From assembly GCF_037975245.1 (NCBI RefSeq), contig NC_092563.1:26600960-26664959 (forward strand): 64,000 nucleotides of DNA, read 5' to 3'. This document shows, piece by piece, positions 1 through 64,000 of the stretch; position 1 is the first letter of the stretch, and the number at the start of each line of letters is the position of its first letter. Source of the stretch: Apostichopus japonicus (lineage: Eukaryota > Echinodermata > Holothuroidea > Aspidochirotida > Stichopodidae). The notes under the pieces are model-generated. The model was not told the origin of the DNA and made no database searches. It worked only from the letters and a program-made list of their open reading frames with translations. Both the position numbers and the translations under genes were made by a program.

Positions 1-2
1 AC

Positions 3-79
3 TTTGAACAATTGGCAAACCACATTCGGGCCTTAATATCCAAATACACAGATATATTATAGATTACCACAAGGCACTT
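3..79 (+). pseudogene. Tail fragment of a tyrosine-recombinase-like mobile gene
   Basis: Frame 3 reads FEQLANHIRALISKYTDI and, after a one-base shift, YRLPQGT and a stop. This resembles the end of a metazoan tyrosine-recombinase-like family in which a Gly-His is followed by a Tyr-Arg. Bases 4-23 also match, 20 of 20, the minus strand of 7269-7288, where a longer piece of the same kind of gene lies. The fragment is cut by the window edge on the left and by the LTR-like repeat on the right. The family call rests on remembered motif spacing, not on a search. Confidence 0.35.
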
Positions 80-382
80 AACACTACTATTACTAGAAGA
101 CAGTCCTGGCTATTAAAGTTTTTGCTGGACCCACTGATATCTGGACAAGAAGTTGATCACTCTCATTATTACTGAACCATCAGTTTGAACAATCAATCAG
201 CCATACAGCGTTAGCTCGCTAGTCGGTGTCAGAGTACACGCTAGCTGGTGGAATACATGGACAAGCAACTATAAAACCAACGTGTCAAATATTTCTTGTC
301 GTCATCGGCAAAGACCCCGGAGCTCCCATTACCCCACCCCCCAGGAATGTCACCACCGAACATCCTTTCCCCCGGCTTTACA
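75..382 (+). repeat. Left LTR-like direct repeat
   Basis: About 308 bp, starting CACTTAACAC and ending GGCTTTACA. It matches 2269-2582 almost throughout, with small indels, including a short insertion in the right copy near its end. A TGG triplet at 385-387, two bases after the terminal CA, sits where a tRNA primer-binding site would be; I could not assign the tRNA. Confidence 0.6.
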
Positions 383-488
383 AATGGTAGTACGAGTGGA
401 GTGCAAGAGACTGGAGTTTTGCTGATATAAGATTTTGCCGACGTTGATGCGTGGTCAAGGTGGTAACTTTAAGCATTGAAGATTTCTG

Positions 489-1423
489 ATGCTCATTGCA
501 GTGATGGCTGAAATGGACGAGATGAGGAAGAAGTTGAGTGAAATAGAGGAGGAGCTGAGACGTTCAAGGCAGGTTGGCCAGGGTGAACGCTCAGGGGCTG
601 TCTATCTTCTTCCCAAAGAGAAGAAACTGAAGTCATTTGCTGGGTTAGTTTCATTGAAGATGCTCAAGCTGCCATCAAGCTGAGGAAATTGGAAAATATG
701 GAGGCTGTTGATTTCATAATTGCTCACCTGGAGGGATGTGCTCGGCAGGAGATACGCCATCGACCAATGTCTTCAATTGCAGACCCTGTAAAGTTACTGG
801 ATATTCTCCAAGAAACTTTTGGGGAAAGGAGGTCTTTGGGATGACTGATGCGTGAACTCTGCAACAGAATACAAAGGGAGGATGAGACAGTGTCAGGGTA
901 TGCCTTTGCCCTGATGCGGCTCTCAGACAAACTAAATAAGTTTGATGGTGCTCCTAACTTGGAGGAGACTGTTAAAAAACAGTTTCGAGATGGCCTGGCC
1001 GACATGGTGCTCCGAGGTGAAGTAAAAAGGTTGATGAAGGAAGATCCTGCCATAACTTTTATCAGCCTGAGAGACTGGGCCTTGGACATGGCTGAAGAGA
1101 CAACAACTCTCCCAAGGAAAAGAAACCAGAGAGGTGCATACAGTGTAGAAGCCAAGGACATGTCGACCATCCTTGAGACTGTCACTCAATCGCTGCAGAG
1201 TCAGACGGCAATCCTTGCAGCCATCCAAAAAGATCAGACGTTGCTTGCAGAGAGAGTGAGCATGCTAGAAAAGGAAAGATCAAATGTTTACCACCCCGGG
1301 AGAGATGACCGGAGGCCACGAAAGGACAAGAGTAAGGTGGAGTGCTTCCGTTGCCATAAAATGGGGCACTATGCCAGTGAATGTCAAACATCTTTAACAG
1401 AAAAGGAGAGACAGGGAAACTAG
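489..1423 (+). pseudogene. gag-like capsid/nucleocapsid frame, disrupted
   Basis: The reading starts MLIAVMAEMDEMRKK with a coiled-coil-like acidic and basic N-terminus. It then has capsid-like sequence (HLEGCARQEIRHRP, later LRDWALDMAEE) and ends with a zinc knuckle CFRCHKMGHYASEC, the Cys-x2-Cys-x4-His-x4-Cys spacing of retroelement nucleocapsids. Two lesions break it: a frame change near 650 and an in-frame TGA at 842-844, after which 848-1423 is open. The role would be particle assembly and RNA packaging. Its 3' end overlaps the protease frame, which lies in -1. Confidence 0.6.
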
Positions 1424-2232
1424 ATGCCCCCAGGTCCGAGAGTCTGGTGCTGGGTGGTGAGGAGAGAGAGAATGGCTCAACAGTCAGTGCAGTTCTGGTG
1501 GGAAAGAGTCCAACTGCTACTGTAAGGCTGGGTGGTATTCCTGTAGTGGCAACAGTAGACACAGGATCAGAGGTAACTACCATTACTGAGGATTTCTTTA
1601 ACAAGATGTTTTCTGGAATTCCTCTCAGCAAATTAGGTTGGCTAACTATCAGAGCAGCCAATGGAGGAGAGCTACCGTATATCGGCTATTTTGTTGCAGA
1701 TGTCCAGGTAGACAACATTATCATTCATTCTCGTGGTATCCTGGTAGTAAGAGTTTCCAAAGATGTACCTGTGTTACTTGGCATGAATGTCATACAGGAA
1801 TTGCCACCTGAAATGATTGCAGGAAAATTGAATGTGCCATATAAGAAGACTGCTGACAGAAAGATCATCGATGGACTGGTTCGAGTGGCTGGCAAGAACA
1901 AGGTCAGAGTTCCTGCAAAGTCAGTAAGGGTGTTAAATGTTACTGTTCCTGTGTGTCCACCAGGAAAGGAGGTCATCCTTGAACCAATCAGTCAGTTGCC
2001 ACGTGGTCTTTCGGTGGGTGCAACACTTACCATTGCAAATAAAGGGAAGTCCGAGATTCAGGTGGTTAACCAAACAACAGAGGAGATCTGGTTGAATCCA
2101 CGAACACCTATTGGTAAGATGCAGGATGTTACTCTAATAGAAGACAGCACAGTTACATTCAAAGCCATTCTCTCACTCTATCTGGATCGATCGAAACATA
2201 TTGCAATCAGCAGCTTTTATGACTTACAGTGA
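1381..2232 (+). CDS. Retropepsin-like aspartic protease of a retroelement
   Basis: An open frame of 283 codons. The active-site motif ATVDTGSEVTTI (about residue 55) is a classic retropepsin D-T/S-G loop, and VPVLLGMNVI further on resembles the conserved (I/L)LG strand before the end of the fold. The remaining ~120 residues are Lys/Val-rich and unassigned. The true N-terminus is probably set by frameshifting from gag at 1414-1420, so the ATG at 1381 may not be used. It would cleave the Gag polyprotein. Unlike gag it has no stops, which hints at recent activity or selection, but the downstream polymerase is missing. Confidence 0.65.
   Translation: MSNIFNRKGETGKLDAPRSESLVLGGEERENGSTVSAVLVGKSPTATVRLGGIPVVATVDTGSEVTTITEDFFNKMFSGIPLSKLGWLTIRAANGGELPYIGYFVADVQVDNIIIHSRGILVVRVSKDVPVLLGMNVIQELPPEMIAGKLNVPYKKTADRKIIDGLVRVAGKNKVRVPAKSVRVLNVTVPVCPPGKEVILEPISQLPRGLSVGATLTIANKGKSEIQVVNQTTEEIWLNPRTPIGKMQDVTLIEDSTVTFKAILSLYLDRSKHIAISSFYDLQ
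1414..1420 (+). promoter_or_regulatory. Candidate -1 ribosomal frameshift heptamer
   Basis: GGGAAAC lies in the gag phase as G GGA AAC and is followed directly by the gag stop TAG. This is the canonical X XXY YYZ form, and slipping back one base enters the protease frame, which is open from 1381 to 2232. I did not identify a downstream pseudoknot. Confidence 0.6.
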
Positions 2233-2268
2233 ATTCGCTTTATAGTTTGAAGAAGATTTTAATTGCAA

Positions 2269-2582
2269 CACTTAACACTACTATTACTAGAAGACAGTCC
2301 TGGCTACAGTATTAAAGTTCTTGCTGGACCCACTGATATCTGGACAAGAAGTTGATCACTCTCATTATTACTGAACCATCAGTTTGAACAATCCATCAAT
2401 CATACAGCATTAGCTCGCTAGTAGGTGTCAGAATACACGCTAGCTGGTAGAATACATGGACAAGTATAAAACCAACGTGTCAAATATTTCTTGTCATCAT
2501 CGGCTTTGGAGCTCCCATTACCCCACCCCCTAGGAATGTCACCACCGATTCCACCGGACATATCCTTTCCCCCGGCTTTACA
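2269..2582 (+). repeat. Right LTR-like direct repeat
   Basis: Second copy of 75-382, offset 2194 at its left edge. It begins CACTTAACAC just after the end of the protease frame and ends GGCTTTACA. The preceding bases are only weakly purine-rich, so the polypurine tract is not convincing. Confidence 0.6.
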
Positions 2583-2639
2583 TTAAGGTAGTGGAGGTTT
2601 TTTACTACAGGAGTACTGCCCCTGGAATGAAAGATGAAC

Positions 2640-2900
2640 TGTTTGGAATTGATGGAAAGAATGAGCAAATGAGGAAGTACTACTTAACCTTGTATCGCCA
2701 GAGCTAGTATGAGAGCTGTGTGTGATCCATCTGGGGCAATGCAGCTCACACCTCATTGTCACAGATAGTAGTGACAAAGGCAAGGATAATGTGTTCACAT
2801 TTGTAGAAGCTTTGGTTAAATACTTGCTTATCTCAGCAGAAGAGGAGCTTGTCTACTCTGATGGGCCTTAAAGCTAGTTCAAAGACAAGTGTATTCCAGG
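2640..2900 (+). pseudogene. Degenerate DDE-transposase-like fragment
   Basis: One frame reads HLIVTDSSDKGKDNV, then LVYSDGP, stop, S, stop, FKDK. The DSxDKGKD and SDGPxxxFKxK spacing resembles part of a transposase-like protein common in invertebrate genomes. The two stops within the last motif, plus lack of an open frame on either side, make it a relic. Identification is from motif memory only. Confidence 0.3.
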
Positions 2901-3555
2901 AAAGGCAGCACCAGTTTAAAGTCAGATAAGTTTATTTCTTTTCTTTTTTGTAACCTTTGTCATGGCCATAGACAATAAGTTTAAGGTTTTTGTTAAGTTC
3001 CTAAAGTTCAGTGTATACTACAGTGCACATTGTAGCCTTATTATTATTATGAATATTGTTCACAACCCCTGTGCTGAATCCCGATGTGTCAGTACCATAG
3101 TAACTGGTGTCTTAAGTATATAACGGCAAGAATGTATATTGATTGTTGTCAAGTTTGAACATATATTAATATAACTCCTTTTTGTTTTTGCCATTGATAA
3201 ACCTTATTACATCCCCATTTCCCACAATTGGAGGATTGAATAAGTAGTTCATGGTGTAATCTTTTTTGTCTTGAATGTTTTCATTGTAAACCTGTGTAGA
3301 ACTGACTCTGCAGATGTTTTTACAGTAAATATCAGCACTGAACCACTTGGACCTTGAGACAATTTTATCCTGTCTTGAGGCCTATGCTCACCCATTATAA
3401 ATATCGCTTACTCAAATTTTCTTAATTTCCCTGACCGAAGGAAAGGGGGGTTATATTACCTTTCAATTTTCCTCATATTTTAAATATTGTTCCTGCATTT
3501 TAAATTGGGTAGTTATCTTTGATAAAAAGGAAGGTGTTTGACAAGCAATCATACC

Positions 3556-4114
3556 TCTGTGAACCTAAACCTTGTGTGAAGGCTGATGGATTCAGAAATT
3601 TTACTAACTCTGCTGCAAATCTTTGGAATCAGTAACCAGACCATCTTCGAACTTGTTCAAATCTATCAACATTGAAGAGTTTACTGAAGACTAATTTTTT
3701 CTGTTCTGCATTTAAATGTTCATATACTTTCCACTTTGTGAAGCGCCATGGGCATTTACTCGTTTCCTTGAGTGGCACTATATAAAATCTACATCATTAT
3801 TTTTATTATTATTATCGTTAACCTGTTACAGCATATCTGTGAACCTAAACCTCGTGTGAAGGCTGATGGATTCAGAAATTTTACTAACTCTGCTGCAAAT
3901 CTTTGGAATCAGTAACCAGACCATCTTCGAACTTGTTCAAATCTATCAACATTGAAGAGTTTACTGAAGACTAATTTTTTCTGTTCTGCATTTAAATGTT
4001 CATATACTTTCCACTTTGTGAAGCGCCATGGGCATTTACTCGTTTCCTTGAGTGGCACTATATAAAATCTACATCATTATTTTTATTATTATTATCGTTA
4101 ACCTGTTACAGCAT
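3556..4114 (+). repeat. Head-to-tail pair of LINE 3' tails (period 280 bp)
   Basis: Units 3556-3835 and 3836-4114 are almost identical (one clear difference: CCTTGTG versus CCTCGTG). Each contains an ORF2 C-terminal remnant reading SAANLWNQ then a stop and PDHLR, followed later by LKSLLKTNFF, the usual end of CR1/L2-type reverse transcriptases. Each ends in an ATT-rich tail. The near identity points to a recent local duplication rather than two insertions. Confidence 0.6.
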
Positions 4115-7100
4115 AAAAAAACATCAAAACTGTGTGAAAGTGATGAATTAACTTGTCACAAAAGTTACACTTTCTTTTGTGACTTACATGGCATCACATG
4201 ATGTAAATAGACACAGTTTTTAATTAAGATTATCTCCCACAGCAGGTGTGGTGAATAAGGCCCCTTTTGTTTCATTAGTACTCTGGAGCTAAAACCAGCC
4301 CTTCATTGTTTCTCTTTTTTAGCAGTAGATTAGTCACCAGCCCTGGTATTTTTAACATAATCTCATTAATCTGTGTTACCAATCATGAAGAAAATTTGTT
4401 AAACTGTGTTCCTCACCATTATACACAAAGAGAGACAACTAATAATATTAACCATTTCTTATTTGCCTTGTTGGGACCACTTGTCTGGAATGGCCCTACT
4501 GTGGAGAGGAGGCAGCCATTTGTCTCATATTGCAAGAGAAGGTACCACCTTAGAAATATAATAAGTTACTGTAACTACAGTGTCAAAGTGTTACATCCCA
4601 CCCCACTAGCATTAAAGTAGCTTAAGAACTTCATTCTCAATAATCACCCCAAAAATTGTTACGAGACAAAGAAGAGAATGCTTTCACACTTCACAGCATT
4701 GTATAGGTATTCACTGAATTGAAATTAAAGAAGCCATAGCATGTCAATTTGAAGAATGTAGCCAAAGGAAAGAGGCTAACAACAGTAGTTTGACTAAAGT
4801 TAGACGGATTGTGCATCATGGTCAAAGTTTTACTCTTGAAACATACCGTAGGTAATGTCTGAATTAGAAATACTTCCTATGCTCTGACTGTTACGTGCCA
4901 TGTGATAAGGGCTATTACCCTTTATTTGAAAGCTAATGAAAGCTAGAAAAGTCCTTAACCCATTGCCTAATTAACAAACGTATTCAGTTTAAAATTATTT
5001 GATGTCATATATTGCAGCTTACAAACTACAAAGTATCTATAGCAATTGTTTGAGATGCAAAACCAACAACAAAAGGCTGACAAAACATGTTGTCAACATG
5101 AATCCACATTAACATTAACAAGTACATCAAGATTGATGTTACGAACTTTAATTGTGTGGAACCGACCTCAATTTATGTGATCTGTCTGCACTAATTAATA
5201 TTTTTCATATCCTGATTATTATGCCACTCAAAATTTGCATCAAATACTGTTTTCTACTTATTATTAAGTCAATTTAAAAACAAAAATGGAACCTGATTTG
5301 TCCAAAAATAATTCAACAAAATGGCCGAGTTCCCCGATAGGCCCCCCCCTCATATGTAACCCACATTTTATTGCAAAATCCTGCGATCCCGAAAAATTAT
5401 TCCGGTTAAATAACAAACAGTTCTCTCTGACAAGTCCGGTCTAGTGCTTATATTTCACAATCACAGCAAAACTCTTGTCTCAATGTCATACTTCACAAAC
5501 CTTTCAGAATATAGGAAGAAAGGTAAGATATACCCGTATCCCTTTGAGGCCTAATTACAAAAAGTTATTTATGTACATGGAATCTTAAAGGTGCGGTGAT
5601 TATGAATACCTAAATACAATGTTAAGTGTCGGCAGTTGGTAAGTTTGTCACGCTATAGTTGTCAGTAGTAGACCATACAGTATGTCCCATAAGAAGCCAA
5701 GGTCAGAAAATTCACACACAGCTGGTATCGCCTCATGCCTAAATAAACCATACCTCTGTGGCCAAGAGTACCTCAGGAGATAATCTGCATCTCTAAGCTC
5801 ATCTGAGGGAAAACTTCTTCTGCAGACAGAAGGACCCTTCAAGCTCAACTGGCCAGGGAAACCTGTACTTTTCACTTCTAATGAATCTCCAGTGATGGGC
5901 TAGTATTCATCTGGAGAAAACCTGCATCTCTGGTAGAATCTGAAGTATCCTCGTGATAGTCTGGACTCTGGAGGTTCTGTAGAGTAACATGCCAGGTGCC
6001 AATTAATAATCAATATGAAAACAATTTGCTCAAAAGGTAATCTTGCACTAATCCCAGAATTTCAATATCAGCAACATCTGTAATGCTTACCTACTCTATA
6101 ATGAATAAAATAGAACCACTACCATAAAATGGACAACAAACAACAACTCAGCTATAGATTAACAAGTCTGGTTTCTATAGCAACCATATCCTGTCCTAAG
6201 TTAACTCAAGCATGGTATAATGTACAGTATTTGTCACCTCTTACTGTAGTAACTGAAAACACTTGTAAGAACCTCAGTCAAATGTTGCATACAAGATCAA
6301 AACCAGAGAGAAAACCCTTCCAACAGTTACTTGCCTTCAAATACATTACATAACCAGTAGCATAAAAGCAGTCTGCAAGCTAACCCTGGCTGAAGCCATA
6401 CTGAAGTATATAAATTTTAACAGTCAGTGCTTACATATATGGTAACATATGGAATTTGTCACCATGAAGGCAGGGCAAGCAGTCTAGAGACTTGTTACTG
6501 CATGGTCCCATCCATCTGCAACGTGTACACAAACCATAATGCAAAAATGCATTGTGGTTTTGATGATGTAACATTCATGAGCAATCTTCTTCATGAACTT
6601 GACGTAAATGTATATATAGTGATGGTGTACAACATACTTGATCTTAGTAATACAGTGAAAAGCAGTGTGATGTGACAAACAATAAATTCCATTATGACAC
6701 AGGCTGTTCTGAAATGACCATTGACCTCAACCACAGGCTTCTTGTACTAAATGTGATAGATACATCAACATCCTAAATATGACATCTGCCCTTGTTGAAA
6801 TATTTTGAAAAACAAGGCGGTTTTCACAATTTAACCCCTGGTGAACTTAAACGACCAATGACCACTGCTCACAACATTAGGCTTGTTGTACTCAATGTGG
6901 TATTATTTCATACCAAATATGTGATCTGTCTGAGCTTCCTTTGCTATATTATGTTTAGGAAGGTTACGTGTTACTGCATGTAGAGAGACAGGTATGAGCT
7001 AGGTGAGTGAAGTAAATGTTTGGGATCAAATTTGTTGACTTTAAGTGACCTTTGCGATCTTTGACCGCCACCATAAGCAATAATAGGCTCCTTACTGTAT

Positions 7101-7149
7101 ATTTGATATGGTTGAAGTGTCAACATCTCAATCTCAACAAGAGATTTTC
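4115..7149. other. Gene-poor stretch with one dispersed repeat
   Basis: I find no convincing gene. About 4160-4330 is a dispersed repeat whose reverse complement occurs at about 15400-15600; that copy has an extra hairpin insertion. A minus-strand open frame at 5648-5875 (75 codons) has coding-like composition but no family I recognise, and it has no supporting splice context. The rest looks like ordinary AT-rich intergenic DNA. Confidence 0.4.
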
Positions 7150-7896
7150 CAGCAGAAACTTGAAGCTTACGCTTATAGGCCAGGATAAGGAGTAGCTCAC
7201 TTTGGCAAGCATGAGAGACTCTTGTGGAAATCTATAGAATTCCCTCTTTATCTGGACATTGTGGCCAAGTGGTTTGCCAATTGTTCAAGTTCTGATTTCC
7301 TCAGGCCAAGAACCTGGCTTACAGTTGCGATATGCTTGTGAAGTAAGTTTTTTGGTCCTCATATTTTCAGGTTGCTATAGGTTTGCCTGAAGAGCCAGCT
7401 CTGTCATGCAGTCGTACTCCCTCAAAGGTGTAGTCAAAGAGTTTGTATTCCTTGCGAAGATGTAGTTGGGGAGGACTGTACTCTGTCTGTGGAAACTGAT
7501 AAGTATGTCGATGCTCTCCCGCATGGCCAGTGTCAACAGCACAGGGACCCCTGGTCCCCTTTTTCCTCTTACCATAATTAATGTGAGGGGGGCAACAGCA
7601 ATCTTCTCAGCAGTGGTGCATAGATCGGAGAGTTTCATCTTGAACTGCTTCTTGTTTGTTTGCTCCAAGTAATCCTCAATTGCTACCTTTGCTAAGTTCT
7701 TGTAGGAGTCTACATTCATGCCATTGATTTTAATATTGTTTTTTAGGTCTGTCTCCTTTTCATGTAGGAATTTATTTAACTTCAAATACTCTAAGGTGAA
7801 AAGGAGAATTTGTAGCTTCTTTCCATGACAATTGCTACATTTTTGAAGGTCTTGTAGACTAAATGCTTCCAACCGTCTTCCTTTGTTCTTTTGCAT
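7150..7896 (-). pseudogene. Broken tyrosine-recombinase-like gene
   Basis: The minus-strand frame 7896-7375 reads through VRGKRGPGVPVLLT and LPNYIFARN, matching a recurrent metazoan family (…RGKRGRxVPVLLT…NPYVFAR…). After a frame break, 7290-7150 continues with LGHNVQIKREFYRFP, equivalent to that family's Gly-His followed by a Tyr-Arg. The His and Tyr positions resemble tyrosine recombinase catalytic residues, as in Crypton or DIRS-like elements. Stops and shifts between the two parts show it is dead. The catalytic interpretation is inference. Confidence 0.45.
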
Positions 7897-8049
7897 TGTC
7901 CTTCATATTCCTCAGCACCTGTTGGTTAATATCGAGATGATTTAGTCCATGCCTTGCAAGACAGTAAATTGTTGCTGTTTTTGAGGATGAACTGTGCCTC
8001 CAAGCTTCCCTGGAGTTGAATTCCTCCTCATATGTTGCTTGATACAGTA

Positions 8050-10608
8050 CAGTCAGTTGGGGTAAAAAAAAACAAGGGGGTAGTTGGGGTAAAAAAAAAC
8101 AACCTTTTTATAGAAGGGGAATATTTAGCCAAAGTTCCAATTTATTTTGGGTGATAGTCCTATATGTCTAGTTTATTATTATATAATTTCTAGAACTTCG
8201 CTGCCAATCACCGCTTCATCGAATCAAGAGAATACTTAACTAGCAAAATTTGAAGTTTGTACCACATATTCGAAACTTTCTCCTGCATACCCAGCTTACA
8301 GTATATGATGTGGAGATTATTCCAGCAGTTACAGCATAGCAGTTAGTGATATTACTCTCCCCCATGGTAGAATTACTCCAATTTCATTCACGCTGCATGG
8401 GGGGGCCTTGTGTTTTTTTTCCCCAAAAAAATGATGCGAATGGGGTGAAAAAAAACAAGTACTTTCCAGCTCCAATGTACTCCCTATTTTGCCCGAATGG
8501 ATAAATTTTTCCATGTTGGTTTTAGAAGTTAGGCAAATAGTTTTCATATCTGTCATGTGTCAAAAATGTTTAATAATTGGGTAGAAGTAACTGAAATTGG
8601 CTCAACTCTAATATTTCTATTATATTACAGCACATATACACACTGTACAGTATGAATATGGCTGAGCAAATATGACACGAGCCATCCATAATTACGACTT
8701 AAGACAATTTCACAATTTTTTTCCTTTTTCATGTAAAGGTAGTAGCTCATACTTAGATGTAATTACATGCAAACATGATTTTAAGATACATTCATGAAGA
8801 ATGGAGTCAGCAAAACTGCATAAGGTCAAAACATGAAAATCTTGGAAGTCCTATATTTCCAGTCTAACCCAAAAATCTAGGAAGCTCATATTTGGATGGT
8901 AAATTGGTTTAATATTGTGTACAATTTTTTTACTCATCTGGAGGTCAAATTTTGTTTAGGTCAGCAGAAGTCATATCTTGAAACATTGTAAGCCCAATAT
9001 TTCAAGAAACCTTTTTTTGATAGTTGTGTAATTATCCTGATACAGGTAGGTCCCCTTTTGGTTTCCATGATAATTGTTATCTTTGCATTCATGATGGCGT
9101 ATGACGTGTGTGTGTGTGCATTTGTGACGCCCAGCTTGTAAACACGATATCTCAAGAAGGGAGGTTGACGTTGTACCAGTTTCATATTTGATTTGTAGAA
9201 GTACCACATTTGGTACTAGAAGCAAACTGTTCTGTGGAGGTCAAAGGTCATTTGGCGTCCTCAGAGGTCAAATTGTGAAAACCTTGTTACATGATCATAT
9301 CTCAATATTGGAAGCATTTGGGCAGATCTCATATACTTAGTATGAAAGTATATATACAACATTGAGAAAAATAAGCCTGTTGATTTTGGTGAAGGTCAAA
9401 TCAAAGGTCATTTGGGGACAACAGGTCAAATTGTGAAAGTCTTGTGAAAACATGATATTGCAAGAAGGGAACCTTGGACAGAGGTCATATTTGGCAAATA
9501 TAGTCAAGTGGGGTAAAAAAAAAATTTACCTAAAGTTTGCTCTAAAAATTAATGAGTAAAGAGGTATTGTTTCGGTTCCAATGTTCAAGTGTGTGGAGTG
9601 GGATTCTCTTAAAGAGAATCTAACAAAAATAACTATTTTGTAAATGGAAAGTGTCGTTTTTTGCGAAAAATGTTTTTTTTTTACCCCCAAAATTTGCTTA
9701 GTTCGGGGTAAAAAAAAAACAATGCCGGGGTAAAAAAAAACAATGCTAGAAAACAGCTTTTTTTCTTCATGAATGTATCTTAAAATCATGTTTGCATATA
9801 ATTACATCTAAGTATGAGCTATTACCTTTACATGAAAAAGGAAAAAAATTGTGAAATTGTCTTAATTCGTAATTATGGATGGCTCGTGTCATATGTCATG
9901 CTCAGCCATAGTCATACTGTACAGTGTGTATATGATGCTACACAAACGTGGTGTAATATAGTAGAAACATTAGAGTTGAGCCAATTTCAGTTACTTCTGC
10001 CCAATTATTTAACATTTTTGACACATGACACACATGAAAACTATTTGCTTAACCTCTAAAATCAACATAATGGAAAAATTTATCCATTCGGGCAAAATAG
10101 GGGTACATTGGAGACGGAAAGTACTTGTTTTTTTTTTTACCCCATTCGCATCATGTTTTGGGGGTAAAATAAACAAGGCCCCCCCATGAAGCGTGAATGA
10201 AGTTGGAGTAATTCTACCATGGGGAAGTGTAATATCAGGGAGTTGTTATGGAACTCCCTGGTAATATCACCACTGAGCTGCTAGTTAGAGTAGCAGCTCC
10301 CTGATATCACTAACTGCTATGCTGTAACTGCTGGAATAATCTCCACATCATATAAGCTGGGTATGCAGGAGAAAGTTTCGGATATGTGGTGCAAACTTCA
10401 AATTTCGCTATTTTAGCATTCGCTTGATTCGATGAAGCGGTGATTGGCAGCAAAGTGACATAGAGTTCCAGAAATTATATAATAATAAACTAGACGTATA
10501 GGACTATCACCCAAAATAAATTGGAACTTTGGCTAAATATTCCTCGTCTATAAAAGGATTTTTATTTTACCCCAACTACCCCATTGTTTTTTTTACCCCA
10601 ACTGACTA
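8050..10608. mobile_element. Long-TIR DNA element, TA-flanked
   Basis: The left arm (8050-8805) and right arm (about 9765-10608) are inverted copies of each other over roughly 750-840 bp. They start CAGTCAGTTGGGG and end CCCCAACTGACTA, and a TA dinucleotide lies just outside both ends, as in mariner-type insertions. Each arm carries several ggggtaaaaaaaac blocks. The core (8806-9764) has no transposase; it contains repeated GGTCAAAGGTCATTTGG-type phrases. The right arm has a small nested insertion (10236-10303) that the left arm lacks. Confidence 0.65.
10236..10303. mobile_element. Nested hairpin micro-insertion in a TIR arm
   Basis: Starts CAGGGAG and ends CTCCCTG, and contains a perfect short hairpin CAGGGAGTTGTTATGG with its complement. 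The opposite arm near 8345 shows the uninterrupted sequence. ATAT(CA) occurs on both sides. The same palindrome recurs at 11206, 15873, 26617 and (half) 42875. Confidence 0.5.
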
Positions 10609-10779
10609 TATGTATTGAGATATCTCAAAATATCCTCACACACTCATACTGTACAACTTGACTACCTTTAGGTTATTTGCTAGTGGAGAACAAGAGTATT
10701 GACCCTTGCCAAGTATTTCATTGGGGGAGTGTGGGGGGGGGGGGCTACCAGCCTACCAGTGCATAAGCTCTCTATAACA

Positions 10780-11400
10780 GAGAGCATTTTACCATTATCT
10801 TCACCTTCCCATACCCTAGGTACTTACTTACAGTCGCTTAGGTAATACCTATCATAAACAGGAAGTTCTTACATCACACCCCCCAGAAAGATTACTAGTT
10901 CAGTTGGTTTATAAGCCAGCAATATACTCTTCCAACTTATTAGTCCCAGGAGATCACTTGCACTTTGGCCTCCAGTTCAACTTTCTAACAACAGAAACCC
11001 TACACCTCTTTGTGTACCTAATATCAGATCTCTACCAATTAAGTAACCTTCAGTAAGATGTGTGGTCATTTTGTTACTAGCTTATCCTTTGTTTATGTGT
11101 AGTAAGGTAAATATGTGGACAGAGTAACTTCCTGCCCCATCCTCTGTAATCCATTATCAAAGTATAAGATGTAACTTTCACCTATTATATTCAGTGCTAA
11201 TCAACAAGGAGTTATGAACAACTCCCTGGATTCAACCTGTAGTAGCTGTGCTTAGCACGGTTCTCTCTAGCTGACTCTCCCCTGACACACTTACTGTACT
11301 TGGTAGATATCTAGGCAGTTGAAGATCCATATACCCTGTTTAATTCTACTAGTTGATCGTTTACTTATTTCTAGGTCACATACCGCTATGAAAACTATCT
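10780..11400 (+). repeat. Dispersed repeat, copy 1
   Basis: Aligns along its length with about 17530-18400 (shared phrases include AGAGAGCATTTTACCATTAT, AGATCTCTACCAAT and GTAAATATGTGGACAGA). Copy 1 contains a palindromic insert at 11206-11228. Copy 2 contains a Penelope-like insert. No coding content is visible; family unknown. Confidence 0.5.
11206..11228. repeat. Palindromic micro-insertion
   Basis: AAGGAGTTATGAACAACTCCCTG interrupts the dispersed repeat at a place where the 17.9 kb copy reads ATCAACTTTGTGATTCAAC without it. Confidence 0.4.
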
Positions 11401-12243
11401 ATTAACTGATAAATTAATTAGGAAAAGATTAAAGAACAACCTTACCCTTGGGGCATCTCCAACAAAACAAAGTTTTGTTGACAAACATAGTTCCGGGTTG
11501 ACTGTTTCCTGGTCCTGATTCCTTCCTGATGGTGATTTTTAGTTGCGGCTGGGTTTTTTTGTCTCCACACAGTATTTTAAAAAGAAAATGCTCCCATCTG
11601 GTGAAAAGGAAATAACATATATAGTTTGGCGAAAGTCCTTAACGTAAAGTCACAAATAATGAAATAGTATTTGGCAACAGTTCCTTTACCTATTTAACCA
11701 CTTCTGGTCTCCATCCTCCAAATAGTATAATAGACAGCAGCAGAGAGTTTTGTCAAAGATGGTATGAATATAGATAATGGTGAAGCAGGCCTCCAGAAAA
11801 AGTTGGCAATAGGTGACTATAGCCACAAGCTAGACTTAAACAGGATGTGGCTGTGCATAATACACACAAAAAACTTTCCACACAGTAAAACAACTCATTA
11901 AAGAGGCCATGACACGAAAAATCCAACTCATCGAGAGTAACTTCCTCTGAATCTATGAGAAAATCTATTTTCAAAACTATCCTCAACACCTTGAAAACCT
12001 CAAGGACTAATTAGTAATTAACGTTTTAATATTCGCATCCGAAAATAGATATCTGAGAATGCGATTTCAATGATGACGTCATGTTAGGAACAAAAGTGCA
12101 AAGCCCATGCATGTATCGGATGCGCGACGATCATACCGTTCCATATACACGCACATTTACACTGAGAGAACAACCACTGTATTACGCTATATCGTTAGAA
12201 ATTTCAAGTTTGTTTTACAACTGTTGTAAACTATCCGAGAGAA

Positions 12244-12591
12244 ATGCCGGTCCGTTGTGTTGTTGGGGGCTGCATAAATATCATAACCCATGCAATTAGT
12301 CTTCATCCATGGCTGAAGGACGAAAAACACACGGCGATTATGACCAAGTTCGTGCACAACACCAGCGCCGATTTCACTGGGCCTAGCCAGTATGCAGCTC
12401 CGAATGAAGCGAACACTTCACGGAAGCATACTACGATCCCTCCTTTTTGTTATGATATAAAACAAATGGACTTTAACGTTCGACATAAAAGAGTCATTCT
12501 TCTGTCAAGTAATCCACAAAAAACTACTCTGAAGACCAGATCGGGGAACAGGAAACCTCCAATGGGGCAAGTGGCGATCCTTAGGAGGTAG
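12244..12591 (+). pseudogene. THAP-domain exon of a Kolobok-like transposase
   Basis: Starts MPVRCVVGGC and continues ISLHPWLKDEK and FTGPSQY, matching the start of THAP zinc fingers (Cys-x2-4-Cys, then the conserved Trp/Pro/Phe scaffold). The later Cys-x2-His half (normally LCSEHF) has decayed: after SQYAAP the reading becomes unrelated. THAP domains bind the transposon ends. It sits about 340 bp inside the left terminus of the TTAA-flanked element. The initiator context GAGAAATGC is plausible, but the finger would not fold as written. Confidence 0.55.
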
Positions 12592-14470
12592 CGCGCCGAG
12601 CCCTAGTAGTACTATAGTATTAGCGTTACTACACTGAAGTCGCAATAGACGAAGAGATTTTACTGTATCATCTAAATTAACACCCCCTTCATTGCTGTAT
12701 TGTATACTAATAAGCTATGAGGTTAGCTTCAGAAGCGATGGGTTACATCTTCTTGTGAACAAATCTCAGTGCCCCAATTTATTTCTGGAATATGCTGGAT
12801 CAGTTAGTTATAGCAATGATTTCTTATTCCTATTCCAGGAAAACCATTTTTTATGTTGTGGAGGGAGTGGGGGTATTGGGGATGGGTCAAAATAGGTATG
12901 TAAAAAGATTTTATTCCAAAGGGTGTTTAATTAAATCTCAAAGCGATTTATTTTAAAGTCACAGAGCCAAAAATTCACACAACATAGTTCAAGTGTTAAA
13001 TCATTGAACAAAATTTATTCAATATCAGTTCTAGACAGTCATTCTGGGCAATCTGAAATTACATTAACAACAATCATTGTATTATATGACATAAAAGTAA
13101 AACTGTACTTTCCATAAACATTATCATTCTTAAATTACACTAATGTAATTTGTGACATCAAAGGAGGTTAAAAGAAAACAACTTACATGAATTTTTTTGC
13201 TTTAAGCCTACAAAGCAGTTGCATGTCCATCGCTAACAATCGTTGTTGTGACAAATTAATTAGAATAATCCAGAAGCAAATACAATAAAGGGTTATTTAA
13301 ACCAAGAAACACTGCACGAAGTAACTCACATGCAAAAATGTTACCCAAGCACGACGACACGTACAACACAGATGGGCAATGTGAAACACAGCATCACACG
13401 CATTAAAACAATCGAAGACCAATAACAGGGTGTACTGCTGAGTTTTTGAAGAAAGACTACAAAACAAACCAACTGCTGCTGAAGAAACAAAGTCTAAACA
13501 TTCAAGAGTTCTGCTGCCTCCATTGGTCTTTATTATGACTTTTCTGTCAAATATCATTGGTGATATGGATATTTTGGCTTCCAGATTAAAGATACGAATC
13601 AAACGTCTGGGAGGTAAATGCCCCTAGAAAGGTCAATGCCCGTTCCTTTATGCACATATTATATGACATCACGGTCACGCCAATACTTGTGTCCAAATGC
13701 TTCAAAACATGCCTTTTCTTTCATTGTTGATGTTGGGTCTGGAAAATAACCTTTTCATCCTGAATTAAAAGTCTTGAATTTCAATATATCAACACTGAGG
13801 GAACCCTGACGGATTGATAATCCAACACAATCGTAGTTTAGAAAAGGTGTTTCTGGAGGAATTTCTCAACCAAGGCTTCCTATACAATGAGTTTTCTCCT
13901 GGCAACTTGAATCCAGTCTAAAGTAATGACCATTGGCTGGAAAATCACTTCTGATCCTTTGGACTGCACATGATGGTAGCAAAACCCTGACGTGTCTTGC
14001 TAGGAACCCCAAGTATCATTGAACCTGTTGACCGTAGGCTATGTATCTGTACTGCCTGGGAAAAAATTTATGAAAGTTCAAAATGTATTAATGTTGGCCC
14101 ATGATGTCCACAATAACAAGCAGGCATACAATGTACAGTTATGGTTACATTTGTTGTGATTCATTTTACACCTTCCATGTATCATGAAACATTCTTTTGT
14201 TTCAGAAAATTGATTTGCAAAACTCCAGGCCAAAGTACTAGCCAAGTAATAATGAGTATGAAATAACACATCTGCCTACCTAGCATGGCTGCATAATGCA
14301 ACTTACATCCCCGAGCCAAACTTTCAGTATGCAACCAACCCTACTAGTACTACACACTCTACATATGGGTTGTAAGTTACCGTAACACAACGCACAATAC
14401 GGTTTAGGGTGTTCCGCGAATTCCAACAACACATGCACAAAATGGACTGGATTTTGTTTTAAATGCTTCC

Positions 14471-14759
14471 TTAATAAATTCTTACCACGTTGTATGTTCC
14501 TTGCAATGGTTTCGAACTGATTTCTTCTTCGATATGTTGTGGAGCTTCAATTTCGGCTCGTTTAACAGGCTCGAACTGATACGGTTCTAACACCTCCGCT
14601 CCACCCTCAACGTTCGGTTCAATATTGGAATGATCATCGCCTTCACTCTCTGCTTCGAATATGAGAAAGGGCACTCTAATTATAGCCCAATTTCACTGCC
14701 TGGTGAAGAACCATTATCACTTTGAACTTCGCTTGCCGCAATTGGTTCTGGATCCGCCA
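14471..14759 (-). pseudogene. Acidic EPYQFEP-type exon, frameshifted
   Basis: On the minus strand an ATG at about 14759 opens MADPEPIAASEVQSDNGSS; after a frame change it continues EGDDHSNIEP and VEVLEPYQFEP-like sequence (written EVLEPYQFEP here), and ends at a GT splice-donor-like site. EPYxFEP leader segments precede Cys-rich P2X7-like zinc domains in multicopy invertebrate proteins; that link is from memory and the Cys-rich part is not seen here. It lies inside the right end of the Kolobok-like element and may be its second protein. Confidence 0.35.
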
Positions 14760-15399
14760 TTTTACATGAAATTTTGATTTGATATCGCACTTGTGATCGG
14801 TGTTCTGTTTAGTAACTACTAGTGGTATGTGTACTTGTCTACTGTGTACGTGAATGGGATGTTCGGAGGATCGTAAAGCAGGGACAACAAATGTGTTCAA
14901 AACGTGACGTCACATGACGTCATGCGAATCGGAAAATTTTCGAGTAAACAAAGTTTCAAACGCCGAAAAGGGTAAATTCATTCTCAATTTTCGACTTGAA
15001 AAATCAAGTTTTAAGCTGGCAGATTGGTTGATACATGTTCTAGAGAACATCCTTTGATGGATCCCAAAAATATAGGACTTTGAAATTTTCGTGTCATGGC
15101 CACTTTAATTTCAAAACTACAAATAGTAGTCTCCACTGCTTGGCAGATAGGAATGTTCTACTTGTACATGTACCACCAGGGAGGATTAAAATAGAGGTAC
15201 AGAGTAGCAACCAATCTGACCAATCAGGAGATGGCAACATCCTGTCTTTTCTCATAAGCTCTTGCCACTTGTCAACTAGCACTGTTATTACATTAATATG
15301 TTGACACTGCATATTCAGTAGCAAGGAAACTTGTTGCCAGGGCTGGTGACAAATCTAATCATGGAGGTACGATCTAACATGGAGGTAAAATAAACACAA

Positions 15400-15600
15400 G
15401 AAGAAACTGGGAGGGCTTGTTTTAGCACCAGAGTACAAATGAAACAAAAGGTGCCTTGTTCACCACACCTGCTATGTTATTACATGTTTATAGCTCCATG
15501 GTCAGATCATGGAGCTATACCCAGGTTTATAGCTCCATGGTCAGATAATCTTAATTAAAAACAGCTGTGTCTATAATTTACATCAGGGCATTGATTTATA
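15400..15600 (-). repeat. Inverted copy of the 4.2 kb dispersed repeat with hairpin insert
   Basis: Reverse complement of about 4190-4330. Around 15487-15551 it holds two copies of TTTATAGCTCCATGGTCAGAT, one facing the other (ATAGCTCCATG…CATGGAGCTAT), which the 4.2 kb copy lacks. It forms a strong small hairpin. Confidence 0.5.
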
Positions 15601-15872
15601 ATGTTATTTATGACTGCCAAACGTTGTATTTGTTCATAGGTCTGTTTAAAAATGGTAAACATTACAACTGCAAAAAGACTTCTCATCATTTACTACAGTA
15701 GTTGTGGACAGGGTGAGGGTACACTCATTAGTTCCCTGTGTATTTGAAAGTAGCAGGAGTGCAAAAATTAAGTTTAACACACAATTTCCACACAGCTGAA
15801 GTTTCTTTTGAATAGATATTATAGAAGGCTCTACATCCAGAAATTAAAAGTCCACATATTGCATAATAATAC

Positions 15873-15899
15873 CAGGGAGTTGTTATGGACAACTCCCTG
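15873..15899. repeat. Palindromic micro-insertion
   Basis: A 27 bp near-perfect palindrome made of CAGGGAGTTGTTATGG and the complementary CAACTCCCTG. Same motif as at 10236 and 26617. No clear target duplication here. Confidence 0.45.
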
Positions 15900-16290
15900 C
15901 TTGCACTTTGGCACTGTCAATCTGAAATACGATTCTATCACCCATGTAAATTGCTGAAACGACATTTTGTGCTCTATCAATCCTTCCAAATTTGCCATCC
16001 CAATAAAAAAGCTTTATGGACAGTGAACCTGCTCAAATCACTACAAATTAATTCAAACCCTATATATCTTGCTATGCTCTTTGCCCTGACCCATCAACCA
16101 TCCTAGATGTATATAAAATATTTAAAAAATCCATTTTAGAGTCTATGTAATTGCCAAACAAGTTCTGTTTTACAAATGTAAAGAAGCAAACCTTGTCCAA
16201 ACATTTGTGGGTGTAACATATTGTACTCATTCTACAGTATTGTAGTTTACATTGCCCTTTAGCAACCACCACAATATGTCCTGTTATTGT

Positions 16291-17094
16291 GGGGTCAGCC
16301 CGATATTCATAAGGACCATTAGTCATAAGGGTCATTGTTCATAAGGTTCGTCATTCATAACGTGCATTATTTCAAAAAAAATGTTTGTTATCCATAATCA
16401 GAAAAAAGATTCTTTATTCATAATAAAAGGGGGTCATCATTCATAAGGTCCGTTATTCATAATCGGAAAAAAGCTTCGATATTCATAATCGGAAAAAAGG
16501 TTCGATATATATTCATAATGCAAAAAAGGTCCGTTTTTCATAATCGGAAAGAAGGTTCAATATTCATAATAGCAAAAAAGGTCTGTTATTCATAATCAGA
16601 AAAAAAGTTCGATGTTCATAATTTCGCAAAAAAAAAATCTGTTTTTCATAATCGGAAAAAGATCCAGTATTAATACAGTACAATAATAGCAACAAAAAAG
16701 CAGGGCGGAGCAAACTTTTGGGCAGTGGGATGCTGGGGCACCGGGCGTGATGACCCTGCGATTATAGCTAACCTTATTTCTAGCAGATTATGGGTAACAA
16801 ACCTATTTGCCAATTATGAAAAACGAACCTTCTTTTCAATTATGAATAAGGAACCTTTTTTTGGATTATAAATTCTGAACCTTTTTTTGGATTATGAATT
16901 CTGAACCTTTTTTTCAATTATGAATAACAAAACTTTTTTTCAATTATGTATATAATGAAACTTATGACTAAAGAACCGTTTTTCTAGTTATGGATAACGA
17001 ACCTTATGAACAATAAACCTTATGACTAACGAACCTTATGTTATGACCAATGAACCTTATGAGTAACGGACCTTATGAATATTGAGCTGCTCCC
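16291..17094. mobile_element. Foldback element built of ~27 bp repeats
   Basis: The left half repeats TTCATAATCGGAAAAAAGG-type units, and the right half (from about 16790) repeats the inverted form CCTTTTTTCAATTATGAA. Ends are GGGGTCAGCCCGATATTC and its inverted partner (GAATATTGAGCTGCTCCC). A perfect 8 bp duplication, GTTATTGT, flanks both sides (16283-16290 and 17095-17102), proving transposition. No coding capacity. The unique centre is about 16670-16790. Confidence 0.75.
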
Positions 17095-17529
17095 GTTATT
17101 GTAACCAGTGCTGTAGTTAAAAACAATGAGTGTGTATACTGTAATGAGACACTCTGAATACAGAAGTCAAAGCTATAACAACTCCTCTTTGCATCATCTC
17201 TTGTATATTAATGATCATCAAGAATGTTACAGTGGGATGGTTTCTAAATTCTAGGTATGAAATTGCACCTTATACATTCAGTGTGAGTATATGCCTTCAC
17301 TAGCTTGCTTCATAAATAGCAAAATGCAAGGACACCTACCAGTGGCCCTATGGTGGGCCCGTGGACCCCATGTTGCAATGGCTTTAGCATTTCATGCTTG
17401 TGCTGGAACCTGCAGCATAAGATGGCATCACCAAAGTTATGCATGCCCCAAATAGGACTCAAAATTTTGTGTCCTGCCGTGCTTCAAAATGTCTTGCAGC
17501 ACCACTGGTCGCTACTAGTTTCTTTGTAA

Positions 17530-18400
17530 TATTATAAAAGAGAGCATTTTACCATTATCTCCCATTCCCCTAATTAGTGTTCACCTTTATAATCTCTTAG
17601 AGCCTAGGAGTCAGGAAATCCTCCTACATCACACTTCCCAGAAAGATTACTAATTAATAGTTTCTATTTACAAGCCAACAATAAATATAATAACATCCTT
17701 TACAACCTCTATAAGTCCCAGTAGAACACTTTCACCTCCACACTAACTCTCTACAACAGAAGCCTTACATTTGTCTGTGCACCTAATATCAGATCTCTAC
17801 CAATATTAAAGTAACCTTCTGTATGATGTCATTGCCAATTATGTCATAGTGTGGTCATTTTATAATTTATAGCTTAACATCTGTATACTAGAAAGGTAAA
17901 TATGTGGACAGAATAACTTCCTGTCCCGTCCTCTGTACTCCATTAAAGAGTTTAGATGTAACTTTCACCAATTGTAATCAACTTTGTGATTCAACCTGCA
18001 GGAGATTATTTTCCCCTGACAACTGCACTCATTGTATTCAGTAGATATCTAGCCATTTGAAGATCTAATTAATATACTGTTACTATAGCCTCTCTTTGAC
18101 CCTCCACTGTTTATCTCCTACCTCTTCTCTTGCCCTGTTTGTTTGTTTCTTTCTTCTCTCCATCCCTTGTCTACTAATCCCCTTACATCTATCTCTTTGT
18201 ATTCACCATGCTCATTAACCTGTCTGTATTCTGTGCATGTTTTTGTCCTGTCTGTTACTGTTTCTTGTCATTTAGCCTTTGAAGAAGGCCACCGGTCCTG
18301 CTAGGATTGAAACATCAGGCCAACTTACTTTTACACATTAATATACTGTTTAACTCAACTACTTGTTCATGTCCTTACTTCTTGGTCACATATATACCAA
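17530..18400 (+). repeat. Dispersed repeat, copy 2, interrupted
   Basis: Homologous to 10780-11400. It is split by the Penelope-like insert at 18082-18336; sequence on the far side continues in register with copy 1 (CTGTTTAA, then the TTGGTCACATA region). Confidence 0.5.
18082..18336 (+). mobile_element. Penelope-like 3' tail with 14 bp target duplication
   Basis: A 255 bp insert bounded by ATTAATATACTGTT at 18068-18081 and again at 18337-18350. It ends with GAAGAAGGCCACCGG…GAAACATCAGGCC, the typical tail of Penelope-like and related retroelements. The 10.8 kb copy of the host repeat shows the near-empty site. Confidence 0.6.
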
Positions 18401-19069
18401 TGTGACAATATAAGTGATTCAAATTGCTATGGTACAGAGATATTTCTTTTTCTTTCATAAAATCTAAATATGTACATGTATGGAATTTTGTTTAGGTTTT
18501 TGTTTTGTATGTGTGTGTGCTTGTGTGTTGAATATTGTCACATTTATCAGAAAATGTGTATTATGCCAATGGGATCAGTTTTGGCTATAGAGTCACGGCA
18601 ATTTGTACCAATTGAATTCCACACTTAACAATATATGATATTTTTGAAATGTGAAGACACTGTAAGCTCTCTAGGCATGTAAGACTCATTTTGATTGGCT
18701 AGAATCTTTTTCCATCTTTTGTCAATATTAGCAACTGTATTTGAGAGACTGTTTTTCCCTAAATGGCAATTAATCAACTGAGTACTATAGTGTTATATAC
18801 ATCCATGCACAAGGTGGTTAACAACAAATGATATGTACCCACCTTACAGAAAAATTTAAGAATGACTGCACTGGCAGCTAGACACTTTCAGTTCTATATA
18901 GTATAGACTAGCATACATACAGACCTGCAAGTTCACTGTGTTACTATGAATAGCTATCAAAGACATTTATTATGGGAATAGTAGGCCAGTCATAAATAAA
19001 GTAATTATAGCATAACTATCGCAAATTCAGAAATAATATGAATGATGAAAAAACAAGGGGATTGATTCT
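18400..19069. other. No recognisable features
   Basis: AT-rich sequence without open frames of note, inverted repeats or tandem arrays that I could see. Confidence 0.4.
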
Positions 19070-19600
19070 TTAGGTAGCCGTCCAGACCTAGTACGAATCA
19101 GCAGGGAGAGACTGGATGCAACGCCTTCGCACTATTCAACCTCATGGGCTCAACATTCTAGTAGGACATGACTAACCTTTATTCGTCTCCTCCCCACCCC
19201 CTTCCATCTCCCTTTTTTTCCTCTCGTTTTTCCTCTGTCACCCTAGCTGTTCTCGTAGCTCTCTTCCACCTTTTTTTCTCCACACTTTTCTGTCTTTGTC
19301 CTCCAGTTTACTCCCTACCCTCTCCCCTTAACCCTCTCTTTGTCCCTCTACAGTTTATCTCCTACTTCTTCTCTTCTCCCTGTTGGTTTCTTTCTTCTCT
19401 CCTCTCCTCTCCATCCCTTGTCTACTAACCCTCTTAAATTTTTCTCTTTTGTGTTCACCATGCTCATTAACCTGTTTGTGCTCTTTGTATACATGTATTG
19501 TCCCTTCTGTTACTGTAACTTGACATTCAGCCTCTGATTCTGAAGAAGATCCTGCTAGGATGGAAACTTCAGGCCCTCTTACTTTTACACATTCTCTTAC
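19070..19600 (+). mobile_element. Penelope-like element 3' fragment
   Basis: A remnant frame reads GRDWMQRLRTIQPHGLN, comparable to the R-x-x-W-x-x-x-L-x-T-x-x-P-x-GLN end of Penelope-like GIY-YIG regions. It is followed by a pyrimidine-rich 3' region homologous to 18090-18336 and the GAAGAAGATCCTGCTAGGATGGAAACTTCAGG tail region. The pyrimidine-rich open frame at 19168-19428 is part of this untranslated tail, not a gene. Confidence 0.45.
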
Positions 19601-20706
19601 ACATTCTGTTTAGTGGATAAGCAGTTTGCTAACAGTTTTTTTTTTTTAAGTATAATCCTATAATAATTTGAACACTGTAGGGATATTGCAGAACTGATGC
19701 TGCTCAAATAATATTGAAGCCTTCAGTGCATTGTTATCTGTTTCACCAATTTCAAGTCTCAGCTAGTTCTAGTAATAGGTGAAGTCCTCGGAGCAAATTG
19801 CCCTTCCTCAGTGCCCTACCCTCATCCTCCTGATCCTCAAGCAACAGTAATTTCTGTGCCAATTTAAAATTTTCATAATTATCAATATTATTTTATTACG
19901 TTTCGGAAAAGCATATAAAATAGATAATTAACTCACCCAATTTAGTCCGCTAGCTGGCATAGTTCATGTCCCGTGCAAAAATGGGATGAAATTTGTCCTT
20001 TATTACAAAATAAAAACAGCCTGGAGCAGTTCCACCATAGTTATCCACGAATGGGTGCACGTTCTTGAATCAATACGTAGAACAGAAAGAACCAATTCGA
20101 AACGCTGAAGTCGAATGCATGAGCTGAGAGAGGTACGTGGGTGTTGTCTCAGTGTAAGGGAGTGAATGTGAAATTATAGAAATATAACGAAGGAAACGTT
20201 TCTTCTACGATTTTTTTTCCCCGGACAAAACGTTTTCGTGACGATCCGGCCGCGAGATTTTTTTCCCAGCGCGGTAAAGGCCATCATTTGCATACCTCGC
20301 TTCTCATTGGCTGGATGCACTGAATCGCTCATCACATACCACATTTCACAAGGCCACTTTGCTACACTCAAATAAAAAGAAAACAGTCCAGCAGCAGAAT
20401 GTACAATGGTACGCGTTTGAGTAGAGTTATTTTATTTGTCGGTGTGTTATGCCACGGGTGTAGAGGGTCTGTGGTTATGTATCGCACAACTCTGTTGCTG
20501 TAAATTTAAAGAAGTTAAATCAAACCGAAACAGTTTGAAGATGATACAAAAAATCACCATAAAATATAAACGTAATAAAATTTCTGTGTTCAATAACTAT
20601 AATCCACAGTGGCAGTGGTACTATATATATACTAACATGCATGACTAAATACTAGGCCTATATCTTTCGTATTATATTATCTGAAAACCGTGCCAAAGGG
20701 TCATAA
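19601..20706. other. Intergenic, no supported gene
   Basis: Only short chance frames. Small local repeats; nothing with family resemblance. Confidence 0.4.
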
Positions 20707-21074
20707 CAAGGGCGTAGGAACCGGGGGGCTGGGGGGCGCCAGCCCCCCCCAGTGAAAAATGTGGAGGGGCGGAAGTATCATTCCGCCCCCCCGCTTCGCA
20801 GGTCAGAAAACCCCTTTTTCATTTCCAAATGAGAAAAAAAATCTCATTTGGAGCACGAAATTGCATCTAAGGCCTGGTGAAAATACAAAATTAAGTTTAC
20901 AAAATGGAGTGGGTGGGTTGAAGTGTGCTATATTGCACCAAATTGCATCTGAGGCTACCTGGAAATGCAAAAAATTCTAAAGGGGAGGGGGACACCCCCT
21001 CCCCTTAGACCCCTCCCCCAGGCCGGCCATCAGTCTTCAGCCCCCCCACTCAAAAGTACCTTCCTACGCCACTG
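20707..21074 (+). mobile_element. hAT-like non-autonomous element, copy 1
   Basis: Ends CAAGGGCGTAGGAACC and, inverted, CAGTGGCGTAGGAAGG. A perfect 8 bp target duplication GGTCATAA occurs at 20699-20706 and 21075-21082. The interior is G/C-run rich and shared with 21850-22217 and 28390-28716. The 8 bp duplication and CAxxGGCG-type ends fit the hAT superfamily. No coding frame. Confidence 0.75.
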
Positions 21075-21849
21075 GGTCATAATAAACCGTTTCAAAGGGT
21101 CATTATTTTGAAATTCAAATCATGTCTATGCTCAAAATTAAGAGTCTATCAGTTTAAAGTTTAAAAGCATCTCAAGTAAAAAGTCAACCAGAAACGGCCA
21201 AGCTGTCCAATGTTTCTAAGCAGTTTTGAAGCAATTAAACGCCTGGTACGTATCTGCGTACATTGCCATCGCTGTACTCTGTACAGCAAGTTCCACCATC
21301 ACTTAATTGTCAAAACTAACTTATTCGATTTATTGGCTTTTCAGGTTAAGATCGATCATCAATTTAAGTAATCATTACCTTCAAAGACGGACAGTCATCT
21401 ACAATGAGACGTGTACACTCAAAGTACATGGTCGCAGTATTGTTTTACGAACTTATGGATGTAAATGTACACAAACAAGTTCGCGCAAAAGCAAAGAAAA
21501 AACATTTTCACAATTTGTTTAACAATGTTGTCTCAAGACAGGCCATCAGTCTCAAATCGTGGGAGAATCGACATATCACAATACCGATTTAAATAGCTCC
21601 AAAATTACCAAGCTAGCAAGAGTGTTCATCATGATTATGTTCATGGTAATTATGGACAATTATACTTGCCAAAAGATTTCGGTGTAATAATAAGGCTGCG
21701 AAACTGATATGTCAATGAGGTGAATCCCTCGATGCAAACTGGGCTAGTCTAGTCAAACACGTGGAGCTATCCAAATACACAAATGCATGTTTACTATAGT
21801 GTACAGTATGTACACAGATGCAAGTAACTACTCCAGTTACACCATATAC

Positions 21850-22217
21850 CAAGGGCGTAGGAACCGGGGGGGGGGGGCTGGGGGGCGCCAGCCCCCCAGT
21901 GAAAAATATGGGGGGCGGAAGTATCGTTCCGCCCCCCCCCGCTCCGCAAGTCAGAAAACCCCTTTTTCATTTCCAAATGAGAAAAAATCTCATTTGAAGC
22001 ACCAAATTGCATCTAAGGCCAGGTGAAAATGCAAAATTCTTTACAAAATGGAGTGGGTGTTGAAGTGTGCTATATTGCACCAAATTGCATCTGAGGCCAC
22101 CTGGAAATGCAAAAAAAATTCCAAAGGGGAGGGGGACACCCTCTCCCCTTAGACCCCTCCCCCAGGCCGGCCATCAGTCTTCAGCCCCCCACTCAAAAGT
22201 ACCTTCCTACGCCACTG
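21850..22217 (+). mobile_element. hAT-like non-autonomous element, copy 2
   Basis: Same family and orientation as copy 1, with target duplication CCATATAC at 21842-21849 and 22218-22225. Length is 368 bp, as in copy 1. Confidence 0.75.
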
Positions 22218-22539
22218 CCATATACAAAGATGATACTGTTCTGCAGTGATGCCTACTGTACAAGGTTCTGTTATACTGTAGCCAGGCGCAACCATCGGTT
22301 GGCGCGGAGCGTACAAGAAAATTTTGGGTTTTTCAAACCCCCAGATGGCCGGAAACGGCACTTCCCGAGTGTTTTATGCTGCGAATACCTAGCTCTAAAA
22401 TATGGGTCTCAAGCCTGCAATTTCTCAGATTGCACGTAAAAGTCTGTAAAAACATTGTAATTTGTATATTCGATGGTGTTTTAAGAGAGTAGCTATTACT
22501 CGTAGTGTACTCGCAAAGACGTTATTGAGTGTAGTAACT

Positions 22540-22939
22540 TAGTGGCGGAGCTAGGGGTATTGGTCAGGGGGGGCAAGAATGGTCTGTAGGGGCGCTTTTG
22601 ACACTATCTAAGCGGAGCGCCACCACAGGTTGGCGCGGAGCGTACAGAAAATTTTTGAGTAAAGTTACTCCCTAGATTGCAGGAAATGACCCTTTCCGGG
22701 CCTTGCTAATTTGCAGATAAACGGAGAATAAATAGGTGTCGTCGCCATTTTGTGGGAAAATTACACCAACATAATATGACAAATGTCAATAGGTATATGA
22801 GAGCGCATTAAATAGTCAATAATTGCGAATAAGTTCAAAGTAGTGAAAAGCTGAAAAGGGCGCCAGCAGTCCATTTGAGTCCGTCAGGAGGGGGGGGGGG
22901 ATCCGCCCCCTGACTGTATATATGGACGCTCCGCCACTA
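22540..22939. mobile_element. hAT-like non-autonomous element, second family
   Basis: Ends TAGTGGCGGAGCTAGG and, inverted, TAGTGGCGGAGCGTCC. Flanks share AGTAA, a decayed target duplication. An internal phrase GGTTGGCGCGGAGCGTACA also occurs just upstream at about 22297, suggesting an older fragment of the same family there. Confidence 0.55.
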
Positions 22940-23219
22940 AGTAAGGGGATGTTGGAGAACTGGCTGAAATGAGGCAAGTCATTGGCCTAAGACGAAGTTG
23001 TGTACGTTACGCTTACCGGTACTCACACTCACTGCTTCCACTTTTCACGGGGAGTGAAGACGCGGTTGGGGTGACAATGTGGTCTATAGCCAGGGGACGG
23101 GCCGAGGGACCAGGGTCCCCCAGCAATTACTAAAATTATTACACCTATATAGTATACGTGTGCATCGGACAGATCGACAAGTATGCATTGAAAAATGGGC
23201 AGATGCACGTTTCGGAGCC

Positions 23220-23330
23220 TTGGTAAATATTGGGGGGGGGCTTATCATGCATTTGCCCCCTCAACTTTTTCATTGGGGGGGCTGAGCCCCCCCCAAGCCC
23301 CCCCCCCCCCCCCCGGTTCCGCCGCCACTG
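23220..23330. mobile_element. Truncated G/C-run element fragment
   Basis: Ends CGGTTCCGCCGCCACTG, like the terminus of the hAT-like families nearby, but the left end is missing. Long G and C runs make the boundaries uncertain. Confidence 0.3.
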
Positions 23331-23371
23331 ACTGTAGCTATATATACCTACCCATGGGGTATTATCAATTA

Positions 23372-26358
23372 CAGCCCTGGTGGAAATTCCAGTTGAACTT
23401 TTGAACTGGGTTCAACTGGAATTTTCTATACGGAAATTGGCCCAAATTTGAACTAGGTTGAACTGGGTGAACTGGGGTTCCCAATGTTTTACTGGGTTCA
23501 ACTATGTTTTACTGGGTTCAACTGGTTCAAGTTCAACTATGTTTTACTGGGTCCAACTATGTTTACTGGGTCCAACTGGTTCAACTATGTTTTACTGGGT
23601 CCAACTGGTTCAACTATGTTTTACTGGGTCCAACTGGTTCAACTATGTTTTAATGGGTCCAACTGGTTCAACTATGTTTTACTGGGTCAACTATGTTTTA
23701 CTGGGTCAACTGTTTTACTGGGTTCAACTGGGTCAACTATGTTTTGCTGGGTTAAACTGGGTGAACTATGTTTTACTTCTTATATTTTTAAATAGTTTGA
23801 ACTGGGATCCTCAACTGGTGTTATCTACACTTATATAACACCACACTATAAGAAGTTTTCATTTGTTAACGGTAGATCTATATTGTAAGTATTAAGGGTG
23901 TAAGCCACTGAAATAAATGTTTGTTCTTGATCAGAGAACTCTGGGTTTGGTGTGATGACCTAACACAGAGCAAGAAACATATAAAAATGGAGAAGTCAAC
24001 TGGATTGGATCAAAAGAAATTATAATTATGAATAACGAACAATGTACAGCTGATCTGGGCCCAGTCAAAGAATTAAATGAAACAACTTGCAGTCGTGAGG
24101 TGCGCACCCAAAATATAAAGAAATACGCTTAATTTAAAAGTCTGTTCTGGGTGAGTTGGCCTGCTGGTGACATCAAGTATTCTACGACCTCAGACCTTCC
24201 ACGACATCAGATATTCTACGACATCAGTATAGTTGAGCCCAATAAATGGTTTTATGAATGTCCGATCCCAGCAAAAAAGTATCCTTTAATTTATATGAAA
24301 TAGTGTTCCAGGGTATCCTTTCAGTAAAATAATGTCAACATCCTTTGTAGTAAAATAATGTCCTTTATGTATAGGTGATGGTGTCCTGGAATATCCTTTA
24401 TTGTAATACAATATCCTTTATAGTAAATAGTATCCTTTATAATAAATAGTGTCCCAGAGTGTCAGTTGAATATCACAACTTCCATAAAATAATAAGGTCT
24501 ACAGTAACTTGAACTATGTAAATTAAGGTTTAAAACAAACTATCCAGCCATTAAACTATCTTTCTCTTCTTTTACAACTGCCTTGCTCAGATACTCATAG
24601 CCAATTGCCAACTCCCTATACTGTACCCTCACAAAACTCCTTTGTTCCTAAAATATATACACACAGACCCCATTTCCTGTGAGGGCTATTTTCCAGGAAG
24701 AACAAGATAGTTGCCTAGCAACCCAGAAGAGAGAAAGTTTTTAATCAACCCTTTTGCTGCCACAAGACAACATACAAATGTACTGTACACATGTATAACC
24801 CTCTGTACAATGAGCACTGCACTAATAAACAAGTAAAACTATGTTACAAAACAAAACTATATGTAAGAGCTGACTATCTTACACTGTACAAATGAAGCCT
24901 CACTTGAAATTAGATTGATAGTTTAATTATATGTTCATAATGTTCAGTGTAGGGCATCCTCACATTTGTAGCATATACGTGTAATGCTGTTCACTTTACT
25001 AGGCTAATGACTTTTGCAAAGTATGTTAAATGCCAATAGGACACTTCATGTTTGAAACAACAATCAAGGCAATTGCGTAAATTTTGAAAACTGCTATTAT
25101 GTTTGCTAGTTGACGATAACTTTCCTTAAATCATGCGGCTAAATATAGGTGTTAACTTGAGTATAACTAGGTTAGGCCCCTATAAGCTAGGCAACTATAA
25201 CGTTGGGATATGTCTAACGTTAGTAATTGTACCATGTGATATACCTAGTAGGGAACCGGTTTGTTAGGCCTAGCCTATACTATAGTCCTAAGTCACTAGC
25301 CTATATACAAAGTTTCTTTTCAATTCAAATATTTATGATAAAGAGCACGTTTACAATCAATTATAATGTTACAATTATAAGTTAATAATATAAAGATACT
25401 GCAAGATCACAAAGGAGGGAACTTAGCCGCGGTAATAATTTAAAATTGTTTGCAAAATCGGTTACAAATGCGATTATTCTGAGAAGCTTCTGTTGCCGTA
25501 TGCGGATTCGGAATTTATAAATTTAGCGCTTACACAAAGGACAGATGTCAAAGTTCAAATTTAGTCGGATCATACTATTTTGCACTAGGAAGGCATTTTG
25601 CCTACCAATTGTTCAAATCGACGAACAAAGTATAACATTATTTTTTTCAAATTTATTATTTAGGAAATATTTCATATTTGTAATCATTGCGGTACAAAAA
25701 TGTAATCGTTTCATCATATTGTGATAAATTTGACAAAGATTTATTTTACACCCCTCATAAGTTGGCTAATTTAGCATTTTCAGTATATTACGATACGGTT
25801 ACTGCTTACGAACTTACATTATAATATTCTTGATAATTACGCCTAAAATAAAAGCAGTCAACATAGCCCAAACCCAGTTGAGCCAGTGTGAAACCTAGTT
25901 CAACCCCAACAGGGCAAGTTCACCAGTGAACATAGTTCAAACCTAGTTGGGCTTATGCAAACCAGTGAAACCTAGTTAAACCCCAGCTGGGTCAGTTCAC
26001 CAGCCAATAGTCCAAACCCAGTTGGGCAGTGCAAAACCAGTTGAAACCTAGTTCAACCCCAACAGGGAAAGTTCACCAGTCAACATTGTTCAAACCCAGT
26101 TGGGCTAGTGCAAAAACCAGTGAAACCTAGTTGGAGCCCAACTGGATCAGTTCAAACATAGTTCAAACTCAGTTGGGCCTGAACAAACCCAGTTGAACAT
26201 TGTGTAAACCCAGTTGAACCTAGCTCATGTTCAGCATAGCCCAGTTGGAACCCAGTAAGACCCAGTTAAACACAGTTAAAAACCAGTTAAACATAGTAGG
26301 CCCTAGTAGAACCTAGTTGATTTTTTAACTGGGTTCTACTGGAATTTCTACCAGGGAG
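23372..26358. mobile_element. 3 kb element with repeat-array inverted ends, TA-flanked
   Basis: Left end CAGCCCTGGTGGAAATTCC and right end, inverted, CTCCCTGGTAGAAATTCC, each bounded by TA. The left arm (to about 23830) is a tandem array of GTTCAACTATGTTTTACTGG units; the right arm (from about 25860) is the same motif inverted (AACCCAGTTGGG, AACCTAGTTCAACCC). The core 23830-25860 has no gene; it holds a short array of TATCCTTTATAGTAAA-like units at 24270-24450. The open frames at 23458-23838 are just the array read through. Confidence 0.55.
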
Positions 26359-27537
26359 TATTCAAGCTCAAATCATGTATTACACTGTGCTCGTGTTTAT
26401 TTTCAATTATTCGCGCTCCTTGTCAGGTGACTTGACGTGATGTATCTTCCTTCACATGTCAATCATCATCGAAATCGGGAAGAAGTCCATGTAATTGCTG
26501 CTAGAAACTGGTAAAAGTCGAAGGAAATTGGTATATGTCGATTCAAATCGGTATATGTCGATTCCTCACGATTTGAAACTGATGGCCCGCAATGCCGGCG
26601 ATGGCCATGATCAGAGCAGGGGGTTGTTTCCATAACAACTCCCTGATCAGAGTGAAAACTCGGAGCACGGCTCCTGCTTAATTATTTTGAGTAAAACAGA
26701 CCATAGCAGTTTAGAAATGTTGAGTAAAGAGAAAGATAAGAAACACGTAATTTGGAAGCTTTTCAGGAGTACTGGAAACTACTTAGTAAAAAGATGGGAG
26801 ATTGCTTCAGACCTGGCAAACCCACCCTGCCGGGATGTACCCTTACGCTAAAAAAATGTTCCTGGTCACTGGGCTGTTCCCCAGAGGAGAACCGGCGATG
26901 GCGAAACTGCTATATAGGCCTACAACATGATATACGAATGCCCAGATTGAATGTGAAGGAAATTGAGAGCAAACCATCTCCAGAGTAGCACATGACATAT
27001 AGTGTGGTTGAATGTATCATACTTGTTTTGTTTTTTTGGCAGCATTAATTCATTTCCATGTTTCAGAATATCTTCTGGTTAGTTCGGAAAGATATGCAGA
27101 CAACCACGAGCATTTCAGTGTTTCAATAAACTTGGCTTCTTTAAATTTCAAGATTTTACGCCAGGTCCACAAAAGAGAATTGAATCTGAGAAGGGTAGGG
27201 TAGGGTTCACTGGGCATTAATTGGGACATGTACCGTACCACATTATTACCTAACCAAAGCTTCCCGACAAAATGAATTCTCAAAGCACATTTACAAAACG
27301 GTTTATGAATCGGTTTACATTTCACAAAAGTGAGCGAACGTGTTCCCCTGTCGATTCCCCGATACCTATTCACCTATCAGGCCAATATACCCTGCCCCGT
27401 CCCATCGTCCTGAGATTATTCTTGACAGTAACGCGTCCACGTACATTTTGGCTTGCCGTAGCCGTACAAGAGCGCTATCACAAGTCTGGTAGCTAACTTA
27501 AACCCAACAACGTGTGTTTCGTATTTCGCAATGTAAA
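26359..27537. other. Upstream region of BOP1
   Basis: Holds a 28 bp palindromic insertion at 26617-26644 and short chance frames, but no gene I recognise. The BOP1 promoter should lie toward the right end; I see no TATA box in a convincing position. Confidence 0.35.
26617..26644. mobile_element. 28 bp palindromic insertion with 8 bp target duplication
   Basis: CAGGGGGTTGTTTCC plus its complementary half, flanked on both sides by GATCAGAG (26609-26616 and 26645-26652). Same motif as 10236 and 15873. Confidence 0.55.
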
Positions 27538-30500
27538 ATGGCTGCCACCGCGAAACGAAAGCTCGCACGTGAGAATAAGGAGTTAGAAAACCAGGTACGA
27601 TGGTTTTGTGAACCGAAGAATTTTTTTCTTACAAGCAGTTGTGGTTTTCAAAGTGACGTTAACACCCAAAATAATTTGTTAGCAAAAGACGTCTTAATTG
27701 CGGGTTATTAGTACTCGTAGCTGACGGTTCTTGCTTCTAGCATTGCTGTATGCTACACTAGTACTAAAAACATGCCTGCTGCAGCCTGTATACAGTATCG
27801 GTAACACAAATTACAGCAGTTAGGCTAGTGCCGTTTGCTAGGCATTTATAAATTGTATCATTGTGTATTACTTTTACCGCTCTAGATGTTATTCGCATGA
27901 ATCCTAATGCAGTTAAAGCCCCTTGCCAGCTACACAAAGTTTAGAATGCCTAATGGCATTACTGGAACTTGGACATATTGTGTACCATGTACTGTAGGCC
28001 TAGTCCTATGGCCCTAACTAAGCTTGGCCGATAGGACCAAGGCTAGGCTTAGGCTATAGTCTGGCTATGCTTCAGTAGCTTTACCTATTCCACAGGGACC
28101 TTGTTACACAATGTATTCATCAAAGTTTTCGTCAAAGTTGCAATGAATTGGGAGGAAATATATGTATCTTTACAAAAAACAAATAGATGCAAAGTAAAAG
28201 CAATTATTCGTACAATGTATTGTTAGATGCCACATGTAAACCAAGAAACTGTTCACGATACAATTGTAGTATCATGGGCCTAACTTTAGAGTCCGTACCA
28301 TATGAATGGGGAAGCTTACTAGGGGCTAAGAATTAGGGTTAGGAAGTAGGGAATAGGGTTAGGGGTTAGGAAGTAGGGTTAATAAGTAGCAAGGGCGTAG
28401 GAACCGGGGGGGCGGAAGTATCATTCCGCCCCCCGCTCCGCAAGTCAGAAAACCCCTTTTTCATTTCCAAATGAGAAAAAAATCTCATTTGGAGCATCAA
28501 ATTGCATTTAAGGCCAGGTGAAAATGCAAAATTCTTTACAAAATGGAGTGGGAGTTGAAGTGTGCTATATTGCACCAAATTGCATCTGAGGCCACCTGGA
28601 AATGCAAAAAAATTCCAAAGGGGAGGGGGACACCCCCTCCCCTTAGACCCCTCCCCCAGCCCGGCCATCAGTCTTCAGCCCCCCTCCCCACTCAAAAGTA
28701 CCTTCCTACGCCACTGGGAAGTAGTGAATAGGGGTTAGGGTTAGGGGTTAGAAATGGTACGGATTCTAAATTAGTACCGTATAATGTTGCCTATTACTTT
28801 TCCCTTAGTTTCTCACAACACCTCTGATTTTAGCATCATAAAATTACCATCAGATTATCAGATATGTTTTAGCAATGCATACTGTTTCAACCATTTTAGC
28901 CTAAAAGAATTTTAGCCATTGCCAATGAAAGTTGTTACATTTGGATAGTAGTCATTACTGTTTATTGTGAGTTGAAGCTGTTAAATAAATGAAATTTCTG
29001 CTTGGATAATGAATGTCTTGCTTTGTTAATTTTGCAGTTAAACCTGTTTACCGATGCCCCTCCAGACCAAGATGAAGGTGGAACTGAATCATCTGATGAT
29101 GATGTTATCTTTGAAAACTTAGCTGGCATGGATGACGACTCCAGCTCAGAGGAAGAAAGCCTGCCATCAGGATTGTCGGATCTCTCAGACAATGATGACA
29201 TCGGTGATATCATTACTTTGAAAGATGATTCCGATAGTGAGGATGACGGAAGCATTGGAGACGATGAAGATGGAGATGATGAAAATAATGGGGTCAGTGA
29301 TGAAGAAGTTGAAGATGAACCAAACACAGTGAAGGACTCCAAAAAAGCAGAAAGAAAAGGCAAATTAGCTGCTGCTGCTGCTGGAAAGAAGGATAAATCT
29401 GAACGTGAAGAGAATGCTAAAGTGAGTTATATTGTTGTTTGCATTCGTACAAGCCAACACTGTGTGGTTACAGATCTTTCCCTGCCACAGGGAAGAGCAT
29501 CAAAAACACTATAACAAATTTCAAAGTTTCTTATTAATCGTTTACACAAAACTGAAGACGATTTCCAATCGCCCAAATTAGCAGCAAAATCATAATTCAG
29601 TTTCTCAAGAGAATCTAATCCAGAAATTTCAACATTCAAACAATTGACATCTTTGCAATAAAAATTTTCCAAACTGTAAAATGCTCCACACAAACTAGAC
29701 AGCAGTAGTTCATGACAGCAACATTTGTTATTAAAGAAAAGGTGTTGTACTGAAATATTGAGGGAGACGTTCTGGCGTTACGATTATTAAGCTAATCATG
29801 TTATCTGTGATGATGCAATGTGAAGCCAGAAATGTAACTACAAGTGAATCTCATTAGCCATTTAATGAATAAACTTTTTGTGTCACCAAAACTGATGTTG
29901 TTCAAGGTTAGCGTTTTACGCCTAAATAAGTTGTTTTCATGACCACAGATTACATACTTACCACCAAAATATAGTTCTGTCATGGGTAAAACCTAAATGC
30001 AGTGTTACCTAAATATTGTTATGACCAAAAATTCAACACAATCTTCACTAAAAACTCACTGATCAACGATATTCTTGCACTAAACATTCCATTGTTTTGC
30101 AATATTATTTTAAAGTTTAGTCGATCTGTAATTTGTATTGTCGTCCTCCTACTCCTAGGCTCGGTAACGATGCCAATATTTTTAAATATTGTTCTTTAGC
30201 CTGCCCCCCCCCCCTTTGACATATAATTAGTTATGTTACAATATGCATGTGTACATGATTTGGCAGTGATATACGAGATACATGTACAGTATGCATAAAC
30301 AATAAATGTAAGGACTAAGCTGCATTTGGCCCCTTTTTTTACAACATATCGTTGAAATTCTAATAATACTTCATTGGTGAAATAATGAGCCATCCCTTCA
30401 TTACGAATAAACGTCAAAAGAGTGGGCTAGGCATTGGTAATCTTACAGTATGACTTTTCAGTGTAAAATCAATTATCATTACATGCAAAAGACATTTTAT

Positions 30501-33500
30501 TAAAATCATGATTGTTACAACAGCAATTTTGAAAGTTACAACCAATTCTTTCTGTCCGTCCAAAAATTTAAAAAAATGTTCCCCCAAGAAGTTAAAACTG
30601 TTTTTCTGTTGTTGACAAAACACGATGCCTGATGTTGGTCACTTATCTGCTGCTCTATAGTAGGGTAGCATTGCTTAATGGCAACCACTATAAATAAGCA
30701 TTAACTCAATTGAAATAAGAAAGACTTATTTATAGCAAGAAAAGAAAGAAGAAGATTGCCATTTAGAAAGTAGAAAGGCAGCATCGCTTCCAGGGTATAA
30801 TTTATCCAGTATCGCATTGCAAAGTGCTACGCAAAATGGGCAAATTGCTATATAAATGCAAAGCAGATATTTGTACACAGTAACCATAATACTTTGTACA
30901 GTAAGAGACAAAAGTTCAGGGCTATCCAAACTGCTATGCAAAATTTAAACACTAAATTATTCGCTGGGTTGATTGAAGCCATTGTTAACCACCTTTTTTT
31001 TTTTCCAACTTTTTTTTCAATAAACTTTATAAGTTGGTCAGTTTTTGAAATTTTCTGTGCAAATGTTACTCACATGGTGCTTTAAGAGTAACTGCTCTGT
31101 TACAAATATCAGACGCTACTTTGTTAACCACAGTTATGTTAGTGACGAGAATTAAAGCAAGAACGAAACTACGAAAGGTGGATGGATATTTTTTTGCAAG
31201 AATTTATGTTGGCATGTCACTTATATTATATACACAAAAGCCAGTCACTGGTTTCTTTGTAAGTAACTGTTTGTGGAATTGCGTTTCAGACCGAAGAGAC
31301 CAAAACGATGAAGAAACGTGAGTGGAAAGAACGAGAGCAGAACCGGAAGAAAAGGGAGAAAGAACTGAACATGCTGAACGAGAAAAAGAAAGCGCTAGAG
31401 GAGGAGAGGAAGATATCGGAGAGCAAGGAAGGAGGACAGGGTGGCCCCTCGGGTGGAACGAGCAGCGAGAAACCAGCCGATGAATACGAGTATGATTCAT
31501 CGGATGAAGAGGTAGTTATAAGTCTCATGGATTTCTTCAGACAAGATTGTGGAATTTTGCCAGTTTATCTCTCTTTTAGTACATTTCTAAGCACTTTTTA
31601 ACAGTCCTCATGCATAAGCTCTGTCTTTACAGTTAGTAAGGTTGCTCTAGTGACGCAGATGTGGGATGTATCTCCAATGATTTAGAAAAGCAGCAAAAGA
31701 TGACATTTAACTATGTAAACCATGCTTATGTATATATTCCTTCCACTATTTGATATGATTATATATATAATTTATATTCAATTCATACATCTTCAGTTTG
31801 ACACACTCTGTCCTTCTTTTATAGTTTAACCGTACCATGCTTAGTGTTTACAAGCACAAAATGAGGTAATATTTTTAGTTATTGTAAATACAAAACTTAA
31901 AGCAGACTGGCTTTATGAGCAAGGATCACGTCATTAGCTGCCTATCAGTTTTAATAGTCAATTATTCATACCTTTACAGGATATCAGAAATACTGTAGGC
32001 AACGTTCCAATGGAGTGGTACAGAGGATTTGATCACATTGGTTACAATGTCAGAGGGGAGAAAATAATCAAACCGCCGACGCGAGATGAGCTGGACGAGT
32101 TTCTGAGCAAAGTGGATAATCCAGACTACTGGTAGGTTGGAACAACTGCACATTTCACATTTGATATTGAATGCCAAATAAAATCATATAAATATGTAAA
32201 TCAGTGGCGCCCAGGTATAAAAGTTAGAGAAGTACCTTCTTGTAACCGAATGTAACTGTTTCAACAGGCGTACAGTATTCGACAAGAAGAACGGTGAAGA
32301 CATTGTGCTGACAGACGACGACTTGGACGTCATACAGAGGATACAGAGAGGGCGCTATCCAGAGCCTTCGGTGGAAGCCTACCCAGACTACATTGACTTC
32401 TTCACCTACGAGAAGATGATCCACCCTCTCACCAGGAGACCAGAACACAAGAGGAGCTTTATTCCATCTATGAGCGACAAAGCAAAGGTCAGTGAAAGAA
32501 CTTGTGAACAGACCTTGAAAGAAAAAAATATGGTGCTTTAAAATACAGCTGTTCATGACAGGATTGAATATAGACACTAAATTGGAATGATCTTACAGTA
32601 GTTAGAATCTTTCTCAGCTTGAAGTATTATAAGAACAAATTTAAAGAATTCATTGCATAGCATTTTACTTCAGAACAGATACTATTTATCGAATAATAAC
32701 AAAGGGTCATTCTGTATGAATTATGAAATGAGACAAATTACTATTTTATTGTCTAAGGTTTCAAGATACCTGATCGCAATGAAGAGAGGATTAATGAAAC
32801 CAAGCTGGGAGCAGGACGAAGGGAAGAAAGGGGATGAAATTGGCGTCTTCTACGACATCTGGTCTTCAGATGCTAATGCACCCGTTACGAAGAGACCCAT
32901 GTCTCACATCGCAGCACCCAAAGTCAAATGGCCTGGACACGCCCAGTCCTACAGACCTCCCCCAGAATACCTGCTCTCAGAGGAAGAGGTGAGCAACGTA
33001 TAAAAGACCCGTCCTTGTATTATTTATCAAGTAGCGTGTCGAGACAGGGATATTCTGACTTTTTTGCTTGCGGTCATGAAAATTGACAAATGGATTGTCT
33101 GATATTTATGCGTGTTATATATTCAGACAGCTAAAGGTGACGTTAGTCAGTCCAGCAGACAGTCTGGAAGTCTGGATGCTCTATTTCTTTTGCCAGTGTT
33201 TTTTTAATGTGGACAACAATTTGAGTGTCTCGTCTGCCTGCTGTTGGTTCGATTACTCTGGATACAGAACAACCAAATGTGTTGGAAAGAAACAGATGGA
33301 AAGACGATTAGAGTGTTGTACCCTTCCACCAGGATCTCTTAATTAAAACAGAAGTTAGACACATTCACAATGAATGTGTTATTCAGGCAAAGATTCAGGA
33401 AATAGAGAAATGATTTAGTGATTTCTGTAAACACGGTGTCTCTAATGGACTGAATAATCAAACTGGGCTGTGTCGTCATGATATCTCATGTGTCCATCTA

Positions 33501-36500
33501 CCAAAGTTCACCCACACAGCGCATCGTATAAGTGGATAGATTTGAAATACACAGTCCAAGAATTTCACATTCTGGAAACATACGTCAGGACATCTTCTAT
33601 GCCAAATTTTAAGGTTCTCATTCCCTTCCTATTACTTTTCTGATATATTATATCACTAATGTGCATATATTTATGGTATTTTTGTTTTTTTATAAAGTAC
33701 CACAAGATTCCTTTAGTCAAGATGTTTTATCTCTCTGTTGAATGTTTGTAGAAAGTTATCGCCAAGGCGAAGGAAGAATACTCGGGCAGACCACGGTTCA
33801 TACCGGAGAAGTACGATAGCCTACGTGTGGTCCCGTTCTATAAAAAGTACTTCAACGACAGGTTCAATAGATGTCTGGATCTTTACCTCTGTCCAAGAAA
33901 GAAAAAATTAAGGGTAAGTCCAGATGTATTAAGAATGAAACATAAACAATTCCAATTGTTTTTACAGTGACTCTTATTTCTGATCGTCTTTCCTGCTTAA
34001 TCTGCCTTGCTTTATTCATTGACAAAATTATTTTACAGATCAACTCTGTTATTTTGTTTGTGTCAATATTTTTACATGTTGTTTGTTTATTATGGCTTTA
34101 TCAACACAGTGTTTTCCTACAATGACATGTATTTTGTCACAGGTTCTCATTTAACTCAGCCAAGACTTCCTTTTGTTTTTCAGCAAGTCCCACATTTTGG
34201 GCATTTTTTATGTCCTTTGTCTTAAATAGCCGAGTGTCTCATGTCGTCTTCTCCTCCGAGATATTTGACCACCATAGTGTTACCGTGTGGTATTGTGTCA
34301 ATCGCCATTTCATTTTGGTTTATAAATCAGTTTCCTTCAAGTCTTTTATGTCTTCTCATCTCAGAATCAATTGGAGGCCGAGGATCTTCTCCCAAAACTT
34401 CCCAAGCCCAAGGACCTTCAGCCTTTCCCTACGACTCTGGCCCTTCTCTACGCTGGCCACACCAGCTATGTGAGATCCATATCTGTGGACCCGAGTGGAC
34501 AGTGGTTAGCATCAGGTATACCTTGCTGTTTTTATTTCTTCTTCCTTGTCTAAGATTACAGTAACTACTGTATGTAATTGAACCCTGTAATCTATTGAAT
34601 TGAATACTTATGAATGTTGTTACACCCAGCTGAATTATTATTATAATTATCTTTTATTTAAGGATAGAGAAAACTTATTTTGACTTTTTCATATAATTAG
34701 TTACGTTACAATATGCATGTGTATGTGATTTGGCAGTGCTGTACACTGATACATACACAGTACTCTTTCAGAGCAGACTCGTTAACTGCTCAAATCTTAA
34801 TGAACATTGTGGTGGTATTGTTATTACGACAATGAGATTGTCTAAGTATATTTCTGTACCAATCGACAACCCGATTTTAACTTCAGTATTTTGAAAATTA
34901 TTTTCATCCCCAAACATAAATTTCTTGATTTTATCGTACTTGTGCAACCCCACGACAGGTTCTGATGACAAGACTGTTCGATTCTGGGAGGTGGCAACGG
35001 GTCGGTGTCTTCAGATTGTGGAGGTGGACGGTCCTGTGGAGTGCGTGGCTTGGTCCCCTAACCCTATCATCTCTCTGGTAGTGTTTAGTGTCGGGGAAAA
35101 GATTCACGTTTTCAATCCAAAACTCGGTGACAAGCTCATCGTTTCTGGAACGGACCAGTTACTGGAGGATTACAAGAAACCAGAAGAAGTGAAGACGTCT
35201 CCCTTGGTTGAATGGGAGGCTTCTGAGGGTGACAGCTTTGAGCAAGGGTTTAGACTCACTCTCAAACATTTCAAGGTTAGTCTCCACACTGCCCTCTAAG
35301 TAGGAAGTTACATTTTACAGCTTCTGAGGGTAACAGCTTCGAGCAAGGGTTTAGACTCACTCTCAAACATTTTCAAGGTTGGTCTCCACATTGCCTCTAA
35401 GTAGGATGTTACTTTTTACATTATATATGTAATCGTATTATATTACATCAGGAATTTCAAAATATATCAAACTCAAAAATGACGTAAGAGATATGTCAAG
35501 AGATGTTTCAGATTTAACCCGTTCTCGATTGTGTGTGGTAACCATAGGTTGTATAAACAATGCATTCAAACAATGCATCATTAATACCCAACTGCTAAAT
35601 TCAGAAGGCAGTGGAAATAATACGATGCACTTACTATGGAAACCTGATGGGACTCTGTAAAAAAAACAAAGGTTTCGCCGTCAAGAACTTTTCTCAAACA
35701 CTGCGGAGAGATGATTGAATTGATTTGATTTTTATGATTCCCTACAGCCTGTGAGACAGATCAGCTGGCATGGAAAGGGAGATTACTTTGCAGTGGTGAT
35801 ACCGACTGGACAGCGGTCATCTGTTATGATCCACCAGCTCTCAAAGAGGCGGTCACAAAATCCATTTAGGAAATCAAAGGGTTTGGTACAGTGCACTGCC
35901 TTCCATCCCACAAGGCCCTTCTTCTTTGTCGCTGTAAGTAAAACAAGTTTTCATATTGTATTTATAAGATATATCTCTTTACTATTCAAAACAAGAGTTA
36001 TATATATATTTTTTTTTAAACTTATGTTTTGGCTATTAAAAAGGAGTGTTTACTTACTGTCCAGCTTGGTGTTAATTATAAACAGTAGAATAATGTTTTC
36101 AAATGCTTTTCACTTGTTTAGTGCAAGGGTTCAGTTTTTGTTTTCATGGATGGTAAGACAATTTCTGTTCCTTGAGTGATTGGTTTGTGGCATTCTCTTT
36201 AATGTATTCTCCAATTTTTTTTCTTTATGGTAGCCCATTTTTTAAAATCCAAATATATACTTTGTGATAAATGTACAACAACTGAGTGAATAAATTGATT
36301 TTGATGAAATGGTGGACAAACATGCAGAGAGATTGACCGACTGACTCTGAAGTAGCTGGATGGGTAATGGATTCACGAGCAGATCACTGACTGAGTATTT
36401 ATGAAAGTAACCGAATGATCATGCTATGTTATGGACTGACTAATTTGCCTTGATAAGCTAAATGATTGATTGATTGATTAATTTTCAGACTCAGAGGCAT

Positions 36501-39084
36501 GTTAGAATATACAACCTGATCAAGCAGGAAATGACCAAGAAATTGCTGACTAATGCCAAGTGGGTTTCCAGCATCGCCGTACACCCAGGAGGTGAGTCTC
36601 ACTGGGTTTAGATGTGGATAAATGTTGATTAAAACAGATCATTTCATTTTTCAAACCATATAGGGGTAAATTTGGAGACGTTTTATTAATATCGACAAAC
36701 CGTCAACCTAACTTTTCAGGGAAAGGTGCTGTTTGGTGTCAATTTTATATGTGTCAATCAATTACTCTCAACACTATTAACTTGTGAACAAAGTTGTTAT
36801 GTACCTTCTTTTATAACCTTGATAAGAAAAACCTTACAAGTATCCATTAGTGTGCACTTATCGATATGTGTTCCCACGTATAAGACAAAACTGAAATGAT
36901 ATCTCGTTTTCAATTGAAAGAGAAAGGCCTTTTGTCTGGAAATACTTAATTTAACTTAAACTCTCATTAAACTTTCATTCTCTCAAGAAACAATTCAGCT
37001 ACTTTTAATGGGAGTCGCATGACATAAGGTATTTTCCTTTCACATACAGTCTCACTGAATTGTTTTTTTTATTACATTCAAGAGAAAGAAATTGCATATG
37101 TATGTACTTGTCACGTGAAGTCAGTTTTTCCTTAAACGTTTTGTTTTGATTGGCATTCCGTGAGAAAGATAATGTACACCAGTGAAAAGAAGTGAATTGG
37201 TTTGAAGTTCGTCTTCTTTTCGTCAAGCAACTTTAGAAACGTATCGATATAACTTCGCTCTAATTCATCACTGATGTTACTCATCCCTAGAGTAAAAACA
37301 CAGACTTACGGCTTGAGAACGTTTGCATCCAGTGCACCGTGCCTGTGGAACTCACTTCCAGAACACATAAAAATGTGCAATACTGTGAACAGTTTCAAAT
37401 CAGCACTCAAAACGTATCTCTTCACCAAAGCATATGTGTTATAATTGTTATTATTTTGTTAAGGGCTACGAGAATTATTTCATAGTTTGTTTGGCGCTAT
37501 ATGAAAATTATGTATTATGTATTATTATATAATGAGAGTACTGGAGGGGAGAGGTGGAGACATGAATGGGGAATAAGTTCCATCTGGTGTCCTTATATCC
37601 TCATGAAATATTTTATCACAAAGAAAAGATGAACTTACTTTCTCTGCTGTTATATTGTTGCTAAAGTATAGGTTACACAAGCTTAGCCCTAACTATTACA
37701 TAAACCTAATCCAGTACTTTGTATTTTAATTGACAAATTGAAGCCTAGTTTGATGACTAGTTACTCGAACGAACACTCATGTACCGTCCAGTTCTTCTGG
37801 AGAGGTTGTTGTTATATTAATGTTATTCCCACTGTAATGTTTCAGGTGATAATGTGATCATCGGTACGTACGACTGCAAGCTGTCTTGGTTTGATCTGGA
37901 CTTATCTGTCTCGCCATACAAGACCCTGCGACACCACAAGCAGGCCATCCGGTCCGTAGCTTACCACAAGAGATACCCACTGTTCGCATCAGCCTCCGAT
38001 GACGGCCATGTTATAATATGCCACGGCCAAGTATACAAGTAAGTTTTAGTTGAGATCTCTTTATGAGAATGTTGGTTTCTTTGTCTTGTTTCTGTCTTGG
38101 TGTTTCTTTTGTAGCATCTCAATATACGAGGCTTGTTACTTAAAGATGACTGGGATATGAAAGAACTTAGACAGCGGGGTACATTAAATACCTGTAAGAG
38201 AAGTGAGAGATTTAGGTTTTTAAACAGAAAATGGAATTCAATAAACTTGTAATATGTCATGTGTTGGTCACTTTGTCTGGTATGTTAGTGCCAAGAAAGA
38301 CATATTTTAAGTACACTGTTTATGCAAGGTTGTGCGGTGTTTGGATATCGAGAATACAGCAATGCTAGTCTATTACAAAATATCCATAGTTGTTCACTGC
38401 CCCATGAGATGTATCTATAGATTCTGGATTATCTATCCACTTGGGGCCCTGAGTTAGAGATGACGAGAGATAAATTAGTATAATATGTTGCACATCCTGT
38501 CAGTTTGAGGCTTAAGGGATTGGCGGCATCAGTTATGAATCCAGTGGAATGAGAAGGTTGGAGGAAAATATAGGCAAGACCTGTCGTGTGTGACTTTCAG
38601 ACGTTTACAAACAGGTCTGCAGATATGTATATGAAGCTTTGGGGAGGGTGGGTGAATGAAGAGGGTAGATAGATGAGGAGGGTGGGTGGATGAGGAGGGT
38701 TAATGGATGGGGAGGGTGGTGGCTGAGGAGGATGGTGGATGAGGCGGATGGTGGATGAGGAGATGGGTGGACGAGGGGTTGATAGATGAGGAGAGGGGTG
38801 GATGAGGAGGGTGGGTGGATGAGTTGTATTGTTCTTCTAGATGCCAGGGATGTATACAGATTTAACAACTATTTGAAGTAACAAAGATCACATTTCTTAT
38901 TCCATTGATTTCTACTTCCATTGATTTTAGTGACTTGCTCCAGAATCCCCTGATCGTCCCTGTCAAGGTCCTAAAGGGTCACGCCATCACCAACGGCCTG
39001 GGCGTTCTTTGCTGCGAGTTCCACCCGAGTCAACCCTGGATATTTTCGAGTGCAGCAGACGGTATGATTAGGCTCTTCACCTAG
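27538..39084 (+). CDS. BOP1: Ribosome biogenesis protein BOP1, 13 exons
   Basis: BOP1 works in the nucleolus in the PeBoW complex (PES1-BOP1-WDR12) for 27S/32S pre-rRNA processing and 60S assembly. Exons: 27538-27594, 29038-29421, 31290-31511, 31980-32131, 32268-32487, 32758-32988, 33752-33913, 34365-34515, 34959-35275, 35748-35933, 36489-36591, 37846-38038, 38931-39084. All have AG/GT borders and consistent phases, giving about 843 residues against 746 in human, the excess lying in an acidic, Lys-rich N-terminus (residues 20-221). The BOP1 N-terminal domain starts at [10 protein letters not shown] (about 222) and ends near [15 protein letters not shown]40 repeats follow to the C-terminal ending RLFT, as in other BOP1 proteins. 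Start chosen at ATG in AAAATGG. The join of exon 1 to exon 2 is inferred from phase alone. Confidence 0.9.
28320..28752 (+). repeat. Degenerate telomere-like array split by a hAT-like element
   Basis: 28325-28389 and 28717-28752 are composed of GGGTTAGG and GGAAGTAGGG phrases, related to TTAGGG. The intervening 28390-28716 is the third hAT-like copy. It lies in BOP1 intron 1. Confidence 0.45.
28390..28716 (+). mobile_element. hAT-like non-autonomous element, copy 3
   Basis: Ends CAAGGGCGTAGGAACC and, inverted, CAGTGGCGTAGGAAGG, as in copies 1 and 2, but lacking about 40 bp after the left end. Flanks ATAAGTAG and GGAAGTAG partly match. Inserted in BOP1 intron 1. Confidence 0.65.
30219..30292 (+). 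repeat. Short repeat shared by two BOP1 introns
   Basis: ACATATAATTAGTTATGTTA… closely matches 34690-34765 in a later intron (shared CAATATGCATGTGTA and GATTTGGCAGTG). Function unknown. Confidence 0.45.
35219..35417 (+). repeat. BOP1: Tandem duplication of the BOP1 exon 9 end
   Basis: About 101 bp covering the last codons of exon 9, its splice donor and the start of the intron is repeated directly behind itself (second unit from 35320). The second unit has an extra T before the donor (CATTTTCAAG), shifting its frame. Copy B has the same pair (50129 and 50230), so it predates the large duplication. Confidence 0.65.
37252..37526 (+). mobile_element. LINE 3' tail, copy A only
   Basis: An ORF2 end remnant reads [17 protein letters not shown] and [15 protein letters not shown], then a stop, followed by an ATGTATT-type tail. 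ATATA flanks both sides. The matching place in copy B, near 51370, lacks the insert. It lies in BOP1 intron 11. Confidence 0.65.
38636..38825 (+). repeat. GGAGGGTGGGTGGATGA minisatellite, copy A
   Basis: Degenerate 12-18 bp units in the last BOP1 intron. The homologous array in copy B (about 51396-51785) is twice as long and sits at the edge of a deletion. Confidence 0.65.
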
Positions 39085-39949
39085 CACCTCGTAGAGCTAA
39101 ATGAAACATATTCCAGGAAAGGGACGCTCGACAAATGATGGCTTCTTGCTAGACCAATCAAAGTTAGCCATGGTTAATGTCAAGTTGACCATCTGTTAGG
39201 CGCCTCCTCGCAACATCCTGGTCGTCATAGCAACAATGCTTTTGATGCTATTGGCAGACTACCACACACAGAGCTGTGAGTCCAGTACAACCGCAGCTTC
39301 TTGGAGATGCAGTCTTGACCACAGAATTATGTATTTGTGGAGGGATTAGGATACACTTGTTGAACAGCGTCCTTCAACGATAATGACATCTTACTTTGCA
39401 GTGTATGCGAGTACCATTTGTGTGACAATGGGACATTAATCTGACCATTGACTAAAGTTTATAATGACAGGCCTAAGGTTTGATTATGGATCATCATTGA
39501 TACCACCGGAGTTCTTAGTGCAACAACAGAGTATTTACCCCCCCCCCCCCCTTTTGAACCATTGGTACGTGACAATAGACCATTGGACATGCTGGGATTC
39601 TGAAAGAGAATATTAAACCATAAAGCAATGCATAGTGAATATAGAATGTGTACCAAGTGAGAGAACCCCTGAGCCTGGCATTGATATATAACAAGTCTCG
39701 ATTCTGCTCACCAGCTCTTTGGAGTATTTTTAGGTTATAAAAAGTGTTAATGCATTTTCAGAGATAGAGAAAGTTCATCCAATTGGGACACTAACTCACC
39801 TGAATGGATCTGTAAAAGTATTGGTAATGACCAGATGCTAAGTAAAGTAAACGGTTATTATTATTCTGCTAGTATGTGAGAATATAGGGAGTATTCATCA
39901 TGTATCATGAAGGAACAATGTTGTTTTGTTTTAAGATGAAACCAAATTA

Positions 39950-39955
39950 AATAAA
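39950..39955 (+). terminator. BOP1: Possible BOP1 polyadenylation signal
   Basis: AATAAA about 865 bp after the stop codon, with no closer canonical hexamer noticed. Position alone supports it. Confidence 0.2.
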
Positions 39956-40195
39956 TTTCAGTGGATGGAATTTTATGTGAAATCAACTTGCAAAAAGGAA
40001 ACCTGATGTTTTATTGTCTATTGTTCTCAGTTTGCTGACACTGGAATGTTAAATGATTTTATTTAATACTCAGCTGTAACTGACATCCTTTTTCAGCCAT
40101 ATTACCCTACCTCACCCTATTCATACTCCCTAACCCCCCCCCCCCCCCCTTCCCGCAATCTATTCACCCATCTGTTAACATGCTACCTTTAGTCT

Positions 40196-40945
40196 TAAGA
40201 TAAGATAAGTAAAACTTTATTGATCCCAAAGGGAAATTCAGGCACTCGCTCATAAAACAATGAAAAAGTTACAAAAATAGATGTGTATATTGTACAATAA
40301 GACAGAATCATAAGAAAAAGTCAATATATGAAAGTCAACGTAATAAAACCTCATTGAAAAGCTTAATTGCACGGGGTATGAAAGAATCTCTGTATCTATT
40401 GGTTTTGAGACACGGAAGTCTCAACCTGCCACTGCCTCTGGACATCTGACTATTCTGAAGTAGCTCATTGAGGGGGTGGGTATGGTCTTTCCATACCACG
40501 TCCAGTTTGGACTCGAGAAGGCTGTGGTAGACCGAGTCAATGGAAGGCAAGGGTTCCCCGACTACTCTCTTCGCTTTCTTAAATCTTAATGATGCTGTTA
40601 ACACGATCTATTTCATGTTTGTTTGCACTCCCACCCCAGCAAACCAAGCAATAACGCCAAACCCCGCTAATGGTACAATTATAAAACATTTCAAGGATGT
40701 CATGACGAACATCAAAATTCGACATCTTACGGAGGCAGTACAATCTAGAATTCAACTTTTTAACCAATAAATCAATATGATCTCCCCATGCCAAGTGATC
40801 ATTCAGCACTACCCCAAGATACTTATATGACGTAACACGATCAACTACACTTCCTTTGACAACAACAGCGAGTGGAGGATTAGTATTGCGGCGAAAATCA
40901 ATAATCATTTCTTTGGTCTTAGCAACATTAAATTGTTGTTAAACT
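40196..40945 (-). mobile_element. 5'-truncated L2/CR1-like LINE, copy A
   Basis: Minus-strand frames 40908-40579 and 40604-40335 encode the end of a reverse transcriptase: KYLGVVLNDHLAWGDHI and later SGRLRLPCLKTNRYRDSFIP. One frameshift separates them. The 3' end carries TTTATTGATCCCAAAGGG and a short (AAGAT)n tail. Present in both duplication copies, so the insertion is older than the duplication. Confidence 0.7.
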
Positions 40946-41343
40946 TAAGGTCCTACTTCATTGACATCACCTCTCTCTTTACACCCATCCGACCCCCTCC
41001 CTCCAAACCTCTTTACACCCATCCGACCCCCCTCCCTCCAAACCTCTTTACACCTACCCATCCGACCCCCTCCCTCCAAACCACAGATATTTTTTAACAT
41101 GTTACCATTTAACCATATCAGCGCATGTGTGTACATGTCTGCCTGTACAAGGGGTGTTAAATATTTTTGTCCTGCAGTAAAAGGAAACTAATTTGCTGTT
41201 TGCCTGACAACTGATTTCAAACGACAGATATGAAACTGATATGAATTGACTTATAAATTAGTACCAATTAAAATTTAAGTAGGTTAAACAAATGAAAGCC
41301 TTGAATGTGTGCTATATTTAGTAAGTTATTGAAACTTGCTTAA

Positions 41344-41869
41344 AGGGTTGGTTCAGGTGTTTGACATGTCTATTTTGTATGAAAGAGCACAAAAAGACAA
41401 AAAGAACAGTGAAGAAATTACCATGAAATTTCTTTCAAACGACTGGTGTAGAAAGACTTACTGTGAGGGTGTGACGTCACATCCTCACTTCCTTAACATT
41501 TGTGAATATATTTCTTTAAAAATTATTTACATTTTTTAACACATTTGAAAATAATACAATCAACAATTCTTCAGATGGTTTATCTCAAATACTTCCTTTG
41601 ACAAATATGAGATCTCATGACATCTTTTGGTTGAAAGTCATGAAATCTCACAAAATATTTAGAGAAAAAAACAAAGACGTTTCAGGAATGTGAGGATGTG
41701 ACATCACAGCTAGTCAGATTTCAGCAGTTTCTACACAATCTGATAAAACTTTACACTTGAATATCTCTTTTAACCGAAAAAGATATTTGAACAGTTTTCT
41801 TCACTATTGTGTTTCTTTTATTGTCCTCTTTCATATAACATAAAATTGTAAGACAACTGGACCAATCCT
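41344..41869. mobile_element. TTAA-flanked non-autonomous element, copy A only
   Basis: Ends AGGGTTGGTTCAGG and, inverted, AAGGATTGGTCCAG, with TTAA on both sides (41340-41343, 41870-41873). Copy B reads GAACTTGCTTATTCACTTC at the empty site (around 54195). TTAA and the AGGG start fit Kolobok-like non-autonomous elements. Confidence 0.65.
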
Positions 41870-42321
41870 TTAAGCACTTCTTTCTCCTCATTATTTTCTT
41901 ATGAAACGAAAACAATTAAATCGAATCAACCCCCTAACAAAAGAATAAAATGGACCTTTCATCCATCTATAGTCTGTGATATCTCGCATTCACACGAACG
42001 TTTAAACTCCGGAAGGAATAAAAAACAACTATATATTTGAATGCTTGTTACATTGTGCCTGGCACAAATTAACCAGGAAGTACGTTTCGAATCGAATTTC
42101 TCTTAAGAGTCTGTTGTTTGTGAAGAGTCACAACAGTTAAAGAAACGGTGCAGCGCATACTGGCCGATCATCAATAACAGAACGTGGCGTGCAGGTAATT
42201 ATTGTTTCTGGCATTATTGTACCGCTTCAGTATTTCATGTATTTCTCGTCTGACCGTACGTTGGTTGGTGAGTTAGTTACGTCGTTCATTTCATGTTACC
42301 GAATGTTCATATACCAAAACT

Positions 42322-42355
42322 TGGCGCCCCCAGCCCCCCGGTTCCTACGCCCTTG
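42322..42355 (-). mobile_element. hAT-like terminal fragment
   Basis: The inverted 34 bp end of the 20707 family (…GGTTCCTACGCCCTTG). Copy B has about 115 bp of different sequence here, so the fragment came with a deletion or the element was partly excised. Confidence 0.45.
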
Positions 42356-42884
42356 TATGGCAGTGTCTTGTCCAAAAAGGGGAGGGGCGGGGAAGACTGT
42401 AGAGAGAGGGTCCATCGTCAGTCAGGGGGAAAGGGTTCAGCCGGGGGAGGGGGTAGTTTTATTTACATTCGACCGGCAAAGAAGAAGTAGACTACTAATA
42501 CACCTACATTTTCAATCTTCCACAACAAATCAAGAGTATTTATTCAAACAGCCTTGCGTTTGAGCAACTTATAGGCATAATTAATAGTCTAAATAAGCCT
42601 TAGAAAGCACCATTTTGACGTCAGTATGACGGTTATGTTTTGCAGAGGGAGGATCCTCAGAGCGCCCCACAAGGGTGCCGGCTTCAACAACCACAGAACC
42701 TCACCCTCTCTTTTGTATAATCATTGATTCGCCTCCTTAACATCAGTCGGGTGAAATTTTGAATTTAACCCCCACCTCTTGCCCTTTAAAATTTTGTGTA
42801 AGCACTGCTATATGGAGTTACGATGCAACACACGAAGCTATTCTGTAAGTTACAATAAAGATATTCACTACACACAGGGAGTTG

Positions 42885-43790
42885 TTATGAAAGGTAATGG
42901 GGTTGTAGGCTTTTTCTCTAATTGCAGGTCGAAAACAAACAAAAATGTTGTTTTGATAACGGTGAAACTAGATGATTTTGTCAAAGGAGGGGGAAAAAAA
43001 CAAAGTTTTAGGCGCAATTCAGCTGTAATGCACCAAGAAGGGGTGCGGGTATAAGATTTTGTTTCACTAAATGCAGGTCGAAACGCGGAAATGTTTTCTA
43101 CAATGACGAAACTAGAGGATTTTGTCAAGGGAGGGTTTTCGGCGCATTTCAGTCAATATGCGCCAGGAAGGTGAGGGTTTGTAGGCTTTCTTTTTACTAA
43201 ATGCAGGTCGAAAACGCGGAAATGTTTTTAACAACGGCGGAACTAGAGGAGTTTGCTAAGGGAGGGAAAATAAGTGTTTTTGCCAGGCGCATTTCAGCTT
43301 ATATGCGCCAGCAAAAGTGTGGGGAGGTAGGTTCAGGCTTTCCACTAAATGCATGTCGAAAACGAGGAAATATATTTTTTTTACAATGGCGGAAATTCTC
43401 TATAAATGCATGCAGGAAAAGCGAAGAAATGTTTTTGGCCCATTTCAGCCAATGCGCCAAGAAGGGGTTGGGTTTGAAGCTTTTTTTTCATTAATACAGG
43501 CCGAAAACTCGGAAATGTTTGTTAACGTCCATTTGGTATGCAGGGATGGTTCCAGCATTTCCCCGACACGGGAGCTAAGGTCCCAGACAGGGGGCCTAAG
43601 GGCCCCGGAAACAATGGTGTGCACAATTTTTCGCGCGCGTTGTAATAGTAAATATAAAGGTGCGTATATACAATGGCGAAACTAGATGATTTTTACAGCT
43701 AGGGGACGGCAAAGAAGCATTTTGGTCGTCCTATTTCAGCCAATATTCGTCAGAAAGGAGTGGACCTCTTTTCACTAATGTAGGTCGAAT
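42885..43790 (+). repeat. Degenerate ~130 bp tandem array, copy A
   Basis: Repeating blocks of AATGCAGGTCGAAAACGCGG, then AACTAGAGGATTTTGTCAA, then GCGCATTTCAG and ATGCGCCAGGAAGG. All units point the same way. Open frames within it (NAGRKRG-type) are array read-through. The related sequence in copy B lies in two opposing arms. Confidence 0.6.
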
Positions 43791-44195
43791 TAACTGTATT
43801 TTTACTTAAACAGAGCGGGCCCTAATTCCACTCATTTGTCAGGATGTAGTTAGGAACCACTCAATTTTAGTGAAATTTGATCGCCGTCCTGGGGGAGGGG
43901 TTTAAAAGGATGGGTGTCCCCCTCCCATTTGATTTTTTTTTAAATAATTAAGGGTCCTTAGATGCAATATGGTTCTGTATTTTGCAACTTTTTAAGTCAA
44001 TTTATGTTCAAAACCGTTACGTAGTTGCTGATACGGGTGGGGGGGGGGGGGGGTACTGGGTTGAGTTGGATCTCCTGGATCCGCGCCTGCATACAGTTGT
44101 TATTAGCATACGTAGTAGTTACACGAGCTTTTATTACTATATCTACGACTATGTCCTCTTCTTCTTTCTAAACCCAAAAGGATCACAATTACAAA

Positions 44196-47100
44196 ATGAT
44201 TGGGAGTGCATTGTTGGTGGTGTTGTTGGCCTCATGGTCAAGCGGATCCTTTTTATTACCATTTGGTCCAGAATATGAGGATAGAAGAGTTACTGGCCAG
44301 AAATACATCGAACTAGACAACCCGATAAACCTGGATGGAGAACAGTATCAGCTCATTGCTGTAAGTACTACCATTTCCATTAAACACTCTGATCATTGGT
44401 GGGAGGACGGCGAGGGGGGGGGGGCGGGGATGGCGAAAGGTAGGGACGCGGCATCTGATACGGATGTCTTAATTGTAGGACTGTAAGAAGGAGTAGTTCT
44501 GCAACTATACACATCAATGCCTCGCCAGTCCTACATATAATATGTAAAACTAACAAACATTTACCCTGCAGCTTATAGGGTGTGAAGACTCGCGCACAAA
44601 GAAACGTCTCATGCCGTAATCTGACTTAGATTCGAATGAGGTGTAACAGAAGTGTTAGACACCACCATCGATCCCAGAAAATACACACACAGCTTGCTAC
44701 CGTCGGTAATGAGACACTAGTGTACAGTCAATGCATGTACAGCTACAGTCAATACGCACAACAGAGTGTACATTGCAGCGTGGAACATCTCAGGTCTAGA
44801 TAAAAGATAACAAGGTATCACGTTTCATTACGGTCTGCATTTTGAAGCGACAAGAAGAATACGTCATTTGCAAGTAACGGAAAGTTAACTTTTTCAGAGC
44901 GCGGCACGCGATTTGAGTCTTCAATGCCTTTAACTGGTACTGTTGCTTATATTTGCTTTAGAGGATAAAAGAGGTAGTTGCGAACGAGATGTATAAAGCT
45001 TTGCTTAGTTCATGATGAAACTGTGAGGAGGAACCGTAAACTAGACGAAAGTCTTGGATTATATGACGCGTTACTCTAACCTTCATCATTTTCCTCTTTA
45101 CAAGGTGATTTAATGTTATATATAGTGCACAACGGAATTGATTGCTTCTCAGATTTGAAAACAGTGAATATTTTACAATGTTAATCTTGACGGAACATGT
45201 ATCATCTATATATAAACCTACGATACGTGATATTGTTTTGAGTATTGTCCTTTTCATTGTTCAATTAGGTTAACAAGAGAGGCTATTTGTCCTTGAAGAA
45301 GGCTGCTCTTCTTTTCTCAAAACAAGATGCAAGAGTCTCAGTTATCGAAGAAGAGGATGATCTTACGAAGTCCAAACCTATCGATGTTTTCTTTCGCTTG
45401 ACCAATGATACGGATATGAAATATGCTATTGATTCTCTGATAGAGAAAACTCACCCGACGTTATTCAAATCGGATCAGTTACTAATCACAACATGGGTTC
45501 AACATGGCTGTCAAGAGGCACCGAAAAGTGAGGTCAGTATAGAGACTGTTAATAGAGTGAAAATGAAAGGCATAATAGAAATAATAAAAGAGAAAGTTAG
45601 ACACAAAGCGTCCTTATAGTATCATAACGATTTCAAAGTATTGTCTTTTAAGCCTTTCCTTAATTATCCTTAGAAAGATTTCAATTGCTACTCTTATCAA
45701 AATGTAATTGAACACTTTCCTTTTTGTTGCAGGATTATGTTAAATATCAATTGTTTCATAGCCAGCATAGAAAAATATGTATGTGCTATTTATGTGCATG
45801 TAACAAGGCATGCTGTAGCAATGACATATTGAGTGGGGTGAGGCACAGACTATACACAAATATCGTAGACGACATGGTCCAGGGGCGAACATTTGCAGGC
45901 ATGTCGTATACCAACTATCCATTTCCGTGTTGTGCCTGCGAAATCTAACTGTGCATGGGAGCATAGGCGTAGAAGCCTAATTTGATTTGGGATGGGGGGG
46001 GGGGCTGTAACGACTTGCCCGAAAAATATAACCAATTTTTTTTTCGCGCGTTCAACATGTCAATGTGCATATCATATAGGCAGTCATCGGTTATTACATC
46101 ACATGCCAATAACATACAATCTTTTTCCGTGATGTTAACCTTCCACATATATAAGTATTGGGGAAGTCGTTACAATGGTAATAATGATACAAGTTTAACC
46201 ATTGAAAAAAAAAATTGCAAGTTATTTTCTTTCAGTAGGTGCCCGAAAAATTTTCAGCATATTGCCCGAATTTTCACAAACATTTTTGGTTGGGGGATGC
46301 ACCCCCAGCCCCCGCCTCCTACGCCTATGCATGGGAGGGGCAAGCATTGGCGTCTCAGGGTCACAAAATGTGTTAATTCGTCACTGATATAGGTTGATGA
46401 ACTTAGAACAAACCTTTGTAGGGGGAAGCAAACCCTTGCAACCGCCCTCTTGTAATTGATGGAGTCAATTAAGTTAAGTCCTTTCCTATTTGTGATAATC
46501 CATGGCTTGTCGTCTTTATTGAAGGTATTCCTATTATCAATGTGTGATATCAAATTGTGTTTCTCACAGAAGACGAAGGAAATGAAAAGAACCACCCAAT
46601 GCGTGCTTGCTAGTGACGCAGTCCAATCATACGCCGTTTACCTCACAGATGGAGGCGGGGCTTGTAAAGATGGTCACGTGACTTTAAATGATGAGGAATC
46701 TGGCAACATTGCTGGAAGTAATTTTTCCAGGGAAGACGTTCCTGCCTCTCGTCATCTTGTAAGGGAGCAAGAGGCTCATCATCATTCACCAGTAGTGGTG
46801 CAACTGCACAGAGATCCTTTACCTGGTATGTTTACATGTCGAACTACCGCACAATGCAAGGCAAATGAAAAGTCCTGTCCATGTGTATAACATTACCTTA
46901 TAAGTCGCACATTTTTGTACATTTTTTATAATGTATTCACGCCCACCTTCCACACGATGCTCAGAGGAGATATTGTAGCCAATGAATGGGTGTCTGATAC
47001 TCCACCACGTGACGTTAAACGATCATGATCACATGGTCTCAATGTAAGGGGCAGAGGTTGAGTCTTCAGAGCGAATGAAATTGTTAAGTTTTCTATCTTG

Positions 47101-47215
47101 AGTGATTTTCCTTGAAAACAACATCTTTCACTATGATAACGTTGTCTAACATGCACAAAGTTAAGGAATCCACTCCTACCCCCCCATCCCCTCCCCTCCC
47201 TGAAAGTACAAGATC

Positions 47216-47256
<41 letters not shown>

Positions 47257-48723
47257 TTGAAATCGTAGTATATATATTTTTATTTATATGTAGATGAATA
47301 TATATAGATGAACAAATACGTTTAAAACTATCTACGTCACCTTGGTCTCTATGTTATTATGTCGCCCACAGGCGGACCTAATGCCACCGTATCCGACTTT
47401 GAAATGTTCCAGCTTTCAACTGAAAGGGGCAATTGTCTGTCACTGTCTCAATCGAAAGGTTACGTAATAAGTTGCAATGATGATAATGGTCGTGTTGAAA
47501 GAAATACAGTTTTCCGTCTCCATGGATCGCCTGGAAATCAACAAATGGAGTTATTTGGATCCGGACAATGTTTGGACCGCGAACATTGTCATTCCAGCTC
47601 ATCTAATTTACGTTCTTCTGATTGCAGTCACTGTGGGGCGATTCACTGGTACATGAGAGGAGATGGGACCCTAAGGGAAGACAATGGCGCCAACTGCATC
47701 TATGTCGTGCAATCAACCAACCAGGCCGAAGTCCACCATTCCTCTTCCGGATGTACCAGCTTTCACGTGATTCATCTCGGTGATATCGTACAATTCAAAA
47801 GTCCCTCCAAAGGTGATTGCTTAGGAAACGGTGTCTTTGTTGAATGTAACCTTGCTGGTAGATTCAGGATCTACAATTTACCTCGTCAATATCAACTCAA
47901 AGACGCAAGAACCGGCTTTTGTTTCGATAGAGAGCATTGTCATGCATCCACGTCTAACACAAGGCTCTCCACCTGCAGTCATTGTGGCGCTATTCATTGG
48001 TCGATCGAGAACATTAAAGTTGGTGAAGATGATATGAAAAACTGTGTCAACAGAGGAACAGCAAACTCGGCCGTCATGAAACACTGCTCAGATGGTTGGG
48101 AGAAGCTTAACTGTGAAATATCTACAAGTGTCGGTTCTTCTTCTTCTTCGACCCCTACAAACTCTTCCTCCATCATTACTGGACTACCCAAACCCGACAT
48201 TTCATACTACATGAAAATGATGCCCCATCGGCAAATCTCGGGCGCACGGCTGTATAAGGAAGACCGCGATGGGTTTGCTAGGCTTGAGTTTGTCCACGCA
48301 TTGCCCAATCAAAACACGTTTCATGTTGTAACAAACCAGGGCGTTCTTGATGTTCAATATTGGGTGGTGACGATCAACACGAATGCCCCACACAATGACA
48401 CATTCACCCCTGGTGAATTGTTTCGTGAGCTGATGATATCTGGATCGAACACCATCAGAGAGATCCATCTGAGATACGCGGCTGTTGATGTTAATCGTCG
48501 ACTGTTTGGTGAGAAGGACGGCCTCCTGAGTTTCTTCTTGAAGGACGAAGATGCTTACAGACCGCTTCCATATCAAATCCTGAAACAAATTCATATATCT
48601 CTCGAACAAGATGATTTGTGGCGTTATGCACCGACTGTCCATAACAACACGTACACTCAGAGTTACTTTACATTTGTTGGGGAAACATTTATCAACATAG
48701 CACTTTATTGGCCTAAAGACTAA
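44196..48723 (+). CDS. Secreted NIDO plus trefoil-like lectin protein, paralog A
   Basis: Exons 44196-44360, 45269-45532, 46570-46825 and 47372-48723 have AG/GT borders and phases 0, 0 and 1, giving 678 residues. A hydrophobic signal peptide (about 1-18) precedes LLPFGPEYEDRR. The first three exons fit a NIDO domain (nidogen/tectorin type): LPFGPEYxD, VNKRGYLSL, VFFRLTND, LLITTWVQHG, TTQCVLASDAVQSYAV. Residues 229-476 hold two CFDREHC…CSHCGAIHW blocks that look like cysteine-rich ricin-type beta-trefoil repeats. A Ser/Thr linker leads to a ~180-residue C-terminal domain (starting KPDISYYMKMMPHRQ) that I do not recognise. Likely an extracellular carbohydrate-binding or matrix protein. Introns carry two copy-A-specific mobile elements. 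Exons are inferred without transcript data. Confidence 0.75.
44577..44929. mobile_element. TTAA-type non-autonomous element in NIDO intron 1, copy A only
   Basis: Ends AGGGTGTGAAGACTC and, inverted, AGGCATTGAAGACTC. The right flank is TTAA (44930-44933) and the left TTAT, probably a mutated TTAA. Copy B shows the empty site GCAGCTTAACTGG near 58105. Confidence 0.6.
45733..45948 (+). CDS. Possible alternative terminal exon of paralog A
   Basis: After a good acceptor (TTTTTGTTGCAG) in intron 2, a frame compatible with exon 2 (phase 0) runs 72 codons to TAA. It is Cys-rich (ICMCYLCACNKACC). Copy B has the same acceptor and frame with two indels of 9 and 3 bases, both frame-preserving, then stops at 59083. 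Use would give a NIDO-truncated protein without lectin. There is no transcript evidence; it may simply be intron. Confidence 0.25.
   Translation, partial: DYVKYQLFHSQHRKICMCYLCACNKACCSNDILSGVRHRLYTNIVDDMVQGRTFAGMSYTNYPFPCCACEI
45962..46329. mobile_element. hAT-like non-autonomous element, copy A only
   Basis: Ends CATAGGCGTAGAAGCC and, inverted, CATAGGCGTAGGAGGC, with an 8 bp target duplication CATGGGAG (45954-45961 and 46330-46337). Copy B reads GTGCATGGGAGCGGCAAGC, the empty site, near 59170. Located in NIDO intron 2. Confidence 0.8.
47221..47254. repeat. (AT)n microsatellite
   Basis: Seventeen AT units in the last intron of paralog A; absent from paralog B. Confidence 0.85.
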
Positions 48724-50128
48724 TCGACTGATTTCACTGTACTGTTAAACGGACGTTTAATGAAAACTAAGGACCATATTTTGACGTCTTTATAGGGTAT
48801 TTTACTTAGATTGGTTTTGCTTCCTTTGATGATCATGAAAGAAACTATATAAGTCTTTAATTCTTTTCTTTTTTCCATTTTCTTGATAAAGCAGCAATTT
48901 AAAAAAAAAATCATAAGAGGCATATTACTTCAGAAATTAGCTATTCCAAATAAGATACGGTAATCATTTGTAAAGTAGATGAAATCATATGGCTTTGTGT
49001 ATATAAGTAAATTTACCATCATTTCGCGAGCATAACTAACAGAAAATGTGCAAATTATGACTTTTTATGAAAATGAGCTATGACAACTCTGTTCGCACTT
49101 AATAGTTAAATATAGTGGTGTATTGCCTTCACAGTATTGCCTGCGTGTTACCATCTATATTATTGCCAACGCAGATCCACATGCCCCAATGAAAACACTT
49201 TGTGGTTTTACCCATGCATGCTCAACGGGATTATGTTACCATTTAGGGGCTAGATGGGTCCAGCGGCCCCGATCCCCGAGATCTTGAGGGGCCGAAAATT
49301 AGAAGGTAAAAGCGGAAAAGTAAACTTGAGAAAATATTGTTCGGCCAGACATTAATTCCAAGTAACAAGCTGTGAACGAGATCTATCTTGGCAATGCACT
49401 CCTCTGCGCTTGCGCTGTACACACATAATTATTGCGCACGTGACCTCCCGTCGGGGCTGCAGCTCACGGTCAGGTGGGGCCGCAAAATTTATGTTTGGCT
49501 TTGTACCACCATACCTTCACTGTTCTACCGCTACAGTGGTTTGCACAGGATTTCAAAGGTGGCGGGGGAGTCGGAACAAATTTCAATCCCCCCCAACCCA
49601 ACTTCTTAAGGTATGTGGCTCTACTGTTGTTGAAGGGCAAGAGACGAATGAAGGATTGTGTATAGGAGGGGGCTGCACTTTGGGTCAATTTAGCCGACCC
49701 ATGTGAAGGAGGTTTGAACGTCAAATGGTACATTCTGATGCATTAGTTAAGTATAGCATTAACGCAAGATTGTGCTACTAAATAATAGCATAAACTCCAA
49801 ATTCCCCCGACTAATTTAGGTAGTGACATATGGTACTTCATGGGAGAGCCACATGTGAATGAAGTATTTTATAAAGGCAGGGGTATTGGCGTGGAGTCTT
49901 TGAAGCCCACCCACACCCATATATGAGTGATCTGGGGATCCAGATGATGCATTCTGATGCATAGTTGGACTATAATTTAAGTATCAAGGCTATAAGGTAG
50001 ATCTATACTGAGGTAGCCCTACTAAACGGAGGTTTTGCTAATAAATATTTTGAGTGAGTTTTAAAAAGAAAGGATTGGTGAGGGTACACTCGTCTTAGTG
50101 GTCCCATTCTTCCTCAACAGAATGCAAC
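48724..50128. other. Downstream flank of paralog A
   Basis: No gene. It aligns with 61544-62937 in copy B. The right end (about 49870-50128) resembles two tandem units at 62690-62960 and 63220-63700. The duplication junction is at 50128/50129. Confidence 0.5.
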
Positions 50129-51977
50129 TTCTGAGGGTGACAGCTTCGAGCAAGGGTTTAGACTCATTCTCAAACATTTCAAGGTTAGTCTCCACATTGC
50201 CCTCTAAGTAGGAAGTTACATTTTATGGCTTCTGAGGGTGACAGCTTTCGAGCAAGGGTTTAGACTCACTCTCAAACATTTTCAAGGTTGGTCTCCACGC
50301 GGCCTCTAAGTAGGAAGTTACATTTTACATTATATATGTTATCGTATTATATTACATCTGGAATTTCAAAATATACCAAAATCGGAAATGACGTAAGAGA
50401 TATGTCAATGTTTGCTCGATTGTGTGTGGTTACCATAGGTTGTAAAAACAATGCATTCAAACACTGCATCATTTATACCCAACTGCTAAATTCAGAAGGC
50501 AGTTGAAATAATACGATGCACTTACTATGGACATCTGATAGGACTCTGTGAAACAAAAACAAAAGTTTCGCCGTCAAGAACTTTTCTCAAACACTGCGGA
50601 AAAATGATTGAATTTATATGATTCTCAGAGGCATGTTAGAATATACAACCTGATCAAGCAAGAAATGACCAAGAAATTGTTGACTAATGCCAAGTGGGTG
50701 TCCAGCATCGCCGTACACCCAGGAGGTGAGGTTTATTGGATTAGATGTGCTTGGTGGATAAATGTTTATTAAAACAGGTACCTTTTTTTCTCAAACCAAG
50801 TTAAGGGTAAATTTGGAGTCGTTTTATTAATATTGACAAACCGTCAACCTAACTTCTCAGTTCAAGGTGCTGTGTGATGTCAATTTTATATGTGTCAATC
50901 AATTACCCTGAACACTCTTAACTCGTTAACAAAGTTATTATGTACCTTCTTTTATAATCATGATAAGAAAAGCATTACAAATATCCTTTAGTCTGCACAT
51001 ATCGATATGTGTTCTCACCTATAAGACAACAATTAAATGATGTCTGGTTAGCAAGGGAAAGAGAAAGGCCTCTGTCGGAAAATAATAAATGTTATGACTT
51101 TCATTCTCTTAAGAAAAACTTCAGTTACTTTCAATGGAAGTCGCATGACATAAGGTATTTCCCTTTCACATTCAGGCTCACTGAATTTTATTTATTTTTA
51201 CATTCAAGAGAAAGAACTTGCAGATGTATGTACTTGTCACAAGAAATCATTTTGTCATTAAACGTTTTGTTTTTATTGGCATTCCGTAAGAAAGATAATG
51301 CACACCAGTGAAAAGAAGTGAATTAGTTTGATGTTCCCCTATTCGTCAAGCCTCTTTAAAAACGTATAGATGTAATGAGGGTACTGTCTGGTAATATGGA
51401 GGGGAGAGGTGGGAGGGTTGATGGATGAGGAGGGTGGTTGATGAGGAGGGTGGTGGATTAGGAGGGTTGATGGATGAGGAGGTTTGATGGATGAGAAAGG
51501 CGGTGGATGAGGAGGGTGGTGGTAGAGGAGGGTGGTGGATGAGGGGGTGGGTAGATGAGGAGGGTTGATGGATGAGGAGGGCGGTGGATGAGGAGGGTAG
51601 ATGGATGAGATGGTGGTGGATCAGGAGGGTGATGGATGAGGAGGGTGGGTGGGTGGATAAGGGGGCTGGGTGGATGAGGAGAGTGGGTGGATGAGAGGGT
51701 GGATGGGTGGATGAAGAGGGTAGATGATGAAGAGGGTGGTTGATGAGGAGGGTGGTGTATGAGGAGGATGGGTCGGTGGATAAGGGTGGTGGAAGTTTTT
51801 CGGATTCCATTGATTTCCAATTCCATTGATTTCAGTGACTTGCTCCAGAATCCCCTGATCGTCCCTGTCAAGGTCCTAAAGGGTCACGCCATCACCAACG
51901 GCCTGGGCGTTCTTTGCTGCGAATTCCACCCGGAGTCAACCCTGGATATTTTCGAGTGCCGCAGATGTTATGACTAG
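50129..51977 (+). pseudogene. BOP1: BOP1 3'-end pseudogene
   Basis: Contains the 3' end of exon 9 (duplicated as in copy A), an exon 11 counterpart (about 50630-50726) and exon 13 (51836-51977). Exon 10 and the start of exon 11 were lost by a ~750 bp deletion joining TATGATTC to TCAGAGGC. Exon 12 was lost by a second deletion ending in the minisatellite. Exon 13 has an extra G (CACCCGGAGTC), which shifts the frame and removes the RLFT ending. No promoter or 5' exons are present. Confidence 0.85.
51396..51785 (+). repeat. GGAGGGTGGTGGATGA minisatellite, copy B
   Basis: Expanded version of 38636-38825, fused directly to sequence homologous to 37545-37560. The long minus-strand Pro/Ser/His open frames over it are array read-through. 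Confidence 0.7.
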
Positions 51978-53078
51978 GCGTTTCACCTAACACCTCGTAG
52001 AGCTAAATGAAACATATTCCAGGAAAGGGACGCTCGACAAATGACGGCTTCTTGCTAGACCAATCAAAGTTAGCCATGGTTAATGTCAAGTTGACCATAT
52101 GTTAGGCGCCTCCTCGCAACATCCTGGTCGTCATAGCAACAACGGTTTTGATGTTATTGGTAGACTACCAGACAACAGGGCTGTGAGTCCAGTACAACCG
52201 CAGCTTCTTGGAGATGCAGTCTTAACCACAGAGTTATGTATTTGTGGAAGGATGAGGATACACTTGTTGAGCAGCGTCCGTCAACGACGTCTTACTTTGC
52301 AGTTGTATGGGAGTACCATTTGTGTGACAATGGGACATTAATCTGATAATTGACTAAAGTTTATAACGACAGGCCTTAGCTTATTATGGATCAAAATTGA
52401 TATCACTGGAGTTCTTGGTGTAACAACACAGTGTTTACCCCTCTTTTCGACCATTGGTACGTGACAATAGACCATTGGACATGCTGGGATTCCGAAAGAA
52501 AAGATTGAACCATAAAGCAATGCATAGTGAATATAGAATGTGTACCAAGTGAGAGAACACCTGGGCTTGGCATTGATATATAACATGTCTCGATTCTGTT
52601 CACCAGCTCTTTGGAGTATTTTTAGGTTATAAAAAGTGTTAATGCATTTTCAGAGATAGAGAAAGTTCATCCAATTGGGACACTAACTCACCTGAATGGG
52701 TCTGTAAAATTATTGGTAATGACCAGATGCTAAGTTAAGTAATAGGTTATTATTCTGCTAGTATATGAGAATATAGGGAGTATTCATCATGTATCATGAA
52801 GGAACAATGTTGTTTTGTTTTAAAATGAAACCAAATAAAACAAATTTCAGTGGATGAAATTTTATATGAATCAACTTGCAAAGAGGAAACCTGATGTTTT
52901 ATTGTCTATTGTTCTTAGTTTGCTGACACTGGCATGTGAAATGAGTTTATTTAATACTCAGCTGCTACTGACATCCTTTTCCAGCCATATTACCCTACCT
53001 CACCCTATTCATACTCCCTAACCCCCCCCCCCCTTCCCCCAATCTATTCACCCATCTGTTAACATGCTACCTTTAGTC

Positions 53079-53835
53079 TTAAGATAAGATAAGATAAGTA
53101 AAACTTTATTGATCCCAAAGGGAAATTCAGGCACTCGCTCATAAAACAATGAAAAAGTTACAAAAATAGATGTGTATATTGTACAATAAGACAGTAAGAA
53201 TAGTAAGAAAAAGTCAATATATGAAAGTCAACGTAATAAAACCTCATTGAAAAGCTTAATTGCACGGGGTATGAAAGAATCTCTGTATCTATTGGTTTTG
53301 AGACACGGAAGTCTCAACCTGCCACTGCCTCTGGACATCTGACTATTCTGAAGTAGCTCATAGAGGGGGTGGGTATGGTCCTTCCATACCACGTCCAGTT
53401 TGGACTCGAGAAGGCTGTGGTAGACCGAGTCAATGGAAGGCAATGGTTCCCCGACTACTCTCTTCGCTTTCTTAAATCTTAATGATGCTGTTAACACGAT
53501 CTATTTCATGTTTGTTTGCACTCCCACCCCGCAAACCAAGCAATAACGCCAAACCCCGCTAATGGTACAATTATAAAACATTTCAAGGATGTCATGACGA
53601 ACATCAAAATTCGACATCTTACGGAGGCAGTACAATCTAGAATTCAACTTTTTCACCAATATATCAATATGATCTCCCCATGCCAAGTGATCATTCAGCA
53701 CTACCCGAAGATACTTATATGACGTAACACGATCAACTACACTTCCTTTGACAACAACAGGGAGTGGAGGATTAGTATTGCGGCGAAAATCAATAATCAT
53801 TTCTTTGGTCTTAGCAACATTAAATTGTTGTTAAA
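53079..53835 (-). mobile_element. 5'-truncated L2/CR1-like LINE, copy B
   Basis: Duplicated with its host segment from 40196-40945; same truncation point and frames. The AAGAT tail has one more unit than copy A. Confidence 0.7.
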
Positions 53836-55339
53836 CTTTAGGTCCTACTTCATTGACATCACCTCTCTCTTTACACCCATCCGACCCCCCTCCCTCCAAA
53901 CCTCTTTACACCCATCCGACCCCCCTCCCTCCAAACCACAGATATTTTTAACATGTTATACCATTTAACCATTTCAGTGCAGGTGTGTACATGTCTGCCT
54001 GTACAAGGGGTGTTTAATATTTGTGTCCTTCAGTAAAACGAAACTAATTTTCTGTTCGCCTTTAAAACTAATTTCAAGCGACAGCTATGAAACTGATGTG
54101 AATTGATTTGTAAATTAGTACCAATTGAAACTTTAAGTTGGTTAAACAAATAAAAGCCTCAAACGTGTGCTATATTTGCGTGTTATTGGAACTTGCTTAT
54201 TCACTTCTTTCTTCGTCCACTTTCTCTTCTTCATTTTCGTATGAAACAAAAACAATTCAATCGAATCACCCCCCCCCCCCCAACAAAAGAATGAAATAAG
54301 CCTTTTATACATCTATAGTTTGTGATATTTCGCATTCAAAGCGAACGTTTAAATTTCCGGAAGGAATAGAAAAACAACTATATATTTGAATGCTTGTTAC
54401 ATTGTGCCTGGCACACATCAACCAGGAAGTACCTTCGAATCGACTTTCTCTTAACAAGTCTGTTGTTTGTGAAGAGTCACAACAGTTGAAGAAACGGTGC
54501 AGCGCATACTGTCCGATCATCAATAACAGAACGTGGCGTGCAGGTAATTATTGTTTTTGGTCATTTTTGTACCACTTCAGTATTTCATGTATTCGTCGTC
54601 TGTCCTTACATTGGTTGGTGAGTTAGTTACGCCGTTCATTTTATGTTACCGAATGCTCATATACCAAAACTGATGTTTGTTTTTAACATGCAATATTTCA
54701 AGGTTTGTTCTACTTGAGGTTAGTCAAGACAAAAGCTGTTTGTTTTATGTTGGCATAAAAAAGATATGTAGGATATATGGCAGTGTCTTGTCCAAATATA
54801 GGGATGGGGCGGGGTAGAGAGGAGGGTCCATTGTTAGAAAGGGGAAATGGTTCAGGCGGGGGGGGGGGGATTGGGGGGTTTATTTACATTCGGCCGGGAA
54901 AGAAGAAGTAGAACATTAGTAGAAGTATAGACTCACATTTTCAATCTTCCACAACAAATCAAGAGTATTTCTTACCACAGCCTTTTTTTGAGCAACTTAT
55001 AAGCATAATTAATAGTCTAAATATGTCTTAGAAATTAATGCACCATTTGACGTCATTATGGCGTTTACGTTTTGCAGAGGGAGGATCCTCAGAGCGCCCG
55101 ACACAGGAGTCGGCTTCAGCAACTACAGAACCTCACCCCATCTTTTGTATAAACATTGATTCGCCTCTGGTCTTACCAAAAAAGTGTCAAGTCCCTTCCT
55201 TAACATCAGTCGGGTGAAATTTTGAATTTTAACCCCCACCCTCTGCCCTTTAAAAGATTGTTTAAGCACTGCAATATGGAGTTACGATGCAACAGACGCA
55301 GTTATTCTGTAAGTTGCAATGAAGATATTCTCTATACAC

Positions 55340-57220
55340 ATAAGCTTATCGGCCAGGTCGAGAATGCGTAAATCGATAACCCGACTTCGGTAATCGAGAA
55401 ACCGGGTTCGATATCAAAGGTTTCCGCGTTATCGATCTTGCTATTATAATAGCAAGGTCGCAAGCGCGGAAACGAGAGGATTTTGTCAAAAGAGGGTGAC
55501 GAAAACTTTTGGGCGCATTTCAGCCTATATGTGCCAGGAAGGGGTTCGGGTTTAAAGCTAAATGTAGATCGAAAAGGCGGAAATCTTAAAGGTTACAATG
55601 GATGAGTTTCATTATTTTCAAGTTTTTTGAGGTCATTTTAGCTAATATTGTTGTTTTTATACTAAATGCAGGTCGAAAACGTGGAAATGTTTTTTTAAAC
55701 AATAAATGGGGAACTAAAGGATTTTGTCAATTGAGGGAAAAGAGTTTTCGGCGCATTTCAGTCAATATGCGCCAGGAAGGTGATGGGGTTGTAGGCTTTT
55801 TCACTAAATGCAGGTCGAAAACGCGGAAATATTTTTTACCATGGCGAAACTAGAGGATTTTGTCAAGAGAGGGTTTTCGGAGCATTTCAGTCAATATGCG
55901 CCGGAAAGGAGAGGGGTGGCGGGCTTTTTGATGCCTTGCCGAAGGCTCAAGGAATCTATGTGATGGTGATTGCGTGTGTATGTGTGTGTATGTGACGCCC
56001 TTGGCTCGTAAACACGATTTTATGCATATTTATTAGGGGGAGTGCATTGTTGGTGGTGTTGTTGGCCTCATGGTCAATCGGATCGTTTCTATTAACATCC
56101 TAATAACCCTCACCCCTTGTGCCCAAAACACTTTTTCACCCTCTCTTGACAGAATCATCTAGTTTCGACATTGTAAAAAAAAAAACATTTCCGCGTTTTT
56201 GATCAGCATGCACTTACTGAAAAAAGTCTCATACCCCCACTCCATCCTTGCGCATATTGGCAAACACTTTTTCAGCTTTTTCGACCTGCATTAAGTGAAG
56301 AAGCCCCTACCAACCTCCACACACCTTTGCTGGCGCATATTGGCTGAAATGCGCCCGCCAAAAACACTTCCTTTCCCTACCTTAGCAAACTCCTCAGTTC
56401 CACCTTTGTTAAAAACATTTCCGCGTTTTCGACCTGCATTTAGTAATATTAAAACTGACTCCACCCCTCCCGCAACCTCTCCTGGCCTTCCGTGACAAAA
56501 TCCTCTAGTCTCGCCATTGTCAAAAAAGAAAACATCTCCGCGTTTTCGACCTGCATTTAGTAAATGAAAAAACCTTACAACTCCTCCTTCCTGGCGCATA
56601 GTGACTGAAACTGCCGAAACTATTATACCTCCCTGGACAAAATCCTCTAGTTTCGAAAAAACATTTCCGCGTTTTCGACTTGCATTTTGGGGAAAAGCCT
56701 ACAATCCCATCACCTTCCTGGCGCATATTGACTGAAATACGCCAAAAATTCTTCACCCTTCCTTGACAAAATCCTCCAGTTTCGCCATTCATTGTTAAAA
56801 AAAAAAAAACATTTCCGCGTTTTCGACCTGCATTAAGTAAAAAATATAAAAAAACCTAAGCCTTTCCCGCTCCTCCTGGCGCATATTGGCTGAAATGCGC
56901 TCGAAAAACCTTCTTAACCCTCCCTTGACAAAATAATCGTAACTCATCCATTGTAAACTTCAAGATCTCCGCGTTATCGACCTACATGTAGTGAAATAGC
57001 TTGAAGCCCGCACCCCTTACTAGCGCATATAGACTAAAATCCGCCCTAAAGACTTCGTCACCCTCCCTTGACAAATTCCTCTCGTTTCCGCGCTTTCGAC
57101 CTTTCGTTATAGCAAGGTCGATAACGCGGAAACCGTTAATATCGAACCCGGTATCTCGATTACCGAACTCGGTTTATCGATTTCAGCGGTTTACGCGTTA
57201 TCGACCTGGTCTAAGCTTAT
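55340..57220. mobile_element. Foldback element with opposing arrays and a captured exon fragment
   Basis: Termini ATAAGCTTATCGGCCAGGTCGA and the inverted equivalent at the right enclose ~115 bp inverted repeats rich in ATCGATAACGCGGAAACC phrases. Inside, the ~130 bp units known from 42885-43790 run forward on the left (55470-55930) and inverted on the right (56100-57110). The middle (55930-56100) contains a TGTGTGACGCC…GTAAACACGAT phrase and a piece of NIDO exon 1. No transposase. Confidence 0.6.
56038..56098 (+). pseudogene. NIDO exon 1 (signal peptide) fragment
   Basis: Matches 44200-44258 and 57726-57790 over GAGTGCATTGTTGGTGGTGT and following bases. It shares GGCCTCATGG with paralog A and GTTTCTATTA with paralog B, so it may represent a third, older copy. 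It lacks the initiator ATG. Confidence 0.65.
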
Positions 57221-57721
57221 CCAAGTATGTTTACAAGACAGGTGTACACAGTGTTCGCTATATATGGCGGTGCATCTACATTTCCACGGTCATTTGGTTT
57301 ATATAACATATATCATCGCCAGAATTCTGATTAACGGAGTCATCAATTGGAAAACCGGTGTAAAATGGGACAAATGGAAAAAATGACGGGTTCCTACAAC
57401 ATCCAACAAAAAATTGTCCTTTTCACAAAAGAAAGTAAAAACAACTGATGTTAGTTTAGTACATATATATAGCAATGTCACATATGAAAACATGTAAGAA
57501 ATGCCTTCATTTGGTACATTGTGCATGATCATCATATACAGCCACGTTGCGATCACCTCATGTGTGACCCAGCTTTATAACAGCGGGTTTGTTTTTCTGT
57601 CCTTCTCGATTAATCTGCCAAACAATAATAGTAATACCATATCAGATATGATCATTAATCTTAGTATATCTATGCCTATGTCCTCTTCTTCTTTCTAAGC
57701 CCAAAGGATCACAATTACAAA

Positions 57722-60700
57722 ATGATTTGGAGTGCATTGTTGGTGGTGTTGTTGGTCTCATGGTCAACCGGATCATCATCGTTTCTATTACCATTTGGTC
57801 CAGACTATGAGGATAGAAGGGTTACTGACCAAAATAACATCGAACTAGACAACCCGATAAACCTGGACGGAGAACAGTATCATCTCATTGGTGTAAGTAC
57901 TACCATTTCCATTAAACACTATATATGATAATTGGTGGGAGGACGGGGAGGGGGCGGGGAGATGGCGAAAGGTAGGGACGCGGCATCTGATACGGATGTC
58001 TTAATTGTAGTACTGTAAGAAGGAGTAGTTCGGCAACTATACACACATATGCCTCGACAGTCCTACATATTGTAGGCCTAATACTAACAAACGTTTACCC
58101 TGCAGCTTAACTGGTAGGCCTAATGTTGCTTACATTTGCTTTTAAGGATAAAATAAGGAGTTTGCGAAGAAGATGCATAACGCTTTGCTTAGATCATGAT
58201 GAAACTGTGAGGAGGAACCGTAAACTAGACGAAAGTCTTGGATTATATGAAGTGCACACCCTAACCTTCAACTAATCCACTTTACCCGCCCATTATCCCC
58301 TTTCACAATGTGATTTAATGTTATATAAAGTGCACAACGGAATTGATTGCTTCTTAGCTTTTGTAAACAGTCAACATTTTACAATGGTAAGGCTTGACGG
58401 AACATGTGTCATCTATATACAAACCTACGATACGTGATATTTTGTTGAGTGTTTTTTTTTTCTTTTCTTTTCATTGTTCAATTAGGTTAACAAGAGAGGA
58501 TATTTGTCTTTGAAGAAAGCTGCTCTTCTTTGCTCAAAACAAGATGCAAGAGTTTCAGTTATCGAAGAAGAGGATGATCGTACGAAGTCCAAAGCTATCG
58601 ATGTTTTCTTTCGCTTGACCAATGATACGGATATGAAATATGCTATTGATTCTCTGATAGAGAAAACTCACCCGACGTTATTCAAATCGGATCAGTTACT
58701 AATCACAACATGGATTCAACATGGCTGTCACGAGGCACCGAAAGGTGAGGTAAGTATAGAGACTGTTAATAGAGTGAAAATGAAAGGCAATATAGAAAAA
58801 ATAAAAGCAAAACTTATAGACACAAAGCGCACTTACAGTTTCATAACGATTTCAAAGTATTGTCTTTCAAGCCTCTTCCTATTTACCCTTAGAAAGATTT
58901 CAATTGCTACTCTTATCAAAATGTAATTGAACACTTCCCTGTTTGTTGCAGGATTATGTTAAGTTTCATAACCAGCATAGGAAAATATGTATGTGCTATA
59001 TATGTACATGTAACAAGGCATGCTCTAGCAATCGTGACAAATTGAGTGGGGTGAGGCAAAGACTGTACCCAAATATCGTATAGTCGACATGGTCCAGGGG
59101 CAAACATTTGCAGGCATGTGGTATACCAACTATCCATTTCCGTGAAGTTGTGCCTGCGAAATTTAACTGTGCATGGGAGCGGCAAGCATTGGCGTCGCAG
59201 GGTCCCAAAAGGTGTTAATTCGCCACTGATATAGGATGATGAATTTAGAAAAAGCCTTGTAGGGGGAAGCAAACCCTTGCAACCACCCTCTTTTAATAAA
59301 TGGAGTCAATTAAGTTAAGGCCTTTCCTATTTGTGATAATCCATGGCTTGTCGTCTTTATTGAAGGTATTCCTATATCAATCTGTGATATCAAATTGTGC
59401 TTCTCACAGAAGACGAAGGAAATGAAAAGAACCACCCAATGCGTGCTCACTAGTGACGCAGTCCAATCATACGCCGTTTACCTCACGGATGGAGGCGGGG
59501 CTTGTAAAGATGGTGACGTGACTTTAAATGATGAGGGACCTGGTAACATTGCTGGAAGTAATTGTTCCAGGGAAGACGTTACTGCCCCTCTGCATCTTGA
59601 AAGGAAGCAAGAGGCTCATCATAATTCACCAGTAGTGGTGCAACTGCACAGAGATCCTTTACCTGGTATGTTTACATGTCAAACTACCGCACAATGCAAG
59701 GCAAATGAAAAGTCCTGTCCATTTGCATAACATTAACTTATAAGTCGCACATTTTTGCACATGTTTTATTATGACTTCCATCAATTTGATAAAAACAGCG
59801 TATTCACGCCCACCTTCCACACTATGCTCAGAGGAGATATTGTAGCCAATGAATGGGTGTCTGATACTCCACCAAGTGACGTTAAACGATCATGATCACA
59901 TGGTCTCAATGTAAGGGGGCAGAGGTTGAGTCTTGAGAGCGAATGAAATTGTTAGGTTTTCTATCATGGGTGACTTTTTTTGAAAACGACATATTGTAAT
60001 ATGATAACGTTATCTAACTTGCACAGAGTTAAGGAATCCACTCCTACCCCATCCCCTCCTCGACTTGAAAGTACAAGATCTGTATGACTGCCAAGTATTG
60101 CTGACGAAGGTCAGAATATATATAGATGAAGAAATATTTATAAAACTATATACGTCCCTTGGCTTCTATTTTATTATGTCGCCCACAGGCGCACCTGATG
60201 CCACCGTATCCGACTTTGAAATGTTCCAGCTTTCAACTAAAAGGGGCAATTGTCTGTCACTGTCTAAATATGAAGGTTTCGTAATAGGTTGCAATGATGA
60301 TAATGGTCGTGTTAAAAAAAACACAGTTTTCCGTCTCCATGGATCGCCCGGAAATCAACGAATGGATTTATTTGGATCCGGACAATGTTTGGACCGCGAG
60401 CGTTGTCGTTCCAACACATCTAATTTACGGTCTGCTAATTGCGGTCACTGTGGGGCGATGCATTGGGACATGAGAAAAGATGGGACCCTTATGGAAGACA
60501 AAGGCTCCAACTGCATCTATGTCGTGCAATCAACCAACCGGGCCCAAGTCCACCATTCCTCTTCCGGATGTACCAGCTTTCGCGTGATTCCTCTAGGTAA
60601 TGTCGTACAATTCAAAAGTCTCTCCAAAGGTGATTGCTTAGGAAACGGTGTCTTTGCTAGATGTAACCTTGCTGGTAGATTCAGGATCTACAATTTACCT

Positions 60701-61543
60701 CGTCGTTATCAACTCAGAGACGCAAAAACCGGCCGTTGTTTCGATAGAGAGAATTGTCATTCATCCACGTCTAACACAAGTCTCTCCACCTGCAGCCATT
60801 GTGGCGCTTTTGATTGGTCGATCGAGAACACTAAAGTTGGTGCAAATAATATGAATTACTGTGTCAACAGAGGAACAGCTAACTCGGCCGTCACGAAACG
60901 ATGCTCAAGTCGTTGGGAGAAGCTTAACTGTGAAATATCTAAAAGGGTCGGTTCTTCTTCTTCTTCGACCCCTACAAATTCTTCCTCCATCATTACTGGA
61001 CTACCCAAACCCGACATTTCATACTACATGAAAATGATGCCCCATCGGCAAATCTCGGGCGCACGGCTGTATAAGGAAGACCGCGATGGATTTGCTAGGC
61101 TTGAGTTTGTCCACGCATTGCCCAATCAAAACACGTTTCATGTTGTAACAAACCAGGGCGTTCTTGATGTTCAATATTGGGTGGTGACGATCAACACTAA
61201 TGCCCCGCACAATGACACATTGACCCCTGCTGAATTGTTTCGTGAGCTGCTGATATCTGGATCGAACACCGTCGTCAGAGAGATCCATCTGAGATACGCG
61301 GCTGTTGATGTTAATCGTCGACTGTTTGGTGAGAAGGACGGCCTCCTGAGTCTCTTCTTGAAAGACGAAGGTGCTTACAGACCGCTTCCATATCAAATCC
61401 TGAAACAAATTCATATATCTCTCGAACAAGATGATTTGTGGCGTTATGCACCGACTGTTCATAACAACACGTACACTCAGAGTTACTTTACATTTGTTGG
61501 GGAAACATTTATCAACAGAGCACTTTATTGGCCTAAAGACTAA
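57722..61543 (+). CDS. Secreted NIDO plus trefoil-like lectin protein, paralog B
   Basis: Exons 57722-57892, 58486-58749, 59410-59665 and 60189-61543 match paralog A in borders and phases, giving 681 residues (two extra Ser in the leader, one extra Val near the C-terminus). Signal peptide, NIDO domain and C-terminal domain are nearly the same as in A. The lectin-like middle differs at about 50 of ~247 positions, many toward Lys/Arg (for example DREHCHSS to DRERCRSN; GAIHW to GAMHW and GAFDW). All frames are open, so it is probably functional. The longer open frame from 60065 includes intron sequence and is not the protein start. Transcript evidence is lacking. Confidence 0.75.
58952..59083 (+). 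CDS. Possible alternative terminal exon of paralog B
   Basis: Counterpart of 45733-45948: same acceptor and Cys-rich frame (ICMCYICTCNKACSS), ending early at a TAG caused by a 2-base insertion relative to A. Very tentative. Confidence 0.2.
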   Translation, partial: DYVKFHNQHRKICMCYICTCNKACSSNRDKLSGVRQRLYPNIV

Positions 61544-64000
61544 TCGACTGATTTCACTATACTGTTAAGCGGACGTTTAATGAAAACTAAGGACCATATT
61601 TTGACGTCTTTATAGGGTATTTTACTTAGCTTGGTTTTGCTTCCTTTTATGATTCCCTTTGATCATGAAAGAAACTATGTAAGTCTTTAATTCTTTTTTT
61701 TTCCATTTTATTGATAAAGCAGCAGTTTAAAAAAAACATAGGAGGCATATTACTAAAGAAATTAGCTATTTCAGATATGATAATCATTTGTAAAGTAGAT
61801 GAAATTGAAACCATATGGTTTTGTGCATGTAAGTAAAGATTTAGCGAGCACAATTAACAGTAAATTTGCAAATTATGACTCATTTATGAAAATGAGCTTT
61901 GACAACTCTGTTCGCACATAATAGTTAAATATAGTGGTGTATTGCCTTCACAGTATTGCCAGCGTGTTACCATCTATATTATTGCCAACGCAGATCAACA
62001 TACCCCAATGAAAACACTGTGTGGTTTTACCCATGCATGCACGACCATTGGGCTAGATGGGTCCAGGCCCCGATCCCCGAGATATTGAGGGGCCGAAAAT
62101 TAGAAGGTTAAATCGGAGAAATAAACTTGAGAAAATAGTGTTCCGCCAGATACATTACTTCCAAATAACAAGCTTCAGTGAACGAGATCTATCTTGGCAA
62201 TGCACTCCTCTGCGCATGCGCTGTACACACATATTTATAGCGCACATGACCTCCTGTCGGCGCTGCAGCTCACGATCAGGTGGGGCCGCAAAATTTATGT
62301 TTGGCTTTGTACCACCATACCTTCACTATATATTCTACAGTGGTTTGCACAGGATTTCAAAGTTGGTTGGGGAGGCGGGACAAATTCCAGTACCCTCACC
62401 CCCCCCCCCCTTCCAACTTATTAAGGTATATGAGGCTGTACTTTCGTTGAAGGGCCAGAGACGAATGAAGGATTGTGTACACGAGGGGGCTGCACTTGGG
62501 TCATTTAGCCGACCCATGTGAAGGAGTTTTGAACGTCAAATGGTACATTCTGATGCATTAGTTAAGTATAGCTTTAAACGCAAGATTGTGCTAGTAAATA
62601 ACTAGCATAAACTCCAAAATCCCCCCGACTAATTTCGGTAGTGACATGGTTCTTCATGGGAGAGCCACATGTGAATGAAGTATTATATAAAGGCATGGGT
62701 ATTGGCGTGGGGTATTTAAAGCCCACCCACTCCCATGTATGATTGGTGTGCGGATCCAGATGATGCATTCTGATGCATAGTTAGACTATACTTTATACTT
62801 TTCTATACTGAGGTAGCCCTATGAAACGGAGGTTTGCTAATAAACATTTTGAGTGAGGTTAAACAATAAAGGATGGGGAAGATTACACCCGTAAGTAGTG
62901 GTTCTATTCTTTCCCAACAGAATACAACGATCCCCCGACTGAACCATACTCCCCCGACTGACGATGGTGGGGTCATGCCCCCACCACCACCACCCTTTTT
63001 GCGAACACCACTGCTTCATAGCATTAAGGTTGAAAACCGAAAACATGTAACGCATACCCCTGTACGTCCGGTTTCATTTTCATTTTCCATTTTATGGTGA
63101 AATATTCTTTGTTGTGTTCTGCAAAGCGAAACAATTACTGAACTATTTGAGAAATGCCACGATCGTGGAACGCTGAATACGACCGACAAAATTTAAGAAA
63201 AGGAATTTATATAAAGAAGTGCATGGTACTGGCGTGAGGTCTTTAAAGCCCACCCACTCCCATATATGAGTGGTCTGGGGATCTTAATGGTGCATTCTGA
63301 GGAATAGTTAGACTATATTTAGGTTTTTATATAAAACGCTTAGCCTAAAAGGGAAATAATAAATTTTAATTTTCTGACTGATAAAGGCAGGGGCCGGAAC
63401 CTTTATAATGTAGGGTTTGCTGCCCTGGGGTTATTAAAGCCGTCTCCGGTGAGGGGGTTGAGGGTCACCCCCCCCTCCCCGGCAAGATATAGACGTCAAA
63501 TGGTGAATTCGAAGGCATATCAAGGCTATAAGGTAGAATTATACCGAAGGTGCCCTATAAACGGAGGTTTTGCTAATAAATATTTTGAGTGAGGTTTAAA
63601 CAAAAAAAAGGACTGGGGAGGGTACACTCATTAGTGGTCCGATTCTTCCTCAACAGAATGCAACGAACACCCGACTGAACCATATCCCCCCGACTGACGG
63701 AGGCCCTACCACCACCACCACCCCTTTTGCCCCTTTTGTTGTATTATGCGAAGCGGAACAATGACTGAACTATTTGAGAAATGCTACGATCCGGCGAGCC
63801 GCTGAATACGACAGAATTTAAAATATATTTATTATTGTTACGTGTCACCCTTCAGCGCTCCAGATGATGATAAGATACTAAGCAACAATGCCAAAAGTCT
63901 TTTGGGAACTGAGAATGAACCGTGAACTTACATATATAATGAACAGAATAAAAAATCGACTGCAACTATACAATCAAAGGTTGACCTTAAAGGGAGTGAA
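61544..64000. other. Downstream flank of paralog B with local tandem repeats
   Basis: No gene recognised. 62690-62960 and 63220-63735 are related units (shared AAAGCCCACCCACTCCCAT, GGAGGTTTTGCTAATAAA and CGACTGAACCATA); the second has a ~220 bp extra block containing G/C runs. The same sequence also forms the right edge of copy A. Confidence 0.5.

What the first reader, a model, noticed from the sequence alone, without database searches (positions are those of the whole stretch)
47372..61543. Lectin part diverging fast and turning basic while the C-terminus is nearly frozen
By eye about 50 of ~247 lectin-region residues differ between paralogs but only about 8 of ~200 after the Ser/Thr linker. 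Many changes in B go to Lys or Arg (E18K, E43K, H73R, H75R, F to R, E to R, and others). This suggests selection for a new ligand in B, or gene conversion that keeps only the C-terminus alike.
Basis: partly seen in the sequence, partly recalled or inferred. Interest (0 to 1): 0.7.

Follow-up and report, generated by a model that had tools for sequence, protein, structure and literature searches.

The report
Duplicated lectin-like gene turning basic
Two neighbouring copies of an animal gene have kept one end almost unchanged while the lectin-like part of one copy has become positively charged, a pattern that natural selection for a new binding partner would leave.

Summary
A tandem duplication carries two intact four-exon genes (A, 678 aa; B, 681 aa): signal-peptide-like start, NIDO domain, two ricin-like lobes, Ser/Thr linker, and ~180 residues matching no family. 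In the last exon 55 of 252 residues differ up to the linker's start and 7 of 197 after it, plus one single-residue indel. This change point was reached in 0 of 1000 permutations; silent sites show none (P=0.72).

Conversion alone is disfavoured (p=0.05; 0.015 against the rest of the gene). Lectin dN/dS is 1.5 by counting (0.84-3.38) and 1.9 by ML (p=0.055; 0.011 with a gene-wide silent rate). Against introns and flanks, lectin amino-acid change only equals the neutral rate. Yet indels are 0 against 10.4 expected, Cys changes 0 of 17, and charged/His sites run 1.74x noncoding (p=0.0046).

Net charge goes from -4 to +13 (simulated P at most 0.003). With the lobes as outgroups for each other, the polarisable changes lie mostly in B (17:5).

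Best reading: neofunctionalisation with B's lectin-like part turned cationic, as in ECP/EDN ribonucleases. Ligand unknown; drift is the main rival.

The parts
35220..50128 (+). Duplication unit, first copy (holds gene A); starts inside a BOP1-like WD40 gene
   Evidence: self-BLAST: 35220-35730 matches 50128-50623, then further pieces, with unmatched gaps, up to 47296-50128 vs 60114-62928. BOP1: phmmer of the 34925-35296 ORF ranks two designed WD40 proteins first (1.2e-24); human-type BOP1 8fkp_SS is third (6.8e-23) and the one of the top hits with a single stretch over residues 11-117
50128..62928 (+). Duplication unit, second copy (holds gene B); begins with a truncated BOP1 fragment that lacks the stretch matching 35731-36489
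44196..44360 (+). Gene A exon 1: signal-peptide-like start (by eye) and beginning of the region before the NIDO match
   Evidence: splice sites and frame shared with B
45269..45532 (+). Gene A exon 2, NIDO region
   Evidence: NIDO PF06119 E=6e-6, 26.8 bits against a cutoff of 25, A residues 86-169
46570..46825 (+). Gene A exon 3, end of NIDO match and spacer
47372..48723 (+). Gene A last exon: lectin-like part, Ser/Thr linker, C-terminal domain, stop
47374..48123 (+). Gene A lectin-like part: two ricin-like lobes (residues 230-479), net charge -4, 17 Cys
   Evidence: PF00652 E=0.00066 for lobe 1 alone, 20.3 bits, below the curated cutoff of 29; counts
48124..48183 (+). Gene A Ser/Thr-rich linker
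   Evidence: change point at its start
48184..48720 (+). Gene A C-terminal domain of about 180 aa, no Pfam family found
57722..57892 (+). Gene B exon 1
58486..58749 (+). Gene B exon 2, NIDO region
   Evidence: NIDO 23.1 bits, just under the cutoff of 25
59410..59665 (+). Gene B exon 3
60189..61543 (+). Gene B last exon: lectin-like part, linker, C-terminal domain, stop
60191..60940 (+). Gene B lectin-like part, net charge +13, 17 Cys at the same positions, 7 His fewer than A
60941..61000 (+). Gene B Ser/Thr-rich linker
61001..61540 (+). Gene B C-terminal domain, nearly identical to A

Best explanation
A tandem duplication (first unit about 14.9 kb, second about 12.8 kb) in an animal genome made two copies of a gene for a probably secreted protein: NIDO / two ricin-like lobes / linker / C-terminal domain. 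Shown: both copies have open frames and canonical splice sites, silent divergence does not differ significantly along the last exon, and amino-acid change is concentrated in the ricin-like part with a sharp edge at the linker. Shown statistically: change in that part makes B more basic than neutral change would. Inferred: selection kept the NIDO and C-terminal parts (scaffold, oligomerisation or effector) and drove charge changes of the ricin-like pair, mostly in B, so that B binds a more anionic ligand such as sulfated or sialylated glycans or bacterial envelopes, while A keeps the older role.
For: Lectin dN 0.106, dS 0.072; linker plus C-terminus dN 0.020, dS 0.045; nonsynonymous difference Fisher p=7e-8, synonymous p=0.46. 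C-terminal nonsynonymous change is far below noncoding (9 of 460, p=4e-10). ML omega of the lectin part 1.91 alone (LRT vs 1 p=0.055); 1.81 vs 0.62 with a silent rate shared with the rest of the gene (omega=1 rejected p=0.011); 2.24 vs 0.42 with one shared with the C-terminus (p=0.004). Lectin indels 0 against 10.4 expected at the noncoding rate, P=3e-5. Cys changed 0 of 17 (Fisher p=0.019); DEKRH codons 1.74x (classed by A) and 1.79x (classed by B) the noncoding rate, p=0.0046 and 0.0039. Charge +17 in B: P=0.0013 and 0.003 (two kappa values) starting from A, 0 of 3000 for each starting from B. Both lobes shift (-6 to +4; +2 to +10); pI 6.39 to 9.21. Lobes as outgroups: A state shared 17, B state shared 5, p=0.017 (a first column-wise count gave 14 to 4). 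At lobe-identical residues in A 26 of 44 degenerate codons differ, so recent copying between lobes does not explain that identity.
Against: Against the noncoding yardstick the whole lectin part has ratio 1.01 (p=0.94). The count-based omega interval includes 1 (0.84-3.38), lectin N against its own S gives one-sided p=0.15, and against all silent sites of the gene 0.043. The LRT on the lectin part alone is p=0.055, and omega below 1 in the NIDO part or C-terminus is not significant in itself (p=0.18, 0.21). Raw N:S contrasts are 58:11 vs 9:6 (p=0.069), vs 26:13 (0.053), vs 35:19 (0.019). The charged/His result is one of eight overlapping residue classes (Bonferroni about 0.04); the wider polar class gives p=0.08 and 0.05; against gene silent sites the Cys result is only p=0.097. 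Coding silent sites are lower than noncoding (30 of 449 vs 267 of 2738, p=0.043), which inflates omega. Two sequences only, no outside outgroup. No usable structure (pLDDT 30.1), so surface exposure is untested. No expression or binding data.
Confidence: 0.68

Rival explanations
1. Relaxed constraint: after duplication the lectin part of B is no longer needed and drifts at the neutral rate, while the rest of the protein stays constrained.
For: Lectin amino-acid change equals the noncoding rate (0.0985 vs 0.0975, p=0.94). Most polarisable changes are on the B side (17:5). Residues shared between the lobes of A change almost as often (16 of 90) as the others (31 of 138).
Against: 0 indels against 10.4 expected; no stop against about 3 expected and 0 of 17 Cys changed; directional charge shift outside the neutral simulations; charged/His sites above the noncoding rate.
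Confidence: 0.2
2. Gene conversion alone keeps the C-terminus alike, with no difference in selection.
For: C-terminal silent sites plus the first 155 aligned bases past the stop are less divergent than other noncoding sequence (11 of 291 vs 267 of 2738, p=0.0004); C-terminal silent sites alone p=0.036. A probable conversion tract exists elsewhere in the unit: 40101-41044 differs at 11 of 939 sites, the neighbouring 38893-40100 at 73 of 1188.
Against: No silent change point along the exon (P=0.72), and the 91-residue frozen run has 4 silent differences. Same-omega/different-rate model disfavoured (p=0.0501; 0.0149 against the rest of the gene). The NIDO part, with dS 0.092, also has omega 0.52, though its interval includes 1.
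Confidence: 0.04
3. Both: selection in the lectin part plus occasional conversion across the C-terminus and start of the 3' UTR. This overlaps with the best explanation, so the odds do not add up to one.
For: The same low silent count downstream of the linker.
Against: C-terminal silent divergence is not significantly below that of the lectin part (p=0.46), and the low 3' stretch could be a conserved UTR.
Confidence: 0.25
4. False duplication: two diverged haplotypes joined in assembly.
For: Cannot be excluded without reads; some marine animals are very heterozygous (general knowledge; the species is unknown).
Against: About 10% divergence and 14 indels per kb in the noncoding yardstick; no N in the window; the match to the interior of BOP1 begins at 50128, the same base at which the match of the first unit ends, as in a plain tandem duplication.
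Confidence: 0.05

Closest known systems
Primate RNase3/ECP after duplication from RNase2/EDN
   Same: After duplication one copy gained Arg/Lys and a higher pI (10.47 vs 9.20), with the positive charge tied to binding of bacterial walls (PMC3845642, passages seen).
   Different: An enzyme of the RNase A family, not a lectin-like multidomain protein; there the charge effect has been tested at the bench, here nothing has.
Acropora CEL-III lectins under positive selection
   Same: Lectins of a marine animal with dN/dS above 1, proposed for immunity or symbiont recognition (PMC3119059, abstract and passages seen).
   Different: Orthologues between species, not tandem copies; no charge shift in the passages seen. 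That CEL-III is two ricin-type trefoils plus a pore-forming domain without NIDO is recalled. No CEL-III chain appeared in the PDB sequence searches.
Mytilectins with an extra C-terminal domain
   Same: R-type trefoil joined to a further domain (MytiLec-2 and -3 with an aerolysin-like domain; PMC4882566, start of abstract in the listing).
   Different: Our C-terminal domain matched no Pfam family, so nothing shows that it forms pores.

Membership tests
Ricin-type beta-trefoil (R-type) lectin, PF00652/PF14200 | Profile match above curated cutoff | tested here: not met
   PF00652 17.2 (A) and 20.3 (B) bits for the last-exon ORFs, 20.3 and 21.1 for lobe 1 alone, cutoff 29; PF14200 18.2 bits in B, cutoff 25.6; so called 'ricin-like' only
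Ricin-type beta-trefoil (R-type) lectin, PF00652/PF14200 | Gln-X-Trp motifs (recalled; also named for an annelid R-type lectin in the listing, PMC8399747) | tested here: not met
   read from the alignment: the Trp positions read IHW, IHW, DGW in A and MHW, FDW, SRW in B
Ricin-type beta-trefoil (R-type) lectin, PF00652/PF14200 | Trefoil fold | tested here: inconclusive
   AlphaFold2 model at mean pLDDT 30.1 is unusable
Ricin-type beta-trefoil (R-type) lectin, PF00652/PF14200 | Carbohydrate binding | not testable with these tools
   needs a glycan array
NIDO (nidogen-like, PF06119) | Profile match above curated cutoff | tested here: met
   met in A only: 26.8 bits against 25, E=6e-6, profile 38-120 of 186; B 23.1 bits, just under
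Neofunctionalisation by positive selection after duplication | dN significantly above dS in the changed part | tested here: inconclusive
   p=0.055 alone, 0.011 or 0.004 with a shared silent rate; equal to the noncoding rate overall
Neofunctionalisation by positive selection after duplication | Asymmetric change, one copy keeps the ancestral state | tested here: inconclusive
   17:5 by lobe outgroups, p=0.017, which favours A as the conservative copy; but no outgroup from another species was available
Neofunctionalisation by positive selection after duplication | Different biochemical function of the copies | not testable with these tools
   none

The most novel reading that the evidence does not exclude
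In A both lobes share a His/Cys pattern (EHCH ... CSHCGAIHW), although 26 of the 44 degenerate codons at lobe-identical residues differ, so the repeat looks old and selected. B breaks it in both lobes (H71R, H73R, H188N, H208D) and goes from 14 to 7 His, with His to Arg at four places. The duplicate would then have turned a pH- or metal-dependent site into a permanently cationic one: an environmental switch fixed in the 'on' state by duplication.
Probability: 0.15. Interest if true: 0.62.

Novelty: new member of a known kind. Interest (0 to 1): 0.45.

Why it matters
It is a clean natural contrast: two neighbouring copies from one duplication with similar silent divergence along the last exon, where one module has changed and in a definite direction. 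That makes it a testable case of how duplicated recognition proteins acquire new ligands module by module, and of whether a charge increase, known from ECP-type ribonucleases, is a repeated route in lectin-like proteins. I did not see the architecture (NIDO, two ricin-like lobes, unknown C-terminal domain) in print in the searches that named both parts: 0 papers; 2 papers, 1 listed; its 'nido' matches seen are nidovirus names; 6 papers, listing only; 15 of 2,356 listed. These cover open-licence papers only.

Tried and rejected
Conversion alone: tested with silent counts, change points and codon models, and disfavoured. Pseudogene or plain drift of B: disfavoured by frame, Cys and stop counts. 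A third copy of the gene in the window: none among the self-BLAST matches of 120 bp or more that were printed; a distant copy would be missed. Relatives for an outgroup: none in genome contigs (10 pattern stretches, none confirmed), viral contigs (1, none confirmed), phages or plasmids. These are not animal collections, so the absence says little. Own genome not held. NCBIfam: no family.

Structure: both AlphaFold2 jobs gave mean pLDDT about 30 (30.1 and 29.2) and were not used for fold searches, so a surface-versus-buried test was replaced by residue classes. A weak PDB profile match of the C-terminal domain to the BP39L propeller lectin (6gxr, E=0.0011 summed over seven repeats, none significant alone) was not taken as homology. 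The CdtA Pfam match (E=0.0029, under cutoff) is read as generic trefoil similarity.

Choices that bear on the numbers. Two donors were tried for exon 2; the first broke the frame in both copies and the second kept it in both. The first charge simulation used a threshold of 18 instead of the 17 that applies to 250 residues, and was repeated. The noncoding yardstick (2738 sites: introns 1 and 2, most of intron 3, 48881-50128) leaves out the 5' flank (61 aligned sites), the TA-rich end of intron 3 (155 sites, high) and the first 155 aligned bases after the stop (low: 5 differences). It also leaves out the rest of the unit upstream of the gene, where 38893-41044 is less divergent (84 of 2127 over its two parts) and 41045-42808 mostly more so; the yardstick therefore depends on the stretch chosen.
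Full report
What is there. The window is eukaryotic (spliced genes). A BOP1-like WD40 gene (phmmer of one ORF: two designed WD40 proteins rank first, BOP1 8fkp_SS third at 6.8e-23 with a single stretch over residues 11-117) is followed by a tandem duplication: the unit from 35220, inside that gene, to 50128 recurs from 50128 to about 62928, with gaps. Each unit holds one four-exon gene with canonical splice sites and an unbroken reading frame: A, 678 aa, and B, 681 aa. The protein has a signal-peptide-like start (by eye), a NIDO domain (A 26.8 bits against a cutoff of 25; B 23.1, just under), a 250-residue part with two lobes resembling the ricin trefoil but under Pfam's cutoff, a Ser/Thr linker, and about 180 residues that matched no Pfam family. 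The lectin part has no QxW motif, read.

The observation. In the last exon the best change point for amino-acid differences lies after A residue 481, at the start of the linker, with 55 of 252 before and 7 of 197 after. None of 1000 permutations reached it. Silent differences (15 codons in the exon) have no change point (P=0.72). There is one further single-residue insertion in B. By counting, the lectin part has dS 0.072 and dN 0.106 (omega 1.48, bootstrap 0.84-3.38), the linker plus C-terminus dS 0.045 and dN 0.020 (0.44, 0.15-1.61), and the NIDO region dS 0.092 and dN 0.048 (0.52, 0.25-1.22). Nonsynonymous rates of lectin and C-terminus differ at p=7e-8, synonymous ones at p=0.46.

Conversion or selection. 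If conversion alone kept the C-terminus alike, silent sites would be low there and omega the same on both sides. The ML model with the same omega and separate silent rates is worse at p=0.0501 against the C-terminus and 0.0149 against the rest of the gene. The model with separate omega and one silent rate is not worse than the free model (p=0.44 and 0.98). Raw counts of nonsynonymous to silent changes are 58:11 in the lectin part against 9:6 in the C-terminus (p=0.069) and 35:19 in the rest of the gene (p=0.019). The longest run of unchanged residues, 91 long (A 482-572), contains 4 silent differences in 64.7 silent sites. On the other side, C-terminal silent sites with the first 155 aligned bases past the stop have 11 differences in 291, against 267 in 2738 noncoding sites (p=0.0004), and elsewhere in the unit 40101-41044 differs at only 11 of 939 sites. 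Some conversion near the 3' end is therefore possible in addition.

Positive selection or drift. ML omega of the lectin part is 1.91 alone (p=0.055 against 1), 1.81 with a silent rate shared with the rest of the gene (p=0.011), and 2.24 with one shared with the C-terminus (p=0.004). Introns and flanks give a less favourable yardstick: pooled noncoding divergence is 0.0975 and lectin nonsynonymous divergence 0.0985 (p=0.94), while coding silent sites as a whole are lower (30 of 449, p=0.043). Against noncoding sequence the lectin part as a whole is thus at ratio one, and the C-terminus far below it (9 of 460, p=4e-10). But the lectin part is not free to drift: 0 indels against 10.4 expected (P=3e-5), no stop against about 3 expected, and none of 17 cysteines changed where 4.4 changes were expected (Fisher p=0.019). 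If part of the domain is constrained and the total equals neutral, another part should exceed neutral. By residue class, codons for Asp, Glu, Lys, Arg and His change at 1.74 times the noncoding rate when classed by A and 1.79 when classed by B (p=0.0046, 0.0039). The eight overlapping classes tested make this about 0.04 after correction. The wider polar class reaches p=0.08 and 0.05. The yardstick itself varies along the unit.

The direction. Over 250 residues B is 17 charge units more positive than A (-4 to +13); 22 substitutions move charge up and 7 down (p=0.008). Neutral simulations with the same number of amino-acid changes, Cys and Trp kept, reach +17 with P=0.0013 and 0.003 (two kappa values) starting from A and 0 of 3000 each starting from B. 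Over 251 residues there are 16 gains and 4 losses of Lys/Arg (p=0.012), 10 acidic residues lost and 4 gained, and calculated pI 6.39 to 9.21; both lobes shift. His goes from 14 to 7. The rest of the last exon after residue 251 moves only from -3 to 0 and the N-terminal part from -8 to -9.

Which copy changed. No outgroup from another species was found in the collections at hand, which hold no animals as such. The two lobes can serve as outgroups for each other: where A and B differ and one state is shared with the other lobe, A has the shared state 17 times and B 5 times (p=0.017; a few columns count twice). A first count by columns gave 14 to 4, with 22 undecided. Of 90 residues shared between lobes in A, 16 differ in B; of 70 shared in B, 4 differ in A. 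Of the 44 degenerate codons at lobe-identical residues in A, 26 differ, so that identity is not recent copying between lobes.

Mechanism. Most likely the scaffold parts are held by purifying selection and the recognition part of B was selected for a more anionic ligand. ECP after duplication from EDN is the precedent for the charge route: PMC3845642 (passages seen) states that pI rose through arginine and lysine and that these residues matter for antibacterial activity. Coral CEL-III lectins with dN/dS above 1 are the precedent for the protein kind (PMC3119059, abstract and passages seen). The ligand, the expression and the role of the C-terminal domain are unknown; the two structure models were unusable.

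Verdict. The selection reading is favoured, conversion alone is disfavoured, and drift is the main rival. The kind of event is known; this is a clear new case of it.

Noticed in passing
window 40101-41044 vs about 52989-53937: Stretch of the duplication differing at only 11 of 939 sites, while the adjoining 38893-40100 differs at 73 of 1188: a probable recent conversion tract or a constrained element.
   Followed up: partly
gene B exons 2 and 3 (58486-58749, 59410-59665): B has two more cysteines than A before the lectin part (5 vs 3). Read, both are Phe in A, one in exon 2 and one in exon 3, so a disulfide may have been gained in B or lost in A.
   Followed up: no
window 48184-48720: C-terminal domain: weak profile match to the BP39L propeller lectin 6gxr, E=0.0011 summed over seven repeats, none significant alone.
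   Followed up: no
window 50128-51375: Truncated copy of the BOP1-like 3' part at the junction; the piece matching 35731-36489 is missing.
   Followed up: partly
window 51398-51793 and 38640-38823: Minisatellite-like repeats rich in GGGTGGATGAGGA-type units at matching places in both units, longer in the second.
   Followed up: no
window 75-2548: Retroelement-like ORFs (gag-like with a CCHC knuckle, then a protease-like ORF, by eye) between two 90% identical direct repeats, 75-359 and 2269-2548.
   Followed up: no
window 3556-4115: A 280-bp unit repeated in tandem at 99.6% identity.
   Followed up: no
window 55370-57183: Four inverted-repeat pairs with arms of 75-148 nt, 76-92% complementary, upstream of gene B; possibly a mobile element, since the collinear match to A is interrupted there.
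   Followed up: no
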